The notes under the pieces: generated by a model | The model's input: the letters and a program-made list of their open reading frames with translations, nothing else | Database searches by the model: none | What the model was told of the DNA's origin: nothing | Translations under genes and position numbers: made by a program | DNA from: Methylobacterium sp. WL1 | GTDB taxonomy: Bacteria; Pseudomonadota; Alphaproteobacteria; Rhizobiales; Beijerinckiaceae | Direction of reading: 5' to 3' | Assembly (NCBI RefSeq): GCF_008000895.1 | Contig: NZ_CP042823.1 | Coordinates: forward strand, 1,739,001 to 1,803,000 | DNA: 64,000 bases | Shown here: positions 1 through 64,000 of the stretch, one piece after another | Layout: the number at the start of each line of letters is the position of its first letter | Numbering within the stretch: position 1 is the first letter of the stretch

Positions 1-101
1 GTCCCGTAAGGCGAGGGCAAAGGTGCGCCGGATTACGGCTGACGGCCATCTGCCGTTTCGGAACCACGTCACCCTGAGTTCCTTTTTCAAACTGGAGCGC
101 A

Positions 102-341
102 ATGGATCGAGAGCGTGCGATGAGTCGTACCGAACCAACCCCAGCTCAAGAGGTAGTCACAGAGGCTCCTTCTAACGCTCGCCCCCATCCCCCGAGTGAC
201 GTCGCCGTGCGACCGCAGGGGCCTCGATCGCCCGGCGAGTCCGAGCCTGGTGATATGGGTGCCTTTGACGACAAGGGGTACGAGGAGCCGCAGCACGAGA
301 GTACCAAGGGCAACGGCAAAAGCGGGTATCGAGGCGCCTGA
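102..341 (+). CDS. small hypothetical protein, doubtful
   Basis: An open frame of 79 codons starting at ATG, with a possible internal start at 120. The product is hydrophilic and rich in Pro, Glu, Ser and Gly, with no membrane segment or recognisable domain. The C-terminal stretch from MGAFDDKGYEEP onward looks like a disordered bacterial protein rather than random sequence, but frames on both strands overlap here and I do not recognise a family. Treat as tentative. Confidence 0.25.
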   Translation: MDRERAMSRTEPTPAQEVVTEAPSNARPHPPSDVAVRPQGPRSPGESEPGDMGAFDDKGYEEPQHESTKGNGKSGYRGA

Positions 342-725
342 CGAAGGACCTGGGTGTGCTGCAACGCCCACCTCGTCTGAACCGCATCAGCTATCGTCTG
401 CGTAAAACTCAACATCGCAACCACGAGCGGCGTTTCAGGCGACGATTGGTGAGTTCGGCCTCTGTCGCTGGGAGGAAAAAACCCACGTCACTGCAATTCC
501 GACGGTATCCTGCACAAAATAAAGGCCGGGCGCTTGTCGGCAGTGATCAGTGGTTTTTGGCCTCCAGACCTCCCTCAGGCGCCGTCATCTGTCGCTCTGG
601 GTCCTGGTTGACGTCGTCGATCAGTGTGTCGTTAGGCCGAGGTCGCCGCTTCGGAACGCCTAACTGATTCTTATCCCTATTGGCTCAGACTCGTTCGAGC
701 ACGATCGCGGTTCGAGTTCTGCAGC
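342..725. other. intergenic, no gene seen
   Basis: About 380 bases precede the GAF-domain gene. Short frames exist on both strands but none resembles a protein. The promoter of the GAF gene should lie here; no clear -35/-10 pair could be picked. Confidence 0.4.
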
Positions 726-1241
726 ATGACGTATCCTGTTCCCGCTAATGAACTTGAACGCCTCGCCGTTTTGGAAAATCTCGACCTACTCGATACGCCG
801 CAAGATCCCGCTTTTGACGATCTTTGCCAAGAAGCCGCCCTGACCTTCGACGCGCCGGTCGCGCTTATCATACTGCTCGACGCGCGGCGGCAGTGGTTCA
901 AGTCTCGCGTCGGCTTGGATATTTGTGAGACGACGCGAGACGCGTCATTCTGCAATTATGTAGTCGCACAGGACGTAGTCTTGATCGTTCCCGATGCGCG
1001 GCAAGATTCGCGCTTTGCCTCGAATCCGCTCGTGGTCGGACCACCGCACGTGCGGTTCTACGCGGGGGCTCCGCTCTACTACGGAGATGGCATCCGTCTC
1101 GGTGCGCTGTGCATCATCGATCAGCGCCCGCGCACCGCGGATGAGATCGACGTCCCCACGTTGCGACATTTGGCTGACCGGGTCGCGGGCGAGATTTGGG
1201 TCCGGCAAGCCGCGCGTTCTGCTGAACATCAGCGTGTCTGA
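726..1241 (+). CDS. GAF-domain sensor protein
   Basis: A 171-residue protein that is almost entirely one GAF domain. The N-terminal ELERLAVLENLDLLDTPQ and the following segment with RQWFKSRVGLD are the hallmark of the GAF family found at the front of many alphaproteobacterial histidine kinases and diguanylate cyclases. Here no kinase or cyclase domain follows, so it is a stand-alone sensor or ligand-binding module, probably cytoplasmic since no signal or membrane segment is seen. A single-domain response regulator begins 31 bases downstream on the same strand, which suggests co-transcription and a signalling pair. The ligand is unknown. Confidence 0.85.
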   Translation: MTYPVPANELERLAVLENLDLLDTPQDPAFDDLCQEAALTFDAPVALIILLDARRQWFKSRVGLDICETTRDASFCNYVVAQDVVLIVPDARQDSRFASNPLVVGPPHVRFYAGAPLYYGDGIRLGALCIIDQRPRTADEIDVPTLRHLADRVAGEIWVRQAARSAEHQRV

Positions 1242-1272
1242 GTTCGCCCCGCTGCCACAGGAGGCTTGAGCG

Positions 1273-1710
1273 ATGCTACGCTCGGACGCACGTGTTCTCA
1301 TCGTCGATGGTCAGGTGGCGGTCGCGCGCCTCGTGGCCAAAATTTTCGGCTCAGCCGGTCTGACGAATTCGGATGTCGCCTTCGACACCCTCACCGCACG
1401 CGGGCAGATCGAGGCGACCGCACCCGACATCGCGGTGATCGACGCGCGGGTCGGTCCGATGCGCGTCACCGCATTTATCATGCTGGTACGGAGGCGGACG
1501 GACAATCGGGCGCTGACGTTCGTGATGACCACCTCGCGAACTGGCGAGATGGTGGAAGCGGCGGGCGAGGCCGGCGTCGATGGCGTGCTGTTGAAGCCGT
1601 TTACGCCAGCCGATCTGAGCGCGCAGATCGCTGCTGCGGTGGAGAGGAAGCACGCGTTTCCTCACGGCAAGTGGGATCACTCACGGCCGACCGTCGTGGT
1701 GCTGGATTAG
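1273..1710 (+). CDS. single-domain response regulator (CheY-like)
   Basis: A 145-residue receiver domain without an output domain. The phosphoacceptor is Asp57 in IAVID, the conserved Thr lies in MTTS near residue 87 and the Lys in LLKPF at 108. The N-terminal acidic pair that binds magnesium, usually DD, reads VDGQ, so only one acidic residue is seen; phosphorylation may be altered. It lies just after the GAF protein. No DNA-binding domain is present, so output is by protein contact. The start ATG at 1273 gives a normal receiver N-terminus. An overlapping frame starting near 1266 is not coding. Confidence 0.85.
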   Translation: MLRSDARVLIVDGQVAVARLVAKIFGSAGLTNSDVAFDTLTARGQIEATAPDIAVIDARVGPMRVTAFIMLVRRRTDNRALTFVMTTSRTGEMVEAAGEAGVDGVLLKPFTPADLSAQIAAAVERKHAFPHGKWDHSRPTVVVLD

Positions 1711-2354
1711 CCGAGCGGGCGGTCGTGGCGACATCGAATTGCCCGCGTCAACGTCCACCTCGGTTCATGACCGCGTTCGAGCGAGCTGCCAGAGGCGAGC
1801 GGGCCAAGCTTGGTCTCTGGCACGGGCTTCTGAACCACGACCGACACGCTGCCGTACTGCCTCTATCTTCGTACCGCCAATGACCCGGGTATGGCCGACC
1901 AACGCGTCGCCGCGGTCCGTGCCCTGCATCGCCTCGAGAGCCGTCCCGGCATTTTACTGGCCAACCCCTCCTTAAGGGGGCGGCTTCCCCGACATCAGGG
2001 CGCGGTAGGCCCTGGTGAGGCGGAGGGCGAAGGCCTAGCCTTTGACCGCGACGGCCGCAGAGGTACTGATCGATCGGGTCCGGCCGAGTACGGCTTCGCA
2101 GGGATTGTCCCGGACCAGGATGCCTGGGAAACGGTGACGACGAGAATGTCGCTCTGCGTTTCACATCCAAGAGCGAGCTCCTGACCATCCCGGAGATCCA
2201 TCACGCCATCGAGATCGGCGCGGACCTGATCGCTAGGGCCGACATGCTTTTGCCGCGAGCTGATGGGACTGCCCATGCGCACAGCCGCACTGAGGCCGCC
2301 GGTATCCGGCCGAGTCTCGAAACCTCGCGGATCGCCAGCGCCAGGGACTGGTCC
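1711..2354. other. intergenic, no confident gene
   Basis: About 640 bases between the response regulator and the capsule-export gene. Open frames occur on both strands but look like chance frames of GC-rich DNA. The stretch 2160-2354 is open in phase with the following gene and reads as low-conservation sequence, so an upstream start at 2244 or a decayed gene cannot be excluded. Confidence 0.35.
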
Positions 2355-3599
2355 ATGAATATGGAAGCTCGGAAGGCCGGCGGACAGCCCATCGCCGCCC
2401 CTCAGAATCAAAAAGCGATCGCCAAGGTCCTGCAGCGGTTACCAAACGTTCCCAGCTTCCGGGACCGCAAGAAGGGTGTGACGTCCTACCAGAGCCACGT
2501 CAAAAGCGATCCCTGGATCCTGATCCTGTTCGTGGTCTGCTTCGTGCTGCCGACGCTGGGTGGGGCGCTGTACTATGGCCTGATCGCCTCGGATCGGTAC
2601 GTGACCGAGGTGAAGTTCGCCATCCGCCCCTCGGTCGGCACGGCCGATAAGGCGGCGCCCGATGCGGTTGGCACCAGTGTCGGCGTGGTGAGTTCGACGA
2701 TCGCGCAAGACACGCTGATCACCCAGGAGTACATCCTGAGCCGGCCGATGCTTGAGCAGATCGAGGCCCAGCTGCCGATCCGCGAATGGTTCGGCCGCGA
2801 CAGCGTCGATTTCGCGTCCCGGCTCAACCCTGAGAAGCCGATTGAAAAAGCGCTTCGCTACTGGAAGCGGCGGGTGTCCATCGATGTCGAGTCCGCCTCG
2901 GGCATCATGGGACTGACGGTAGAGGCGTTTGATCCAGACGAGTCACTGGCGATCACACAAGCGATCCTGAAGGATGCCGAGCAGATGCTGGGTAACCTCA
3001 GTTTGCGGGCGCGTGAGGATGCCTTGGTTGAGAGCACGCGTGAACTGAAGATCGCTGAGGATCGCGTCGCTAAGCTTGACCTCGCTCAAACGGATCTGCG
3101 CAATCGCGAAGGCCTGCTCGATGCTCAAAAATCCAACGAGGCCAATCTCAAGCTCGTCTCAGAGCTGCGAGGCTCCCGCATCAACTTGGCCGTTCAGCTC
3201 TCGATCGGCCAGCGAGATCTCGGCCCAGAGTCTCGTCGGATCATCGATATCAAGCAGCAGATCAGAGATCTCGATGACAACATCGCTCGAATCGAACGGC
3301 AGGCCACAGGCCAGGATCCGAACCAGAAACGTCAGCTCGCAAGCGCGCTGACGCGGTTCGAGGCTCTCGATCATGAGCGGAAAAGCGCAGTCAAATACGC
3401 CGAAGAGGTTCGGAAGGCGTTTGACCGAGCACGCATCTTGGTCGCTCGGCAGCCGCAGTTCTTCAACATGATCACCGCACCGATAAAGGCAGATTCCGCC
3501 ACGGAGCCTCGGCGCCTTTTGATGATAAGCCTGATCGCCGCAGGATCCGCTGTTATGTTTGCGGCTGCGATGTTTGCCCGCAAAACAATGGTTAGCTGA
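2355..3599 (+). CDS. capsule polysaccharide export inner-membrane protein (KpsE/CtrB/BexC type)
   Basis: A protein of about 414 residues from the ATG at 2355; an in-frame start at 2244 would add 37 residues that look unconserved. It has the polysaccharide co-polymerase plan: one membrane segment near the N-terminus (DPWILILFVVCF...), a long periplasmic part with a coiled coil (about residues 210-350), and a second membrane segment near the C-terminus (LLMISLIAAGSAVMF). Proteins of this type link the ABC exporter in the inner membrane to the outer-membrane channel in ABC-dependent capsule export. A matching ABC permease lies 36 kb away at 39298-40092; the ATPase and outer-membrane lipoprotein are not in the window. 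Confidence 0.85.
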   Translation: MNMEARKAGGQPIAAPQNQKAIAKVLQRLPNVPSFRDRKKGVTSYQSHVKSDPWILILFVVCFVLPTLGGALYYGLIASDRYVTEVKFAIRPSVGTADKAAPDAVGTSVGVVSSTIAQDTLITQEYILSRPMLEQIEAQLPIREWFGRDSVDFASRLNPEKPIEKALRYWKRRVSIDVESASGIMGLTVEAFDPDESLAITQAILKDAEQMLGNLSLRAREDALVESTRELKIAEDRVAKLDLAQTDLRNREGLLDAQKSNEANLKLVSELRGSRINLAVQLSIGQRDLGPESRRIIDIKQQIRDLDDNIARIERQATGQDPNQKRQLASALTRFEALDHERKSAVKYAEEVRKAFDRARILVARQPQFFNMITAPIKADSATEPRRLLMISLIAAGSAVMFAAAMFARKTMVS

Positions 3600-3622
3600 T
3601 TGAGGCCAGGCATTCGGAGGTT

Positions 3623-3946
3623 TTAGGCAGCCTCAGCTGTGGCGAGTAGCCGTGCCGCGTAATGCTTGGCTGCCGCCTCGATCGCAGGTGCAAACACGCC
3701 TATGGTCCAGGGCATCTTGGCTTCGAGCAACAAGGTGTCGCCCGCCACGACGATGTTACCTCGGACGTCCTGTCCAAGAGCGCGCGCCGTGAATGCCCTC
3801 CGGCCCTCGACCCACTCTGTCATCGTGACGGAGATGTTCTCGCGCTTCAACCGCTGCACCGCCCAGTCGGTCCGTTGGTCCAGGCGACGGATCACTTCTG
3901 CCGCGCCGAGATCGTGTGGGATCGCGATGGTGATGTGCTTCGGCAT
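3623..3946 (-). CDS. polyhydroxyalkanoic acid system family protein
   Basis: About 107 residues from the ATG at 3946, chosen because GGGAAGG lies just upstream and because MPKHITIAIPH is the usual N-terminus; an earlier in-frame start at 3973 is possible. The pattern of an N-terminal beta strand, a middle GQDVRGNIVVAGDTLLLEAKMPW segment and a helical C-terminus matches the family of small proteins found near polyhydroxyalkanoate genes. The role is poorly known; granule association is assumed. It converges with the KpsE-like gene, leaving only 23 bases between the stops. Confidence 0.7.
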   Translation of the reverse strand: MPKHITIAIPHDLGAAEVIRRLDQRTDWAVQRLKRENISVTMTEWVEGRRAFTARALGQDVRGNIVVAGDTLLLEAKMPWTIGVFAPAIEAAAKHYAARLLATAEAA

Positions 3947-3973
3947 ATGCCTTCCCATGATGGTCGTTTGCAA

Positions 3974-5134
3974 AGTGGCGAGCGCGGGTTAAGCGCCGGT
4001 CACCATCGCAAGACGCTTCCCTTCCAGACCACCCCGCGGAGGTGGTTCGAGATTTGCCGCGGACGCATGGGTCACAGAACCGAGACCGGGTTCCGTGCCG
4101 ATATACCCCTCAGCTTACGAGCTTAGCTCGTTCAGCGCATGCTGAGGCGGCCTTTTCATCACAGCACCTCTTCGCTCGCATCACGATCGATCGGTCAAGC
4201 TGCTTGCCCGCCGCCGTCACATGCTGTGACCGACGCGGACCCCGTCGATGCATGCCCTGCCCTGCACGATTCCGTGGCGGCATTCCGTGTCACGAGCCGA
4301 AAGTCGGTTGCTGCCTTTTGCGCCCCCCTCTCACGGACGCCGGCAGTGAGTAGGAAAATGGTCGCCATGCCCAGGCCTTGGATTGTTGCCTGCGCGTCGC
4401 ACCGCGACTGGATTGAGGCGGGTTGGAGTTGATCCGTGGCGGCAGGTCGGCTCGCCTGACGAATTTGCGTCGGCGAGACGATGTTTGAACTGAGTACTGG
4501 TTATTTGGATCGATTGGGGAGGTAAGATTGCCATCGCTAATTTCCTGAACGAGGCGGGCATATTCCACTGGACTGCTCGGACGAATGGAGCGTTACTCAG
4601 TGGGCCACGAAAAAGCCCCCTACGCGACTCGGGACGTGAAATTTATGAGTAAGACTCCTTAGACGAGCGTTACCTACTGGCACGCAGCGGAGTGCTAGAA
4701 CAATCATGCCGTCGTATCAAGCTGGTTTTGGCCATCGATGTGATCATACTCAAGGCTCAGATCCGGGCATGATATTCATCTATACTTTATAACCATCCTG
4801 CACCGGGAGGTGTCTGGTTCGTATGACACTCAATCGCTCAAAGACCGACCGGCGGACGTGAGCGCCAAAGCTCCGGCCGCCTGAGGGACGCCGCCCGCAA
4901 GCGGGGCGGGACATTTGAAGGATGACATCACCCTGCAGGCCTACTGGGCTGCGTGCGGGGTCGGGGCAGTGGCGGGGCCGATCCCGCCGCGAACTCGGTG
5001 CGTGTCATGTATCTCCCCGATTTTACCCTCCCCTCCCCATCCCCGCTCGATTGCCCAACGCTGAGACTGTGTAGCTGTCGGATATCGGACCGCCGCTTGG
5101 CACCGCCCTCCCCGATCTCTGCGTGAGGGCGGGC
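3974..5134. other. intergenic, no recognisable gene
   Basis: About 1.16 kb with no frame that resembles a protein. Base composition drops around 4480-4840, where A/T-rich stretches such as that at 4770-4795 occur. This may be decayed DNA or an insertion scar; no inverted repeats were found. Confidence 0.4.
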
Positions 5135-5578
5135 ATGTCCAATCGCAGCATCTCTTGGGCGGCCGCACTGCGCGAGCTGAAGTCCGATCGAGTGGCACGC
5201 TCGGCGATTCGCGAGGAGCGTCTACGCACGAGCACGGGCTTACGGGGCGCGCCTGTCCTCGCTATGAGCGCTTGGCGGGGGCACTCGGGCCGACGCTACG
5301 TCGTCGTGGTGCAGCCGCTCGATACCGTCGATCTCGTCGCCGAAGATCCTGCGGTCGTCTTGGCCGTGGGCCGCGACGAGCAGGGACAGGCCTCGATTGC
5401 CGCTGTTCGCGTCTGCCCAGCCGGCGATCCGGGTTTTCTCGGGTGGCTCGCCGCCTGCGCGATACGCGGGGCGAGTGAACTGCATACCTATCGACTGGCC
5501 GAGAGCGGACCTGAACGCGCGGCGATCGCCTCCGATCTGGGTGGTCCGATCCCGACTGCTGACGTGGGAGGGGTGTGA
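5135..5578 (+). CDS. hypothetical protein upstream of HNH nuclease
   Basis: A protein of about 147 residues from ATG 5135 (5123 is an alternative four codons earlier). It is soluble, with Arg-rich N-terminus and a central beta-rich part (RRYVVVVQPLDTVDLV...VVLAVGRDEQG). No family is recognised. Its stop overlaps the start region of the HNH gene (GTGATG at 5575-5580), so the two are translationally coupled. The pairing with a small HNH protein is typical of phage-derived or mobile gene sets. Confidence 0.5.
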   Translation: MSNRSISWAAALRELKSDRVARSAIREERLRTSTGLRGAPVLAMSAWRGHSGRRYVVVVQPLDTVDLVAEDPAVVLAVGRDEQGQASIAAVRVCPAGDPGFLGWLAACAIRGASELHTYRLAESGPERAAIASDLGGPIPTADVGGV

Positions 5579-5970
5579 TGCCCCGCCGGGAATTCAGCAA
5601 AGCTGTCCTGCGCGCGGCCCTCGACCGAGCGATGGGGCGATGCGAGGGTGTGCTGACCGATGGCAGCCGCTGCCCATGCGTCCTGCACGTTGGGCGGTTC
5701 CACTACGATCACATCGTGCCAGCAGCGTTGACCGAGGATGCGTCGCTCGAAAACTGCCAGGTGCTGTGCAGGCCCTGTCACACGGCCAAGACGGTGATCG
5801 ACGTCGGTGTGATCGCGCGGGTTCGCCGCGTGCATGACCGGCATGCAGGCATCACGGATGCGCATCGCCGTTCGCTTCCGGGCGGCAAGGCCAGCCCATT
5901 CAAGCGACTGATCGGTGGTGGTGTCGTCCGGCGAGACACAGGTGAGCGGCTGGATAGGCGAGATCGATAG
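5575..5970 (+). CDS. HNH endonuclease-like protein
   Basis: 131 residues, starting at GTG 5575 or ATG 5578. Residues 17-70 form an HNH fold: a first Cys pair (RCEGVLTDGSRCPC), the catalytic YDHIVPAAL, then ENCQVLCRPCHTAKT with the second Cys pair and final His. The C-terminal SPFKRLIGGGVVRRD resembles tails of phage terminase-associated HNH proteins and is echoed in the other HNH gene at 9.8-10.4 kb. Likely a metal-dependent DNA nickase or nuclease of phage or mobile-element origin; the substrate is unknown. Confidence 0.75.
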   Translation: MMPRREFSKAVLRAALDRAMGRCEGVLTDGSRCPCVLHVGRFHYDHIVPAALTEDASLENCQVLCRPCHTAKTVIDVGVIARVRRVHDRHAGITDAHRRSLPGGKASPFKRLIGGGVVRRDTGERLDRRDR

Positions 5971-6055
5971 TGCTCCAGCCCGCTCGATGCCCGCGAGCGC
6001 CTCAGGGCCATTCAATGGGTGCGGCCGGGTTGAAATTTCTGGCTTTGGCAAAGCG

Positions 6056-6383
6056 CTATGGCTCGCCGACGATTCCGATCGCCGGCGCGAGCACATAAGG
6101 CGAGCCGGGTAGATGAGTCCCATCGCCCTCCCGCCGGGCGCTGATCTCGTAGCCGTGGCGTGGTGATAGCAAGGCTGCCGTTATGCTCATCGCAAAACCA
6201 CACCGGCCTGTCCCGATGCCGTGTACTGCCAGATCTTCACGGAACGAATCCGCCTTGCACCGGCCCAGGATACGCCGGTCGATCGCGATCAATACGGCGA
6301 CCGGTGTTTCCGGCGCGTCCGTCTCCCAAGCCCAACCGACGATCCGCCGATGGCGGGCGTTGGTTCTGCGCTCCGGTGATGTG
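6056..6383 (-). pseudogene. remnant of GWAW-type domain from a glycan-related protein
   Basis: Reading the minus strand from about 6383 to 6056 gives a domain-like stretch with VGWAWETDAPETPVAV, IDRRILGRC, FREDLAVHGIGTGRCGF and LPGSPYVL. I recognise this pattern as a module often found in or beside alphaproteobacterial glycosyltransferases and surface proteins. No ATG or GTG precedes the domain in frame; the only possible start is TTG at 6292, inside the domain. It lies directly after the phosphomannomutase gene on the same strand. It is therefore probably the tail of a lost gene. Function of the domain is unknown. Confidence 0.5.
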
Positions 6384-6431
6384 AGAACGTATCGCGACGC
6401 GGTACCTCGATCACGCTGGCTGTCTCGGCCG

Positions 6432-7856
6432 TTATGACTGGTCGGGCCGTCCCGCCATGGCTGCCGCCGCTGCTGTCAGTCCCCACTGGACGAGAGCTTG
6501 AGCGTCGCGAGCGGACTTGCCCTCTGCATAGCAGCGTAGCTCAGGAGCATTGCCTGAGGCCCGGAAATGAATCGACCGGCCGCCGTCCAGGCCGATCCGG
6601 ATCCCATCCTGCTCATCGACCGATTGCGGCGAACCGATCGACCGGAGAAATTCGCCTCGGAAGTTCGGCTCGCGGAGCCGTTCGAGAAAGGCGCTGCTTC
6701 GCTCCGACGGCGTGTTGGGCAGCCGGTCGCTCGCCATCTCCCCCGCATCGAGCGAGGTCACGAGATCGGTCAGCGTACCCGCCGCGCGTGCCGCGGCGAG
6801 TGTCGCCAGAATTGGGAGCATCGCGTCCCGCGTCGGCAAGGCGGACAGAATCTTGCCCCCGAGAGTCACATCCGATCCGAGCAGGAACCCACCGTTCGCC
6901 TCGAAACCCACGACGGCCTGCGCCCCGGCTTCCTTCGCCTGTTCCATACCGGCGATGACGAAGGGCGAGCCGACCTTGGTCCGCACGACTCGGCCGAAGC
7001 CGCCGGACTGCTCCAGCGCCGAACCGGCGGTCACAGGGACCACGACCGTATCGGCGCCTAGGTAGCGCGCAGTGATCAGCCCGAGCACATCCCCGCGCAC
7101 GATCCGCCCGGCACCATCGGCAAGCAGCGGCCGGTCCGCGTCACCATCCGTCGTCACCAGCGCGTCGAAGTCGCCGGACGACATTACGTCCAGGATGAAC
7201 GCGATGTCTTCGGGGCGATGCGCCTCGGTATCGATCGGCACGAACCTGTCCGAGCGACCGATTGGCGTGACGCTCGCCCCGAAGCGCGCGAGCAGTTCAC
7301 TCAGCAGGTCGCGAGCGACCGAACTTTGCTGGTAAACCGCGATGCGTACACCCTTCAGGATCTCGGGCGCGAAGGCGTCGCTGTAGCGCTGGTGGTAGCG
7401 CTCGATGGCGCCGGATTCTAATATCGCTGTCACTGCTGTCGGTATCTCACCGACCGCAGTGACATCCCCCAACGCCGCCAGGATGGCGATCTCGTCGTCC
7501 TTGGTGATCTCGCCGTCGGGCCGATAGAATTTCAGACCGTTGCGATCCTCAGGGATGTGACTGCCGGTGACCATGACGGCGTAGGCCCCACGCCGCATCG
7601 CTTCAAGTGCGAGGGCTGGGGTTGGAAGGGCGCCGCAGTCGATCGCCTCGAAGCCGGATGCCGCCGCGGCGCTCACTACGGTCGCGGCGATGCCTGGGCT
7701 GCTGTCGCGCAGGTCACGGCCGATCACCACCTTACGGGCGGCACCATCTGCCGTGACGGATCGGAAAAACGCGCTGGCGTATGCGTAGCTCGGCCAGCCC
7801 ACAAGGTCTGTCACGAGACCCCGCAGGCCACTGGTGCCAAATTTCAAGCTGCTCAC
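6432..7856 (-). CDS. phosphomannomutase / phosphoglucomutase
   Basis: 474 residues, matching the alpha-D-phosphohexomutase family. It interconverts hexose 6-phosphate and 1-phosphate, here probably mannose for GDP-sugar synthesis. Signature sites are visible: the phosphoserine loop MVTGSHIPEDRNG (Ser99), the metal-binding DGDAD at 237-241, the sugar-binding FEANGG at 317-322, and a C-terminal phosphate-binding segment with RASGNAPELR. The ATG at 7856 opens with SSLKFGTSGLRG, the normal N-terminus. The gene supplies activated sugar to the polysaccharide genes in the window. Two inverted repeats lie about 145-177 bases upstream. Confidence 0.92.
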   Translation of the reverse strand: MSSLKFGTSGLRGLVTDLVGWPSYAYASAFFRSVTADGAARKVVIGRDLRDSSPGIAATVVSAAAASGFEAIDCGALPTPALALEAMRRGAYAVMVTGSHIPEDRNGLKFYRPDGEITKDDEIAILAALGDVTAVGEIPTAVTAILESGAIERYHQRYSDAFAPEILKGVRIAVYQQSSVARDLLSELLARFGASVTPIGRSDRFVPIDTEAHRPEDIAFILDVMSSGDFDALVTTDGDADRPLLADGAGRIVRGDVLGLITARYLGADTVVVPVTAGSALEQSGGFGRVVRTKVGSPFVIAGMEQAKEAGAQAVVGFEANGGFLLGSDVTLGGKILSALPTRDAMLPILATLAAARAAGTLTDLVTSLDAGEMASDRLPNTPSERSSAFLERLREPNFRGEFLRSIGSPQSVDEQDGIRIGLDGGRSIHFRASGNAPELRCYAEGKSARDAQALVQWGLTAAAAAMAGRPDQS

Positions 7857-8000
7857 GGCGTTTCCATCGACTCAAGCGGTTAGGTCTGTTCCAACGCCTG
7901 ATGCCGTGAATCGCCCCTTTTCTCAACGCCTGCCGGCGGGGGGGCGATTTCAAAACCACCGCGACCCCCATGTACCCCACACCGCCGTCGCACTATTCCC

Positions 8001-8033
8001 CGACTGAGACAGTCGACCTCTACACATGTGTAG
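8001..8033. promoter_or_regulatory. pair of inverted repeats upstream of phosphomannomutase
   Basis: Two perfect dyads lie side by side: CGACTG-aga-CAGTCG at 8001-8015 and the 14-base palindrome CTACACATGTGTAG at 8020-8033. They sit between the minus-strand phosphomannomutase start (7856) and the end of a disrupted gene. They could be a regulator-binding site or a small hairpin; no T-run follows, so a terminator is less likely. Confidence 0.35.
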
Positions 8034-8092
8034 TCAATCTCGCTGCGCCAAACGCGCGGCAATTCGCTGCCACGAAAACCGGGTGAATACCT

Positions 8093-8317
8093 TCAGCGCA
8101 AGTAGCCGGACTGTGCCAGGGCGTACTCGACGACCTTGTGAACACTCTCCATTGGGTCGTCGTTTGCAGCGTTGGGTGGGTTTATCCGCGGCATTGCGGC
8201 AGCGACTGCGCTCAGGAAGGCGTGGGCTTCCATGGCTCCCTTGTCGTGCTGCTTATCGGCCTCAGGCTGCGGTGGGGGCACGGGCAGCGGCGCGACATGC
8301 GCGAGTAATCGCTTCAG
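8093..8317 (-). pseudogene. 3' half of a small gene split by an IS3 element
   Basis: Reading the minus strand out of the IS3 left end gives LKRLLAHVAPLPVPPPQ, an acidic linker, and a tail VHKVVEYALAQSGYLR before a stop. The other half ends at 9564 with VDLIWEAKRLRRL, so the joined product would read RLRRLKRLLAHVA. The exact target-site duplication is not visible, so the joint is inferred. The function is unknown. Confidence 0.45.
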
Positions 8318-8383
8318 TGACCTGACCGGCTGGCTTTGGACCGGGCTGATTGAGAGGATCAGCCAGGACTGAAGGAGCTGGAC

Positions 8384-8665
8384 ATGAAGCGAGGTCAGAA
8401 GACGGGTGCGGAGCAGGTGGTGCTGAAGCTGCGCCAGATTGAGGTGCAGACGGCCCAGGGTAAGAGTTTGGCGATAGCGTGCCGGGAGGCGGAGATCTCC
8501 GAGCAGAGTTACTATCGCTGGCGCAAGGAGTACGGGGGCCTGCAAATCGACCAGGCCCGTCGGATGAAGGATTTGGAGCGCGAGAACGCTCGATTGCGCC
8601 GGCTCGTGGCTGACTTGTCCCTGGAGAAGCAGGTGCTGGCGGATGTCGCCTCGGGAAACTTATAG
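8384..8665 (+). CDS. IS3-family transposase OrfA
   Basis: 93 residues with an N-terminal helix-turn-helix (EQVVLKLRQIEVQTAQGKS...ISEQSYYRWRKEYGG) and a C-terminal leucine-zipper segment (LERENARLRRLVADLSLEKQVL). This is the DNA-binding subunit; OrfAB is produced by frameshift in this family. A GGGAAAC sequence near the end of the gene could be the slippery site. Confidence 0.9.
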   Translation: MKRGQKTGAEQVVLKLRQIEVQTAQGKSLAIACREAEISEQSYYRWRKEYGGLQIDQARRMKDLERENARLRRLVADLSLEKQVLADVASGNL

Positions 8666-9525
8666 CCCCGGAGCGACGCCGGCAGGCAGTCGACGCCATC
8701 CAGGAGAAGTACGGCCTCTCGGAGCGTCACGCCTGCCGGATCGTCGGCCAGCACCGAGGCACGCAACGCTACGTGCCCACGGTACCAGCTGACGAGGATG
8801 CGCTGACCCGCGCCATCATCGCCTTGGCGTCCGAGTACGGACGCTACGGCTACCGCCGCGTCACCGCACTGCTGCAGGCAGCGGGCTGGCAGGTGGGGAA
8901 AGACCGGGTTCAGCGGATCTGGCGTCGTGAGGGGCTCAAGGTCCCGCAAAAGCATCGACCACGCAGCCGTCTCTGGTTGAACGATGGCTCCTGCGTACGG
9001 CTGCGGCCTCTCCATCGCAATCACGTCTGGAGCTTCGACTTTGTGCAGGGCCAGACCCATGACGGGCGAAGCCTGCGTATCCTGACGCTGATCGACGAGC
9101 ACAGTCGCGCCTGCCTGGCGCTAAAGGTCGCGAGGCGCATCAGCAGTCTGGGTGTGATCGAGGCGCTGGCCGATGCGATGTGCCTGCATGGCATCCCCGA
9201 CAACATCCGCTGCGACAACGGCCCAGAGATGATCTCGAAGGCTTTGCGGAAATGGGTCGCCAAAACCGGCCCGCAGATCCAGTACATCGCACCAGGATCG
9301 CCGTGGGAGAATGGCTATTGTGAGAGCTTCAATGGCAAGCTGAAGGACGAGTGCCTACGCCAAGAGATCTTCTACTCGCTCAAGGAGGCACAGACCGTGA
9401 TCGGCATGTGGCAGAATACCTACAACCGCGTTCGACCGCATTCGTCCTTGGGCTATCGGCCGCCCGCGCCTGTCACCTTCCCGGACCTGGCCTTCCGGCT
9501 ACCCATGGCCGCCACCATGCAGTAG
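8665..9525 (+). CDS. IS3-family transposase OrfB (DDE integrase)
   Basis: The frame is open from before 8665, overlapping the end of orfA, and reads APERRRQAVDAIQEKYGL at its start; GTG 8773 would be too far in. The rve integrase core shows the catalytic triad in context: Asp in WSFDFVQG, Asp in RCDNGPEM, and Glu in YCESFNGKLKDE. The C-terminal HSSLGYRPPAPV is typical. The copy appears intact and may be active. Confidence 0.9.
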   Translation, partial: APERRRQAVDAIQEKYGLSERHACRIVGQHRGTQRYVPTVPADEDALTRAIIALASEYGRYGYRRVTALLQAAGWQVGKDRVQRIWRREGLKVPQKHRPRSRLWLNDGSCVRLRPLHRNHVWSFDFVQGQTHDGRSLRILTLIDEHSRACLALKVARRISSLGVIEALADAMCLHGIPDNIRCDNGPEMISKALRKWVAKTGPQIQYIAPGSPWENGYCESFNGKLKDECLRQEIFYSLKEAQTVIGMWQNTYNRVRPHSSLGYRPPAPVTFPDLAFRLPMAATMQ

Positions 9526-9555
9526 CCTCTCAATCGGCTCGGTCCAAAATACCGG

Positions 9556-9831
9556 TCAGGTCAAACGGCGAAGCCGTTTGGCCTCCCAGATCAGGTCGAT
9601 AACATCCTTGACCCAGATTGCTTCGATCACATCGACGGGTTTCACCTGCTGGACGATGCTGCGCAGGAGCGCGTCGTACTGGTCTGTGACCTCGCCCGGT
9701 AAGAGAGGCCGCTCGTCAAACAGGAAACCGAGATGGGCAGGGATATCCGGCATCACCTCGCCCGATGCCGTTGCATCGACATCCGGACCGGGAATTATTT
9801 CACGTCTGCGCAGCCGCGGTTGATTCGTCAT
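9556..9831 (-). pseudogene. 5' half of a small hypothetical gene interrupted by IS3
   Basis: Starts at ATG 9831, which overlaps the stop of the HNH frame as ATGA. It encodes IPAHLGFLFDERPLLPGE, then DVIEAIWVKDVIDLIWEAKRLRRL, a pattern I recognise from alphaproteobacterial hypothetical proteins of about 120-180 residues. The last two codons before the stop come from the IS3 end, so the gene is cut here; the remainder lies at 8093-8317 on the other side of the element. Confidence 0.55.
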
Positions 9832-10374
9832 CTGACTTTTCGTTCCTGCCCCGTGATCCTTAGCGGAAGGTTCGGGTCGGACACAAAGCCGATCGACTGA
9901 TCGAGTCGTCGAATCCATCGAGGGTCGTGTTGGATCGAAGTCCAAGGCCTCCTCCGGGTCCGATCCCAGCCCTTCATTGTTGGAACGACGAGCCGCAGGA
10001 TCGCGACGGACAACGGTGCCATTGACCTTTCGCTTGAGCGGGCCGGCCCGCGAACCCGGCAGCGGCCTAGCAGCGACGGCGGCGCCCAGATGGCGGATCT
10101 TCTGCCGCTTCGCTTCGGCGGCCCGGGCGTGATCATCAAGCGTTTTCTTGCGACCGCAAGCCTCATGCGCGGGGCCCATGTTGTCGATGTCATCCATCCC
10201 CCCGAGCTCGAGGGCCCGGATGTTTTCGACGATCCAGCGCTCGCGCACGCCGTCGATCCGCCGATCACACAGGATGCAGGTGCCGCCAGTCTTCTCCCAA
10301 ACCTCGAGCCGGCGGCGCCCCGATAATGATCGACGCTTAGTCGTGCCGACGTCCTCAAGAGCGACGTACGGCAT
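9828..10374 (-). pseudogene. HNH endonuclease-like gene, probably frameshifted
   Basis: The N-terminal part (from ATG 10374) has a clear HNH core: WEKTGGTCILC with CxxC, RWIVENIRALELGG, then GPAHEACGRKKTLDDH with the final Cys and His. In this frame the sequence runs on, without stop, into the next gene. The frame one base over carries a more natural tail (DPRWIRRLDQSIGFVSDPN) and ends at 9828 with a stop that overlaps the next ATG. I infer a one-base shift around 9.93-10.0 kb. Its tail motif PLKRKVNGTVVRRD is like that of the other HNH protein at 5.6 kb. Confidence 0.55.
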
Positions 10375-10753
10375 CGTGACGCTTGCCTTGAGGGCTTGGT
10401 CGGACTGCGAGCGCTTTGAGCGCCCGGTGGGTTAGGCCCTCCCAATCACACAGGAGTTGCTCATAGCGTTCGATCAGGCCCCTCAGCTCTGCGTCGTCCT
10501 CTCGGGCGACGAGTTTCACTTGAAGGGCTAATGACGCCACTGTCGGACTTGCGTGGTCATCCGCGCGACTGCGCGGTCTCTTCTGAGCCATGGTTTGCCT
10601 CGTTGCTGAATTCGGGGACGTGACACTGGGCGCGGGTTCGCTGGCCTTGCCAGGTCGAGTTGTCGTGTCAGCCTGCTGCGCGGATAGAGCCGGCTGCCAT
10701 GTCCCACAGCCCTCTCCGCACTGGCTGAAATCGGGGATGCGCGCATACGTCAT
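10355..10753 (-). CDS. hypothetical protein, phage-like context
   Basis: About 132 residues from ATG 10753 (MTYARIPDFSQCGEGCGTWQ). The N-terminus has a CxxxC pair and a Trp, as in a small zinc-binding motif; the middle is Ser/Thr/Pro-rich; the C-terminus (LVAREDDAELRGLIERYEQLLCDWE) looks helical. It overlaps the HNH start by 20 bases, so the genes are probably co-transcribed. No family is recognised. Confidence 0.45.
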   Translation of the reverse strand: MTYARIPDFSQCGEGCGTWQPALSAQQADTTTRPGKASEPAPSVTSPNSATRQTMAQKRPRSRADDHASPTVASLALQVKLVAREDDAELRGLIERYEQLLCDWEGLTHRALKALAVRPSPQGKRHDAVRRS

Positions 10754-10820
10754 CGTTCGCGCTCCCAATGAGGCTCGTGGCGGTAGGTCGAAAGTGGCAG
10801 GTGCTTTGGTCGGAGGTCGG

Positions 10821-11045
10821 TTAGGCCTGCGAGGCGCTTAGGACGCCGGGGAAGCGGGTACGGAGCGTCCGGGCGTGGTCGATGGCCCACGTGTGGCGCT
10901 GGCGTAGGTCTGCGGGATCGCCGTCGGCGCGGATGAGGCGGTCGCGGTACGCGGCGGCCAGGACGAGGCAGGTCGCGTGATCCTCCCGAGCGTGGGCGAG
11001 ACGCTGGGTTGGCGAGCGTAGGACCAGGGGGAGTGCGTGGTTCAT
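10821..11045 (-). CDS. small hypothetical protein
   Basis: 74 residues, basic, mostly helical (LAHAREDHATCLVLAAAYRDRLI...TWAIDHARTLRTRFPG). It is followed on the same strand by the CxxxC protein and HNH gene and preceded by the gene at 11059, forming one short transcription unit. No known domain. Confidence 0.45.
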   Translation of the reverse strand: MNHALPLVLRSPTQRLAHAREDHATCLVLAAAYRDRLIRADGDPADLRQRHTWAIDHARTLRTRFPGVLSASQA

Positions 11046-11058
11046 GGCCCCCCTCCCC

Positions 11059-11358
11059 TCAGTGTCTGGCCATGTGACGGGCGAGCTTGGCGGCGCCCCA
11101 AGCGGCCTTGAGCGCCACAGACATGGCGTCGGTCCAGGAGCAGCCGTACCGTGCCTGATGGAGGTGTGCGGCCTTGGCTGCAGCCCGCATGATGGCGGAC
11201 CGGTCGAACTTGCCCGCGACGACCAGTGGGCGACGGTCGTAGCGGACGGTCAGGTTGATGGAGGCTTTGGCAGCAAGAAGACCGACCGGGATTTTGGCGC
11301 GGTCGTCACGAACGTCGCGGAGTGCGGCGTTCCAGGAGATGCGGCGCAGGAGGGGCAT
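11059..11358 (-). CDS. small hypothetical protein
   Basis: 99 residues, basic and helical (SWTDAMSVALKAAWGAAKLARHM). The region from about residue 33 with SINLTVRYDRRPLVVAGKFDRSAIMRAA could bind nucleic acid, but no family is recognised. It is the first gene of the minus-strand set and its start is divergent from the XRE regulator at 11447, with three operator-like dyads in between. Confidence 0.45.
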   Translation of the reverse strand: MPLLRRISWNAALRDVRDDRAKIPVGLLAAKASINLTVRYDRRPLVVAGKFDRSAIMRAAAKAAHLHQARYGCSWTDAMSVALKAAWGAAKLARHMARH

Positions 11359-11372
11359 AAGATGAGCCTTGT

Positions 11373-11444
11373 GGTGTAAATAACACCACTTACGGTAGCG
11401 GCATCACCAGTTTGGAGTCAACCACATTCGGTAATAAAATCACC
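11373..11444. promoter_or_regulatory. three GGT-N9-ACC operator-like dyads with promoter
   Basis: Three 15-base sites fit GGT-N9-ACC: 11373-11387 (part of a 7-base-arm palindrome GTGGTGT...ACACCAC), 11394-11408 and 11430-11444. Centres are 21 and 36 bases apart. A plausible sigma-70-like promoter for the XRE gene is TTGGAG (11412-11417), 17 bases, TAAAAT (11435-11440); the third dyad covers the -10. Because the -10 ends 7 bases before the ATG at 11447, the transcript may be leaderless. The sites look like an autoregulated divergent control region. Confidence 0.5.
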
Positions 11445-11446
11445 AT

Positions 11447-11680
11447 ATGAAGTCGTTTCAATGCCGAATGGCCCGGGCCGCGCTTGGGTGGACCACACAA
11501 GATCTTGCACGTGAAGCCAGCGTGGGCGCCAACACGATCAATCGGTTTGAGGCTGGCCAAGACGCTCGGCTTAGCAGCGTCGAAAAAATTCGAACCGCTC
11601 TCGAGGCCGCCGGCCTGGAGTTCATCCCTGAGAATGGCGGCGGAGCTGGAATCCGGTTTCGGGAGCGGAAGGCGCCGTGA
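11447..11680 (+). CDS. XRE-family transcriptional regulator
   Basis: 77 residues forming one helix-turn-helix of the Cro/CI type: RMARAALGWTTQDLAREASVGANTINRFE, then a short linker and a C-terminal strand (LEFIPENGGGAGIRFRE) common in small antitoxin-like or phage-type regulators. It probably binds the dyads just upstream and controls both itself and the minus-strand small genes. No toxin gene is seen next to it. Confidence 0.85.
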   Translation: MKSFQCRMARAALGWTTQDLAREASVGANTINRFEAGQDARLSSVEKIRTALEAAGLEFIPENGGGAGIRFRERKAP

Positions 11681-12028
11681 TGCCCTCTAACGGCTACAAG
11701 CTACCACTGCAGCAGCTGGAACGAGCAATGCCGCACTAATTGGTGGTCACAATCAATGGCGAGTAGGTCTTGCCTGAACCCTCTCCCTCCGCCAATTCAT
11801 ACCGGTAAGCCTTTGTTTTCGTTTGGTTTAATGTATAATGAAAATAAGCGGCCCCACCTTGTGCCCCACATTCGTTGCCGGCTTGCAGTGGACGTTGTCG
11901 GATAACGGGCTTCGCGCGCTTCGGAAAGATTGGACAGCTGCGTTGGTAGGGCCTCCGGCGGGTCGAGGGTCGTTAGACGGCGTGTTGCTACCGCGCATCA
12001 CACCGGATGCCGGCCGGGTGGAAACGAA
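11681..12028. other. intergenic, no gene seen
   Basis: About 350 bases between the XRE gene and an IS3 element. A frame from 11838 is open for 79 codons but is not protein-like to my eye. Confidence 0.35.
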
Positions 12029-12053
12029 GCAGGCCAGCAGGGTGCTGGCCTGC
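12029..12053. terminator. strong hairpin before IS3 element
   Basis: Perfect 10-base arms GCAGGCCAGC and GCTGGCCTGC separated by AGGGT. It is not followed by a T-run on either strand, so it may be a structural or transposon-end hairpin rather than an intrinsic terminator. Confidence 0.3.
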
Positions 12054-12110
12054 CTCCTGAAAAGTGGTCCTCCCTGATGTATGGCTTTGGGCCATGTGGA
12101 AGATATTTTC

Positions 12111-12389
12111 ATGGGACGGAAGAAGTATACGGCTGAAGAGATCGTCGCCAAGTTGCGCCAGGTGGATGTCTTGGTCTCGCAAGGGCGCAAGGTTGCTGAA
12201 GCAATCCGGTCCATCGAGGTGACGGAGGTCCCGTATTATCGCTGGCGGGCCGAATACGGCGGCTTGAAGGGCGGTCAGGTCAAGCGATTGAAGTCTCTGG
12301 AGACAGAGAACCTGCGGCTTCGCCGAGCGATCTCCGACCTGACCCTGGAAAAGCTGATCCTGAAGGAGGCAGCTTCGGGAAACTTCTGA
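12111..12389 (+). CDS. IS3-family transposase OrfA
   Basis: 93 residues from ATG 12111 (an earlier in-frame start exists at 12081). Helix-turn-helix segment YTAEEIVAKLRQVDVL...VPYYRWRAEYGG and zipper LETENLRLRRAISDLTLEKLIL. Very similar in plan to the OrfA at 8384. Confidence 0.85.
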   Translation: MGRKKYTAEEIVAKLRQVDVLVSQGRKVAEAIRSIEVTEVPYYRWRAEYGGLKGGQVKRLKSLETENLRLRRAISDLTLEKLILKEAASGNF

Positions 12390-13279
12390 GCCCGGCTCGC
12401 CGCCGGGCTTGCGTCGATTCCGTCGTTGCCGAGCATGGCGTCTCGGAACGCTTCGCCTCCCGTGTCCTGGGTCAGCATCGTTCGACCCAGCGCAAATGCG
12501 CTGTCCTGGTCGAGGACGAGGCCGCCATGACGGCTGCGATCATCGCGTTGGCCCTCTAATACGGGCGCTACGGCTACCGTCGGATCGCGGCGATGCTCCG
12601 TTGCGATGGCTGGACGGTGAACCTGAAACGGGTCGAACGGATCTGGCGGCGAGAGGGGCTCAAGGTCCCCGCTCGGCAACCGAAGCGGGCACGCCTCTGG
12701 CTCAACGACGGCTCCTGCCTACGATTGCGGCCGGAGCGCCCCGACCACGTCTGGTCCTACGACTTCGTCGAGCACCGCACGCATAATGGGCGCAAGTACC
12801 GAATGCTGAATGTGATCGACGAGTTCCCCCGGGAGTGCCTAGCAATCCGTGTATCTCGCAAGCTGAAGGCACTCGACGAGATTAATGTTCTCTCGGATCT
12901 GTTCAGCCTGCGCGGTGTGCCGGGTCATATCCGCTCAGACAACGGGCCGGAGTTCATCGCCAAAGCCGTTCAGGACTGGATCGCAGCGGTCGGCTCGAAG
13001 ACCGCCTACATCGAGCCGGGCAGTCCATGGGAGAACGGCTCTTGCGAGAGCTTTAACGCGAAGCTGCGGGACGAGCTACTCGACGGCGAGGTCTTCAACA
13101 CGCTCAAGGAAGCCAGCGTCGTGATCGAACAATGGCGGAAAGACTACAACACCATCCGCCCACACTCATCGTTGGGCTACAAACCGCCTGCACCGGAGGT
13201 CGTCATCTGGACAAGGGAGTCGAGCGGCTCAGTGCGATCCGCTCACCCCGCCATCGTCACGCGACCGACAATGCACTAA
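12389..13279 (+). pseudogene. IS3-family transposase OrfB with internal stop
   Basis: The frame reads SPARRRACVDSVVAEHGVSERF at its start but meets TAA at 12557-12559, where related copies have an acidic residue before YGRYGYRR. After the stop the DDE core is intact: WSYDFVEH, RSDNGPEF and SCESFNAKLRDE. The nonsense mutation should abolish full-length transposase unless suppressed. Confidence 0.8.
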
Positions 13280-13318
13280 CTTTGAACCTGGGCTACCGAA
13301 TGGGAGGGGGCCGCTTGC

Positions 13319-13465
13319 GCGCATCAACGACCACCCCACCCGCGATCTCGACGCCCTGCTGCCCTGAACTAGCGGCAATCCGCCGGTGATCAGCACCTCG
13401 CCGAAGCCGCCTGACGCGGACTGACTATCCCAAGCAGGTACTCGCGGCCCAGGCCGGATGCTTAC
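13319..13465. mobile_element. IS66-family remnant (3' end)
   Basis: Plus-strand reading gives LARINDHPTRDLDALLP, the characteristic C-terminus of IS66 TnpC, followed by a frameshift and stop at the expected WNW. The right limit carries an inverted-repeat end whose reverse complement begins GTAAGCATCCGGCCTGGGCC, typical of IS66 ends. Only this tail survives, abutting the IS3 element. Confidence 0.7.
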
Positions 13466-13732
13466 GCCGCTGATCGCCCGCCGGTCGTTTTGCCGTCTGC
13501 CGGGCTGGCCATGGGTAAGGTGCGAATCATCCGCGCGACGCCTCATCCAAGAGCCAGAAAGGCCGTTTGATCGCCACGCTCCTCCTGGAATAACCACATA
13601 CTCAGGTGGAAAACGCTTGTAAGCGCATATGGTTGTCGAGTTCCCTACCGAGGTCGACGGATTGATAAATGGCCAAGTGACAATTTTGGCGCACTTTTTA
13701 CCACAAAAGGGTGTAATCTGACTTAAAGTTGT

Positions 13733-14428
13733 ATGATCTGCACCGTGATGAACGAGCGATCTGGAAACGTGGGCACCCGCAATCTCACTTGGCACTCGCT
13801 GCAGCCTAAAGAAGAACGCTGGCGTTCGTTACAGCAGCGTCCACTGATCGCTTGGTTCACAGGTCTGTCTGGTGCCGGCAAGTCGAGCATCGCCAACGCC
13901 GTAGACCGTGCTCTGATCCAAGCCGGACGGCACACGATGGTGCTCGACGGAGACAACCTGCGTCACGGCCTGAGCAAAGACTTGGGCTTCAGCGACGCCG
14001 ATCGCGTTGAGAACATCCGCCGCGCAGCTGAGACCGCGCGGCTGATGGCCGAGGCAGGTTTAGTGGTAATCGTATCGCTGATCTCCCCTTTCCGGCAAGA
14101 GCGCGCGATGGCGCGCGGCATCGCGGATGACATCACTTTTCTCGAAGTCTTCATCGATACGCCGATTCAGCTCTGTGAAACACGCGATCCTAAGGGGCTC
14201 TATCATCGGGCTCGAGCCGGCGAGATCCCAAATTTCACCGGTATCTCCGCACCTTATGAAGCTCCTCAAGCGCCAGATGTGGTCATTCGGACCGAGGGAT
14301 GCAGCATTCATCAGTCTGCCGCATTGCTCATCCCTAAGTTGATTCACTCCTCCGCCGGTCTGCCGACTACAGCAATGCAGCGCAGATCACGCAGTTGTGA
14401 ATTCAACACAGTGCATGACGTAGCCTAA
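13733..14428 (+). CDS. cysC: adenylylsulfate (APS) kinase
   Basis: 231 residues (ATG 13733; ATG 13748 is an alternative). It phosphorylates adenosine 5'-phosphosulfate to PAPS, the donor for sulfotransferases. The P-loop GLSGAGKSS is at 44-52, followed by VLDGDNLRHGL and RVENIRRAAETARLMAEAG, and the lid region with ISPFRQERAMAR; all are standard for CysC. The last 30 residues are a non-conserved tail. No ATP sulfurylase is fused or adjacent. The context suggests a dedicated PAPS supply for the sulfotransferase at 21726-22487. Upstream spacer contains only IS remnants. Confidence 0.92.
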   Translation: MICTVMNERSGNVGTRNLTWHSLQPKEERWRSLQQRPLIAWFTGLSGAGKSSIANAVDRALIQAGRHTMVLDGDNLRHGLSKDLGFSDADRVENIRRAAETARLMAEAGLVVIVSLISPFRQERAMARGIADDITFLEVFIDTPIQLCETRDPKGLYHRARAGEIPNFTGISAPYEAPQAPDVVIRTEGCSIHQSAALLIPKLIHSSAGLPTTAMQRRSRSCEFNTVHDVA

Positions 14429-14514
14429 TATTACCGGTTTGCCGTAGAAATCACACACGGATACACTTATTTGTCATCCTCGTGGCGTGAGCGATCGCGA
14501 CATCGGGGGCGAAC

Positions 14515-14697
14515 GTGAAGCTTAATCGAAAACGTCTCGACGTTGGGCAGGATTATCGCTCGGACGATGGCGAAATCCAGGGTGTCATCATCAAGGTATG
14601 GCCGGTCGAGAACGGATCGGAAGCCCTAGTTCGATCCCTCTTCACCGGCGGAGTTGTGCGAGTGTTCATCGCAGGCGAGAACCAACCGGAGAAGTAG
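14515..14697 (+). CDS. small hypothetical protein
   Basis: 60 residues starting at GTG 14515 with GGGGGCG upstream as a possible ribosome site. The sequence (KRLDVGQDYRSDDGEIQGVIIKVWP...LFTGGVVRVFIAGE) suggests a small beta-barrel fold. No family recognised. Confidence 0.4.
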   Translation: MKLNRKRLDVGQDYRSDDGEIQGVIIKVWPVENGSEALVRSLFTGGVVRVFIAGENQPEK

Positions 14698-14985
14698 TGA
14701 CGTTTGGTCGAGTTGAGACATCAGCGAGTTCCGACAAGCGTGGCCTTGGCGGAGCCTCACGCTTCCGCCCGGTCCGCGATCGGTCTCGAAGCGTGACCTC
14801 GTGGTTTAGCCAGTTAAGATGGGCGGTCGCAAATGCCGCGAGCGTCACGGGCAACGGGTAGGTCGTGGCGGGGCGCAGTTCGATGTTGCCGCCTGCATCG
14901 CGCCAGATCTCGATCGTGTCGGGATGCGTCTGCCGACTGGAGGCGAGGTGCGGGCGCGACATGCCTAACGCCGAAGCCGCCACGC

Positions 14986-15393
14986 TCAACATTCGTCTCC
15001 CGGCGACGAGGTCACGCGCAACGGCAACTTTTTGGGGGCGGCGACCCGTTCCATCGCCTCGCGCAGGATCTCGATATCCAGCGTCTACTTGCCCAGGACC
15101 CGCTGCAACTCACCGATCTGCTGATGGGCAGCACGCAGTTTAGAGACTGGCACCCCCTCTTCGCTGGCACCGGCAACCGTCAACGCGCTGCGCTCTATCA
15201 GACCACGCCACGTGAACAGCGGGTTGGCGTTCAGCCTATGGCGGCGGGTGACGAGCGAGACGGACTGGCCAGGCAGATACGTCTCTTCGACGAGACGCAC
15301 CTTCTCCTGCTACGTCCAGCGCTGGATCATGGTGATCGCCTCGACGCGCTCGGCGCGGGGTGGGTCGTCAGAACTCACCATAGGGTCCGCCAT
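14986..15393 (-). pseudogene. IS3-family (IS2-like) orfA with two stops
   Basis: Minus-strand reading from ATG 15393 gives a helix-turn-helix OrfA: RWT[stop]QEKVRLVEETYLPGQSVSLVTRRHRLN, then LFTWRG and LQRVLGK[stop]TLDIEILREAMERV. Both stops are TAG (15310-15312 and 15085-15087). The orfB start (MLSVAASALGMSRPHLASSR) follows, but homology is lost near 14930. A decayed transposon relic. Confidence 0.7.
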
Positions 15394-15467
15394 AGGCACA
15401 CAATTCCAAATGCGTTAGCCCCAGTACGATTATTTCGGGTGCCACTTCACGATCATTGGCGGGCCGC

Positions 15468-16442
15468 TCAGTGAACCACGTAGTCGGCTCCATTGCACAC
15501 GACACCAATTGCGATTGACCCACCGCCTGAAATCGGGGCGTTGAAACTCGCGGTCGTGCTGTCCTTGATGTAGGCCGTGACCCCTTGGTTTTCGATATTG
15601 CAAGGGCGCTGCGCCGCAACCGTCCGGTAGATTACGGGCGTTAGGCGCCCATATCGAGAACTTACGTCTCCCTCGGCCGACACGGCTCTGGCCACCACGT
15701 CGCCTGTCCCGTTTACCGTGAAGCCTGGCGAGTAGATCGCGGTTTTCGAATAAGTACCGTTGAGGAAAACGCCGTTGATGTGCGAGCCCGTATCATATGC
15801 GAGATTTTGCGTATTAGCATAATTGCGCAGCGTGGAAAGCGACGCGCCGGCTGTGTCTATCTGGATCGCATTATGCGATTGGTTGTTGCCCTGAATATCG
15901 AGCGCAGCGGTGATCTGGCTGCTTCCCGAGCCGGTTATGACCAGCGAGGCACAAGGCACATTGCCAGCGATCCCATAGTCAGCCTCCAAGCAGTTCGTGC
16001 CCGTCAGATTGTTGTGATCGACCTCAAACGCGACCTGATGGTTTTTTGTCGAGTAGCCTCGGTTAAATGATCCAATGACTGACATACCCCAACACGATGA
16101 AGACCCGACACCGCAGGTTGTTTCCGCGCCGAGCGCCATCTTGTAGCTCTTCACGTCCCCAGGCCTGCCGGTCGTGGACGTCATCCGGAATACCCCGGCC
16201 TGCTCGGCTTGTGTGGCGCTCTTCGCTTCGGCCTCAAACCACAAGGACGTTAGCACCCGCTGGTATCCGTAGGTAGCGAGCATCGACGGTGAAGACGCGC
16301 TGTAGGTGCTGTCTACTTGCGCACTGCTCAGTCCTGTGGAAAGTCTTCGTGACGCTGAGGGTGTGTCGAGGGCAAGGGCGGCAACCGGCAGAACCATAGC
16401 GCCGAGTGCGAGCAGGAAGGCGATCCTAAAGTGGTTGCGCAT
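15468..16442 (-). CDS. exported protein, tail-fibre or adhesin-like
   Basis: 324 residues from ATG 16442, chosen for the ribosome site TTGAGG and for the signal peptide MRNHFRIAFLLALGAMVLPVAALA. An open extension to 16628 is unlikely. The mature part is rich in Gly, Ser, Thr and Asn, with short beta-strand patterns (FEVDHNNLTGTNCLEADYG, HNAIQIDTAGASL, GFTVNGTGDVVARA), as in beta-helical tail-spike or surface proteins. At least six Cys suggest disulfides. No enzyme motif is seen. It may bind or cap a surface glycan; function unknown. Confidence 0.65.
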   Translation of the reverse strand: MRNHFRIAFLLALGAMVLPVAALALDTPSASRRLSTGLSSAQVDSTYSASSPSMLATYGYQRVLTSLWFEAEAKSATQAEQAGVFRMTSTTGRPGDVKSYKMALGAETTCGVGSSSCWGMSVIGSFNRGYSTKNHQVAFEVDHNNLTGTNCLEADYGIAGNVPCASLVITGSGSSQITAALDIQGNNQSHNAIQIDTAGASLSTLRNYANTQNLAYDTGSHINGVFLNGTYSKTAIYSPGFTVNGTGDVVARAVSAEGDVSSRYGRLTPVIYRTVAAQRPCNIENQGVTAYIKDSTTASFNAPISGGGSIAIGVVCNGADYVVH

Positions 16443-16683
16443 ATCAAACCTCAAGGCAGGCCGCGGGCCGGACACCACGGATTTAGTGACGATCGCTGAC
16501 ATGGACCTGCTTGCCCAGGTTGACCACATCGTGGGTGATCTGCCGAACCGGCGGCTCCCGATAGATCGCGAGGAATCGGTTGCCGCATGGATTAAAGTTG
16601 ACTGCCCAGTTCGAATGGCGTTCACCAAACCGGCCTGATGGAGCTTGGAGCAGGCTGCGATAGCTCTCTGAGATGGCTACTAG

Positions 16684-17726
16684 GAGCCCGTCCGAGTAAT
16701 CCTCTCGACGGCGGGGCCTGGGGGTGATTCACTCGGCTCATGGCCAAGGTGTTTCGCTCCTGGGATGTGGATCAGGGCTGGTTGCTGCCGCCCTGGCTGC
16801 ACGAGTTCGTGCCGCCCGGGCACATGGCGCACTTCGTCCGCGACACGGTTCGGGAAGCGCTCGATCTTTCGGCCATCCTCGACATCTACAGCGAAGAGCG
16901 CGGCTACTCGCCCTACCATCCGGGCATGATGGTGGCGCTCCTGCTCTACGGCTACAGCCGCGGCCTGTACTCCTCGCGTCAGCTCGCCCGGGCCTGCGAG
17001 GAGCGGGCCGACGTCATGGCGGTGACCGGGCTGAACCGGCCGGACTTCCGAACCATCGCCGACTTCCGCAAGCGCCACCTCGTGGCCCTGTCCGACCTGT
17101 TCGTACAGGTGCTGCGTCTGTGTCGGGCGGCTGGTTTGGTCCAGTTCGCCCACGTGGCGGTAGACGGCACCAAGGTGAAGGCCAATGCCTCCCGCCACAA
17201 GGCGATGAGCTACGGACGCATGAAGACAGCCGAGCCAGCGCTGGCCGCCGAGGTCGATGCCTGGCTGGAGCAGGCGCGTGAGGCGGACGTGGCCGAGGAT
17301 GAGGCGCAGGGTGCGACCCGTCGTGGGGACGAGACGCCGGACTGGATGGCCGACAAGCAGCGACGGCTGGAGACGATCCGTGCCGCCAAGGCTGCCCTGG
17401 AGGCGGAAGCGGTCGACCCGCCCAACCCCGAGGACGAGAGCGGGCCGGGTGCATCCTCGGGCATGCGTTGGCAGGGGCGGCCTCTGCGCGGTGAGGACGG
17501 CGGTCCGCCCGACCGGGCCCAGCGCAACTTCACCGACCCGGACAGCCGCATCCTGCCCACCCGCGACGGGTTCGTGCAGGGCTACAACGGGCAGATCGCC
17601 GTCGATGCCGCGCATCAGGTGATCGTCGCGCACCGCCTCGTGACGAACGCCGCCGACGCCCGCGCCCTCGTGCCGCTCGTGGACGACGTCCACGCTCATC
17701 TCGGGCGCAAGCCGCGAGAGTGTGTT
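16684..17726. mobile_element. IS1182-like element, truncated by ISL3
   Basis: The left end near 16684 (GAGCCCGTCCGAGTAATC) is followed by a transposase reading frame that is cut at about 17726 by the left end of the ISL3 element. The 3' half was not found elsewhere in the window. Confidence 0.7.
16740..17726 (+). pseudogene. IS1182-family transposase, 3'-truncated
   Basis: The protein begins MAKVFRSWDVDQGWLLPP and carries the N-terminal DUF772-type domain (YHPGMMVALLLYGYSRGLYSSRQ, GLNRPDFRTIADFRKRH) and the first catalytic Asp region (HVAVDGTKVKANASRHKAMSY). The second half of the DDE domain breaks off after LGRKPRE; the frame then runs on about 50 codons into ISL3 sequence. Not functional. 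Confidence 0.8.
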
Positions 17727-17808
17727 TCGGCGTCGAACTTTGGCTCTGACTCACTCTCGCTGATGCTGGCGGCGTTGAGGTTGCGGATATCCATGTTGGA
17801 GCCGCAGC

Positions 17809-19368
17809 ATGCGCCCTCACTTCCGGTCATCGAGCCTCGTACCCACTGGATTCATCGTCGATCATCTCGACGTCGGCACTGACCGCATCGGTCTGGTCGT
17901 GAGGTCGGGAGCCGTGGTGACGGCCTGCCCAAACTGCCGGACCCCTTCGCGTCGCATTCAAAGCCGCTACCGACGTCGGGCCGCCGACCTGCCGCTCGGT
18001 GGCCGGCGCGTCGAGCTCCAGGTCGTTGTACGACGCTTCCGGTGCGATGCGGCGGCCTGCGAGCGGACGATCTTCGCCGAGCGCTTTCCCGACGAGTTCC
18101 TGCCCGCCTTCGCGCGACGCACCTCGCGGCTGGAGCAGATCGTCCATCACCTTGGTCTAGCCCTCGGTGGTCGGCCCGGTGCGGGTCTCGCCCAGCGCCT
18201 CATGCTGCCGGTCAGTCGCGACACGCTCCTGCGCGTCATCCGCCGTCGGGCGGCCACACGGTCCGATCCGCTCGACGTCATCGGCATCGACGACTTCGCC
18301 TGGCGACGCAACCACCGCTACGGCACCCTGGTCTGCGATCTCGAACGCCGCCGCATCGTGGCGCTCCTACCGGATCGCGAGCAGGCGACCGCGCAGACCT
18401 GGCTGAAGCAGAACACCTCGATCCAGATCATCGCCCGCGACCGTGGCGGCGGATATGGTGAGGCCATCGCCCGCGCCTTGCCGCAGGCTATCCAGGTCGC
18501 CGACCGCTGGCACCTCATGGAGAACGCCAGCCGCGGCTTCCTCGACGCCGTGCGCAGGTCGATGCGTCAGGTTCGCGAGGTCGTCGGCGCGGCCACCCTT
18601 GATCCGGCGCTCCTCACTGCGGCTGAGCGTATCCAGTACGAGGGTTACCTGCGGAGGGAAGAGGCGGACGCGGCCATCCGCGCGCTCGCGGAAGCAGGCG
18701 TTCCGATTCGCCGGATCGGCCAGCGCCTGGGCCACAGTCGCATGATGGTGCGTGCAGTCCTGCGCGGCGAGCGCACGGACGTCTTCCGGGTCCGCCAGAG
18801 CTCGCTCGACGCCTATATGCCCTGGCTCGACGCCCAGTGGGACGCAGGCAGCCGCAACGCCACCGAACTCTGGCGAATGGCGAAGGCGCAGGGCTTCCGA
18901 GGATCGCTCCGCGTGGTTGGGGAATGGGCGACGCGCCGCCGGCGCGCAGAGCAGGCCAACATCGAGCGGCTTCAGCGTGTGCCGTCGGCGCGAACATTGG
19001 CACGTCTGCTGACGACGGATCGCGACCGGTTGACCAGGGCGGAGACGCTGACCGTGGCCGCGGTCGAGGAAGGGGTGCCGGAGCTGGTCGAGGCACGCGA
19101 GGTAGTCAGCGCCTTCCAGACGATGGTGCGAGGAAACGAACCCGGCCGGCTTGAAGGATGGCTCAGGCGGGCCGAGGCGAGTCTCGTCGCCTCCTTCGCG
19201 CGCGGCATCGGTCAGGACCGATCCGCAGTTCAGGCCGCGATCACGCTGCCATGGTCGAACGGCCAGACCGAAGGACAGGTCACGAAGCTCAAGCTCGTGA
19301 AGCGCCAGATGTACGGCCGCGGCAAGATCGACCTGCTGCAGGCTCGCCTGATAGGCCTCAAGCCTTGA
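17809..19368 (+). CDS. ISL3-family transposase
   Basis: 519 residues. An N-terminal zinc-finger region (CPNCRTPSRRIQSRY...) is followed by a helix-turn-helix and the DDE domain: IGIDDFAWRRNHRYGTLVCDLERR with the first Asp, ARDRGGGYGEAI, VADRWHLMEN, and a C-terminal WSNGQTEGQVTKLKLVKRQMYGR with the Glu. Full length and apparently intact. Confidence 0.9.
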   Translation: MRPHFRSSSLVPTGFIVDHLDVGTDRIGLVVRSGAVVTACPNCRTPSRRIQSRYRRRAADLPLGGRRVELQVVVRRFRCDAAACERTIFAERFPDEFLPAFARRTSRLEQIVHHLGLALGGRPGAGLAQRLMLPVSRDTLLRVIRRRAATRSDPLDVIGIDDFAWRRNHRYGTLVCDLERRRIVALLPDREQATAQTWLKQNTSIQIIARDRGGGYGEAIARALPQAIQVADRWHLMENASRGFLDAVRRSMRQVREVVGAATLDPALLTAAERIQYEGYLRREEADAAIRALAEAGVPIRRIGQRLGHSRMMVRAVLRGERTDVFRVRQSSLDAYMPWLDAQWDAGSRNATELWRMAKAQGFRGSLRVVGEWATRRRRAEQANIERLQRVPSARTLARLLTTDRDRLTRAETLTVAAVEEGVPELVEAREVVSAFQTMVRGNEPGRLEGWLRRAEASLVASFARGIGQDRSAVQAAITLPWSNGQTEGQVTKLKLVKRQMYGRGKIDLLQARLIGLKP

Positions 19369-19381
19369 TGATCAGCGAAAG

Positions 19382-20742
19382 GTAATTACCCACCCCCTTG
19401 CGCGGGTCGGGTTTCGCTGATTCCCTCGACGGATGGGTCGCAGCGATCTTGAGCGATTGAGCCGCGAGGAACTGATTGAGCTGGTGCTGCGGCTGCAGCG
19501 TCCAGAGAAGACCTCGCGCACCTCCTCGAAGCCGCCCGCGACCGACCGCAAGGAGCGGCGGGAGCAATCCAAGCCCGGCGGGGCCAAGCCCGGGCACGAA
19601 GACCACAGCCGGGTGATGAGCGACGATCCCGACGCAGTCGTCGAGCATCGTCCCGACCGCTGCGCGTGCTGCGGTGGCGCCCTGCACGGAGATCTTCCCG
19701 CCGAACTCGTGAGCGTGTCCGAGCGGATCGAGCTGCCGGAGGTGGCCCCAGTCGTGACGCAGCATCGGCGGCTGGCCGTGCACTGCCCGACCTGCGGGGC
19801 GCGGATGGTCGCGCCGGCGCCAGAGGCGGCCCGTGGCACGCCGTTCGGCCCACGGCTGCATGCGGTGGCGACATATCTGAAGACCTTCCAGGCGCTGTCC
19901 TACGAGCGGCTCCAGGCGGCCTTGTCGGACCTGTTCGGTCTCACCCTCAGCCAGGGCGGGCTGATGAACCTGCTCCAGCGCGCGCAGAGGCGCTTCCGCT
20001 CCGGTCGCGAGGAGGCCGTCTCGACGCTACGCCGGGCCGCGGTGGTCGCCTCGGACGAGACCGGCGTGCGGATCGAGGGCAGCAACGCCTTCCACTGGGT
20101 CTTCCACGCGGCCGATGCGGTCGTTCATCAAGCCTCGCCGACGCGGGGTGCCGTCGTGGTGCGCGAGATGATGGACGGCCACCGGCCCGCAGTCTGGATC
20201 TCGGACCGCTACACCGCCCAGCAGGGCCATGCGGCCCAACACCAGACCTGCCTCGCCCATCTCGCCCGCGACATCGCCTACGTCGTCGAGGCGAGCGACG
20301 ATCCGGTGCCCTGGCGTCTGCAGCTCTGGCTGGCCTCCGTGTTCGCCCTGGCCGAGCGCGTCACCACCTTGGCCACCTCGACCCTGGAAGCCAAGCGCCG
20401 GAGCCTCGACCGACAACTCGGGGCCATCCTCGCCACGCCGAGCGGCTGCGACCTGACCTGCGATCTGCAGGCCAAGATCGGACGGGCCCGCGCTCAGCTC
20501 CTCGTCTTCCTCGCCCATCCCGGGGCGGTCGGACCGACCAACAACGGTTCGGAGAGGCTGCTGCGCCCGGCGGTCATCCAGCGGAAGATGACCAACGGCT
20601 ACCGCGCGATGTGGGCTGCCGAAGGCGAGGCCGCCATCCGCACCGTCGTCGATACCGCGCGCCTCACAGGCGGTACCCCCTTCGGCACCATCCTCAAGAC
20701 CGTCAGCGCCTGATCCTCGCCGTCAAAGGCCCGGGTAATTAC
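19382..20742. mobile_element. single-ORF IS66-type element nested in ISL3
   Basis: 1361 bp with ends GTAATTACCC and GGGTAATTAC. A perfect 8-base target duplication AGCGAAAG flanks it (19374-19381 and 20743-20750) inside the right end of the ISL3 element. This fixes the boundaries and the order of insertion. Confidence 0.92.
19433..20713 (+). CDS. IS66-family transposase, single-ORF type
   Basis: 426 residues. The N-terminus is helical with a Ser/Pro/Lys linker, then a zinc-binding part (RCACCGGAL, HCPTCGARM), then the DDE core: ASDETGVRIEG, WISDRYTAQQGHAAQHQTCLAHLARD, and the final NNGSERLLRPAVIQRKMTNG with the Glu. No tnpA or tnpB accompany it, unlike the three-gene IS66 at 28.8-31.6 kb. 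Confidence 0.88.
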   Translation: MGRSDLERLSREELIELVLRLQRPEKTSRTSSKPPATDRKERREQSKPGGAKPGHEDHSRVMSDDPDAVVEHRPDRCACCGGALHGDLPAELVSVSERIELPEVAPVVTQHRRLAVHCPTCGARMVAPAPEAARGTPFGPRLHAVATYLKTFQALSYERLQAALSDLFGLTLSQGGLMNLLQRAQRRFRSGREEAVSTLRRAAVVASDETGVRIEGSNAFHWVFHAADAVVHQASPTRGAVVVREMMDGHRPAVWISDRYTAQQGHAAQHQTCLAHLARDIAYVVEASDDPVPWRLQLWLASVFALAERVTTLATSTLEAKRRSLDRQLGAILATPSGCDLTCDLQAKIGRARAQLLVFLAHPGAVGPTNNGSERLLRPAVIQRKMTNGYRAMWAAEGEAAIRTVVDTARLTGGTPFGTILKTVSA

Positions 20743-20785
20743 AGCGAAAGTGAGTCAGAGCCAAAGTTCGACGCCGATCCAGGGT

Positions 20786-20807
20786 CAATGTTCAACGCTG
20801 TTTGACA
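20786..20807. repeat. 22-base motif shared with 31942-31963
   Basis: The 22 bases here are the exact reverse complement of 31942-31963. The sequence starts (on the minus strand) TGTCAAACAGCGTTGAACAT. Both copies sit beside ISL3-type elements. It looks like the terminal fragment of another insertion sequence; the identity is not established. Confidence 0.5.
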
Positions 20808-20818
20808 ACCAGCCGCTC

Positions 20819-21310
20819 GGACCCGGGCATCCCGCTGCTCAGACGCACGACTACACCCGCCACGGCACCACGACCTTGTTTGCCGCCCTCGACGTCCTGG
20901 AAGGCACGGTGCTCGGCCGCTGCATGCAGCGCCATCGCCACGGTGAGTTCATCCGTTTCCTCAACACCGTCGAGGCGGCAGTCCCAGCGGGCAAGGCGAT
21001 CCACGTGGTGCTCGACAATTACGGCAGCCACAAGCACCCGAAGGTTCGCGCCTGGCTCACCCGCCACCCACGATGGACGTTCCACTTCACACCGACCTCG
21101 GCTTCCTGGCTCAATGCAGTCGAGGGCTTCTTCTCCACGCTGACGCGCCGCCGTCTCCAACGGGGCACCTTCACCGGCATCGTCGACCTACAGGCCGCCA
21201 TCAAACGCTACATCGGTGAGCACAACCAAAGCCCACGACCCTTCGTCTGGACCAAGCCCGCCGCCGCCATCTTCGACGCCCTCAATCGAGCCCATGAACC
21301 ACCCGTCTGA
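20819..21310 (+). pseudogene. IS630-family transposase, 5'-truncated
   Basis: The C-terminal half of the transposase is preserved: THDYTRHGTTTLFAALDVLEG, HVVLDNYGSHKHPKVRAWL with the second Asp, and SWLNAVEGFFSTLTRRRL with the Glu. The N-terminal helix-turn-helix and first Asp are missing, replaced by the ISL3 end and the shared 22-base motif. The element's right end (GTGCACTAG) is near 21325. Confidence 0.85.
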
Positions 21311-21325
21311 GTCAGTGCACTAGAG

Positions 21326-21725
21326 TTGTCGCAAGATGATCTCACTCAGCAGCTCGATATACCTGAGGGATCAATCAGCAAACTCAAGCGTGGACCCGGA
21401 GGCGAGCAGCATGCCAGCCGCATCTTGGCAGCCTCGAACCTGCGGCCGCAGCGCGATGGGCGAATTGACGACGCATGTGTGCAGAAGCATCGCGCACAGT
21501 CGCGGTCCCGCACACAAAACGGCGGCTCATTTTGTTGTTGCGGGTCAGCTGGGTCCGACCCGTAACCTGCAGAGCAGCTGCGGAAAGCAACCAGTCTCAG
21601 CTACACGCCGCCGGATACAAACCAAATAACTCCCAAACCTCTGACAGGCACAAATAAATAACGGAACACCGACCGTTAAGTCACGGCGCATGGCCACATA
21701 AATAAACGTGTTAGACCATAGAATA
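21326..21725. other. intergenic, no gene seen
   Basis: About 400 bases between the IS630 remnant and the sulfotransferase. A frame at 21326 starts like a helix-turn-helix (LSQDDLTQQLDIPEGSISKL) but quickly loses protein character. The A/T content rises sharply from about 21600. Confidence 0.35.
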
Positions 21726-22487
21726 TTAACGAATCAGTTGTTTCCAGTATTTATTTGATATATTATTGATTTTCTTGATTTCTTCATAAATAATAAAGTC
21801 CGATTCGAGAAGATCCAAAACCTTATCACTTAGATCCAATTCTATTTCCTGAGATGCCGGTCGCAAATTTTCATTCGGTGGCGGGAATTCCAGCTTGTCT
21901 CCTTCAATTGTAATATATCGATGAAGATCGTCCGCATCTTCTGTAAGCACGACACTATCATAATTTTCTAAGATCCAAGATACCCGATCGAGGGCGTGGT
22001 TGCCAATTCGATCATTGCTCGATCCAAAAATTGTCCTGCTCTGCATAGCTCTGAGAAAATCAAGCCGCTCTCGTGTTGCCGACGCAATAAAGTTATTGGG
22101 ATCTTTCGCCAGCGATTTCTTAATAAAAATTTGTTCTTCATCATGCAGAGCGGTCTTATCACGCACGATATGAGCAATTTGTGATCTTAGATGATCAACT
22201 GGATTCCTAATTGTTACGATGGATTTGTATCCAAATGGCCGGAAGTGGACAGCGAAAAAGTCAAAAGGAAGATGAGCCGAAACAAAGTTCTTCCTTCTGC
22301 AGAGTTCCGCGTTCGCCTCGCGACTTGGCGCAGGAAGTAACATCGACTCCGCGTGAAAGACCGACCTCATCGCCCCAAAAATATTTCTAAACAAAACATT
22401 CACAGAAGTTCCGGCGGTCTTCGGAACATGTACATAGTATATTTTTGTCTCCAGCGTGACATTGCGCGTGTAACTACCAATTAGCAT
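21726..22487 (-). CDS. PAPS-dependent sulfotransferase family protein
   Basis: 253 residues from ATG 22487, preceded by GAGAGG; an upstream TTG at 22520 is less likely. The PAPS-binding 5'-phosphosulfate loop YYVHVPKTAGTSVN is at about 17-30 and the 3'-phosphate motif SIVTIRNPVDHLRSQI at about 87-102, both typical of Sulfotransfer_2-type carbohydrate sulfotransferases. No membrane segment is evident. The gene is markedly richer in A/T than the flanking transposons, suggesting foreign origin. With cysC at 13733 it forms a sulfation module; the acceptor is presumably the polysaccharide made by the neighbouring glycosyltransferases. Confidence 0.82.
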   Translation of the reverse strand: MLIGSYTRNVTLETKIYYVHVPKTAGTSVNVLFRNIFGAMRSVFHAESMLLPAPSREANAELCRRKNFVSAHLPFDFFAVHFRPFGYKSIVTIRNPVDHLRSQIAHIVRDKTALHDEEQIFIKKSLAKDPNNFIASATRERLDFLRAMQSRTIFGSSNDRIGNHALDRVSWILENYDSVVLTEDADDLHRYITIEGDKLEFPPPNENLRPASQEIELDLSDKVLDLLESDFIIYEEIKKINNISNKYWKQLIR

Positions 22488-23229
22488 TTCTAGCTGCCTC
22501 TCAGTTTTTATGCGTCGCAAATTCCAACCTAATAGGCTTCGTAAGATTCACCCGCTTCATCGAGGCCCCGCCCACTATGAGGCAGCCGGCGATCCCACAG
22601 ATTGCAACTCGCGTTTTGCTAGCCATAGGTCCTAAGCCTGCTTATCTCAAGTTGCAGAAACGAAGCAGAGAGGTAAAGTCCGCCACATAGCCGCCGTCGT
22701 GTGATGATACCGCAACACCGTCTGTGGCCCACGGCCGGCTGTGGCGAAATGGAAGTGCGAAGTGCCGGCGGTCAGGGCGCGGGAGAGACGTCTCTTGAAG
22801 AGGCGCGCGAGCTACTCGTCGCTGGTGATAAGCGGCCGTGCATAGGTCGTAGTATTGGGTTTGCATGCGCGCCGCACCAAGGGGCGGCGCAAGCCGATCC
22901 AGGCCAATCGGCGGTAGACGAAGTGCCTTCCAAGCTGTTAACGGAGCCCAGAGCGTGAGGTTGTACCGGTGCACCCTATTTTTTTGACAAACGCGCAAAC
23001 GTTGAAATTGAATCGAAATAATGTGGCTATCCCGTCGACATCGGATTGAAAGAGTATGTTGAGCGGGCGTCAAAATGGTTGATCGAGTATCCATGAAATA
23101 GCAAGGACAAGATGCTGTTCAAGCGAACAAGCTAAAATGCTTGTGAGCGCGGATCTGAAGCGCCTTGCCGATGAGTCGATAGTAGGCGCCGGACGAGTGG
23201 AAGCATAACTAATAGAAGCGAGAAAGCGA
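22488..23229. other. intergenic, no confident gene
   Basis: About 740 bases between divergent genes. A minus-strand frame at 22642-23094 is open for 150 codons but has no recognisable features. A run of seven T lies at 22980-22986. The promoters for the sulfotransferase and the large glycosyltransferase should lie here. Confidence 0.35.
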
Positions 23230-26200
23230 TTGTCTCTCTTGAAAACAGAATCGGCAGCGATAGACCATGCTGACGTCTCGTCGCCCACAGAGCTTGTATG
23301 GGGTTCTGAAATTGCAGACCTCCAGCGCTCGGGGCTATTTTTAACGGATTGGTACGAATCCCGCAATCTTGACGTTGCTGCTGCCAGTCTAGGCGGATTG
23401 GAGCACTATCTGAATTTTGGCGGTTTGGAGGGAAGATCTCCCCACCCCTTATTCGATGGCGCATGGTATCTCAAGCAATATGCAGATGTCGCGGACGCGG
23501 AGTTCAATCCGCTGCTTCATTTTATTCGCCACGGATGGCGAGAGAGACGCAGGCCGCATCCGCTTTTCGATACATCCTGGTACGTCGAGCGCTATGGACA
23601 TCTCATTGCTGACGGCGACAATCCATTAAGTGACTACATCAGGGTTGGCTGGAGGGATGGGCGGTGGCCAAACCCACTTTTTGACGGCAAATATTACCTG
23701 GACGTTTACCGAAATCATATGGATCCGGAAACCTCGCCTCTAGTCCACTATATCGAGTACGGATCACTCAACGGATTCAACCCTACACCCGTGTTTGATA
23801 CGGCTTGGTATCTCGAGAAGAATCTGGACGTAACGTCTGAACGAATCAACCCACTGACTCACTACATAGAGTGCGGCGCTGTAGAGGGAAGGGATCCGCA
23901 TCCCTTGTTCTATTCATCGTGGTATGCCAAAATTAATCCGAATTGTGCAAATTTTTCCACCCCTCTAGCGCATTATTTGCATAGCGGCGAGCGCAATTTA
24001 TTTCCTAATCCATTGTTTGACAACGATTATTACCTTGCAAGGTACGGTGATATTGCAGCACACGGGAAGAATGCCCTTTGTCACTTTATAGAATTTGGAG
24101 CGAAAGAAGGACGTTCGCCTAGCGCGTTGTTCGACATCGCATGGTATCTTGAGGTCTACCCGGACATCGCTGAATCCGGCCTCAACGCCTTGACCCACTT
24201 CCTAAACGATGGGGCTTTTGAGGGACGATCACCACATCCTAAGTTTGATAATTCATGGCTTCTCGAACGGCCATCGGGAGACGCCCGCGGTGCCCGTGGG
24301 GTTCTGGAACGCTGGCTGCGTTATGGTCGGGCAAAGGGCGAAGTCTGTCCACTTATTCTGCGTGAAGGCAGCGCTTCGGACGCGCTTACTATTCTTGATC
24401 TATGCAATCTAAATGCTGATGAACTTAGATCAAGCTCAGATGTCGACCTTGTGATCTCGGTCTTGACACCGACATATAACACTAAGTCGGTGTGGTTGCG
24501 GGAGCTTTACCAAAGCTTACGCAACCAAACGTACTCTGGCTGGAAGTGGATAATCAGCGACGACGGATCAACGCGTTCAGATACGCTTGCAACGCTCCAC
24601 GAAATTGCGGCGAATGACGAGAGGGTGATCCTGTGTTGCGATCCTATAGGCGGAGGGATTTCGGCGGCAACTAACCGGGCCGTCGACGCGGCGCTCGGAG
24701 ATTATGCATGCCTCGTCGATCATGATGACGTATTAGCACGCGACGCATTAGGATGTGTGAGAGACGAGATCATGTCGAACGGGCCGTTCGACATGATCTA
24801 CACCGATGAATGTAAATTAACGGCGGATTATTCTATTTACGGCATATTTCTTAAGCCAGACTGGTCGCCGGTATTGCTCCAAAACACCATGTATATTGGG
24901 CATTTAACTGTCTACAAACTGCCTTTCTTGCGTGGGCTGGGTGGATTCCGCACGAATTTTGACGGAACCCAGGACTATGACATGGCGCTCCGTGCAGCTG
25001 CGCAAGCGCCGCGCGTGGCTCATGTCCCGTGCATCGCCTACCTTTGGCGAGCCATAGAGGGATCGACCGCTCTGCGGCTTGACGCAAAAGATGGTGTGAT
25101 CGCCGCCCAAGAGGCCGCAGTACGCGAGGCCGCGCAGGCCCGTGCACCAGGCGCTGTCGTTAAGCCAGGACTGTCGCCCGGTTTCTGGCGCGTGGACTAC
25201 CCCTTACCACCAGAGAAGGCCTTGCTTTCGTATGTTATCCCGACCGCGGGCGGATCTCGAAACGTCCGAGGAGCACCCATTGACTTGTTGCTCAATTGCA
25301 TTGAAAGCTTGGAAAATGCGAATTTTTATGAGCTACGGGAATATATAGTCGTTCACAATGGGAATCTTAGCGATTCACAGGTCTTGGCTCTGAAAGCGGT
25401 GGACGGTGTTAAGCTCGTCGAATATAAGGCTGAGCTTTTCAACCTTGCCGAGAAAATCAATCTGGGGGTCGAATGTGCTTCTGGAGAATTCGTTTGCCTG
25501 CTGAATGATGACGTGGAAGCAATTACTCTGGCCGGGGGCGGTCTGCTTATTGGGTTTATGGAACATCACCCCGAGGTTGGGGCAACCGCTCCGTTATGCC
25601 TTTTCGAAGATGGAAGAGTACAACACGACGGAGTAATGTTGCTGGAACAGGGACCATCTCACGCTGGTATTATGCAGCGCCAGAGCGATTTCGGTGAACA
25701 TGGCTACCTGAATTATCGCCGTGAAGTGTTCGGCGTCACCGGCGCGATGATGTTCGTCCGTCGGGCTCTCTACATGGAATTGGGCGGCTTCGATGTTCGT
25801 CTCCCGCTGAATTACAATGACGTAGATTTCTGTCTCCGCTTGCGAGATGCCGGGTACAGCTGTGTGGTAGATCCGAATGTGCACGTTTATCATTACGAAA
25901 GCGCGTCGAAGACAGGAACATTCAAGTGCGAGAAGGAGGAACTTTTCCGTCGGTGGCCGGCGCTCAAGGATCCGTACTTCAACGGTAAGTTCGATCAGAG
26001 GAACCCTGCATTCGTACCCAAATGGCCGAGGCAGCGCGGTCAATTTTCAGACCCAATCTGTTTCGAGCGATGGCTAGATCGGCGCATCTCTAATCGTACG
26101 CAGGGCGCGCTAATCGAGCAGGATGCCCTAATTACGATTGGGATGTCGGTATACAACGGCCCGGCCGCACAATTGGAGGAAGCGCTCACGTCGGCGCTCA

Positions 26201-27567
26201 TGCAAACTTACCGTAATCTTGAGATCCTGATTGTTGACGACGGATCGACGAGCACCGATACGCTCCGCTGGCTCGAAAATGTCGAGAAACGGGGCGACGT
26301 GCGGGTAATCCGTCTCGGTCGGAACGTCGGCATCGTGGGCGCGCAGAAGGTTCTCCTAGACGCGGCGCTGGGGGAATGGTTCGTCCCCATGGATTCGGAT
26401 GATTTCATCACGGTCGATGCGTTGCAAATCTTGTCCCAGGCTTCCGCTGCGAATCCTGGAAAGCTGATTTTCTACTCAGACGAATTTAAATCAGACGTGC
26501 GATCAAACAAGTTTAGCCCTTTCTTCAAGTCGGATTTTGATATTATCAAGATTACAAACTGCTGCTACGTGACGCACTTGATGATGATTAAAACAGGTTT
26601 TCTTCGGTCTATCAACGCTTACTCCGATCCGCGGGCTACTTGGTGTCACGATTGGGATACGACATTCCGATCCATTGGGGCTGGGCTTGAGCCAGTCCAT
26701 GTGCCAGAGTTGCTCTACGCTTGGCGTATCAACCCGGGCTCAACGGCCTCGGTCTCGACTGGCACTAAGCCCGAAGCCGTCAACTCGCAGCGATTTGTGC
26801 TCGAACGGGCGATCGCCGAACGGTCCCTATCCGCTGAGCTAAGGGTGGAACCCAACACCCTCGGCCCACAAACCGGAATGTGGTCTCTTGCGGCCACCTC
26901 TCCTTTGGCTGCCGTCGAAATTGCCTCGTCGCTTGATTTCTGGCGGTCGCCCGTTGATGCGCGGGCTGCTATGCTGCGTACCATGGCCAGCGCGGGTGGG
27001 TGGGTCGCCCTCCTAACTTCGCAAGACCCGGTCGTGAGAGACACGGATCTATTGGCATTGTCAGCCGCTGCCCATTGGGAGAAGCGTGTCGGCGTTGTGG
27101 GTGGCCTGCTTAGCCGCTCGGACGGCCAGGTCGCGTGGTCTGGGGGCGTCTTTACGGAAGCGGGCGTGATTGATTTGCATCAGGGGGCGCCGATAGCCGA
27201 CGGCGGCTATCACGGAGCGTTGTACTGTCAGCGCTGTGTTGATGTAGCTCCGCTGCTTGATGTCGTAATTCGGTCCGACAGGCTAGTTACGGCGCTCGAT
27301 CTTATGGAGAGAAGCGGAACATCTGTTAACGCGAGTAGCCTTGCCGTTGTATTGGGCTTTTTGGCTGATCGTGACGGGTGGCTCATCGCTGTAACTCCCT
27401 ATGTGAACTTTGTAATCGAGCGGCCGTTCCACGACTTGATGCCACTCGATCGAGAGAGAATGACACTTAAAGAACCCTACTGCGCCACGCGGAGTCGTTG
27501 GTACGGTGAGCAATTAAAGGCGCTTCCACTATATGAGCCGATCGGATTTACTGGAGCTTCAGCATGA
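23230..27567 (+). CDS. large repeat-bearing glycosyltransferase with three GT2 domains
   Basis: 1445 residues from TTG 23230 (GAGAAAG just upstream). Residues 45-375 hold about nine tandem units of roughly 36-38 residues following FD..WY...Y.D......NPL.HYI..G..EGR.PHPL. Three GT2-type domains follow: about 405-640 (ISVLTPTYNT, WIISDDGST, VDHDD), 665-935 (LLNDDVEA near 757 and NYNDVDFCLRLRDAG near 860) and 965-1190 (GMSVYNG, LIVDDGST, MDSDD near 1054). The C-terminal 250 residues are unassigned. GT2 enzymes transfer sugars from nucleotide donors. No membrane segment is seen. Its moderate GC sets it apart from the transposons on each side. Confidence 0.88.
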   Translation: MSLLKTESAAIDHADVSSPTELVWGSEIADLQRSGLFLTDWYESRNLDVAAASLGGLEHYLNFGGLEGRSPHPLFDGAWYLKQYADVADAEFNPLLHFIRHGWRERRRPHPLFDTSWYVERYGHLIADGDNPLSDYIRVGWRDGRWPNPLFDGKYYLDVYRNHMDPETSPLVHYIEYGSLNGFNPTPVFDTAWYLEKNLDVTSERINPLTHYIECGAVEGRDPHPLFYSSWYAKINPNCANFSTPLAHYLHSGERNLFPNPLFDNDYYLARYGDIAAHGKNALCHFIEFGAKEGRSPSALFDIAWYLEVYPDIAESGLNALTHFLNDGAFEGRSPHPKFDNSWLLERPSGDARGARGVLERWLRYGRAKGEVCPLILREGSASDALTILDLCNLNADELRSSSDVDLVISVLTPTYNTKSVWLRELYQSLRNQTYSGWKWIISDDGSTRSDTLATLHEIAANDERVILCCDPIGGGISAATNRAVDAALGDYACLVDHDDVLARDALGCVRDEIMSNGPFDMIYTDECKLTADYSIYGIFLKPDWSPVLLQNTMYIGHLTVYKLPFLRGLGGFRTNFDGTQDYDMALRAAAQAPRVAHVPCIAYLWRAIEGSTALRLDAKDGVIAAQEAAVREAAQARAPGAVVKPGLSPGFWRVDYPLPPEKALLSYVIPTAGGSRNVRGAPIDLLLNCIESLENANFYELREYIVVHNGNLSDSQVLALKAVDGVKLVEYKAELFNLAEKINLGVECASGEFVCLLNDDVEAITLAGGGLLIGFMEHHPEVGATAPLCLFEDGRVQHDGVMLLEQGPSHAGIMQRQSDFGEHGYLNYRREVFGVTGAMMFVRRALYMELGGFDVRLPLNYNDVDFCLRLRDAGYSCVVDPNVHVYHYESASKTGTFKCEKEELFRRWPALKDPYFNGKFDQRNPAFVPKWPRQRGQFSDPICFERWLDRRISNRTQGALIEQDALITIGMSVYNGPAAQLEEALTSALMQTYRNLEILIVDDGSTSTDTLRWLENVEKRGDVRVIRLGRNVGIVGAQKVLLDAALGEWFVPMDSDDFITVDALQILSQASAANPGKLIFYSDEFKSDVRSNKFSPFFKSDFDIIKITNCCYVTHLMMIKTGFLRSINAYSDPRATWCHDWDTTFRSIGAGLEPVHVPELLYAWRINPGSTASVSTGTKPEAVNSQRFVLERAIAERSLSAELRVEPNTLGPQTGMWSLAATSPLAAVEIASSLDFWRSPVDARAAMLRTMASAGGWVALLTSQDPVVRDTDLLALSAAAHWEKRVGVVGGLLSRSDGQVAWSGGVFTEAGVIDLHQGAPIADGGYHGALYCQRCVDVAPLLDVVIRSDRLVTALDLMERSGTSVNASSLAVVLGFLADRDGWLIAVTPYVNFVIERPFHDLMPLDRERMTLKEPYCATRSRWYGEQLKALPLYEPIGFTGASA

Positions 27568-27757
27568 AGGATTTGACTTGTTTTCTGCCTTTAGCAATCT
27601 TACACGGCGATTTAGCTGCTGAATTTGGTGCCGCCTTCTACAGGGCTACCCAGTCCTACCTTGTGGCTCTTGACGATGATGCGGTGGCGCCCATTACTCG
27701 AACAACGGTCGCGGCGAAGTTCGCTGTGCGGGTCCCGCATCGTGCAGGCAGGGTTTC
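27564..27757 (+). pseudogene. start of a gene cut by IS5, doubtful
   Basis: An ATG overlaps the stop of the large glycosyltransferase (GCATGAAG), the usual sign of a coupled next gene. The first 30 codons (MKDLTCFLPLAILHGDLAAE) look protein-like; the rest does not, and the IS5 element follows immediately. Probably what remains of a following gene. Confidence 0.3.
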
Positions 27758-27760
27758 TTA

Positions 27761-28678
27761 GAGCCTGTTTGAGGACGGCTCTCAGACTGGATTGTAGAGG
27801 GCGTTGGCGGCCATGAGGCTGGCGACGCAGGCGAGCCTGCCCGTGGCGACATCCAGGCGACCGGCCCGCTCGCGATGGAGGCCGGCCCAGTGGCTGAGCC
27901 AGCAGAAGGTGCGCTCGACCACCCAGCGCCGCTTCAGCACGACGAAGCCCTTCTGATCGGGTTCCTTCTCGACGATGCGGCGGCGCATGCCGTGGATGTT
28001 GCACCAGTCCTGGCAGCGCTCGGCCGCGAAGGTGCCGTCGAGGATGGCCAAGCGCAGACTGGGCCACTGCTCCTTGCCGTCATCGAGGGTAGGCAGGGTA
28101 TCGCGATCCTGCACGTTGGCCGGCAGGACCGCGAGCGCCAGGACGTGGCCTTCGGCATCGACCAGGGCCACACGTTTGCGCCCGACGACTTTCTTGGCTG
28201 CATCGTAGCCGCGCGGCCCGCGCACGCTGATGCATTTGACGCTTTGTGTGTCGATGATCGCCAGCCGTGGCTCCGACCGGCGTCCACACCGCCGCCGCTG
28301 TCGGCGAGCCAGAGCCCGCATCAGGCTCTCGAACAGACCCTTGTCGATCCAGCGCCGGAACCAGCCATAGACCGAGCGCCAGGGCGGAAAGCCCGCAGGC
28401 AACGCCCGCCATGCTCCGCCGACCCGCAGGTGCCAGGCAATCGCGGCCAGCACGCGGCGCGCCGGTATCGCCTCCGGACGACCTGGCGGATCCGCTCGCT
28501 CCAGGAAGCGCGCCACCTCGTCCAGGCCCGTCTGCAGCACCATGTTCTTCAGGCGTGCCTCATGACGCGTCTGATGTCGGTCCGTCCACATCTGCTCTCC
28601 AATCCGCCCCGCTAGGCGGAATTTGTGTTTGCACACAAGACAGATGGGGGCGGCCGGTTGAGGGGCTCAAACAGGCTC
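27761..28678. mobile_element. IS5-family element with TTA duplication
   Basis: 918 bp with inverted ends beginning GAGCCTGTTTGAG. The three-base target duplication TTA is at 27758-27760 and 28679-28681, as expected for the IS1031/IS427-like groups of IS5. Confidence 0.88.
27782..28600 (-). CDS. IS5-family transposase
   Basis: The frame is open from 28636 and the likely start is within the first codons after it, for example near 28591 (MWTDRHQTRHEARL). It has the DUF4096-like N-terminal part (IPARRVLAAIAWHLRVGGAWRALP, PWRSVYGWFRRW), and the DDE triad in AIIDTQSVK, LAILDGTFAAE and RRWVVERTFCWL. Single intact frame, so the element may be active. Confidence 0.85.
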   Translation of the reverse strand, partial: GEQMWTDRHQTRHEARLKNMVLQTGLDEVARFLERADPPGRPEAIPARRVLAAIAWHLRVGGAWRALPAGFPPWRSVYGWFRRWIDKGLFESLMRALARRQRRRCGRRSEPRLAIIDTQSVKCISVRGPRGYDAAKKVVGRKRVALVDAEGHVLALAVLPANVQDRDTLPTLDDGKEQWPSLRLAILDGTFAAERCQDWCNIHGMRRRIVEKEPDQKGFVVLKRRWVVERTFCWLSHWAGLHRERAGRLDVATGRLACVASLMAANALYNPV

Positions 28679-28748
28679 TTAGATGGCCGCGGGGCATGGG
28701 TTAATCCTTGCTGGCGCTTGAACCGACGAAAGGTGCCGGGCGAAGCCA

Positions 28749-28776
28749 GAACGCCCAATGCGCAATGCGCAATGCG
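28749..28776. repeat. short tandem repeat of a 7-base unit
   Basis: Three direct copies of CAATGCG lie in a row just before the IS66 target site. Too short for a clear function. Confidence 0.5.
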
Positions 28777-28817
28777 GTAGGGTTGAAGGTATTCATCCGG
28801 CGTGGGCCGCGGGGGTC

Positions 28818-29042
28818 CTATTTCGGCGCGCTGCGGTGGACTTCGATGAGGTTACGGAGACTTTCGATACCAAAGTCTGAGAAGGCCATGGTTCCGTCAG
28901 GGTACTGCGGATCGTAGACCCAGATCAGCCCGTCTTCGGGCTCCAGATCGGTAGCGATATCGGCGAGCCAGTCCGCATCTTCGCCGAGCTCCCTTGCGAC
29001 GAGCGCCAAGGTCCTGACGGCATGGACCTTGTTGATGTGCAT
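28818..29042 (-). CDS. passenger protein inside IS66
   Basis: 74 residues from ATG 29042 (MHINKVHAVRTLALVAREL). Acidic, with pattern EDADWLADIATDLEPEDGLIWVYDP and FSDFGIESLRNLIEVH, which resembles small hypothetical proteins I associate with IS66 copies in rhizobia-like bacteria. It overlaps the very end of tnpC and lies within the 8-bp duplication, so it is carried by the element. Role unknown; regulation or host interaction is possible. Confidence 0.6.
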   Translation of the reverse strand: MHINKVHAVRTLALVARELGEDADWLADIATDLEPEDGLIWVYDPQYPDGTMAFSDFGIESLRNLIEVHRSAPK

Positions 29043-29044
29043 CG

Positions 29045-30757
29045 TCAGGCTGCGATTGCCCTGGTCGACGGCGGGGACCAGTTCCACGGCAGCAGGTCGT
29101 CGAGTCGATGGATCGGATGCCCGGCGATGCGGGCCAGCACGTCGGCGAGCCAGACCTGTGGGTCGACATCGTTAAGCCTTGCCGTCTGGATCAGCGTCAC
29201 TATTGCGGCGGCACGCTCGGCGCCGCGGCTGGAGCCTGCAAACAGCCATGCTTTTCGACCGAGGGCAAAACCTCTGAGCGCCCGCTCGGCGGCATTATTC
29301 GTGAGGCAAACCCGCCCGTCGTCGAGGAATGAGGTAAACCTGTCCCAGCGCCTGAGCATATAGTCGATCGGCTTGGCGACGGTCGCCGAGCGCGAGAGCC
29401 TGATGCGCTGCTCACCAAGCCAGGTGCGCAGGTCCTCGACGAGCGGGCGGCTCCGCTCCTGTCGGACCTGGCGACGCGCGTCGGCGCTCAGACCGTTGAT
29501 CTCGCGCTCGATGGCGAAGAGCACGTCGATGCGCGTAACCGCCTCCAGGGCGATCGGTGACACAGGCGCGGCGCCAGGGCTACGCCGCGCGCTCGCGGCG
29601 ATGTCGGCGAGTTCGAAGAAGCCGCGACGGGCATGGGACCAACACAGCGCCGACGTGACCCGTCCGCTCGGACGCGCGGGATCATAGAGCCCGTTGTAGC
29701 CGCCATAGGCGTCGGCCTGGAGGATGCCGGACCATGCCGCGAGGTGCGCGTCCGGATGCTCGTGCCGCCGGTCGCGCGAGGCGAAGTAGAGCGCCGCCGG
29801 CGGATCGGCGCCGCCAAAGGGCCTGTCGTCGCGGACATAGGTCCAGATCCGGCCCGTATCGGTTTTGCCTTTGGCCAGGATCGGCACTGTGGTGTCGTCG
29901 GCGTGCAGCCTTTCGGCCGTCATCACGTGCCTGGCGATCCGCTCATGCAACGGCGCCAGCGCTGCCGTTGCCGCGCCAACCTGGTCGGCGAGCGTCGAGA
30001 CGGAGAGTTCGATGCCTTCGCGGCCGTAGCGCTCGCTTTGGCGGTTCAGTGGTTGATGTTGACCGAACTTCTCAAACAGCACCATGGCCAGCAGGTTCGG
30101 CCCGACGAAGCCGCGTGGGGTCACATGGAAGGGCGCCGGCGGTTGCGAGATGGCCTCGCACGCGCGGCAGGTGAACTTCTCCCGGACCGTCTGGATCACC
30201 TTCCACTGGCGTGGGATCACCTCCAGGGTCTCGGTGACGTCCTCGCCGAGCTTCGACAGCTTCATGGAGCCGCAGCACGGGCACGACGAAGGCGCTGCGA
30301 TCACGACCCGCTCGCGCGGAAGATGTTCCGGGAACGCCTTGCGTGATGGACGGCGGCGTAGCGCCGGAGCCGGCAACGAGGCCTGCAGCGCCGCAGCCTC
30401 TGCCGAGAGTTCGTCCTCCGTAGCCTTGGCCTCCAGCTCCTCAAGCTGCAGTTCCATTTGGTCGATGAGCCGCGCCGTGCGCTCCGATCGCTGGCCGTAG
30501 AGCTCGCGCCTGAGCTTCTGGATCATCAGCTTGAGGTGGGCGATCATCGCTTCGGTGGAGGACGCCGCGGCCTTTGCCTTCAGCGCTTCGGCGACGGCGT
30601 GGGACGCTGCAGTCTGTGCCTCGATCCTGGCCTGGCGCTCGCTGAGGATCATCGCATGAGCCGCCGCCAGATTGGCGGGAAGCGAGGGCGAAGTCGGCGA
30701 TGAAGGGGCGGCGCTCACGACGGTGAGGGAATCACATCCTCCTGCAAACGCAAGCAA
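29045..30757 (-). CDS. tnpC: IS66 transposase TnpC
   Basis: 570 residues. Helical N-terminus with a Leu-rich coiled coil, a zinc-binding motif (SCPCCGSMKLSKLGED, KFTCRACEAIS), then the catalytic domain: HADDTTVPIL with the first Asp, LQADAYGGYNGLYDPAR, and VCLTNNAAERALRGFALGRKAWLF with the Glu. The C-terminus HRLDDLLPWNW is the family hallmark. The start may be one of the later in-frame codons near 30697, since the first 20 residues look unconserved. Confidence 0.92.
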   Translation of the reverse strand: MLAFAGGCDSLTVVSAAPSSPTSPSLPANLAAAHAMILSERQARIEAQTAASHAVAEALKAKAAASSTEAMIAHLKLMIQKLRRELYGQRSERTARLIDQMELQLEELEAKATEDELSAEAAALQASLPAPALRRRPSRKAFPEHLPRERVVIAAPSSCPCCGSMKLSKLGEDVTETLEVIPRQWKVIQTVREKFTCRACEAISQPPAPFHVTPRGFVGPNLLAMVLFEKFGQHQPLNRQSERYGREGIELSVSTLADQVGAATAALAPLHERIARHVMTAERLHADDTTVPILAKGKTDTGRIWTYVRDDRPFGGADPPAALYFASRDRRHEHPDAHLAAWSGILQADAYGGYNGLYDPARPSGRVTSALCWSHARRGFFELADIAASARRSPGAAPVSPIALEAVTRIDVLFAIEREINGLSADARRQVRQERSRPLVEDLRTWLGEQRIRLSRSATVAKPIDYMLRRWDRFTSFLDDGRVCLTNNAAERALRGFALGRKAWLFAGSSRGAERAAAIVTLIQTARLNDVDPQVWLADVLARIAGHPIHRLDDLLPWNWSPPSTRAIAA

Positions 30758-30763
30758 AAAGGC

Positions 30764-31111
30764 CTATCCGATCACCGTCGGACGCCAGGTCTCCACCGGA
30801 TTGCGCCAGTCGATCCCGGAGAGCAGATAACCCATCTGTGCGGGCGTGATCGCGACGACCCCGTCGGCTGGCGAGGGCCATAGGAAGCGGCCCTTCTCAA
30901 GCCGTCGCACGTAGAGGCTCGCCGCCTGCCCGTCGTGCCAGATTACCTTCAAGAGATCGCCCCGGCGCCCGCGGAAGCAAAAGACGTGGCCGCCGAGCGG
31001 ATCACGCTTCAACACCTCCTGCGCCAACAGCGCCAGTGAGGCGAACCCCTTCCGCATATCGGTGTGGCCAGTGGCAAGCCAGACCTTCACCCCAAGCGGA
31101 ACCGGGATCAT
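30764..31111 (-). CDS. tnpB: IS66 accessory protein TnpB
   Basis: 115 residues with the family signature [51 protein letters not shown], here given only in outline. It overlaps tnpA by 4 bases, as usual, and precedes tnpC by 6 bases. Required with TnpA for transposition in this family. Confidence 0.92.
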
Positions 31112-31521
31112 CGAAAGCCCTCAAGGCCCCGCGCCAACGCAAGCACCGCGTCGACCTCGACGCCGCCTTCGACGATGATCCGGCGCCCGGCGGACAGCAC
31201 GATCTCAACCCGCGGCGACCGCTCCGGCCGCGATGTCGGATCCCGATCCCTGCTCGTGTCATCCAGCAGCGATGCCGGCACCGGTGCCGACAGCGGTGCC
31301 GGACTGGACGGCCCTGGATCCGACGCGACCGCCACAGCCAGGAAAGCGCCACAGGCCGGCCGCGCCTCCAGCCGTTCACGCCAGCGATAGATCTGCTGCG
31401 CCTGGATGCCGTGGCGCTTGGCCGTCGCGATCACGTTGCCGCTGGTCACAGACTCCGTCACGACAGCGCGCTTCTCTTGAGGACTCCAGCGGCGGCGCCG
31501 GATGTAGGTCGCATCGTCCAT
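31108..31521 (-). CDS. tnpA: IS66 accessory protein TnpA
   Basis: 137 residues with an N-terminal helix-turn-helix ([34 protein letters not shown]) and a variable Pro/Ser-rich linker, then [23 protein letters not shown] at the C-terminus. First gene of the element. Confidence 0.9.
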
Positions 31522-31633
31522 CCGAGCATCTCCAGCACCGATGCCAGCACCGATGCCGGATCAGATCACCGAAAAGCTGGACGCCGATAAACCTCCAAAC
31601 AAGGCGGCCTTCGCCGGATGCGCACGGTTGAAG

Positions 31634-31993
31634 CGGCTGGTCGCCGTCATCGCTTGAGCCAGCCCCAATCTGCTCGCAGAGCGTGGGAGCGCCTGATCTT
31701 ACCAGCGCCGGGCAAGCTGATATGCAATTAAGTTCGGACCCAGCCTGATGGGCACCGGGTACCGGAACTTAGGGATGCGGGGAGTCGCGCCACCCCGCTT
31801 CGGAATCCCAGGCACAAAAGCGCGCTGGTGGCTCGGGCAGGCGTTCGAAAGGATGCGGTCGCTCCCTATTGCGTGCGCAACTGCCTCGGGTGATTCCGTC
31901 TCGGTCAGTCGACGAACGATCGGCGACATGGGAGGTAACCATGTCAAACAGCGTTGAACATTGGTACTTCCGCACTTTCGGTGCTGAAGGTTT
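31634..31993. other. inter-transposon spacer
   Basis: About 360 bases between IS66 and the minus-strand ISL3. No gene recognised. It contains the second copy of the 22-base motif at 31942-31963. Confidence 0.4.
31942..31963. repeat. 22-base motif, inverted copy of 20786-20807
   Basis: Exact inverted match to the motif next to the IS630 remnant. It lies 31 bases before the presumed left end of the ISL3 element. Confidence 0.5.
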
Positions 31994-33585
31994 GGCATCC
32001 GATCAAGCTTTGCCGATCCCGGCTCATGCAGCATGCAGGACGCGTAGGCGCAGGAGATCGAAACCGGCGCGACCGTACATGCTCCGCTTGATCAGCTTGA
32101 GGCGGTTGACCTGCCCCTCGACGGGGCCGTTGCTCCAGGGCTCGACGATAGCGGCGCGCACGGCTGGCTCGTCCTGCCGGAGCCCGGTGACGAAGCCGCC
32201 GAGATCGGTCGCGGCTGCAGCTTCCAGCCAGGTCGTCAGTCCGGTGGGATCGTTCTGGCGCAGGAGCTCGGCGAAGGCGCGTATATCCTTGGCGGCCTGC
32301 TTCAGCTTCGGCGCGGCGCTGCAGAGCGCTTCGGTGAAGGCGCGATCCTCCCGCGATAGTGCGGCCGGGTCGGCGGTGAGCCAACGGGTGATGCGGCGCG
32401 TCGAGGGGACCCGGGCGGACGGTGATCGCGCAGGCGCATCCTGCCTCCGTCGTGAGGCCCAGCGCCGGACGATGTCGTAGCTGCCAATGAAGCCCTGCGC
32501 GTGCAACGCGCGGTGGAGGACGGTGGCGCTGTGCTGGCCCTCCCGCCAGCGTGCCTCGACGAAGGGGAGATGGCGATCGAGCAGGCTCGAACCCGGTGCG
32601 CGGCGGTAGGGCATGAACCGGCCCGCCCGCACCCAGCGGCGCACGGCGTTGCGGGATGCGCCGAGACGGCGAGCGATCTCTTTGGTCGGCAGGCCTTCGT
32701 CGTGGAGGCACAGGGCCGCCTCGCAGCGGTCGCGTCGCCGGCTGCTCACGTTCGTTGGCGCTGTCTTCGCCAGATCAGGGGAGCCGGCGGGGTCGTGCAC
32801 GGCGCGGTGCGCCACGTCTCGGATCTCGGACTGGTGCCGCTCGACGATGCCGCGCAGGGCCTCGGAAGCGTTGACGAGTAGGTGCCAGCGATCCGCGACC
32901 TGCGTCGCCGTCGGTGCTCCCGTGCGCGCGGCCTCGGCGTAGGGTCCCGAACGGTCACGGCTGACGACGGTCACGCTCGGATGGGCGGTGAGCCAGTCCC
33001 GCACCGGTGCCGACGAGCGGCCGGGCAACAGATCGATGACGCGCCGCCGCTCCAAGTCGCACACGATGGTGCCGTAGGACCGGCCGCGCCGCCACGCCCA
33101 ATCGTCGATGCCGATGACCCGCGGCGGCGGAGACGGTACGGTCCCGCGACGACGGATCAGGCGCAGGACGGTGTCGCCGCCGACAGGCATGGCCAGCCGC
33201 CGCGACAACCTTGCGCCGGCCTCACCACCCAGCACCATGCCGATGTCGGTCTGCACCGCGGCTAACCGGTCGCTGCGGCGCGCCTTGCGTGCACCCAGCC
33301 CCGGCACGCGTTCGGCAAATATCCGCCCCGGGCAATGGCCGCAGCGGAAGCGGCGAACCTGCACCCGCCACGTCACCGACCGGTCCTGCCAGGGCAGGTC
33401 GTCGAACGTCCGCCAATACCTGCTGTGCACCCGCACTGACGCCCGCCCGCAGACCCGACAGCAGGCTTGGGCTGCCGTGGTTCGGGCGGTGATCAGCAAC
33501 CCGGACTTGTCCAGCGTCAGACCATCGACGTGCAGGCCGTCCGGGACCGACGGGTTCGAGATCGGCATAGCGCTGCCCTCGGGCC
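31994..33585. mobile_element. second ISL3-family element
   Basis: Approximate limits from weak inverted ends, each starting GGC and containing GCT.TGCCGATC. No target duplication found. It lies against the end of the IS481 transposase gene. Confidence 0.6.
32024..33568 (-). CDS. ISL3-family transposase
   Basis: 514 residues. N-terminal zinc-finger (CCRVCGRASVRVHSRYWRTFDDLPW), first Asp in VIGIDDWAWRRGRSYGTIVCDLERR, VVSRDRSGPYAEAA, VADRWHLLVN, and the final WSNGPVEGQVNRLKLIKRSMYGR. It differs clearly from the ISL3 copy at 17809, so the two are separate introductions. Confidence 0.9.
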   Translation of the reverse strand: MPISNPSVPDGLHVDGLTLDKSGLLITARTTAAQACCRVCGRASVRVHSRYWRTFDDLPWQDRSVTWRVQVRRFRCGHCPGRIFAERVPGLGARKARRSDRLAAVQTDIGMVLGGEAGARLSRRLAMPVGGDTVLRLIRRRGTVPSPPPRVIGIDDWAWRRGRSYGTIVCDLERRRVIDLLPGRSSAPVRDWLTAHPSVTVVSRDRSGPYAEAARTGAPTATQVADRWHLLVNASEALRGIVERHQSEIRDVAHRAVHDPAGSPDLAKTAPTNVSSRRRDRCEAALCLHDEGLPTKEIARRLGASRNAVRRWVRAGRFMPYRRAPGSSLLDRHLPFVEARWREGQHSATVLHRALHAQGFIGSYDIVRRWASRRRQDAPARSPSARVPSTRRITRWLTADPAALSREDRAFTEALCSAAPKLKQAAKDIRAFAELLRQNDPTGLTTWLEAAAATDLGGFVTGLRQDEPAVRAAIVEPWSNGPVEGQVNRLKLIKRSMYGRAGFDLLRLRVLHAA

Positions 33586-33599
33586 ACCACGTGAACCAA

Positions 33600-34590
33600 C
33601 GCCCGAATTGTCTGGATGTGAGACCTCCTTGGCATCGGCAACGACGCGGAGGGCGCGTTTGATGATAGTAGAACTGGGCGGTCTGTAGATTGGGTTGGCC
33701 AATGCGGGATCGGCTTCGAGACGCTGGCGCAGTAACATCTCGGGCGAGAGCCCCTTGAGCACGCGCTGCCGGCGGCCGTTGTAGGCCGCGTTGAAGCCGC
33801 GCAGCACGATCTCCAGGTCGGCGTGACTGTAGAGCGTGATCCCCAGCACCTCGCGCTGGACGCGCCCGTTGAAGCGCTCGACCATGCCGTTGGTTTTAGG
33901 CGTGTAGGGACGCGTCTTGCGATGCTGCACACCGTGCCGCTGGCAGGCGGCCTCAAACGCATCGGCCGTGAAGCATGAGCCGCGGTCGGTGAGCACGTGG
34001 GTGACTTTGAACGGAAAGGCCCCGAGCGCGTCCGTGAGGAAGGCCACCGCCGAGGCCGTGGTCTCGTCGTCTCTGACGGCGAGGTGCACGTAGCGGGAGG
34101 CGCGATCGATGGCGACGTACAGGTAGCGCTTGCGCGAGACGCGGTCGCGATCCTGCAGCTTGGGCAGGTGCTTCACATCGACGTGGATGAAGCCGACCTC
34201 GTAGTCCTTGAAGGTGCCGTGTGGCTTGCGGGCCTGCTCGGCGGGCGGCAGCCGGTTCAGGCCCTCGGCCTTGAGGATGCGGTAGACCGCATCCCGGTTC
34301 AGGTGTGGCAGGAAGTGGCTGACGATGAAGGTCAGTGCATCCAGAGGAAAGCCGGTGGAGCGGCGGAGCGCGCACACGATGGCGCGCTCCTCATCGGTGG
34401 CTTTCCAGGGCAGCTTGTGGGGCCGAGCCGAGCGGTCCTGACACGCATCGGGACCGCGATTGCGCCATTTGCGGATGGTCTCGGTGGACACGCCGTAGCG
34501 CTTGGCCAGCACACCGGAGCGCTCGTACGAGCGGGCGATCTCGGCGCGGACAGCCGGGGTGGTGCGGGCTTGGGGATGGATGGCGAGCAT
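33600..34590 (-). CDS. IS481-family transposase
   Basis: Start at ATG 34590 (MLAIHPQARTTPAVRAEIARS). The normal C-terminus VADAKEVSHPDN falls near 33600-33630, after which the frame continues into ISL3 sequence to 33517, so the original stop was lost. The helix-turn-helix (VLAKRYGVSTETIRKWRNRG) and integrase triad (HVDVKHLPKL, LTDRGSCFTADAF, GMVERFNGRVQRE) are intact. May still encode a nearly complete enzyme with a foreign tail. Confidence 0.8.
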
Positions 34591-34754
34591 CAGCGAGCCC
34601 TCCTGGAAGAACGGCGGCGCACACCTGCAAACCGCCACGCATAGGCTTTGATCGCCCAACGCGCCGCATCCCAACGACGTTCCGCAACCAAACAACTAGA
34701 CCTGCGCCCGAAACTCGTCCGCACGCCGCTCCCTGGTTTCGATCCAATCTAAAA

Positions 34755-35040
34755 CCTTTTCTGGTACTCGGACGTGCGAGCCTCAGGTCTCGACCCGCTC
34801 TATCACTACCCCCATCTCGGCTGGAAGGAGGGCTGGGATCCGAGCGCGGGGTTCAGCACATCGGGTTATATCGCTACGAATCCTGACGTTGCGGCGGCCG
34901 GCCACAACCCGCTGGTACACTTCGTCAACAGCGGCTTCGCTGAGGAGCGCGGCGGGTACCGCAAGGACCCTGCGGCGCCAGCCCCGCGGCCCGTCGACAC
35001 GGCGGAGCAGTTGAAACTGCTGACAGCGCCAAACGCCTAA
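34755..35040 (+). pseudogene. remnant of repeat-bearing glycosyltransferase-type gene
   Basis: Reading through 34755-35040 gives FWYSDVRASGLDPLYHY, GWKEGWDPSAGFSTSGYI, NPDVAAAGHNPLVHFVNSGF, the same FD..WY..Y.DV unit as in the large glycosyltransferases. An in-frame TAA just upstream breaks FDPI.NLFWY, and the IS481 element removes everything before it. A GTG at 34774 could still start an 88-residue product. The gene ends normally at 35040 with a Pro/Ala-rich tail. Confidence 0.65.
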
Positions 35041-35199
35041 GGGGTTTGGGCCCACCGCGGGGTTACAAGCGCGCTGGCCAAGCTGGAAAAAATGCGGCAT
35101 GTCGTCTAAGCGTAAGAGCGCAGTCGCGACATTGGCCGAGAAGTATGCTGGTATGCCGGTCCTATACTGAGGCCGCCCAAAAAAGCGCGGAGTCATACA

Positions 35200-35859
35200 A
35201 TGTCGCTGTGGAACGATTTTCAAACGAACAGCGGCCGAACGATACATAAATGGGCCCATTATTTTCCAGCATATGAACGGCATTTTGCGCCGTTCGTAAA
35301 TCGACCGTTGTTGTTTCTTGAAATTGGTGTCGGCGACGGCGGGTCGCTGCAAATGTGGCGGAGGTTTTTTGGGCCTCATGCATCGATTGTAGGAATAGAC
35401 AATAGATCCGTATGCCTACAGTACGCAGATAGTCAAATATCTATCCGTATCGGAGATCAGTCCGACGTGGATTTTCTTGATGCGTTGCTCGCTGAATTTG
35501 GGATTCCCGACGTTGTGCTTGATGACGGGAGCCATGTCATGAGCGATGTTTGCACTACCTTCAAGCACCTATACCCGAAACTGCCGCGACATGGGGTTTA
35601 CGCCATCGAGGATCTGCACACCGCCTACTGGCCTGAATACGGCGGCGGGCATCTCAAGGACGGAAGCTTCATCGAATATGCAAAGACATTAATCGATGAA
35701 TTGAACGCCGATGTCTCTCATAATGCGCTGCCGACGACGGAATTCACGAATACAACAAATTCGATTTCTTTCTACAATAGCATGGCATTTTTTGAGCGAG
35801 GGCAGCCATTGTCGCGATACAGTGAAATGAAAGGCTCGACAGGGCACTACAATCGGTGA
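35200..35859 (+). CDS. class I SAM-dependent methyltransferase
   Basis: 219 residues from ATG 35200, with GCGCGGAG upstream. The SAM-binding loop is LLFLEIGVGDGGSLQMW (about 37-53), followed by SIVGIDNRS, a metal or active-site acid in VVLDDGSHVMSDV and YAIEDLHTAYW. The plan matches the Methyltransf_24/macrocin O-methyltransferase-like group that modifies sugars. It probably O-methylates the polysaccharide or its precursor. Lower GC than the transposons before it. Confidence 0.8.
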   Translation: MSLWNDFQTNSGRTIHKWAHYFPAYERHFAPFVNRPLLFLEIGVGDGGSLQMWRRFFGPHASIVGIDNRSVCLQYADSQISIRIGDQSDVDFLDALLAEFGIPDVVLDDGSHVMSDVCTTFKHLYPKLPRHGVYAIEDLHTAYWPEYGGGHLKDGSFIEYAKTLIDELNADVSHNALPTTEFTNTTNSISFYNSMAFFERGQPLSRYSEMKGSTGHYNR

Positions 35860-36013
35860 GCGTGGAGCGGCGCTGACTTCGTCTCGAAAGCCGGCGCCGG
35901 AATGCGAACACTCGATGCCTGACGAGGTCGCCATCGCTGTAAGTCGCCGGACGCTTGACGAAACGCTGGCGGTCGGGCGTTTGTAAAAAGACGCATGTCC
36001 TCTGATTGAAGCG

Positions 36014-36853
36014 ATGTCCTCGACCTCCAATTCCATCTCCCGGCTCTTGTTCAGCCTCAATCTCAACGGGGCATCGGCGGTCTCTTTTCGGAACCGGCTG
36101 GTAAATGGCAATTTTGCCGTCAATCAGCGTTCAGCTTCGGATGCCCCCACTGTCTACGAGCCCGGCGAATTCATACGTGATCGCTGGCGGGCGGGCCTGG
36201 CTGGCTGCACGGCAGCCTGCAAGGCTGGTCCAAACGGCGATGTCACGATCCACATCGGGGCCGGATCAATCCTCCAGGTGGTGGAAGGGGCACTCTATCT
36301 CCCAGAGGGCGGAACCTACTGCCTTTCCTGGCAAGGAGATGCGGTCGGACGGTTCGTTGCAGTTCAGCCCTCCAGCTTCATTGCGGGCCCCATCTCGTCA
36401 CAGAAGCTCAACTCTGGTCAAGATATAGCCGTCGAGTTCAGCTTGCCCCGCGATGCAGCTCCAGTGTCACTCGGCCTAGCTCAACTTGAACCTGGGGCTA
36501 CGCCAACAGTGTACGAAAGACGCGATGACGAACTTAGGCGATGTCAGCGCTACTTCAACCGCTTGCTTGCGCCGCCGCTTCGTGGAGTTGTCGGTGGGAA
36601 TGTCGCAGCCCGTTGCGGTATGCCACTCTCGGTGGAGATGCGGGCAGAGCCCGAGATTACGCTACTCGGGGTGCTTAAGATCTTTGACGGAGAAGCGATT
36701 GCGACGGCCGTCTCAGTCATGACCGACTATAGCACGCGCTCATGCCTTGAGATCGATCTTCAACTGTCGTCTCCTTTGGCATTTGGCCGTCCTGCAGTTG
36801 TCCTGTCTAAGCAAGACGGTGTTTTGGATCTCAATGCCGAGATGTTTTTCTGA
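36014..36853 (+). CDS. phage tail-fibre-like protein
   Basis: 279 residues. It has the pattern of tail-associated proteins: VSFRNRLVNGNFAVNQRS near the N-terminus, GEFIRDRWRAG, a beta-rich middle, then LAQLEPGATPTVYERRDDELRRCQRYFNRL, a motif common at the end of prophage tail-fibre and receptor-binding proteins. No signal peptide. The location between two methyltransferases of a glycan locus, with no other phage structural genes nearby, is unusual. It could be a displaced receptor-binding protein or a glycan-binding surface protein. Confidence 0.6.
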   Translation: MSSTSNSISRLLFSLNLNGASAVSFRNRLVNGNFAVNQRSASDAPTVYEPGEFIRDRWRAGLAGCTAACKAGPNGDVTIHIGAGSILQVVEGALYLPEGGTYCLSWQGDAVGRFVAVQPSSFIAGPISSQKLNSGQDIAVEFSLPRDAAPVSLGLAQLEPGATPTVYERRDDELRRCQRYFNRLLAPPLRGVVGGNVAARCGMPLSVEMRAEPEITLLGVLKIFDGEAIATAVSVMTDYSTRSCLEIDLQLSSPLAFGRPAVVLSKQDGVLDLNAEMFF

Positions 36854-36948
36854 CTGATGGGGCCCACTAAAGGGGCTTGTTTTCGACCTGCTCTTGGCGC
36901 AAGCATTGCGCCTCGTACTTCGGAACCGAAACAGATCCAGAGCGCCAT

Positions 36949-37713
36949 ATGACTACTAAATTTGAGACACGCATTGCCGCAATGAGCAATGCATTTGATA
37001 TCTTTCATGGGCAGTGGTGCAGCAACGTTCCGCTCTACGGCGGCGGCCCCGCAGCTTTGTTTAACGATAGCAGAATTGTAGATTTTGATAAAACCATTGG
37101 CGGTTTCGCTGGCAAGAAAGTTCTTGAGCTAGGTCCGCTGGAAGCCGGACATACCTATTGCATGTCGCTGCTCGGGGCTTCCGAAATCTTGGCGATTGAA
37201 GCGAATCAAGATGCATTCCTTAGGTGCCTGGTGGTTAAGGAGATATTTGATCTCAAAGCAAAATTTCTCTGTGGCGATTTTATAAAGTATCTATCGCTGT
37301 CGAGGCCGACCGCAGACGTCATTCTGGCGTCAGGAGTCCTGTATCATCTTGAGGACCCGCTTCTTGCCATCGAGTTGATGACTAAGGTTGCGGATCAAAT
37401 CTGTATCTGGACGCATTATTACGATAAAGAGCTTATAGACGGTAATGAGATCCTAGCAGGCAAATTTGACGACCCGGATTTTCAGTTCTTCAACGGGCGT
37501 AAGATCAAATACAGCCGCCAGTCATACAAGAACGACCTTCAGCGCACGGATTTCGCCGGTGGCGTGGAGGTGCACAGCAAGTGGGTGAGCCTAGATGGGC
37601 TTGTCTCTGCTTTCGACGCCCTTGGCTTCAGCGTCGATATCCTGAGCCAACAGCTGAATCACCCACACGGCCCTGGCGTCACCTTCGTAGCAAAGCGTCG
37701 CCTGTCAACGTGA
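36949..37713 (+). CDS. class I SAM-dependent methyltransferase, glycan-linked
   Basis: 254 residues from ATG 36949 (MTTKFETRIAAMSNAFD); an open extension to 36877 looks non-coding. SAM-binding motif KVLELGPLEAGHTYCMS, acidic residue in ILAIEANQ, then VILASGVLYHLEDPL and IWTHYYDKE. It is clearly homologous to the C-terminal half of the fusion protein at 57242-58651 (shared LELGPLEA, EAN...F.KCL/RCLVVKE, ASGVLYH, WTHY). The acceptor is unknown. Confidence 0.8.
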   Translation: MTTKFETRIAAMSNAFDIFHGQWCSNVPLYGGGPAALFNDSRIVDFDKTIGGFAGKKVLELGPLEAGHTYCMSLLGASEILAIEANQDAFLRCLVVKEIFDLKAKFLCGDFIKYLSLSRPTADVILASGVLYHLEDPLLAIELMTKVADQICIWTHYYDKELIDGNEILAGKFDDPDFQFFNGRKIKYSRQSYKNDLQRTDFAGGVEVHSKWVSLDGLVSAFDALGFSVDILSQQLNHPHGPGVTFVAKRRLST

Positions 37714-37853
37714 CATCCATCCGTCGACCAGACCTAGTGCACTGATGCGGTCAGAGGATTCACACAAGGGGTGATGCATGCGAGTGACCCTGACCCACCA
37801 AACTGGTCCGCGCTGAGCGCAAGTTTTTCGGGCATCCTGAACCCTGAAGGAGG

Positions 37854-38129
37854 GTGGATGCCATGCCTCGCAAGCGCTTTACGAACGAACAGATCGCCTT
37901 TGCCCTTCGGCAGGCGGAGAACGGCGCGACGGTGGACGAGGTCTGCCGGAAGATGGGTGCGTCCGAGCCGACGTTCTACCGCTGGAAGAAGCAGTTCGTC
38001 GGCATGGGCGTGCCGGAGATCCGGCGGCTGAAGCAGCTGGAGGACGAGAACAGCAAGCTCAAACGATTGGTGGCCGACCTGACGCTGGACCGCTCGATGT
38101 TGCAGGATGTCCTGAAGCGAAAGTGGTAA
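37854..38129 (+). CDS. IS407-type transposase OrfA
   Basis: 91 residues; the real start may be ATG 37863 (MPRKRFTNEQIAFALRQ). Helix-turn-helix with EPTFYRWKKQFVG and zipper LKQLEDENSKLKRLVADLTLDRSML. Overlaps orfB by 7 bases. Confidence 0.9.
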   Translation: MDAMPRKRFTNEQIAFALRQAENGATVDEVCRKMGASEPTFYRWKKQFVGMGVPEIRRLKQLEDENSKLKRLVADLTLDRSMLQDVLKRKW

Positions 38130-38965
38130 GGCCCGGCGCTCGCCGTGAAGTCGCCGGCCACCTGCAGGTGGCCTACGGCATCAGCGAGCGTCGGGCCTGC
38201 CAGGCCACCGGTTTTGGCCGCTCGTCCCAGCGTTACAGGAAGCGCTCTGACCCGCAGGTTGCGCTGCGGATGCGGCTGAAGGAACTCGCTGCCGCGCGGG
38301 TGCGCTACGGCTACCGACGGCTGCATATCCTACTGCGACGGGAGGGCTGGGAGGTGAACCACAAGCGCACCTACCGGATCTATCGCGACGAGGGACTATC
38401 GATCCGGTCCAAGTTGCCCAAACGCAAACGAGCTTGGCGCTACCGGCAAGGGCGGCCGGCGATCGGTGGGCCCAACGAGGTCTGGGCCATGGACTTTATG
38501 TCTGATCGCATCTTCGACGGACGTCCGTTCCGGATCTTGACGGTCGTCGATTGTCATACGCGAGAGGCGCTCTCGCTCACGCCGAGAGCCAACTTCCGCG
38601 CCTTCCAGGTGACCGAGGCCCTGGACGCACTGGTGAAGCTCCGCGGTCGTCCAAAGAGCCTACGGGTGGACAATGGACCGGAGTTCGCCGGGCGCATGCT
38701 CGACCAGTGGGCGTACCTGAACGGGGTCGAGATCGACTTCTCACGACCGGGCAAACCGACGGACAACGCCTACATCGAGTCGTTCAACGGCCGCCTACGG
38801 GCGGAATGTCTGAACGCCTCGTGGTTCCTGTCGCTGGCCGATGCCCGCGAGCGCATCGAGGACTGGAGGTGCCACTACAACGAAGATCGCCCCTATACGG
38901 CCCTGGGCGGCTTGACGCCCCGAGCCTTCGCCAACCAAGCTGTCACAGCCCGAAAACTTGCATAG
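38123..38965 (+). CDS. IS407-type transposase OrfB
   Basis: 280 residues from GTG 38123. Integrase core with WAMDFMSDRI, RVDNGPEFAG and YIESFNGRLRAECL as DDE triad, and the C-terminal WRCHYNEDRPYTALGGLTP. Intact. Confidence 0.92.
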   Translation: MVRPGARREVAGHLQVAYGISERRACQATGFGRSSQRYRKRSDPQVALRMRLKELAAARVRYGYRRLHILLRREGWEVNHKRTYRIYRDEGLSIRSKLPKRKRAWRYRQGRPAIGGPNEVWAMDFMSDRIFDGRPFRILTVVDCHTREALSLTPRANFRAFQVTEALDALVKLRGRPKSLRVDNGPEFAGRMLDQWAYLNGVEIDFSRPGKPTDNAYIESFNGRLRAECLNASWFLSLADARERIEDWRCHYNEDRPYTALGGLTPRAFANQAVTARKLA

Positions 38966-38988
38966 GCCGTGGACCACAAACGGGGTCA

Positions 38989-39262
38989 ACTCCAGTGGGA
39001 GAATGGCTACGTCGAAAGCTTCAACGTACGACTTCGCGACGAACTCCTCAACGGGGAGATCTTCTACACACTCAGGGAAGCGCAGGTCGTCATCGAAAGT
39101 TGGCGACGTCACTACAACGGCGTGCGCCCGCATGCCTCTCTAGGATACCGGCCGCCGGCCCCGGAGGTGTTCGTGCCAGCCTTCTCCGCTTGGCCGGCTG
39201 CGCTCGCCCGACCAGTTCCGCCGGCCAAGCTGCCCGTGGTGGAGCGGCCTACTGCGCACTAA
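38989..39262 (+). pseudogene. IS3-family orfB, 3' fragment
   Basis: Begins abruptly with WENGYVESFNVRLRDELL, containing the catalytic Glu, and runs to the normal C-terminus (HASLGYRPPAPE). The 5' part is missing where the IS407 element abuts. The right end near 39297 has the GCACTAACTTT block also seen near 13280. Confidence 0.8.
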
Positions 39263-39297
39263 CTTTAACCTTGGACCACGCTGTGGGGGCCGATCAC

Positions 39298-40092
39298 TCA
39301 GGCATTGAGCTTACTAACCACTTGCTTGACGAGAAGAAGACCGATGCTGGCGGCAGTGAGTCCGAACATGATGACATACAAATAGTCCACTTGAATGCCG
39401 GCGTACGGATAGTATGCTGACCGCACCCATTCCGCGCATTGCAGGGCAGGATTGAATTTCATCCAATAATAAATTTTGTCGGGCATGAAACTTGGTAGGA
39501 ACATAACTCCGCTTGATATATACATAATGATACTGAAAAGTGCATAGCCGATCATCCATCCAGGGAAAAATCCTATGATGGCAACATTGATTGTCCCCAC
39601 TCCAATTCCCAATATAATGGCGGCCACATAGCCGGAAACAGCGGCGATAGGATTTGCAGGGACAGGATTGGTGCCCAGCGCCAATAAAACTGAAATGACG
39701 ACCAGCAAAGCGAGAAAACCCGTCACGATTTCGACCAGTATGCGAGAAAAAACCAAGTCAAACAACTTTACCTGCGGATAATATGTCAGCGGACGATTCA
39801 TAATTACGGATTTCATCACTTCGCGCGATATGTACTGAAAAACCAGTACTGGGACTGCTCCCGTAGCGAAGAACAACGGTCTGCTATCGCCGAGGGGCGC
39901 AGCCAGCTTCTGGAACGTGTAGATCGATATTAACATAAAGACATGGACGCAGGGCCATAGCACCACCACAGCGTAGCCCCATATTGACGCTCCGAAGCGA
40001 GTGCGCATGTCGCGCAGAATCAGGGCGTGCAGGACGTGCAAGTAGGACTCGACCGGGGTCTTCTGCGTCTGAACCGTGGGGAGAGCGGACAT
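39298..40092 (-). CDS. ABC-2 type polysaccharide export permease (KpsM/CtrC type)
   Basis: 264 residues with about six membrane segments; the N-terminal cytoplasmic part VLHALILRDMRTRFGASIWGY is the usual start of capsule-export permeases, and FPGWMIGYALFSIIMYISSGVMFLPSFMPD lies in the middle of the later segments. It forms the inner-membrane channel that moves lipid-linked polysaccharide, with an ATPase that is not in this window. Starts 47 bases after the 1308-residue glycosyltransferase on the same strand, so the two are likely co-transcribed. Moderate GC. Confidence 0.88.
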   Translation of the reverse strand: MSALPTVQTQKTPVESYLHVLHALILRDMRTRFGASIWGYAVVVLWPCVHVFMLISIYTFQKLAAPLGDSRPLFFATGAVPVLVFQYISREVMKSVIMNRPLTYYPQVKLFDLVFSRILVEIVTGFLALLVVISVLLALGTNPVPANPIAAVSGYVAAIILGIGVGTINVAIIGFFPGWMIGYALFSIIMYISSGVMFLPSFMPDKIYYWMKFNPALQCAEWVRSAYYPYAGIQVDYLYVIMFGLTAASIGLLLVKQVVSKLNA

Positions 40093-40138
40093 CGAGTTGG
40101 CCTCTGCAATTCTCCGCCTGTTTCAAGGAAAAACTGGG

Positions 40139-43100
40139 CTAAAGTGCGTTGACAGGATGTGCCAGAGCGGCCAGCCTTACGTTTCCTAGGGAGTAGTAGT
40201 CCCGCATCAGGTCATCGTACTCGGCCGTCTGGATCGGGACCGAGAGCTCCGTAGCGGTTGAGATGTCGATCGCTAATAGCCGGTCATTGAAGGCGGTTGG
40301 GTCGTTCGCGAGAGCGTAGGGCAGGAGGTGGCCGTTCGGGTAGACGCGCAGCTGATTGCCCTGAGCACCAAGGTCAAAGGCCACCACTGGCAGGCCGGTC
40401 CGCAGCCCCAGCGTCAGGGCGTAGGAATAGGTCTCAGGCCAGATCGTCGGCAGCAGGATCAGGTCGGGGGAGACCTTCGGCAGGAGATCGAGGATCTCTT
40501 CGTCCTCCCGGGGCTGGCCGGTCTCTGCGATCTGCAGGGCGGCCCGGGCGACGCGATCGAGTGTCGGATCATCGGAGGAGTAGAATCCCGTCTCGGTAAC
40601 GCCGGCCCGCTCCATGCTGCCGGTCAGCGCCGGATCTGAGAAGCCCACGATCGAAAACTGCAGCGCGAGGTCTCGCTTGCTGGCATCGGCCACCAAGGCC
40701 TGAAGCAGTAGGCCGCCTTCAGGCATACTGATTCTACCCAGTACGGCGACCCGGCGCACGCGGCCCGGCCGGCGCAGCGCCGTCGAGCGTACGCTCCGGT
40801 CGTGCTCGACATGCGGCCGCACCGTGATCGCCAGCTCCGGATACACCGCCCCGATCCGCCCCGCCGTGTCGGCCGACGGCGCGAACACCCGCGCCGCCCC
40901 GGCCAGGAACCGTCCGAACGCGGCCCGCCGCTCCTCCGGGTCCGGCTCCTCGTAGCCGTCCGCGTCCGAGGCCAGGCAGTCCCGGCACACCGGCACCGGC
41001 GCCAGCCCGCAATAGCGCCCGTCCGGCATCACCAGGTGGTTGCGGTGGCAGACCGGCGAGAAGTCGTGCAGCGTCCAGGCATAGGGCCGCCCCGAGTATG
41101 ACACGAGGTCCATCAGGGCGCGCGCCGCATTCCAGCGCAGGCCCGCCAGCGAGTGGACGTGGATCAGAACCGGCGCCAGCTGCTCCACGAAGGCGGCGAC
41201 CGCCTCGGCGTCGCGGGGCAGGTACAGGCTGTCCAGGCTCGGCAGGTACACGAACTCCCGGCTGCGGTACGAGACGTTGACCTGGATGTTGCGGGCCCGG
41301 TCGACCGAGAGCAGCACCACGGCGGTGCCCTCGGCTTTCAGCCGGGCGATCATGTCGTCGATGTGCCGCTGGATGCCCCCGCCCCAGCTGTGGGTCACGA
41401 ACAGCACGGCCCGACCGCGGAAGTGCCGGGCGAGCCGGTACAGGTCGAGCCGCGCCCGGCCGCGCCGGCCCGGATCGGCCTGAACGAACTGGCCGACCAG
41501 CGCCGGGTAGTCCGGATGCTTGGCGAGCAAGGCCGCCTGACCCTGGTCGTACTCGCCGCCCGGGTCGAGCCCGAACGAGATCTGCCCGGCATGGTAGACG
41601 TACACGTCCTCGGCCAGGAGGTTCGAGAACCCCGCCTTGCGGGCGCGCATGCACCAGTCGTTCTCCTCGCCGTAGCCCTTGCCGAAGGCGACCGCATCGA
41701 GGGTGCCGACGGCATCGAGCGCGGCGGCGGTCATATACATGCAGAAGCCGACCCCGGTGGGCACCTCGACCGAGCGGCCGCGGTTGAGCGCCTTGGCGGC
41801 CTGGTCGAGCTCGGGCCGGGGGATCTCCAGCGCCATGGCGTTGTTGGCGTTGAACTTCGGGTAGCTGCAGATCGTGGCGTTGCTGGACAGCGGCGTGACG
41901 CTGCCGACCGGCGCCCGGCCCTCGGCCTCGGCGGTCTCGGCGTGGGCGACCAGCCGGTCGAGCCAGTCGCCGAAGACCTCGGCGTCGGAGTTGAGCAGGA
42001 CCACGGCCCGGCCCTGGCGCAGGGACAGGCCGCGGTTGACCGAGCGCACGAAGCCGAGGTTGTCTTGGTTTTCGACGAGGTGGAACAGGCCGCGGCCGGC
42101 CAGCTCCACGAGCTCCGCGGTCAGCCGCGGGTCGGGGGACCGGTCGTTGACCGCGAGCAGGGTGAACGGGGTTTTTTGCGGAGCCGAGAGGCAGGCGTGG
42201 ATGGCGCGCAGGGTCTCGCCGCGGCCCTTGTAGACCGGCATGATCACGACGACCCGGGCCTGGGCGAGGGTGAGTGCGCGGGGCAGGCCGTCCCAGTCCC
42301 GCGGCTCGGGCGCCTCCATGGCCGGCCAGCTGCCGAGATCCTCCGGGCAGCCCATCAGCCCGGCGGTTCGGCCGGTGCGGACGTAGTGCAGGACCGGCGA
42401 CTCGCCCGGCGCGAACAGGTGCCCGTAGGCCCGGCGATAGAAGCGGGTCGAGAAGGTCTTGCTCGGGTCGCGATCTTCCTCCTGGCCGTGGGACAGGAAG
42501 TGGATGGCCGGGCCGTTCTCGAAGCCGCGCGTGTCGGGATAGCGCTTCAGGTACCAGGCGGCGTCGAAATACGGTTCGATCAGTCGGGCCTGCTCCAGCA
42601 ACTCCGCATCCTCCGCCGCGGGCGGCGTGCCGTAGCCTGAATCGAAGGCGTCGCCCGACAGGTCGGTGCTGCGCAGCAATGCGGTGGCGAGGTGGTGGAC
42701 GAAGGGGGCGATTCCCGTCGCCTCCACGTAGGGGCGATGGGCGCGATAGGCCCAGCCGTTGAAGTCGGGGCGCGGGTTGCGGCCCCTGCGCCAGCCGGTG
42801 TCGCAATAGTCGCGGACCGCGTCGGCGTCATCCGGCAGGCCGTAGCGCTGCCGGTAGAAGGCATGGTCGAAATGGAGCGCCGCCAGCCCGACCTGCAGGT
42901 CCAGGGACGCGGCCCGGTCCAGGGGCTCCCGGCCGATCGCGTCGAGCCAGCCGGTATCCTCGATCGGCGGACGCGTCGGGCGCAGGCCGCAGACGCGCAG
43001 CAGCGCGTCGAGCGTCGAGCGGCCCGGGCCGGGATCCCGCAGTTCTTGCCAGCCGACCCGTGAGAAATGGACGTAGGGCGCAAGCCCCTGCGCATCCGGG

Positions 43101-44065
43101 TAGGTCGTCCGGTACCAAGCCTCGTCCACGGCAGGAAACGTTGGCTGGTCCCGGCCCGAGAACGGCGTGCCGCCGGAGAGCAGCGTCTCGGCCACATACC
43201 GAAAAAACGGGTCGCCGATCACCGCCCGACTGCCGGCCCGCGCCTGCACGAAGCCGGCCGGGTCGAAGTCCTGGCGCGGGCTGCGCAGCGCACGCCAGTC
43301 GCCGGTCATGTAGGCCCGCAGCAACTCTGCGTCGGACGCGTCGGAGAGCGCCTGGGCCTCCCGCTCGTCCAGGCCCTCGCGGTAATAGGCGGCGTTGAAA
43401 TAGAGCGCCAGCGTCTCGGCCTGCAGCCCGAAAAGATCCTCCGGCTCGGGCCGGGCGAGGCCGCCGTGCAGGACGTAGTGCACCAGCGGATTCTGGGTCG
43501 CGTAGGAGATGTTTCGGGTCAGGCAGTAGGCCAGGGTGTCGAAATGCGGCGACGGCTCGCGGCCCTCGCGCCAGCCGGAGGCCATGTAGTGGCCGGCCGG
43601 ATCGACGCCGGCCGCCTGCAGGTCGGGGTTGTTAGCGAGGTAGAACGCGCCGTCCACGAGGCGACGGGCCAGGCGCTCGGCCTGCCTGGTGTCGGGCTTG
43701 GGCAGGGCGCCACCTTTAGCGCGCTGGGCCGTCACCCAGTGCAGGAGCGGGTTGATAGCGGCCCTGGCCAGATACGGCCGCGCGGCGAGGTAGTCGGCGG
43801 TGCAGAAATCCGGTCGCGGATCCCGGCCCTCGCGCCAGCCGAGCACGAGGTAGTCGCGCACCGGATCGACCGTGATGCCGTACCAGCTCGCGTAGAAGCC
43901 GGCGTCGACATAGAGCTCCAGCGCCGCGATCTGCTCCGCCGCCGACGTGAGATCGTTCGCCGGCGGAAGGCTACTGCGGGCCGCGAGCCGGACCAGCGGG
44001 TTGCGGCTCGAACGCGCTCCGGCGGAGCCCGCCCAGCTGTGATACAGGCCGTACAGGGTCTTCAA
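40139..44065 (-). CDS. repeat-bearing glycosyltransferase, GT2 plus GT4-like
   Basis: 1308 residues. Residues 45-590 contain about nine loose units with YLVLGWREGRDPRPDF, YMASGWREGREPSPHFD and similar. A GT2 domain at about 598-880 has VVVIMPVYKG, LAVNDRSPD, LLNSDAEVF near 687 and GEENDWCMRARKAG near 792. A GT4-like region from about 888 begins AVLFVTHSWGGGIQRHIDDMI and includes HVHSLAGLRWNAA, VFAPS and a donor part with ILLPTIWPETYSYALTLGL. It is likely bifunctional in chain synthesis. The last 200 codons (40139-40740) are far lower in GC than the rest, suggesting a recombination joint. Confidence 0.88.
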   Translation of the reverse strand: MKTLYGLYHSWAGSAGARSSRNPLVRLAARSSLPPANDLTSAAEQIAALELYVDAGFYASWYGITVDPVRDYLVLGWREGRDPRPDFCTADYLAARPYLARAAINPLLHWVTAQRAKGGALPKPDTRQAERLARRLVDGAFYLANNPDLQAAGVDPAGHYMASGWREGREPSPHFDTLAYCLTRNISYATQNPLVHYVLHGGLARPEPEDLFGLQAETLALYFNAAYYREGLDEREAQALSDASDAELLRAYMTGDWRALRSPRQDFDPAGFVQARAGSRAVIGDPFFRYVAETLLSGGTPFSGRDQPTFPAVDEAWYRTTYPDAQGLAPYVHFSRVGWQELRDPGPGRSTLDALLRVCGLRPTRPPIEDTGWLDAIGREPLDRAASLDLQVGLAALHFDHAFYRQRYGLPDDADAVRDYCDTGWRRGRNPRPDFNGWAYRAHRPYVEATGIAPFVHHLATALLRSTDLSGDAFDSGYGTPPAAEDAELLEQARLIEPYFDAAWYLKRYPDTRGFENGPAIHFLSHGQEEDRDPSKTFSTRFYRRAYGHLFAPGESPVLHYVRTGRTAGLMGCPEDLGSWPAMEAPEPRDWDGLPRALTLAQARVVVIMPVYKGRGETLRAIHACLSAPQKTPFTLLAVNDRSPDPRLTAELVELAGRGLFHLVENQDNLGFVRSVNRGLSLRQGRAVVLLNSDAEVFGDWLDRLVAHAETAEAEGRAPVGSVTPLSSNATICSYPKFNANNAMALEIPRPELDQAAKALNRGRSVEVPTGVGFCMYMTAAALDAVGTLDAVAFGKGYGEENDWCMRARKAGFSNLLAEDVYVYHAGQISFGLDPGGEYDQGQAALLAKHPDYPALVGQFVQADPGRRGRARLDLYRLARHFRGRAVLFVTHSWGGGIQRHIDDMIARLKAEGTAVVLLSVDRARNIQVNVSYRSREFVYLPSLDSLYLPRDAEAVAAFVEQLAPVLIHVHSLAGLRWNAARALMDLVSYSGRPYAWTLHDFSPVCHRNHLVMPDGRYCGLAPVPVCRDCLASDADGYEEPDPEERRAAFGRFLAGAARVFAPSADTAGRIGAVYPELAITVRPHVEHDRSVRSTALRRPGRVRRVAVLGRISMPEGGLLLQALVADASKRDLALQFSIVGFSDPALTGSMERAGVTETGFYSSDDPTLDRVARAALQIAETGQPREDEEILDLLPKVSPDLILLPTIWPETYSYALTLGLRTGLPVVAFDLGAQGNQLRVYPNGHLLPYALANDPTAFNDRLLAIDISTATELSVPIQTAEYDDLMRDYYSLGNVRLAALAHPVNAL

Positions 44066-44302
44066 CGCACTGCTCTCACATCGCCGCTCGGAGCGCTTGA
44101 CCCGGCATGCGGACTTCGCCGGCGGCTGTCTCGAGGCCTGTCGCCCGGATGAGCATGTCTCTGAGGGTGTTGCATCGCGGGTGGATCATCGGGCCGGGTA
44201 AGCGTCCGGCCAGCGATCCCCGCCCTATCGGAACGGGCGCGCCCGGTAAACATGAGGGGCCGGCCTCGGGCGCCCTGCCCCGCCGTCCCCAAGCCGGCGC
44301 GG

Positions 44303-44905
44303 TCAGATCAAGTCCGACCGCCAGGTGACATCCTCGCGCACGATACGCGCGGGGTTGCCGGCGGCCACGCAATGGGGCGGCACGACCCCCGTGACGACCG
44401 CGTGCGCCCCGATGATCGCGTTGTCGCCGATGGTCGAGCCCTTGAGGAGCGTCGCGTGGTTAGCGATCCAGACATGGTTTCCCACGCGGACGGGCTTGGC
44501 CGGGTTCAGCCGCGCGCCGCCGCTTCGGCTGATGATCGAGTGGAAATCGCTCGTCGTCATCCAGACCCCGGATGCGATCGAGCAATCCGCCCCGATCTCG
44601 ATCGCCTTCGCCTCGACCGGGTTGAGATGGACTAGCCCGGTGAAGCCGGTCCTGTCGCCGACGCGGAGCATCGAGCCAGGGCCGATATAGATGTTCGCCA
44701 TCCCGAGTCGGACGTCGTCGCCGATGTCGAATTTGCAATTCGACTCGATGACGATGTGCATATCTTTGTCGGAAACGCAGCCTCTTCCTATACGTATATA
44801 ATTATTGTCGCCGTTGATATATATTTTCCCCGCCTGATTGTGCTGATCCCGCGGGTCAATATCAACAACGTTATTTTCTCCTTTGTCGAAGATATCTAAT
44901 GGCAT
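44303..44905 (-). CDS. hexapeptide-repeat acyltransferase (left-handed beta-helix)
   Basis: 200 residues made of imperfect hexapeptide turns (IYINGDNNYIRIGRG, IEIGADCSIASGVW, VRVGNHVWIANHATLLKGSTIGDNAIIGAHAVVTG) ending VPPHCVAAGNPARIVRED, the typical C-terminus of maltose/galactoside-type O-acetyltransferases. The probable catalytic His is in TTSDFHSIIS. It would acetylate a sugar of the polysaccharide. Precedes the large glycosyltransferase on the same strand, with a 237-base gap. Confidence 0.85.
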   Translation of the reverse strand: MPLDIFDKGENNVVDIDPRDQHNQAGKIYINGDNNYIRIGRGCVSDKDMHIVIESNCKFDIGDDVRLGMANIYIGPGSMLRVGDRTGFTGLVHLNPVEAKAIEIGADCSIASGVWMTTSDFHSIISRSGGARLNPAKPVRVGNHVWIANHATLLKGSTIGDNAIIGAHAVVTGVVPPHCVAAGNPARIVREDVTWRSDLI

Positions 44906-45260
44906 GAAAGACTCTGCAAATTTAGCTTATTGTATGGGCGATCGCGACGGAGTTGGTGTCGATAAGCAGTTTGGTGCGGCGTGAGATTATGGTCAGAAAT
45001 TCCGCTTGGCGCAGCCGTGTCGGCGTTGATTTAAGCCGTATGGATCTGATCTATTGGAAGGCGCTTACGTCACCAGTGCCGGCCATATCCGAGGGAAGCG
45101 TTTCAGCGATCTCTAAGCCAGACAATGCGTTTCTCACAACTCGGGCTGCCTTTAGCGACCGATCCAGCTTCGCAAACGCCAAACCCACCAGCTGTTGACG
45201 CTTCCAGGGTCCTATGACCTATGACCGTTCACGAACGAGTGTATGCAGTGAGGCCCGTCA
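44906..45260. other. intergenic between divergent genes
   Basis: About 355 bases between the acyltransferase and the gene at 45261. No gene recognised; promoters for both sides are expected. Confidence 0.35.
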
Positions 45261-45800
45261 ATGGCTGAGGACAACACCCTAACGAAGGCGCTGGTCGATG
45301 TGCGCGCCAGGCAGGCTGCGCTTCAGAGCGATTACGACCGGATCTCGGCGGAACTGACCAAATTGCGGGCGGCGGAAGCCGCTCTGACGGCGATCGTGGA
45401 GGGTGTCCCACTGAAGGACACGGCCATCTTTCGGTCATCGGACAATCCGCGATCGTCCGGAGAGGATCAAGCCACGTCTGGTCGCAGTGGGCGTCGCGGA
45501 GCTCGCGGTCCACGGTCGAACTCGGCCAAGGGACGCCTGAAGGCCCTCCTCGGTAGCGCGGGGCCACAGGGATTGACCCATGCGGAGATCGCGGAGCGCT
45601 TGCCCGACGTCGCTCCGAACACCCTCAACACCTATCTCAGCATGATGGTGACGGGCGGTGAAGCAGTTCGAAAAGGCGACTTCTTCACCGCCGCCGATGG
45701 AGGTGAGAACGAGGCCGACGACCCCGATGTCGAGTCGGACCAGGATGACACGGCATCGGACGACGAGGATCCACATCACGTTGTGGCCGCTGCCGAGTGA
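45261..45800 (+). CDS. hypothetical protein with coiled coil and winged-helix-like part
   Basis: 179 residues. N-terminal helix likely to form a coiled coil (LVDVRARQAALQSDYDRISAELTKLRAAEAAL), a basic Ser/Gly/Arg linker, then a compact segment LKALLGSAGPQGLTHAEIAERLPDVAPNTLNTYLSMM that resembles a winged helix, and an acidic tail. Possibly DNA-binding. A hairpin with arms CCGGGGAG/CTCCCCGG follows the stop. Confidence 0.55.
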   Translation: MAEDNTLTKALVDVRARQAALQSDYDRISAELTKLRAAEAALTAIVEGVPLKDTAIFRSSDNPRSSGEDQATSGRSGRRGARGPRSNSAKGRLKALLGSAGPQGLTHAEIAERLPDVAPNTLNTYLSMMVTGGEAVRKGDFFTAADGGENEADDPDVESDQDDTASDDEDPHHVVAAAE

Positions 45801-45805
45801 GAGAG

Positions 45806-45835
45806 CCGGGGAGCGCTCTGAGGCGTCCTCCCCGG
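45806..45835 (+). terminator. hairpin after hypothetical gene
   Basis: Perfect 8-base arms CCGGGGAG and CTCCCCGG with a 14-base loop, starting 5 bases after the stop. No T-run follows, so it may be a weak terminator or an mRNA-stabilising structure. Confidence 0.4.
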
Positions 45836-46001
45836 GTGACGCTCGCGCCGCTCTTAGCCGTCGGCGGCGTGTTTGAAGCGCTGCTTCGAAGGCCCTTGCG
45901 GTGTTCCTCAGGATCGTAGCCGTGTCTCGCGGCCATCGTGCCGGCCTGCTACCATGAAACCCGCCGCCCGTACGGAGCGGCGTTACCAGGGGCCCTGCGC
46001 C

Positions 46002-46364
46002 ATGCGGTCGATCCTCCTGCTCTGCTCCCTCCTGCTCTTGCCCACGCAGGCTTGGGCGGCCTGCCGATGCGCCTGCGTCAGGGGCATGATGCGGCCGATT
46101 TGCCAGCAGACCGATCTGGTCGAGCCGATCTGTGCGGGATTATGCACGGATTCCATACGTCCCGAGGTCGTCGTGAAGCCCCTCGGGGGCGGGCAGCAAG
46201 TATTCAACCCGGTCGAGCCCTTCGACCCTGCGCCCCCCGGACTGGTCCAGAGGGACCCGAACCTGACCACCGACACGCGCGGGAACCCACTGGGCACCGC
46301 CGGCGTCCAGGGCGGCACCGATGCCTTGTCGAGCTCCGCCGCCGGGGGCACAGCATCTCGGTGA
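46002..46364 (+). CDS. small secreted cysteine-rich protein
   Basis: 120 residues from ATG 46002, chosen because it starts a signal peptide (MRSILLLCSLLLLPTQAWAA); longer in-frame starts exist upstream. The mature N-terminus has six Cys (CRCACVRGMMRPICQQTDLVEPICAGLC), probably disulfide-linked, followed by a Pro/Gly-rich tail. Exported, periplasmic or secreted; function unknown. It converges with the MaoC-SDR gene. Confidence 0.6.
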   Translation: MRSILLLCSLLLLPTQAWAACRCACVRGMMRPICQQTDLVEPICAGLCTDSIRPEVVVKPLGGGQQVFNPVEPFDPAPPGLVQRDPNLTTDTRGNPLGTAGVQGGTDALSSSAAGGTASR

Positions 46365-46377
46365 GCGTTGGGTGTGG

Positions 46378-46399
46378 GGCCGCCGGTATGCGGCCGGTT
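46378..46399. terminator. hairpin between convergent genes
   Basis: GGCCGC-CGGTAT-GCGGCC followed by GGTTT, in the 35-base gap between two convergent genes. Suitable as a short bidirectional terminator. Confidence 0.4.
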
Positions 46400-47833
46400 T
46401 CAGTAGTCAGACGACAGGCGCCGGATGATCGGCAGCATCAAGCCGCCGGGTGACGCGGCGGGCACGGGAAAGATCGTGGCGGTCTGATCAGTCTTCACCC
46501 GCGGCAGCCGCTCGATCACGGTCCGCAGGTTCGGAATCGTCCGAGCCAGCGTCGCCGCGAGGGTCTCGCCGGCGGTCTTGGCCATCACGTATTCCAGGGT
46601 GTCGCGCGGCGCTTCGTCGATGGCGGTGGTCGAGGGATAGAAGGCCGCCACGCGGTCGCGCCGTTCGAGGCAGAACAGGCTCAGATCGTAGAACGCGTAA
46701 TTGTAGACCCGCATCATCTCCTCGAAGCATGACGGCTCGAAGGCGGCCCGCTTCTGGCGGAAGATACGGGGCGTCGCGAAGTGGTAGAGCTGGGACGGCT
46801 GCATCACGACGGATCCGAGTTGCGGCGCGACCGGCTGGACGGCGTCGTAGCGGAGGACCTGGCAGCGTCCGCCACCGTTCCGGATCTCCTCGGCGACCGC
46901 CTCCGCTTCGGAGGCGCTGGACGCGTAGGTGATGCAGACGTCGCCGCCCCCCGCCGCGAGCAGCTTGGCCGTGGCCGCCCCGAGGCCCCGCGATCCACCG
47001 ACGACGAGGGCGGACACCGCAGAGAATTCGCCCGGGCGGACCAGGGCCGCGAGGCCCGCCAGGCTCTCCGGCTCGACCGGGCGCGGGCGCACGAAGCTCT
47101 CGACCCGGGCCTCAAGGCCCGGACCGCTGGCCTGCGTCGTCACCGACTGGAGCATCGGCTGAAACCGCTTCACTGTGTAGGCGAGGCTCGAACCGTCGGC
47201 CCCATCCGTGAGCGTCACGTCGATCTTCGAGAGGATCGAGTGCAGGCCGGGTATCAACATGCCCACAAGGGTTGAGAGGCCGCCGAGGGCGGCGACGCGG
47301 GCGGGACCGATGGCCCGCGAGAGCTGCGGCACCAGCGCCGCGATCGCCTCCGGGTCGGGGAGCCGGAATGCCCCCGTCGCGCCGGCGATCGTTCCCGGTT
47401 CGACGACGGCCGGCTCCGTCGGAATCGCCCCGGATGCGACCGCCACAGGCTCGGCCCGCGGCCTCGCTCCTCCGAGCGTCGCCTGGATCGTCGCCGCACG
47501 GACGCCGTCCACTGACAAGGAAAGACGCAGCCCCTGCGCATCCGCCCCGTGCACCGCGAGTTCGGTGCGGTCGCCCACCAGCACGAAGCGTTCGAACCGC
47601 ATCTGCAGGCTGCTCAACTCTTCGAGCCGGTATATCTCCGCGTAGGCATCCAGCGCCCACAGGGCCACGTGGACGCCGTGGACCGCGCGGCCGCCCGCGA
47701 GCGTCCGCTGTGCCACGCGCGCATCCATATGCATCGGGTTCACGTCGCCGGTGGCCCGGGCGAAGGCTGTCTGGTGCGTCTCGGACCAGATCCGCACCAT
47801 CGCCGTCGCGGCAGCCGAATCAGATCCGTTCAT
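46400..47833 (-). CDS. MaoC-like dehydratase fused to short-chain dehydrogenase
   Basis: 477 residues. The N-terminal 115 residues form a hot-dog MaoC-type hydratase (FARATGDVNPMHMD, GGRAVHGVHVALWALDAY). The C-terminal half from about residue 270 is an SDR-type Rossmann domain: ALVVGGSRGLGAATAKLLAAGG, with the YxxxK pair in EYVMAKTAGE. The joined activities fit hydration/dehydration and keto reduction of an acyl thioester. It is divergent from the FkbH-ACP operon and very GC-rich like it, so it likely acts in the same acyl pathway. Product not known. Confidence 0.8.
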   Translation of the reverse strand: MNGSDSAAATAMVRIWSETHQTAFARATGDVNPMHMDARVAQRTLAGGRAVHGVHVALWALDAYAEIYRLEELSSLQMRFERFVLVGDRTELAVHGADAQGLRLSLSVDGVRAATIQATLGGARPRAEPVAVASGAIPTEPAVVEPGTIAGATGAFRLPDPEAIAALVPQLSRAIGPARVAALGGLSTLVGMLIPGLHSILSKIDVTLTDGADGSSLAYTVKRFQPMLQSVTTQASGPGLEARVESFVRPRPVEPESLAGLAALVRPGEFSAVSALVVGGSRGLGAATAKLLAAGGGDVCITYASSASEAEAVAEEIRNGGGRCQVLRYDAVQPVAPQLGSVVMQPSQLYHFATPRIFRQKRAAFEPSCFEEMMRVYNYAFYDLSLFCLERRDRVAAFYPSTTAIDEAPRDTLEYVMAKTAGETLAATLARTIPNLRTVIERLPRVKTDQTATIFPVPAASPGGLMLPIIRRLSSDY

Positions 47834-48056
47834 CGTGAAGCTCCTTGTCGACGACCAGGCCGGTAGGCTCGGAATCGGCCCCGACCCGATCGCATCGGGA
47901 CGCCGCCCAGAAACCGTGCTTCGATCGGGCGCTCGGGCGCGACCGATCGCGATCCGGTCCGGCCCCTTGCTTTATGGTATCGGATCTCGCAAGAGGGCGC
48001 CGCTCGCATAGTCAGGATGGGGCCGGTCGATCGCCGGAGGGCAGGCATCCTTCGGG

Positions 48057-49688
48057 GTGTCGCAGGGACCGGTATCGGGGATGACCACGGCTCGCGCTCT
48101 CTCGCTCGGCTTCGTCGGAAACGTCGTCACCAACCCGTTCGGGAAGGTGACGAGCCGCCTCGCGGATCTCGCTCAGGTCGCGTGCGAGCATTTCCCGATC
48201 GGGCAGATCGAGCAAGTCCTGGCGGGACCCGCCTCCGTCGACACCCTCATCGTTCATCTCGATCACCGCTGGTTCTTCGACGTCGCCCCGGACGAGGCCG
48301 CGGTCGCGCGGGCCCGGATGCTGGGCGAACTGGTCTCGGCCCGCCTCGCGAGTGCGTCCGGAACGATCATCCTCAACACGGTTCCGTTCGTGCCGGTCTC
48401 GTCGGTGGAGAGCGACCTCCACGGCCAGCTGGACGCTTTGGCCCGCATCAACGGGGTGTTGTTCGAACTCGCCCGCACCAACGAGCGCGTGAGCGTCATC
48501 GATGCGGCGGGAGCCCTGGCGCAGATTGGCTTCGCCAACGCGCTGCGCGAGCGCAACCGCTACCTCTATCAGATGCCCTACGCCCCGGCCGCCGTCGATG
48601 CGCTGGTCGAGCGCTACGCCGACGCGATCGCGGCCCGGCTGCGGGCCCGCCGCAAGGTCGTGGTGGTCGATGCCGACAACACCCTCTGGGGCGGCGTCGT
48701 CGGCGAGGACGGCGTCGAGAACCTCGAGGTCGACAGCGACTATCCCGGGATCGTGCACACTCAGCTCCAGCGTCAGCTGCTGCGCCTGAAGAGCCTCGGC
48801 ATCCTGCTCTGCGCGGTCACCAAGAACAACGACGCGGATTTCCGCTCGGTCTTCGAGCAGCGCGCGATGCCCCTGCGCCTCGACGACTTCGTCGCCTATC
48901 GCAGCAACTGGTCCGAGAAGAGCGACAACATCCGCGAGCTCGCCGAGACGCTCAATCTCGGCCTGGATAGCTTCGTCTTCCTGGACGATAACCCGTTCGA
49001 GATCGAGGAGGTCCGCGCGCGGCTGCCTGGCGTCGAGTGCCACCTGTTCGACCGGACACGGCCGGAGCAGGCGCTGACCCTGCTCGACGCGATCGCGTCC
49101 CTGCGGGCGCGGAACGTCACGGCCGAAGACCTGTCGAAGACCGAGCAGTATCGCGGTGAGGCGCAGCGGCAGGAACTGCAGCGCTCGGCCGCCTCCATGG
49201 ACGAGTACCTCGCCTCGCTCGACATCCGCCTGCACATCACCCGCAACAATCCCGGCGCGCTCCGCCGCGTGGCGCAGCTCATCAACAAGACCAACCAGTT
49301 CAATCTCACCACGCGGCGCTACACCGAGGACGAGGTCGCCACCGCGATGCGCGAGGGCAGCGTGTACGCGGCCCGGGTGGTTGACCGCTTCGGCGATATG
49401 GGCATCGTCGGCGTCGCCATCGTCCGGGGCGGTGCGCTCGAGACGTTCCTGATGAGCTGCCGGGCGCTCGGACGCCGCATTGAGAGCCAAGTCCTGCGCT
49501 ACGTCTGCCAGGAAGAGGCCGACCCGGCGCTGCGGGCACGCTATCGCCCCAGCGCCAAGAACCGGATGGTCGAGACCTTCCTGGACGAAAACGGGTTCGC
49601 GCTCATCGGCTCTGGCCCCGAGGGCAAGGACTATCGACTGACCCGAGGACCGGATGACACTGCCTACGTCCACATCGTCGCCGAGTGA
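48057..49688 (+). CDS. FkbH-like HAD-IIIC protein
   Basis: 543 residues; ATG 48081 is an equally good start. The N-terminal 190 residues are SGNH-like, then the HAD-IIIC core VVVDADNTLWGGVVGEDG (Asp pair near 205-207), CAVTKNNDADFRSVF and FLDDNPFEIEEVRARLPGVE, then a GNAT-like C-terminal region (LRRVAQLINKTNQFNLTTRRYTEDEV). Characterised FkbH proteins load a glyceryl unit from 1,3-bisphosphoglycerate onto an acyl carrier protein with loss of phosphate. The next gene is such a carrier, with overlap of 35 bases. First gene of a tight six-gene operon. Confidence 0.88.
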   Translation: MSQGPVSGMTTARALSLGFVGNVVTNPFGKVTSRLADLAQVACEHFPIGQIEQVLAGPASVDTLIVHLDHRWFFDVAPDEAAVARARMLGELVSARLASASGTIILNTVPFVPVSSVESDLHGQLDALARINGVLFELARTNERVSVIDAAGALAQIGFANALRERNRYLYQMPYAPAAVDALVERYADAIAARLRARRKVVVVDADNTLWGGVVGEDGVENLEVDSDYPGIVHTQLQRQLLRLKSLGILLCAVTKNNDADFRSVFEQRAMPLRLDDFVAYRSNWSEKSDNIRELAETLNLGLDSFVFLDDNPFEIEEVRARLPGVECHLFDRTRPEQALTLLDAIASLRARNVTAEDLSKTEQYRGEAQRQELQRSAASMDEYLASLDIRLHITRNNPGALRRVAQLINKTNQFNLTTRRYTEDEVATAMREGSVYAARVVDRFGDMGIVGVAIVRGGALETFLMSCRALGRRIESQVLRYVCQEEADPALRARYRPSAKNRMVETFLDENGFALIGSGPEGKDYRLTRGPDDTAYVHIVAE

Positions 49689-49968
49689 GCACGCTGCCGC
49701 GACAGCCGCCCGCACCACCCTGGACCGCCTGGTCGAGACCTGGGGCCGGCCGGAGCTGAGCGGCCTCGGCCCGGAGGACGACCTCTACGAGCGGATCGAT
49801 TCCTTCGCGGTGGTCGAACTGCTGCTGGAGACCGAGTCCGAGGTCGAGAAGGCGGTCGGGCGCTACGTCCCGCTGGCCGACGAGAGCATCCTCGACAGCA
49901 CCCGCTCGCCCCTGCGCCGGCTCCAGGGCTGGTTCGACTACGTCGCGCAGGCCGTCGCCCGTGGCTGA
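49654..49968 (+). CDS. acyl carrier protein 1
   Basis: 104 residues with an extended N-terminus. The phosphopantetheine Ser is Ser50 in ERIDSFAVVELLLETE. Overlaps the FkbH gene by 35 bases and the KAS III gene by 8, so translation is coupled. Probably carries the unit loaded by FkbH. Confidence 0.8.
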   Translation: MTLPTSTSSPSEHAAATAARTTLDRLVETWGRPELSGLGPEDDLYERIDSFAVVELLLETESEVEKAVGRYVPLADESILDSTRSPLRRLQGWFDYVAQAVARG

Positions 49969-50998
49969 GCTGCGATTCCAACACGCCGGGATCGCCGGCC
50001 TCGTCACCACGGTCGGCGGCCGGGCGCTCGCCTTCGACGCCGAGGCGGCCGATCTCGGGATGTCCCCCGAGGAGGCCGAGCGGCTCAAGCGCGCGATGGG
50101 CTTCACCACCCGCCACGTGGTCGTGCGTGACGACACCACCACCGCCGACCTCTGCCTCAACTCGGCCCGGGCGCTCCTGCGCGGCCTCGACCTGCAGCCG
50201 GCGGATCTCGACGGGCTGATCCTGGTCACTCAGACGCCGGATTACAGCTCGCCCTCGACGGCGATCGCGATGCAGCATCGCCTCGGCATGCGCACCGACA
50301 CGCTCTGTTTCGACATGCGGCTGGGCTGCAGCGGCTTCGTGTACGGGCTCTCGGTCGCCTACAGCCTGGTCGAGTCCGGGCTGAAGCGCGTGCTCCTCTG
50401 CGTCGGCGATGTCGCGAGCCGCATGGTCGCCACGAACGACCGCTCCATCACCCCGATCATGGGCGATGCCGGCGCCGCCGTCCTGATCGAGCGGCGGGAG
50501 ACCGAGAGCGTCTTCCAGCTCCACAGCGACGGCTCCGGCGAGAAGGCTCTGTTCATCCCGCATAGCGGCCTGCGCGCGGATCCAGAGGATGCCGACAAGC
50601 CGGCCTCCATGCACATGGACGGCGCTCAGGTGTTCAATTTCTCGCTTAAACGCGTTCCCTCGCTGGTCACCGACATCTTGGCGGCCGCCGGAATGAGGCC
50701 GGAGGAGCCGGATTTCTACGTCCTGCACCAGCCGAACAAGTACATTCTTAAGAACCTGCAGCGGCGGCTGGGGCTCGACGACGTCAAGCTTCCCTCGGGC
50801 ACGCAATCCGTCTACGGGAACCAGAACTCCGCCTCGATCCCCGGAACGATCTCGGGCTTCCTGGCGGAGGATTTTGCGCGCCGGCCGCTGCGCGCGGTGC
50901 TGGCGGGGTTCGGCGTCGGTTTGAGCTGGGGCGCGTGCGCGCTGAGCACCGACCGGATCTACGCCCCGCCCGTTTTGAAGTTCGAGGAGACCGCGTGA
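49961..50998 (+). CDS. beta-ketoacyl-ACP synthase III-like (FabH family)
   Basis: 345 residues from GTG 49961. Thiolase-fold enzyme with the full FabH triad: Cys123 in MRLGCSGFVYG, His256 in YVLHQPNKYI and Asn287 in VYGNQNSASIP. It either condenses an acyl starter with an ACP-bound extender or transfers an acyl group. In tetronate pathways a related FabH-like enzyme works with FkbH-loaded glyceryl-ACP, so a similar joint is possible here. Its stop overlaps the next ACP start by one base. Confidence 0.9.
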   Translation: MAELRFQHAGIAGLVTTVGGRALAFDAEAADLGMSPEEAERLKRAMGFTTRHVVVRDDTTTADLCLNSARALLRGLDLQPADLDGLILVTQTPDYSSPSTAIAMQHRLGMRTDTLCFDMRLGCSGFVYGLSVAYSLVESGLKRVLLCVGDVASRMVATNDRSITPIMGDAGAAVLIERRETESVFQLHSDGSGEKALFIPHSGLRADPEDADKPASMHMDGAQVFNFSLKRVPSLVTDILAAAGMRPEEPDFYVLHQPNKYILKNLQRRLGLDDVKLPSGTQSVYGNQNSASIPGTISGFLAEDFARRPLRAVLAGFGVGLSWGACALSTDRIYAPPVLKFEETA

Positions 50999-51225
50999 TG
51001 ACCGAGGCTGGGTTCCTGGACGAGCTCGGCGCGATCCTGGATCAGCCGGGGCCGCTCGCGCGCGGCCAGACGCTCGGCGAGATCGAGACCTTCGACTCCC
51101 TCGGCATCCTCAACATCATGGCTCTGTTCGATACGCTGGGTCTCGAGGTGGAGCCGTCGCGGATCGCGGAAGCATTGACCACCGACGACCTTCTGGCCAT
51201 GGCCAGCACGAAACTGGCCGCCTGA
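50998..51225 (+). CDS. acyl carrier protein 2
   Basis: 75 residues from ATG 50998, which overlaps the KAS III stop as TGATG. The carrier Ser is Ser34 in IETFDSLGILNIMALFD. An open extension to 50935 lies inside the KAS III gene and is rejected. Two carriers in one operon suggest two different acyl intermediates. Confidence 0.82.
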   Translation: MTEAGFLDELGAILDQPGPLARGQTLGEIETFDSLGILNIMALFDTLGLEVEPSRIAEALTTDDLLAMASTKLAA

Positions 51226-51234
51226 GGCCGGGCG

Positions 51235-51957
51235 ATGGTGGAACCCGCGGGACACATCCTCGTCGTCGGAGCCAGCAGCGGCATCGGCCGGGCCGTCGCG
51301 GAGCATTTCGCCGGACAGGGCTCGGTCACCGCCCTCGCCCGACGGGCGGACAAGCTGGCAGGCCTCGCCGATGCAGGGATCGCGACGGTCGCGGCGGACG
51401 TGACCGACCTGGCGGCGATCGGCGGCGTTCTGCAGGCTGCTGTCGCCGAGCGCGGCCTGTTGACGGGCCTCGTGTACTGCGCGGGCGTACAGGTCATCAA
51501 ACCGATGCGCAGCCTCGGCGTGGACGAGGTCGAGCGTCTCTACAAGACGAACCTCGTGGCCCCGACCCTGTTCGCGGCCGCGTTCGGCAGCGCCCGGATC
51601 TCGACGCGGGACGCGGTGTTCTGCGCGATATCATCGGTCGCGGGCCAGCGCCCGGAGCCGGCGATCGTTCCCTACGCGGCCTCGAAGGCGGGTCTCGACG
51701 CGCTGATCCGCGGTCTCGCCCGGGAACTCGCGCCGCGCCGCGCGGTCGGCGTCGCGCCGGGCTGGCTCGACACCGAGATGACCCAGGCCCATGCGCGCCT
51801 CTACAGCGACGACTTCAAGGTCGCGCTGGAGAAGCGCAGCCCGGCGGGCGCGGCGACGGTGGATTCGGTGGTCGATGCCATCGCGTTCCTGATGTCGCCG
51901 CAGGCGCGGCACGTGACCGGCGAAATCCTGCGGGTCGACGGCGGGGCAACGCTGTGA
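51235..51957 (+). CDS. short-chain dehydrogenase/reductase (3-oxoacyl-ACP reductase-like)
   Basis: 240 residues. Rossmann motif VGASSGIGRAVAEHF at 11-25, catalytic Ser133/134, Tyr147 and Lys151 (VPYAASKAGLD), and C-terminal VTGEILRVDGGATL. FabG-like; probably reduces the keto group produced by the KAS III enzyme. Begins 9 bases after the ACP. Confidence 0.88.
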   Translation: MVEPAGHILVVGASSGIGRAVAEHFAGQGSVTALARRADKLAGLADAGIATVAADVTDLAAIGGVLQAAVAERGLLTGLVYCAGVQVIKPMRSLGVDEVERLYKTNLVAPTLFAAAFGSARISTRDAVFCAISSVAGQRPEPAIVPYAASKAGLDALIRGLARELAPRRAVGVAPGWLDTEMTQAHARLYSDDFKVALEKRSPAGAATVDSVVDAIAFLMSPQARHVTGEILRVDGGATL

Positions 51958-51970
51958 TGGATGGCTGCCG

Positions 51971-52618
51971 GTGACGTCCGAGACCAAGCGCCTGGCCCTG
52001 ATCGGCGGCGGCGGCTTCTCCAAGGAGATTGCCGAGGTCGCGCAACTCTGCGGCTACACCGTGGAGGCGACCTATTCGAGCCAGCCGAGCGCCCAGGTCG
52101 GAACCTATCGGGGCTACCTCGACGCATTGCTGGCCGACCGCGCGGAGTTTGCGGGTGTCGCCCTCGCGGTCGGCGGGGTGAGCCGGGCTGCGATCCAGGC
52201 GCGCGCCGAGATCATCGCGTGGCTCGACCGGCATGCCCTCCCCTGCCCGCCCCTGGTGTCGCCGCACGCGATCGTCAGCCAGGGCGTGGTTCTTGGCGCC
52301 GGCGCGTTCGTCGCCCATGGCGTGATTGTCAATGTCGATGCGCGGCTCGGGCGTTTCAGCGTCGTGAATACCGGTGCCATCATCGGGCATGACGCGGAGA
52401 TCGGCGACAACACGACGATCTCGCCAGCAGCCTTCATCGGCGGACGCTGCATGGTCGGTGCGGACGGTCTGGTCGGTCCGCTCGCGAAGGTGTTGCAGGG
52501 CCTCAAGGTCGGCGCGCGCGCGATGATCGGCATGGGCTGCACCGTGCTGCGCGCTGTGCCCGACGACGCGGCGGTTTGGCCGAAGCCCGACAATCCCATC
52601 GCCATGGACCGGGGCTGA
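51971..52618 (+). CDS. NeuD/PglD-family sugar O- or N-acyltransferase
   Basis: 215 residues from GTG 51971. N-terminal Rossmann-like nucleotide-sugar-binding part (LALIGGGGFSKEIAEVAQ) and C-terminal left-handed beta-helix, with the catalytic His140 in NTGAIIGHDAEIGDNTTI. PglD-type enzymes acylate an amino sugar nucleotide. Being last in the FkbH-ACP-KAS III operon, it is the obvious candidate to move the completed acyl group onto a sugar. Separated by 13 bases from the SDR. Confidence 0.85.
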   Translation: MTSETKRLALIGGGGFSKEIAEVAQLCGYTVEATYSSQPSAQVGTYRGYLDALLADRAEFAGVALAVGGVSRAAIQARAEIIAWLDRHALPCPPLVSPHAIVSQGVVLGAGAFVAHGVIVNVDARLGRFSVVNTGAIIGHDAEIGDNTTISPAAFIGGRCMVGADGLVGPLAKVLQGLKVGARAMIGMGCTVLRAVPDDAAVWPKPDNPIAMDRG

Positions 52619-52715
52619 GACAATCGGGTGCGCCGGCCAATAGTCCGAGGGACCGGCCGATGGCGAGACGAGCCTAGACGGTACGGCGCACGAGCGGATG
52701 TATCAGGCTCCCCGC

Positions 52716-54998
52716 TCAAACGGTAAACAGATTGATGTTTTCCTGGCCGTCCTTCGACGGATATTCGTGCGCGGCCTGCAGACGTGTAAGGTGAGCCCAG
52801 AGGGACGGAAGATCATTCACGTCGTCAAGTTCAAAACAGTTTTCGACGATCGATCGCAACCTGAGCCACAGGTAAGGCGTAGTCTCTAGTGGATCCCCGG
52901 CCTTCTCATCCGCGATGATATCCCAGTCCCTCAACGCGTTGTGCGTGTCCTCGATGGATGACGCTGTTCCGGCGGCGCCCATCTGATTGGGCATGCGACG
53001 GCGGCGTACGGTTATGGAAGTCTGATGGTCTGCAGGAATGAGTGCGGTATGTAAGCGCGTGAAGAAGTTCTCGCTGACGAACTTGGGCTGATCCATCATC
53101 AAAACGTAGCGCCCTCGTGCCATCGCAAGTCCGACTCGGTATGCACCGGCCAGCGAGGCGTCCTCAGAGGTGTGTGCAACTCTCACGTTGGCAGCGCGCG
53201 ACAGAAGGTATTCTGTATCATCAGATGATTTATAATTGATAATAATTATTTCTGCATTCTCGAAAATCTTGCTGCGTAATACATTATTCATGATTTCAAA
53301 TAAGTATTCTGCATGATTTTTGGCTAATATTACGATCGACAATGCCGGCTCGGACACGGTGGGAATAGGCAAGGTCGCGTGGCGCGCAAAGAAACGATGC
53401 AAATTTACGATGAGATCGCGCCGCCTCTTTGGTTCAAGGCTGTTCTCGAACGGGTCCAAGGCGCTCGATGTTGCCGTGATTTCAGCCAACGTTTCATCCG
53501 CCAGGGCGGTGTCATAGCCGCGGGCCGTCAGGTGGTCACGCCAACCCACGATGTCGGCGCGCGTGATTAATCGACTGAGGAGCGTCACCTTCAGATACGG
53601 GAACCCGCGGTCGATCAGTTCGCGCCACCGAAAAGCCGTATGATTGATAGGCTCATCGGTTTTGAACAATGCGTCGCATCGCAGGCCCGCTGCGGCCATG
53701 AGGCCCGTGAACTGCGTCTCATATTCATTGATAACATCGTTTTTGTCGTAATAGGAAACGACGGAATCGAAGAAGTTTATTACCGCGTCGGATCTGAGCG
53801 CGGAATGCTTCAGGACGAGAAAATAACTCTGTAGATGCCAACCAAGCTCATGGTTGTCCGTGAGACCGATGATATCGGCAGCGCGTGCTTCGATTTGCCT
53901 GCTCAGGTTGCCGAATGCAGCGGACCCGAACGGACCGAATGTGCTGTCGTTGACCAGGTATAGAGTACGGCTTGCGAGAACCTCGGGCCTTTTGCGCATA
54001 ATGTGCGCCCAGGCGGCAAAATCGAATCCCCGGTTCTGACGAACGAAAATGATGTTAGCCAACGCCTCGATGTCCGGGTGAACGTGAACCGATGCTGCAT
54101 CCGTTGCGATGATCAGGACGATCGAGAGCCGCGCGTCGCGCAGAGCCTCCAGGTGATGCCTCAAATGGGGCTTGAGCGTTGCGGTCGGTGTATGGGTGAC
54201 GAACAGGGCCACATGTTCAGTGAGCCCGCTCTCCTTGATGCAGACCAGTTCGGCATCCTCGACGCGCGCATGACGGAGCGCAACAGTGCTGTTGGGCTTC
54301 CGGTGCCCGACGATGCCAAATGTGATGAAGTGCTCGAGCGGAGAAATGCCGAGCGATGCGACATCTTTGTACCGCATCGTGTACCAGTCGGCGTCGAAGA
54401 CACCGGTCCACTGAGCGCGATCCTCGGCCGCCGAAGTCGGTGCGCGATTTTCATAGATGCCAATCGTGAGATAGTGGTCCAAGGGCGGCAGGCCGCTTTG
54501 GTTCACGTCGGAATAGCGCGCGACATACCAAACGGGGTCGAACCAGTTTTTCCAGAAGCTGCGGGATTCCTGTTCAACGCAGGCGCTTCGACCCTCGGCA
54601 TGTCCGTATGCCAGGAAATGCTGAAAGGGCGGCGCGCCACTGGCGGCCACGTCCCTGTTGCGTGCGAGGTACCAGACCGGGTCGAACGCGTTAAGAAGCC
54701 GCTGCCTCCGCTCACTCTCGGCATCGGGATAGCGCCCCTCAAGGGCGCCGAACGCGATGTAATGGGCGGCCGGATCCACGTCCGCGGCGGCAATGTCCGG
54801 ATAGCGCGCACGGTACCAGGTCGGATCGAGATTGGACGCGGAGCGATGAAGGGCCTCGGATGCTGCGTTGGGATAGCGGCCCTCCGCGCGTCCATACAGG
54901 GCGTAGTGTTCCACGGGATCCGCCCCCGCGCTGGCAACATCGCCGTAGCGGTTGAGATACCAGTCGGGATCGACTTCGCTGCCTGCAGATTCGCTCAT
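52716..54998 (-). CDS. repeat-bearing rhamnan synthesis protein F-type glycosyltransferase
   Basis: 760 residues. Residues 9-240 are five units of about 46-48 residues with the consensus DP.WY..RY.DVA..G.DP..HY...G..EGR.PNA. Residues about 255-540 match RgpF: HVALFVTHTPTATLKPHLRHHL, RQNRGFDFAAWAHIM, LYLVNDSTFGPF, LTDNHELGWHLQSYFLV and NEYETQFTGLM. The last 200 residues look like a GT2 domain (LSIVILAKNHAEYLFEI, IIIINYKSSDDT) whose usual DxD reads MMDQPKF, so it may be inactive or binding-only. RgpF proteins add rhamnose-type side chains. It converges with the acyl operon. Confidence 0.85.
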   Translation of the reverse strand: MSESAGSEVDPDWYLNRYGDVASAGADPVEHYALYGRAEGRYPNAASEALHRSASNLDPTWYRARYPDIAAADVDPAAHYIAFGALEGRYPDAESERRQRLLNAFDPVWYLARNRDVAASGAPPFQHFLAYGHAEGRSACVEQESRSFWKNWFDPVWYVARYSDVNQSGLPPLDHYLTIGIYENRAPTSAAEDRAQWTGVFDADWYTMRYKDVASLGISPLEHFITFGIVGHRKPNSTVALRHARVEDAELVCIKESGLTEHVALFVTHTPTATLKPHLRHHLEALRDARLSIVLIIATDAASVHVHPDIEALANIIFVRQNRGFDFAAWAHIMRKRPEVLASRTLYLVNDSTFGPFGSAAFGNLSRQIEARAADIIGLTDNHELGWHLQSYFLVLKHSALRSDAVINFFDSVVSYYDKNDVINEYETQFTGLMAAAGLRCDALFKTDEPINHTAFRWRELIDRGFPYLKVTLLSRLITRADIVGWRDHLTARGYDTALADETLAEITATSSALDPFENSLEPKRRRDLIVNLHRFFARHATLPIPTVSEPALSIVILAKNHAEYLFEIMNNVLRSKIFENAEIIIINYKSSDDTEYLLSRAANVRVAHTSEDASLAGAYRVGLAMARGRYVLMMDQPKFVSENFFTRLHTALIPADHQTSITVRRRRMPNQMGAAGTASSIEDTHNALRDWDIIADEKAGDPLETTPYLWLRLRSIVENCFELDDVNDLPSLWAHLTRLQAAHEYPSKDGQENINLFTV

Positions 54999-55192
54999 GA
55001 TCGTCCGAAGCTTGACCGCAACACGCTCGCTGGACCAGTATCACGGATGCAGGACTCGTCCGATGGGTTCATACCTCTTAGCCGACCCGCTCCTATATCA
55101 AATCGATCGGACCGGTCGAGGCCCGTCCCAACCCTTGGTTCACCCCGTTGCGGGTGGTCTGCATGGATGTATGGCTTCCGTGCGCGTGGAGT

Positions 55193-56375
55193 TAACCCAG
55201 TTTGTGGTCCACGGACGATGCAAGTCCTCGGGCTGTGACAGCTTGGTTCGCGAAGGATCGGAGCGTCAAGCCGCCCAGGGCTTATGGGGTCGATCTTCGC
55301 TGTAGTCGGGCCTCCAGTCCTTGAGGGGTCCACGGGCATCGGCGAGCAACAGAAACACCAAGCGTTCAGGCATTCCGCCCGTAGGAGGCTTTGAACGCTT
55401 CGATGTCGGTCGGCTTCCCTGGCCGGGAGAAGTCGATCGCGACCCCGTTCCGGTAGGCTCAAGGGTCGAGCATTCGGCCGGCGAACTCTGATCCATCGTC
55501 CCCCCCCTGGCGTTTCAGTCGACCTCGCAGCCGCACCAAGGCGTCCAGAGTCTCGGTCACTTGGTAGGGGGGGAAGCTGGCTCTCGGTGTGAGCGAGAGC
55601 GCCTCTCGCGTAGGGCAATCGATCACCGTGAGAGTCCAGAACGGACACCCATCGAAGACGCGATCGGATACGAAGCCCATCGCCCACACCTCGTTGTGTT
55701 CGCCGGTCGCCGGCCGCTCCCGGCGATCGAGCCAAGGTCGCTTGCGCTGGAGCAGCTTGGACCGGGTCGACACTCCCTCGTCATGGTAGATCCGGAACTC
55801 CACTTGTCATTCACGGTCCAGCCCTCCCGTTGCAACAGGATGTGCAGCCGCTGGTAGCCGTTGCGCACCAACCGATAGCCAGCTCCTTCAGCCGCATGCG
55901 CAGCTTCACCTGCGGGTCGGAGGGCTTTCTGTAGCGCTGGAACGAGCGGCCAAGCCGGTGGCCTGGCAAACCCCGACGCTCGCGGACGCCGTAGGCCACC
56001 TGCAGGTGGCCGGCGACCTCGTGGCGAGCGGCGGGCCTCACTACTCTCGCTTCAGGGCATCCTGCGGCCACGAGCGGTCCAGCGTCAGGCCGTCCACCAA
56101 CCGCTTAAGCTTGCCTTCTCGCCCTCCAGAGGTTTGAGCCGTCGGATATCACGCGCGCCCATGGCGACGAACTGCTTCTTCCAACGGTAACGAGGTCGGC
56201 TCGCACCGGCTCATCTCCCGACAGACCTTGTCTACCGCCGCACCAGTTTCCGTCTGCCGCAGGGCAAACGCGATCTGTTCTTCGCGAAGCGATTGCCGAC
56301 ATGGCATCCGCCTTCCTTCAGGGCCCAGGACGCCCGAAAAACCTGCGGCCAGCGCCAACCATTTTGCGAGGCCAA
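55193..56375. mobile_element. degenerate IS407-type element, minus strand
   Basis: The minus strand carries a decayed version of the intact IS at 37791-38988. OrfA pieces lie near 56149-56330 (REEQIAFALRQTETGAAVDKVCREM) and orfB pieces in three frames: 55811-56071, 55459-55803 (HNEVWAMGFVSDRVFDG) and 55266-55496. Several frameshifts destroy it. The low end retains AACCCAGTTTGTGGTCCACGG-like sequence. It is inverted relative to the intact copy. Confidence 0.8.
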
Positions 56376-57217
56376 AGTTATTACCAAGCGTCAACGATCT
56401 CTATGGGTATCTGCATGTATTTCACCGAACAAATGCGTAGTACTACGCCACCGTTCCAATCTGTTATGCGACGCTTCTGAATGAAGGTGATATCTTGATT
56501 GGCGCCTGTCTATTAATAATAAATCAGAGTTCAGATATATAATTTGCAGAACGGGCGATATGAACCAATATAAGATTGTAAAAATCAATCCGAATTTTTT
56601 CAGAGCAAATGACCCTCACGGACCTATTTATAAATAGCTGACTAGTAGTTTAATCGCTTATAAAAGCCCACATTTTGGACAAAAACCCGAAAAAATTTAT
56701 GCGCTGATGTGAGATAAGCTTCGGTTTAGCTGCCGGAATACCCGATTTGTCAGCCTTAGCTACCGGCAGAAGCCGCTTGGCGCCGATATGTGGCGGTATG
56801 GATTTCGCGGTCGCGTGAGAACGCAGAAATTATGATTGTCAGAATGTAGCATAATGCGCTTGCTAGCTAAAAGACTTGGCGGCGTTGGGCACTCTAACTG
56901 GGAGCCTTTTCACTCCAGAGATCGCATAATTTGTTGGACGGGGATGGTTTCAAATTAAATCTATAGAGTGTTCCAGGGAGATATAGATATACCCCGAGCA
57001 AAATGGGTGATGCTGCGATTGTTAGGAGTGCCGCATTAAACCTCAGCTTGCGTTCGACCAAATTACCCGTATCAAAGATTGAACTGATATAGAAAGCACG
57101 ATGTCCACTCAAGCTCTGCAATGAGCTGCCGCATCGGCGCTTATCAGGATAGTCCTAAACTTGAGATAAGCAGGCGGCAATTGCCAAGCCTGCCTCAATA
57201 AGGCATATCGCCCCCCA
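56376..57217. other. A/T-rich intergenic region
   Basis: About 840 bases, strikingly A/T-rich between 56480 and 56720. A minus-strand frame at 56894-57121 could encode 75 residues with a hydrophobic stretch (ALLTIAASPILLGVYLYLPG), but support is weak. The promoter for the gene at 57242 should lie here. Confidence 0.35.
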
Positions 57218-57241
57218 TTGAAACGCCCGAATCAAACTCAG

Positions 57242-58651
57242 ATGCACCACGATCTGCAGAACGACCGAGTTATCTCGTCAGCCGCGTTTCCAGACTCCGT
57301 CCATGTTGGCCGCGGGACTTACTGGGACCCGAAAACTAAGTTTATGACTTACATAGCAGATGAAAGATTATACATCGGACGTTATTGCTCGATCGCGGAG
57401 GACGCTTTTCTAGCGACAGGGGGAGAGCATTTCACAGAAAAGGTGAGTACGTGGCCCGTCGACACTTTTATCTTAGGTGTCTGGAACCCATCGCGTGCAT
57501 ATCGTCGAAAGCCGGATACCCGCATCGGATCGGATGTATGGATTGGTCGCAGTGCGCAAGTTTTTGGCGGATGTACTGTTGGGCATGGCGCCGTTATTGG
57601 AGCGGGTGCCGTCGTTTGTAAAGACGTGCCGCCGTTTGCCATCGTAGTGGGAAACCCGGCGAAGATCATCCGATATCGTTTCGATGAGGCTACTCGCGCC
57701 GATCTTCTGGCGATTGCCTGGTGGGATTGGACACCGGAAGAGATTCGGGCTCGGGCTGAGTGGTTCTATAAACCGATAGAAATCTTCATCTCTGAATTCT
57801 CCGCGGCGCAGAATCAAACAGATCTCCCCGCTCCGGCGACGGTCTCTCCTCCAAATCAAATTTCGGAAAACAAAATGCAATCTCTCAGACAAATTGCTCC
57901 GGCCTATAGCAATGACGCTCCGTCTCAGCAGGCAATGATTGATATTCTAGCAGGAAGTTGGGTCAGCTCATTTCCTCCAGAAATGGGCTTGTCGGCCGGC
58001 GGCACCGCTCATTTCGATCAAACGGTTGACAATCGCGTTAAAGAAGTCGCGGACGTTTTCGATTTTTCAGGAAAATCGGTCTGCGAACTTGGTCCATTGG
58101 AAGCATACCAAACCAAGCATCTCTGTGATGCCGGCGCGGGCCCCGTGGTGGCGGTTGAAGCCAATGATCTGGCGTTCGTGAAATGTTTGATGGTCAAGGA
58201 GATGTTCAATATCCCCGCCAATTTTTTTTACGGAAGTGCATTAAAATATCTTGAGAATAACGACAAAGTTTTCGACGTGATCTGGGCGTCTGGTGTGCTT
58301 TATCATCAAGTCGAACCGCTCAGATTGCTGGAATTGATTTGCGATCGTTCAAACGCCTTTTTTATATGGACGCATTATTGGAAGCAAGAAGAATGCGCGA
58401 AGGATTTAACGTTTGATGTCGATAAAGATATTGTGAAAGATATTGGCAGTGCCCCGGTAGTCCATCATTACAAAAGTTATGTCGCGAAGGGGATCGAGTT
58501 TTCAGGTGGTGTGGAGAGCGGAGCCTATTGGCTGGAAAAAAATATAATACTCGATTATGTAACGGAGCGCGGCTTCAAGTTGCTTCATTTCAAAGAGCAG
58601 GTCGATGCGCCCCCCGGCCCGGTCATGTTGTTTTTTGCCGTTCGTAGTTGA
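57242..58651 (+). CDS. acetyltransferase-methyltransferase fusion protein
   Basis: 469 residues from ATG 57242 (a TTG at 57218 is in frame). Residues about 15-195 are a left-handed beta-helix xenobiotic-type acetyltransferase: YIGRYCSIAEDAFLATGGEHF, IGSDVWIGRSAQVFGG, VIGAGAVVCKDVPPFAIVVGNPAKII and WWDW. After a Pro/Asn-rich linker, residues 235-469 are a class I methyltransferase: SVCELGPLEAYQTKHL, VVAVEAND, IWASGVLYHQVEPL, IWTHYWKQ. The second half is a paralogue of the protein at 36949. One protein could both O-acetylate and methylate the glycan. A strong hairpin follows. Confidence 0.82.
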   Translation: MHHDLQNDRVISSAAFPDSVHVGRGTYWDPKTKFMTYIADERLYIGRYCSIAEDAFLATGGEHFTEKVSTWPVDTFILGVWNPSRAYRRKPDTRIGSDVWIGRSAQVFGGCTVGHGAVIGAGAVVCKDVPPFAIVVGNPAKIIRYRFDEATRADLLAIAWWDWTPEEIRARAEWFYKPIEIFISEFSAAQNQTDLPAPATVSPPNQISENKMQSLRQIAPAYSNDAPSQQAMIDILAGSWVSSFPPEMGLSAGGTAHFDQTVDNRVKEVADVFDFSGKSVCELGPLEAYQTKHLCDAGAGPVVAVEANDLAFVKCLMVKEMFNIPANFFYGSALKYLENNDKVFDVIWASGVLYHQVEPLRLLELICDRSNAFFIWTHYWKQEECAKDLTFDVDKDIVKDIGSAPVVHHYKSYVAKGIEFSGGVESGAYWLEKNIILDYVTERGFKLLHFKEQVDAPPGPVMLFFAVRS

Positions 58652-58680
58652 GTGCGGCGATAAATTGTATTTGGCTCCAT

Positions 58681-58715
58681 GCGTTCCTAAAGCAATGCTT
58701 TCAGGAGCGTGTTTT
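58681..58715 (+). terminator. intrinsic terminator after the fusion gene
   Basis: A stem of about 12-13 base pairs (CGTTCCT-AAAGCA against TGCTTT-C-AGGAGCG, one G.T pair and one bulge) with a one-base centre, followed by GTTTT. It lies between the fusion gene and the gene at 58734. Confidence 0.55.
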
Positions 58716-58733
58716 ATGGTGTAGGTACCGCAT

Positions 58734-59576
58734 GTGAGTATTAATGTGAGATCGACGATGATGTGTCAGAATGAGGAATCGGCTGCAGCACTTTATCTCG
58801 CGCGTGGTGCAGACACGGAATGCGATGCGAAATTTGATCGTTTCATTCAGTCTTATCAGCTCAACGCTGCCGGTATAGCTCACACCTTGTATGTAGCCCT
58901 TAAGGGGTTCGCTTCGCCCGATCACCTTGCTGCAACGCGCGCGCGCTTTTCAGCCATCAATCCTGTTTTTCTTAATTTGGAAGATAATCGTTACGACGTC
59001 GGCGCCTATATCGATTGCAGCAAGCAGATGGCAGCAACATACATATGTTTTATGAATACCCATGCAGAGATTCTTGCGCCTAACTGGCTCAACAACTTCG
59101 TGGCTCATCTCCGTCGCAGAGAAGTGGGACTCGTCGGAGCGAGCGGATCCTTTGAAAGTCTGCAATTACCTGGGCTTGAGGTCGAGCTCTTCCCCAATCC
59201 GCATTTGCGCACCAACGGCTTCGCGCTGCGCCGCACTGTGCTTCTGGACCTGTTCCGAGATTATTTGATCGGCAGCAAGCTCGACGCTTATGCTTTTGAG
59301 AGTGGACGGAGCAGCCTCACCCGGCGGATCACGGCGCGCGGCTATGACGTCTTGGTGGTGGGTCGAAACGGGCGTGGCTATCCCCCTCTTTGGTGGCCGG
59401 CAAGCGACACTTTCCGCCAGGGGCGACAGGACAACCTCCTCATAGCCGACAACCAGACGCGGCGCTTCGACGATGCCTTGGCGCCTGAAAAAAGCATGCT
59501 CTTGCGTTTGGCATGGGGATCGCATATCGAGCTGGCTGACACGCGCCCAGACCTTGACGCTTGCTCATTGAGATGA
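58734..59576 (+). CDS. glycosyltransferase-like protein
   Basis: 280 residues from GTG 58734. The central region (FLNLEDNRYDVGAYIDCSKQ, YICFMNTHAEILAPNWLNNFVAHL, VGLVGASGSFES, TNGFALRRTVLLDLF) is what one expects of a GT2-like GT-A core in which the donor-site acids are replaced. It lies between the fusion enzyme and a large RgpF-type enzyme on the same strand. It probably acts in glycan assembly, but I do not recognise a named family. Confidence 0.6.
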   Translation: MSINVRSTMMCQNEESAAALYLARGADTECDAKFDRFIQSYQLNAAGIAHTLYVALKGFASPDHLAATRARFSAINPVFLNLEDNRYDVGAYIDCSKQMAATYICFMNTHAEILAPNWLNNFVAHLRRREVGLVGASGSFESLQLPGLEVELFPNPHLRTNGFALRRTVLLDLFRDYLIGSKLDAYAFESGRSSLTRRITARGYDVLVVGRNGRGYPPLWWPASDTFRQGRQDNLLIADNQTRRFDDALAPEKSMLLRLAWGSHIELADTRPDLDACSLR

Positions 59577-59815
59577 AGTGCCGTAATTTGATGGCACCCG
59601 GGGATATTGGTTCTCGGCCTCAAATATAATAAGTAACGTCGCACTAGTGAATCGAAGATCCGCAATCGCACGCTGACGTTTAAAGCATTATCTTAGTTGC
59701 TCGCCCTTCTAGATCTGCTTTTGGTTTCCCCATCCAAGTTGATCGTTTGGGCTGAAGTGCATGCATCTGCTTGCGCCAGCGGTATGCAAATTTTCTAGCA
59801 GAGTGAAGACGAAGT

Positions 59816-62800
59816 ATGACGGATCAGGGTACGAGGGATCGCGAAACTGACGATATGGTAGAGCAGTCCAGTATCCAAGTAGAAGAGTTCGATCCGGTTT
59901 GGTACCTCCATCGCTATGTTGACGTGGCAAAGTCAGGATTTGATCCGCTCGAACATTTCGCGCAGCACGGTCGGCACGAAGGCCGGTTCCCGAATGCCCA
60001 GGTTGAGGCGGCGAGTTTGCGAGCGGCCGAGGTCGATCCGATATGGTATCTTAACCGTTACCCCGACGTAGCAGATGCGGGTGCCGATGCTCGCAACCAC
60101 TATGCATCATACGGTCATGCCGACGGCCGGTATCCGAATGCAAAAGCCGAGGCCGCCAATGCGATGGCCGCCAAAGTCGATCCAATCTGGTACCGGGCCC
60201 GCTATCCGGATGTAGCCGAAGCCGGCATGGATCCGAAGATCCATTTTGCCAAATACGGTTATATTGATAGCCGCTTTCCTAATGCAGAAGCCGAGGCCTT
60301 CAGCATACGCGCTGCCGAGGTTGATCCGGCATGGTACCTAGCTCGTTATCGGGATGTGGCGGCATCGGGGACCGACCCGCGGCTCCACTACGCCGAGTAT
60401 GGTCACGTCGAAGGCCGATATCCAAACGCTGCAGTCGAGCCGCGGCAGGCATGGGATTCAATCTTTGACCCGGCTTGGTATTCGGCTCGCTACTTGGATC
60501 TGGGCGAGTTCAAAACCGACCCGCTACATCATTTCAGAACTATCGGGATCCTGGAGGGCCGCGCGCCCAACGCGTTCGAAGATGATCGCGAGGCCTGGAA
60601 GACCGTGTTCGATGAGGCTTGGTACCTCGACCGCAACACGGATGTCGCGGATGCGGGGCTAGATCCGCTCGAGCATTTTATCCGACATGGATTGCTCGAA
60701 CGTCGCCGTCCTAACAAAAATGTGACACTGCCTGGTAGCGACGTCACGGCAACCAAAATCACCTGCCTCAAAGCCGGCCGTATCGGACGCGAAGTCGCGC
60801 TGTTCGTGACTTGGTCCGCCGAGGGGACGATCAAGCCACACGTGGCCCATTATGCGGCAAGCCTGAAGCAGCAGGGAATTGACTGCATTCTGATCGTGAC
60901 TAGCGACCACGACAAGATAGAAGTGCCAGAAACGCTGGCGGCATGCTCAGAGGTAATTTATCAACGTGCCAACGGCGGTTTTGATTTTGCCGCATGGGCA
61001 CATGTTTTTCGCCTTCAGCCGGAATTGTTCGAAGCGGACATCGTCTATTTGATCAATGACAGCGTCTTCGGTCCGACCAGCGAGACCGATTTCGGGCGGC
61101 TCGTTGTTCGTATCCGAGAGACTGACGCCGATCTGATCGGCCTAACTGACAACCTGGAGCGCGGCTGGCATATCCAAAGTTATTTTCTTGTCGTCAAGCA
61201 GCGTGCCCTGAAATCACAAGTCTTACGTGATTTCATACACAGTATCGTCTCGTTCGACCACAAAGACGACGTGATCAACGAGTATGAAACTCAGTTCACT
61301 CGCCAAATGATGAGGCACGGTCTGCGTTGCGAGTCGATGTTTCCGACGCCTGGCCTGCCCAACTCAACCTTACATAGGTGGCGCGAACTTCTTGATGTTG
61401 GATTTCCTTTTATCAAGGTTAGTACCGTCCGCGGCCTCAGCAAGGGTACCAACCTGATTGGTTGGCGCGAGGCGACGTCGCTTCAGGGCTACGACACCGC
61501 TCCCGCCGACCGCACGCTCGCCGAAATGGCCGCGCGGACTGTGATAGCCCCCGTATCGCTGGCGGCCCGAAAGTTCAACCATCGGCAGCAGGCACGCGCC
61601 GAACTCCACGCTTTCTTTGCAACGCGGCAGACTATCGATTTGCCGGTTTATCCTGATCCGGTCATCTCAGTGCTGATGGTGGTCTATAATGAGGCCGAAT
61701 TAACGTTCCGAGCTTTACAATCTATAGTCGCAACCGTCGATCTGCCTGTAGAAGTCATCATCGTCGACAATGCCTCGACGGATGACACCCGTTATCTCTT
61801 GGACCGTGTGCGCAATGCGCGAATGGTGCGGAACGTTGAGGATCTTCACTTCCTGCGGGCTGCCAACCAAGCGGCCGCCCGCGCCAAAGGGCGCGCGCTG
61901 CTGTTTCTCAACAACGACATCAGCCTGCAGCCTGATGCTGTGCGGTATGGTTTGGAGACGCTCGAGAGCTCGGCCGACGTCGCAGTCGTTGGCGCTAAGC
62001 TTGTTCTGACCGATGGCACACTCCAAGAGGCTGGCAGCATCATTTGGAGCGACGGTGCCTGCCTTGGGTACGGCCGAGGCCAATCGCCGGACGGTTACCA
62101 GTACAATTTCCGCCGTGATGTTGACTATTGTTCTGGTGCATACATGATGATGCGCCGTGACGTCTTCGAACAACTCGGCCGATTCGATACGATCTATGCA
62201 CCCGCCTACTACGAAGAAACCGATTTGTGCATGCGCATTCATGCGGCCGGCTTTCGAGTAATCTACGATCCGCGTATCGTCGTGAACCACTACGAGTTCG
62301 CGAGCGTAGCCTATGCTGGCGAGGCTTCAGCTCTGATGGGGCGCAACTTCAAGACCTTCTCGGAGAGGCATCACTCTGCTTTAGCGCGTCGTCACCTACC
62401 GCAGACCAGCCCAACCTATCTAGCCCGAAGCCGGCACCGGCACCTCAGGCGGATTTTGATGATCGACAACCTCGTGCCGCTCAGCTCGCACGGCGCTGGC
62501 TTTCCGCGCACGAGCCGCATCCTCGACGCTTTGACCCGGCAGGGTTTCTTTGTCACTTACTATCCGACGTTCCAGCCGCATGTATCTGAGGCGGAGCTAC
62601 GCAGCCATTGCTCGGTCGACGTCGAGTTTGTGCTCGGCAGCGACCGCCCGGTACTTACACAGCTGATCGAGGAGAGGCCAGGATACTACGATGGTATCTT
62701 TGTCTGTCGGCCAAATAACATGCATGTCATCCAAGCTCACTTTCTACAAAACTCTGCACCTTACCGGGGTACAGCGTTGATCTATGACGCTGAAGCCGTC

Positions 62801-63568
62801 TGCGCTCCGCGGGACGCGCGGCGCCGGGCCATTCATGGCAATCCAATGACACCAGCTGAGGAAAGCGAGGCGCTTGCCGCTGAGATCGCACTCTCAGATA
62901 TTGCCGACCTCACTCTGGTTGTTAATGAATGGGACGCGGGTTATTTTCGCGACGGCGGACGCAGCAATGTCGGCGTGCTCGGGCACGCACTTGAGATAAA
63001 GGCAGGCGAGTACACATTCGCACAGCGACAGGGATTTCTATTTGTTGGGCGTCTGGACGATGATACTTCGCCAAATGTCGATGCTTTATTCTGGTTTATC
63101 GAGCGGGTGATGCCGAAACTCGACGGCTTTATTGGGAGCGACTACCGTTTAATTGTTGCCGGTCCCACCGGTTCCGCGCGGCTTGTGGCGCTCGACGATC
63201 CGCGAATTCAAATCCTCGGCCGTGTTGACGATCTCACGCCGCACTACGACGCCGCACGGGTCTTTATCGGCCCGACGCGGTACGCCGCTGGAATCCCTCT
63301 TAAAATCTACGAAGCTGCCGCATTCGGTGTTCCGACGGTGATCACGCCGCTGCTGGCTGATCAACTAGGCTGGGTCTCAGGAGAAGCTGCTCTGATCGGC
63401 TCGGACGAGAGCGAATTCGCAGAGCAGTGTGGGCTACTGTATCAGGATGAACACACGTGGAATGCGGTTCGAGATAGCTCTCTGTTGAAAGTCAGAAAGG
63501 AGTGTGCACCGGCCGAATTTGAGTGTCGTTTGGCAGGTGCCCTCCACACGATCGGCTTACGCCCATGA
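59816..63568 (+). CDS. repeat-bearing multidomain glycosyltransferase (RgpF, GT2, GT4)
   Basis: 1250 residues. Residues 25-305 are six tandem units of about 48 residues (DP.WYL.RY.DVA.AG.DP..HY..YG..EGR.PNA..EA). Then an RgpF domain at about 318-600 (REVALFVTWSAEGTIKPHVAHY, RANGGFDFAAWAHVF, YLINDSVFGP, LTDNLERGWHIQSYFLV, NEYETQFTRQMM), a GT2 domain at about 618-850 (ISVLMVVYNEAELTFRAL, IIVDNASTDDTRYLL, LFLNNDISL near 695, EETDLCMRIHAAGF near 800), and a GT4-like domain from about 878 (ILMIDNLVPLSSHGAGFPR, LFVGRLDDDTSPNVDALFWF, GIPLKIYEAAAFGVPTV). An assembly enzyme adding several sugars. Close relative of the 760-residue protein at 52716. Confidence 0.9.
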   Translation: MTDQGTRDRETDDMVEQSSIQVEEFDPVWYLHRYVDVAKSGFDPLEHFAQHGRHEGRFPNAQVEAASLRAAEVDPIWYLNRYPDVADAGADARNHYASYGHADGRYPNAKAEAANAMAAKVDPIWYRARYPDVAEAGMDPKIHFAKYGYIDSRFPNAEAEAFSIRAAEVDPAWYLARYRDVAASGTDPRLHYAEYGHVEGRYPNAAVEPRQAWDSIFDPAWYSARYLDLGEFKTDPLHHFRTIGILEGRAPNAFEDDREAWKTVFDEAWYLDRNTDVADAGLDPLEHFIRHGLLERRRPNKNVTLPGSDVTATKITCLKAGRIGREVALFVTWSAEGTIKPHVAHYAASLKQQGIDCILIVTSDHDKIEVPETLAACSEVIYQRANGGFDFAAWAHVFRLQPELFEADIVYLINDSVFGPTSETDFGRLVVRIRETDADLIGLTDNLERGWHIQSYFLVVKQRALKSQVLRDFIHSIVSFDHKDDVINEYETQFTRQMMRHGLRCESMFPTPGLPNSTLHRWRELLDVGFPFIKVSTVRGLSKGTNLIGWREATSLQGYDTAPADRTLAEMAARTVIAPVSLAARKFNHRQQARAELHAFFATRQTIDLPVYPDPVISVLMVVYNEAELTFRALQSIVATVDLPVEVIIVDNASTDDTRYLLDRVRNARMVRNVEDLHFLRAANQAAARAKGRALLFLNNDISLQPDAVRYGLETLESSADVAVVGAKLVLTDGTLQEAGSIIWSDGACLGYGRGQSPDGYQYNFRRDVDYCSGAYMMMRRDVFEQLGRFDTIYAPAYYEETDLCMRIHAAGFRVIYDPRIVVNHYEFASVAYAGEASALMGRNFKTFSERHHSALARRHLPQTSPTYLARSRHRHLRRILMIDNLVPLSSHGAGFPRTSRILDALTRQGFFVTYYPTFQPHVSEAELRSHCSVDVEFVLGSDRPVLTQLIEERPGYYDGIFVCRPNNMHVIQAHFLQNSAPYRGTALIYDAEAVCAPRDARRRAIHGNPMTPAEESEALAAEIALSDIADLTLVVNEWDAGYFRDGGRSNVGVLGHALEIKAGEYTFAQRQGFLFVGRLDDDTSPNVDALFWFIERVMPKLDGFIGSDYRLIVAGPTGSARLVALDDPRIQILGRVDDLTPHYDAARVFIGPTRYAAGIPLKIYEAAAFGVPTVITPLLADQLGWVSGEAALIGSDESEFAEQCGLLYQDEHTWNAVRDSSLLKVRKECAPAEFECRLAGALHTIGLRP

Positions 63569-63580
63569 GAGGTCTCGGTT

Positions 63581-63598
63581 TGCAGGTTCCATCCTGCA
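63581..63598 (+). terminator. small hairpin after large glycosyltransferase
   Basis: TGCAGG-TTCCAT-CCTGCA, 13 bases after the stop. A run of six T occurs about 20 bases further on. Weak terminator candidate. Confidence 0.3.
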
Positions 63599-63732
63599 GC
63601 TCGGATTTACCCAACGACTTTTTTAAAAGATAAATCCGGATCTGTCTTGAGTGGTCATTTATGTCGACGAGCTACACAGTTGCGCTTTGGGATATAGGAG
63701 TGAAATCAAATGATCTTTAATTGGTCTGCGCG

Positions 63733-64000
63733 ATGAAAGCAGTGATCCTAGCGGGCGGCCTCGGCACGCGCCTGTCGGAGGAGACCGGGACGCGGCCGAA
63801 GCCGATGGTCGAAGTCGGGGGGCAGCCGATCCTGTGGCACATCATGAAGAGCTTCGCCGCCTATGGCGTGACCGAGTTCGTGATTTGCCTCGGTTACCGC
63901 GGCTACATGATCAAGGAATTCTTCCTGAATTACCGTCTCCATCTCTCCGATGTGACGGTGGCGACCGGATCGGGTGACATCGAGTTTCACCGGTCCGGCG
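63733..64000 (+). CDS. rfbF: glucose-1-phosphate cytidylyltransferase, partial
   Basis: The gene starts at ATG 63733 and runs off the window after about 89 codons. The N-terminus MKAVILAGGLGTRLSEETGT, then RPKPMVEVGGQPILWHIMK and VTEFVICLGYRGYMIKEFF are diagnostic of RfbF. It makes CDP-glucose, the first step to CDP-linked 3,6-dideoxyhexoses or related branched and methylated sugars in alphaproteobacteria. Further CDP-sugar genes are expected beyond the edge. Confidence 0.9.
   Translation, partial: MKAVILAGGLGTRLSEETGTRPKPMVEVGGQPILWHIMKSFAAYGVTEFVICLGYRGYMIKEFFLNYRLHLSDVTVATGSGDIEFHRSG

Follow-up and report, generated by a model that had tools for sequence, protein, structure and literature searches.

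Gene content of the locus

The DNA analysed here, called the window, is a 64,000 nt stretch of Methylobacterium sp. WL1, and all coordinates count from its position 1. Six closely packed genes lie on its forward strand (48057-52618), forming the operon, and the gene for a MaoC-SDR fusion diverges from them. These genes and their neighbours are the following.

40139..44065, minus strand: large two-domain glycosyltransferase, context (Pfam GT2 and GT4)
44303..44905, minus strand: hexapeptide O-acetyltransferase-like neighbour, context (Pfam Hexapep)
46400..47833, minus strand: MaoC-SDR fusion, candidate dehydratase-ketoreductase editing a carrier-bound acyl group (Pfam MaoC and adh_short above cut-off)
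48057..49688, plus strand: FkbH-family HAD/acyltransferase, predicted loader of ACP1 (TIGR01686)
49654..49968, plus strand: ACP1, loading carrier, predicted phosphopantetheine site S50 (D49-S50 motif)
49961..50998, plus strand: KAS III condensing enzyme, Cys123-His256-Asn287 (both Pfam ACP_syn_III domains above cut-off)
50995..51225, plus strand: ACP2, condensation/product carrier (D34-S35 motif, S35 being counted from GTG 50995)
51235..51957, plus strand: SDR ketoreductase, VioR-like role (Pfam; S-S 133-134, YAASK 147-151)
51971..52618, plus strand: sugar N-acyltransferase of the NeuD/PglD/VioB type with a left-handed beta-helix, H140 being the predicted catalytic residue (PglD_N; TIGR03570 near miss)
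52716..54998, minus strand: RgpF/GT2 glycosyltransferase of the right flank, context (Pfam)

An earlier note on this DNA had listed FkbH, two ACPs, a KAS III with its Cys-His-Asn triad, an SDR, a NeuD/PglD-like protein and the divergent MaoC-SDR, and all are present at these positions. Its description of six tightly overlapping genes holds for the packing, but genes overlap at only three of the five junctions (by 35, 8 and 1-4 nt), the other two being short gaps of 9 and 13 nt. For ACP2, with its stop side at 51225, GTG 50995 and ATG 50998 are both possible starts.

FkbH scored 275.3 bits against TIGR01686 (cut-off 146.65), which places it in the FkbH family (HAD subfamily IIIC), and it is the sole match to that family in the genome. 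Its residues D205, D207, T209 and C468 are invariant over 27 aligned rows, the sequence from locus L013 being excluded as a fragment whose contig starts within FkbH. Where alignments have 28 rows they represent 27 loci, as rows L010 and L124 look like one genome. Neither ACP1 nor ACP2 had a Pfam or NCBIfam match; both have, in all 28 rows, an Asp-Ser motif of the phosphopantetheine type. KAS III carries both ACP_syn_III domains, and its C123, H256 and N287 do not vary in either of two alignments (19 and 28 rows); a complete triad of this kind is the expectation for a decarboxylating condensing enzyme. Since it scores below the NCBIfam FabH subfamily cut-offs (182 versus 292 bits for TIGR00747, 206 versus 249 for NF006829), it is not a typical housekeeping FabH.

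The NeuD/PglD-like protein falls slightly short of the TIGR03570 cut-off (153.4 versus 160.8 bits), which its counterpart at locus L151 passes (175.5 bits). It has hexapeptide repeats, a predicted catalytic histidine and a PglD_N domain barely above cut-off (23.6 versus 23.4), and its closest solved chains are PerB (4ea7, E 1.1e-19) and VioB (7txp, E 1.9e-18). The histidine, H140, is found in 23 of 23 rows and aligns with the PerB residue that is Asn in 4eaa, which we take to be catalytic. In the MaoC-SDR fusion, D30, N32, P33, H35, S401, Y415 and K419 are invariant among 21 chosen homologues (21/21); its AlphaFold model has a pLDDT of 86, and the SDR half was matched by fold.

Among 111 Methylobacterium genomes searched, 17 carry this KAS III (defined as at least 80% identity), and in all 17 the seven genes, MaoC-SDR included, occur together and in the same order, the SDR being truncated in one. 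Because of this kept order, and of the occurrence of the core at 10 loci beyond the genus (see below), the gene set exceeds what chance would bring together. The hexapeptide neighbour was matched at 14 of 16 Methylobacterium loci and the two-domain glycosyltransferase at 13 of 16 (twice by 85-98 residues only); the RgpF/GT2 gene is not conserved, with one weak match among the 16. Beyond close relatives, contigs of equal size (1,372,808; 17,859; 7,821; 6,550) are common to the MaoC-SDR and KAS III match lists, which suggests that their linkage extends there too.

At six of the 16 loci a DesI-like aminotransferase (PDB 2po3, E 6.4e-79; 348 versus a curated DesI cut-off of 650) lies 100 bp behind NeuD, presumably in a VioA-like role. 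Its close form (at least 80% identity) is confined to these six among the 111 genomes. The linked 4-aminotransferase of VioA/DesI type that belongs to a viosamine-type pathway is missing from the operon of the window strain, whose best genome match is 34% identical, and likewise from 10 of the 16 relatives. A capsule sugar had been proposed as the acceptor; no capsule export system was identified in the window, where glycosyltransferase genes, many transposase genes and a single weak match to ABC2-membrane were seen.

The core outside Methylobacterium

The FkbH-ACP1-KAS III-ACP2 core was found at 10 loci beyond the genus, one in Massilia and nine in Campylobacterota. Four of the nine adjoin PglB, of N-glycosylation (L011, L150, L151, L152), four lie in pseudaminic-acid clusters (L014, L015, L016, L153), and one, L013, precedes a sugar aminotransferase, a DegT-like start (judged by eye) standing immediately behind NeuD. 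In the first group an STT3/PglB-core protein is encoded upstream of the core; that of L151 matches the solved PglB 3rce at E 5.6e-160. NeuD, a DegT aminotransferase and a PF02719 dehydratase come next at L150 and L151, yet at L011 neither aminotransferase nor dehydratase lies behind NeuD within the stretch read. Two of the names at L151 stay under curated cut-offs (PglB, 639 versus 1300; LegC-type aminotransferase, 374 versus 420). At L153, PseB, PseC, PseG and PseI all score above NCBIfam cut-offs. None of the four pse-type loci gave an SDR or NeuD match, so that the line is not complete everywhere; an SDR match was obtained at all six other loci beyond Methylobacterium. The Massilia locus has its own NeuD in the module, mixed neighbours, and a DegT aminotransferase about 6.5 kb further on. 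In a sample of 348 genomes of the order Campylobacterales, all eight with KAS III at E <=1e-75 have an adjoining FkbH.

The core thus adjoins amino-sugar or glycosylation genes at nine of the 10 loci, which bears out the tie that had been drawn between FkbH, carriers and KAS III on one side and sugar acylation on the other. With these nine loci, and a NeuD of its own in Massilia, the conservation away from glycan loci that the earlier note named as its refutation was not found. That the core lies, in unrelated bacteria, beside genes of three distinct pathways for sugar coats suggests a reusable means of customising bacterial sugars.

The two carriers differ in their company. ACP1 is linked to the starter-loading enzyme: its type is present at 23 of 26 FkbH loci (missing at L059, L078 and L087, which have FkbH and KAS III), at 7 of 7 AMP-ligase loci, and at 0 of 46 KAS III loci without loader. 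The ACP2 type occurs with all three loader classes, including 35 of the 46 loader-less loci. In the KAS III tree, a clade of 12 rows (SH-aLRT 99) is entirely FkbH-linked, L013 through its FkbH fragment, and across 12 loci the distances of FkbH, KAS III, ACP1 and ACP2 correlate with r 0.91-0.96, a level reached in 0 of 2000 permutations.

A proposed glycerate-primed acyl line and its alternatives

Close precedents are the viosamine island of Pseudomonas syringae, the O-antigen of Flavobacterium psychrophilum, and glyceroyl groups on sugars. The island of P. syringae pv. tabaci comprises vioA, vioM, vioT, vioS, vioB, vioR and acp, with a counterpart in P. aeruginosa PAK; modified viosamine is absent from a vioR mutant, and the route to 3-hydroxybutyryl-viosamine is described as including vioS, vioB and acp (PMC3927599). 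Its set of KAS III, ACP, ketoreductase and NeuD-type acyltransferase, which provides a 4-amino-4,6-dideoxyhexose with its hydroxyacyl group, is wholly present in the operon, and its aminotransferase has a parallel at the six loci with a DesI-like gene. The seven ORFs listed for the island, unlike the loci described here, comprise no FkbH, second ACP, MaoC-SDR or VOC gene, and the acyl group there is 3-hydroxybutyryl (PMC3927599). The genes wfpC-wfpG of F. psychrophilum, proposed for 3,5-dihydroxyhexanoyl-Qui2NAc4N, likewise combine two ketoacyl synthases, an ACP, a ketoreductase and a PglD homologue predicted to make the acyl group and attach it to UDP-Qui2NAc4N, but the main text of that report names no FkbH (PMC6519341). 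The claim that such enzymes are known from tetronates, but here point to a sugar, keeps its sugar context; the contrast was overstated, as sets for sugar N-acyl groups were already published (PMC3927599, PMC6519341), and the fkbH-domain gene cj1302 was in print from the Campylobacter jejuni flagellar glycan locus (PMC7099621).

We consider it somewhat more probable than otherwise that the operon is a small two-carrier line of the type II fatty-acid-synthase kind, primed with glycerate and making a polyhydroxy N-acyl group for an amino sugar. Priming would draw on glycolysis, not on acetyl-CoA. Enzymes of the FkbH family charge an ACP with glyceryl taken from 1,3-bisphosphoglycerate, and by this family knowledge FkbH would form glyceryl-S-ACP1. 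From the presence of two carriers and of an unbroken triad we infer that KAS III joins this C3 starter with malonyl on ACP2, giving 4,5-dihydroxy-3-oxopentanoyl-ACP2; the operon has no malonyl transferase gene, so that a housekeeping one would be needed. The SDR would then reduce the 3-oxo group, and the NeuD/PglD-like enzyme would use the chain on ACP2 to acylate a nucleotide-activated amino sugar at its amino group; the neighbour genes of relatives and the nearest structures point to a 4-amino-4,6-dideoxyhexose as the likeliest acceptor.

The chain may also not be extended at all, KAS III acting as a transacylase from ACP1 to ACP2 and NeuD producing an N-glyceroyl amino sugar. In Pragia fontium, QuiNAc4N bears D-glyceroyl at its 4-amino group (PMC10609480), and the flagellin of C. 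jejuni is modified with a pseudaminic acid that has a 5-(2,3-di-O-methylglyceroyl)amino substituent (PMC3068675). Strain 12664, in which cj1302 is a pseudogene, has no dimethylglyceroyl-Pse; nor has 12661, which is without cj1301 instead, and 11168 shows it (PMC7099621). That locus resembles ours in having an FkbH-domain gene among nonulosonic-acid genes of a strain with a glyceroyl-type N-acyl group (PMC7099621, PMC3068675), but the passages on cj1302 do not assign it the glyceroyl role, and the likeness is one of description. The pse-type loci, lacking SDR and NeuD matches, also fit a line without extension. We judge it unlikely, as none of the 28 rows lacks a residue of the triad, an SDR is kept at the six non-pse loci outside the genus and in the 17 Methylobacterium genomes (one truncated), and ACP2-type carriers persist at most loader-less KAS III loci.

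Editing of the acyl group may be added by MaoC-SDR in Methylobacterium; elsewhere a VOC protein resembling methylmalonyl-CoA epimerase may play this part, its gene being present instead at five loci, the one in Massilia and some of those in Campylobacterota. If MaoC-SDR worked on the starter as a PKS-like DH-KR, glyceryl-ACP1 would become lactyl-ACP1 and the final group 3,4-dihydroxypentanoyl. In bryostatin synthesis, DH-KR with FkbH yields D-lactyl. The constant company of the fusion in Methylobacterium, the catalytic-type residues in both its halves, and the layout at L059 (Maribacter), where a MaoC and an SDR gene stand unfused between those of FkbH and KAS III, are consistent with this. 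MaoC could equally act after condensation, however, and no MaoC match was obtained at the Massilia and Campylobacterota loci (L150-L153 being probed with the whole fusion only), so we find editing of the starter rather improbable.

A plain viosamine-type route to 3-hydroxybutyryl, primed by acetyl-CoA and with FkbH serving another pathway, would explain why KAS III, ACP, SDR and NeuD parallel vioS, acp, vioR and vioB in role (PMC3927599); it appears very unlikely, as FkbH, a single-copy gene, is co-transcribed with ACP1 by layout, both follow the KAS III clade, and ACP1 tracks loaders. A tetronate-like secondary metabolite cassette merely located among glycan genes is hardly credible: glycerate-utilisation operons such as mad7/8/16 of tetromadurin do share FkbH-like, ACP and FabH-like proteins and glyceryl-ACP (PMC7489565), but their FabH-like enzyme closes the tetronate ring on a polyketide where a ketoreductase and a sugar acyltransferase stand here, no polyketide synthase was found among 40 window ORFs scanned with general Pfam models, and the core is again accompanied by sugar-acyltransferase and amino-sugar genes in another phylum. 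A full operon of the tetronate type has five genes, among them those of an acyltransferase and a dehydratase.

Significance for bacterial glycans

A broader reading, possible but offered tentatively, is that of a transferable two-carrier acyl-building cassette with swappable loaders, FkbH for glycerate and an AMP ligase for another acid, which plugs into unrelated glycan pathways at amino-sugar acylation, one of its targets being the bacillosamine-type sugar at N-glycan loci with PglB. Loaded by FkbH, the cassette would give C5 polyhydroxyacyl groups. By computation such a group has the mass of a pentose (132.0423), and its starter-edited form that of a deoxypentose, which is also that of dimethylglyceroyl (116.0473); glyceroyl without extension adds 88.02 Da. 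For this reason C5 acyl groups may have been mistaken for such sugars in mass spectra of glycans; the flagellin of C. coli VC167, for instance, is reported to carry a "deoxypentose" (PMC3958885).

If the glycerate-primed line is real, a glycolytic intermediate is drawn directly into sugar decoration by a small, swappable acyl-building line, and a genetic route to N-acyl groups derived from glyceric acid would be at hand. Glycan chemists could then predict the acyl group from the loader gene adjoining KAS III, and C5 hydroxyacyl groups would be flagged as look-alikes of pentose mass. At the PglB loci, the amino sugar of some bacterial N-glycans would carry a larger polar group, not acetyl.

Gene content and setting of the operon

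The gene layout proposed in the earlier note for positions 46400-52618 was borne out, and family scans backed FkbH, KAS III, the SDR, the NeuD/PglD-like acyltransferase and the MaoC-SDR fusion.

46400-47833, minus strand, divergent MaoC-SDR fusion
48057-52618, plus strand, FkbH, ACP1, KAS III, ACP2, SDR and NeuD, in this order

The family scans gave no match for ACP1 and ACP2, whose Asp-Ser is invariant in 28 of 28 rows each. As the plus-strand genes overlap or lie at most 13 nt apart, a single transcript is likely; a promoter and terminator scan found 0 promoter-like and 2 terminator-like sites, where chance alone would give 1.8, and in Rfam nothing reached the gathering score. The FkbH family had one match in this 6.25 Mb genome and none in 14 control genomes, and the nearest named relatives of the operon proteins are from Methylobacterium. 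Fold comparison of the predicted MaoC-SDR model returned matches to the SDR half only, except for one row of wider range. Judged by secondary structure alone, residues 150-247 of the fusion may resemble a second hotdog.

A housekeeping FabH identity for the KAS III was rejected, FabH model scores being too low. A plasmid-borne cassette was rejected as well: the window (C2:1739001-1803000 in contig coordinates) lies on a 6.2-Mb contig, and every relative found in the plasmid collection at E 1e-30 had less than 60% identity.

Many transposase or integrase genes surround the glycan genes (window 12593-13279, 17809-21310, 27782-34695, 38123-38965 and 54995-55803, the last called by eye without a Pfam match). 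Large glycosyltransferases or similar proteins with N-terminal WY...YPDV...HY...G..EGR repeats were noticed by eye at 40139-44065 and 52716-54998, and at L092:4377-8162, L092 being the stretch of the same genome to the right of the window. A hexapeptide-repeat protein, together with a weak methyltransferase match under cut-off, is found at 57218-58651.

Distribution of the module

Within Methylobacterium, 20 of 111 genomes had a KAS III match at E 1e-60 or better; identity was at least 80% in 17 of them (own genome included) and 39-41% in the other 3. Our genome and the 16 other close ones all carry the divergent MaoC-SDR, then FkbH, ACP1, KAS III, ACP2, SDR and NeuD in order; the three genomes at 39-41% gave no FkbH match. 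In one Methylobacterium locus the operon SDR is apparently truncated (L130:8212-8589, 29 bits, without YxxxK), and an assembly error is possible. The left flank is mostly kept among the 16 loci, with a hexapeptide transferase in 14, a large glycosyltransferase in 13 (two of them short matches) and, in 15, a counterpart of a 179-aa ORF without Pfam match (window 45261-45800). The right flank is not conserved among them.

Wider genome samples, partial as they are, gave no sign of a wide presence. A KAS III match at E 1e-40 was obtained in 8 of 297 genomes of the order, all at 33-38% identity besides our own, and at E 1e-75 in 1 of 385 genomes of the class, again our own. In the order of a Massilia genome the only match among 399 genomes was that genome itself, and a sample of 348 genomes from the order to which one Campylobacterales genome belongs gave 8 matches. 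These low counts indicate a rare, patchy distribution.

The core, FkbH-ACP1-KAS III-ACP2, was found in the same gene order in at least one Massilia locus (L012) and at least nine Campylobacterota loci (L011, L013-L016, L150-L153; the contig of L013 starts within FkbH). Several of the loci surveyed come from metagenome-assembled genomes, and the scan of genome contigs covered the best 80 loci among the matches listed. In L011, L150, L151 and L152 an STT3/PglB-core protein lies upstream; that of L151 aligns to the solved PglB 3rce at E 5.6e-160 and scores below the cut-off of the NCBIfam PglB model. Behind the module, L150 and L151 carry NeuD, a DegT aminotransferase and a PF02719 dehydratase, a gene set that, given the roles of pgl genes, resembles an N-glycosylation locus with NeuD at the place of PglD. 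The sequence of L152 ends within the SDR, and in the stretch of L011 that was read no DegT aminotransferase or dehydratase was seen behind NeuD.

In L014, L015, L016 and L153, the core is preceded by PseG and followed by a PseH-like GNAT and PseI, with PseB, PseC, fliS and fliD also nearby in L014, L015 and L153. PseB, PseC, PseG and PseI of L153 are all above NCBIfam cut-offs, and the GNAT of L014 has Pfam GNAT matches only. These four loci gave no SDR or NeuD match. In Massilia the module comes with a NeuD of its own and, about 6.5 kb on, a DegT aminotransferase 40% identical to the DesI-like one described below; by eye, the module's other neighbours are unlike a glycan cluster.

A VOC-superfamily gene lies between SDR and NeuD in all five non-Methylobacterium loci spanning that stretch (L011, L012, L013, L150, L151), none of which gave a MaoC-SDR match. 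It is methylmalonyl-CoA-epimerase-like, with PF13669 over cut-off and a TIGR03081 match under cut-off; its substrate is a puzzle. In the window SDR and NeuD are separated by a 13-nt gap, and MaoC-SDR is present instead of the VOC gene.

Two carriers and possibly exchangeable loaders

Alignments were built from the window and 18 of the 120 listed KAS III homologues, and from the window and 20 of the 120 listed MaoC-SDR homologues. A KAS III tree with 86 rows, made without L010 (apparently the same genome as L124), L038, L048, 11 of the 16 Methylobacterium rows and the later-found L150-L153, places the window's KAS III in a clade of 12 rows (6 from Methylobacterium; SH-aLRT 99), all FkbH-linked. 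Neighbouring rows include seven loci (L017, L018, L019, L021, L024, L025, L042) in which an AMP ligase replaces FkbH beside KAS III and both ACP types; four of the seven ligases were checked by Pfam. Their hosts are Thiomargarita, Opitutales/Puniceicoccales/Verrucomicrobia, Helicobacter, Vibrio and Campylobacter, and several of these loci hold nonulosonic-acid genes. Loci of Maribacter, Desulfovibrio and Clostridium also have FkbH, there close to other KAS IIIs. The FkbH label requires 5 changes on the tree, so its pairing with KAS III arose repeatedly or was lost. At L059 (Maribacter arenosus, 6879-12282), FkbH, MaoC, SDR and a NeuD-like gene surround a different KAS III, an arrangement that is possibly convergent.

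Loci counted as loader-less had over 4 kb of sequence on either side and, up to 6 kb away, no match to the window FkbH or to one AMP ligase, a definition that other loader types would escape; of 100 loci, 21 had shorter flanks and were not classified. Among the matches listed, profiles detected ACP1-type carriers in 23 of 26 FkbH loci (L010 and L124 counted separately) and 7 of 7 AMP-ligase loci, and in none of the 46 loader-less ones. Among the same matches, carriers of the ACP2 type occurred in all loader classes, including 35 of the 46 loader-less loci. Because 13 FkbH-clade loci served to train the profile models, the ACP1 count in FkbH loci is partly circular, while those in AMP-ligase and loader-less loci are not. 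The simplest reading of these sequence patterns is that the loaded starter would sit on ACP1 and the product of condensation on ACP2. Over 12 loci, the distances of FkbH, KAS III, ACP1 and ACP2 show correlations of 0.91-0.96, as for a module travelling as a unit; host relatedness contributes too.

Predicted acyl group and its acceptor

FkbH enzymes transfer a glyceryl group from 1,3-bisphosphoglycerate to an ACP. A complete Cys-His-Asn triad is typical of decarboxylating condensing enzymes, and its presence in the KAS III argues for such a reaction. FabH-like proteins can use glyceryl-ACP (PMC7489565). With reduction by the SDR, the predicted acyl group would be 3,4,5-trihydroxypentanoyl (+132.0423); if MaoC-SDR first edited glyceryl to lactyl, it would be 3,4-dihydroxypentanoyl (+116.0473), and a bare glyceroyl, not extended, would add +88.016. 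The closest solved relatives of NeuD are perosamine N-acetyltransferase and VioB, and the aligned His is retained.

A DesI-like sugar aminotransferase gene (TIGR04427, 348 bits, under the 650 cut-off) lies 100 bp behind NeuD in 6 of the 16 Methylobacterium loci; one of the six, L131, additionally holds FdtA, a second aminotransferase and a GNAT gene. Of the 111 genomes, these six alone have the close form of the DesI-like gene, and 20 others have 44-52% relatives. Our genome has neither form (best match 34%). Three strong DegT matches elsewhere in it, of 14 over cut-off, are candidates that bear on the acceptor. One, about 23 kb downstream of the operon, adjoins another NeuD-type acyltransferase gene, whose product scores 187 bits, over cut-off. 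The pair (L092:11798-13677) lies 12-14 kb past the right end of the window, in a cluster with an NDP-sugar-dehydratase-like gene and further sugar genes; this cluster is perhaps a second acylated amino-sugar pathway.

Published work describes related systems. The P. syringae viosamine island holds vioS (KAS III), an ACP, vioR (reductase) and vioB (acyltransferase) for a 3-hydroxybutyryl, 2-O-methyl viosamine, and a vioR mutant is without the modified sugar (PMC3927599). A similar gene set in F. psychrophilum was proposed for 3,5-dihydroxyhexanoyl (PMC6519341), and glyceroyl groups are known on amino sugars (PMC10609480; PMC3068675). Dimethylglyceroyl-Pse is present in C. jejuni 11168 and absent from 12664, where the fkbH-domain gene cj1302 is a pseudogene, and from 12661, which lacks cj1301 (PMC7099621); over these three strains the link to cj1302 is suggestive.

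Our literature search, which covered main texts and few subscription papers, found no paper pairing FkbH with O-antigen, and none joining FkbH, 'acyl carrier protein' and 'flagellin glycosylation'; FkbH and polysaccharide occurred together in 3 papers, among them the C. jejuni study (PMC7099621), and passages of PMC4552970 and PMC3210612 contributed nothing decisive. Within the literature searched, the FkbH-primed two-carrier module and its glycan contexts are not described. As far as these searches show, what is new is the two-carrier form primed by FkbH, together with its repeated occurrence in three glycan contexts, the exchange of loaders and the pair of accessory genes.
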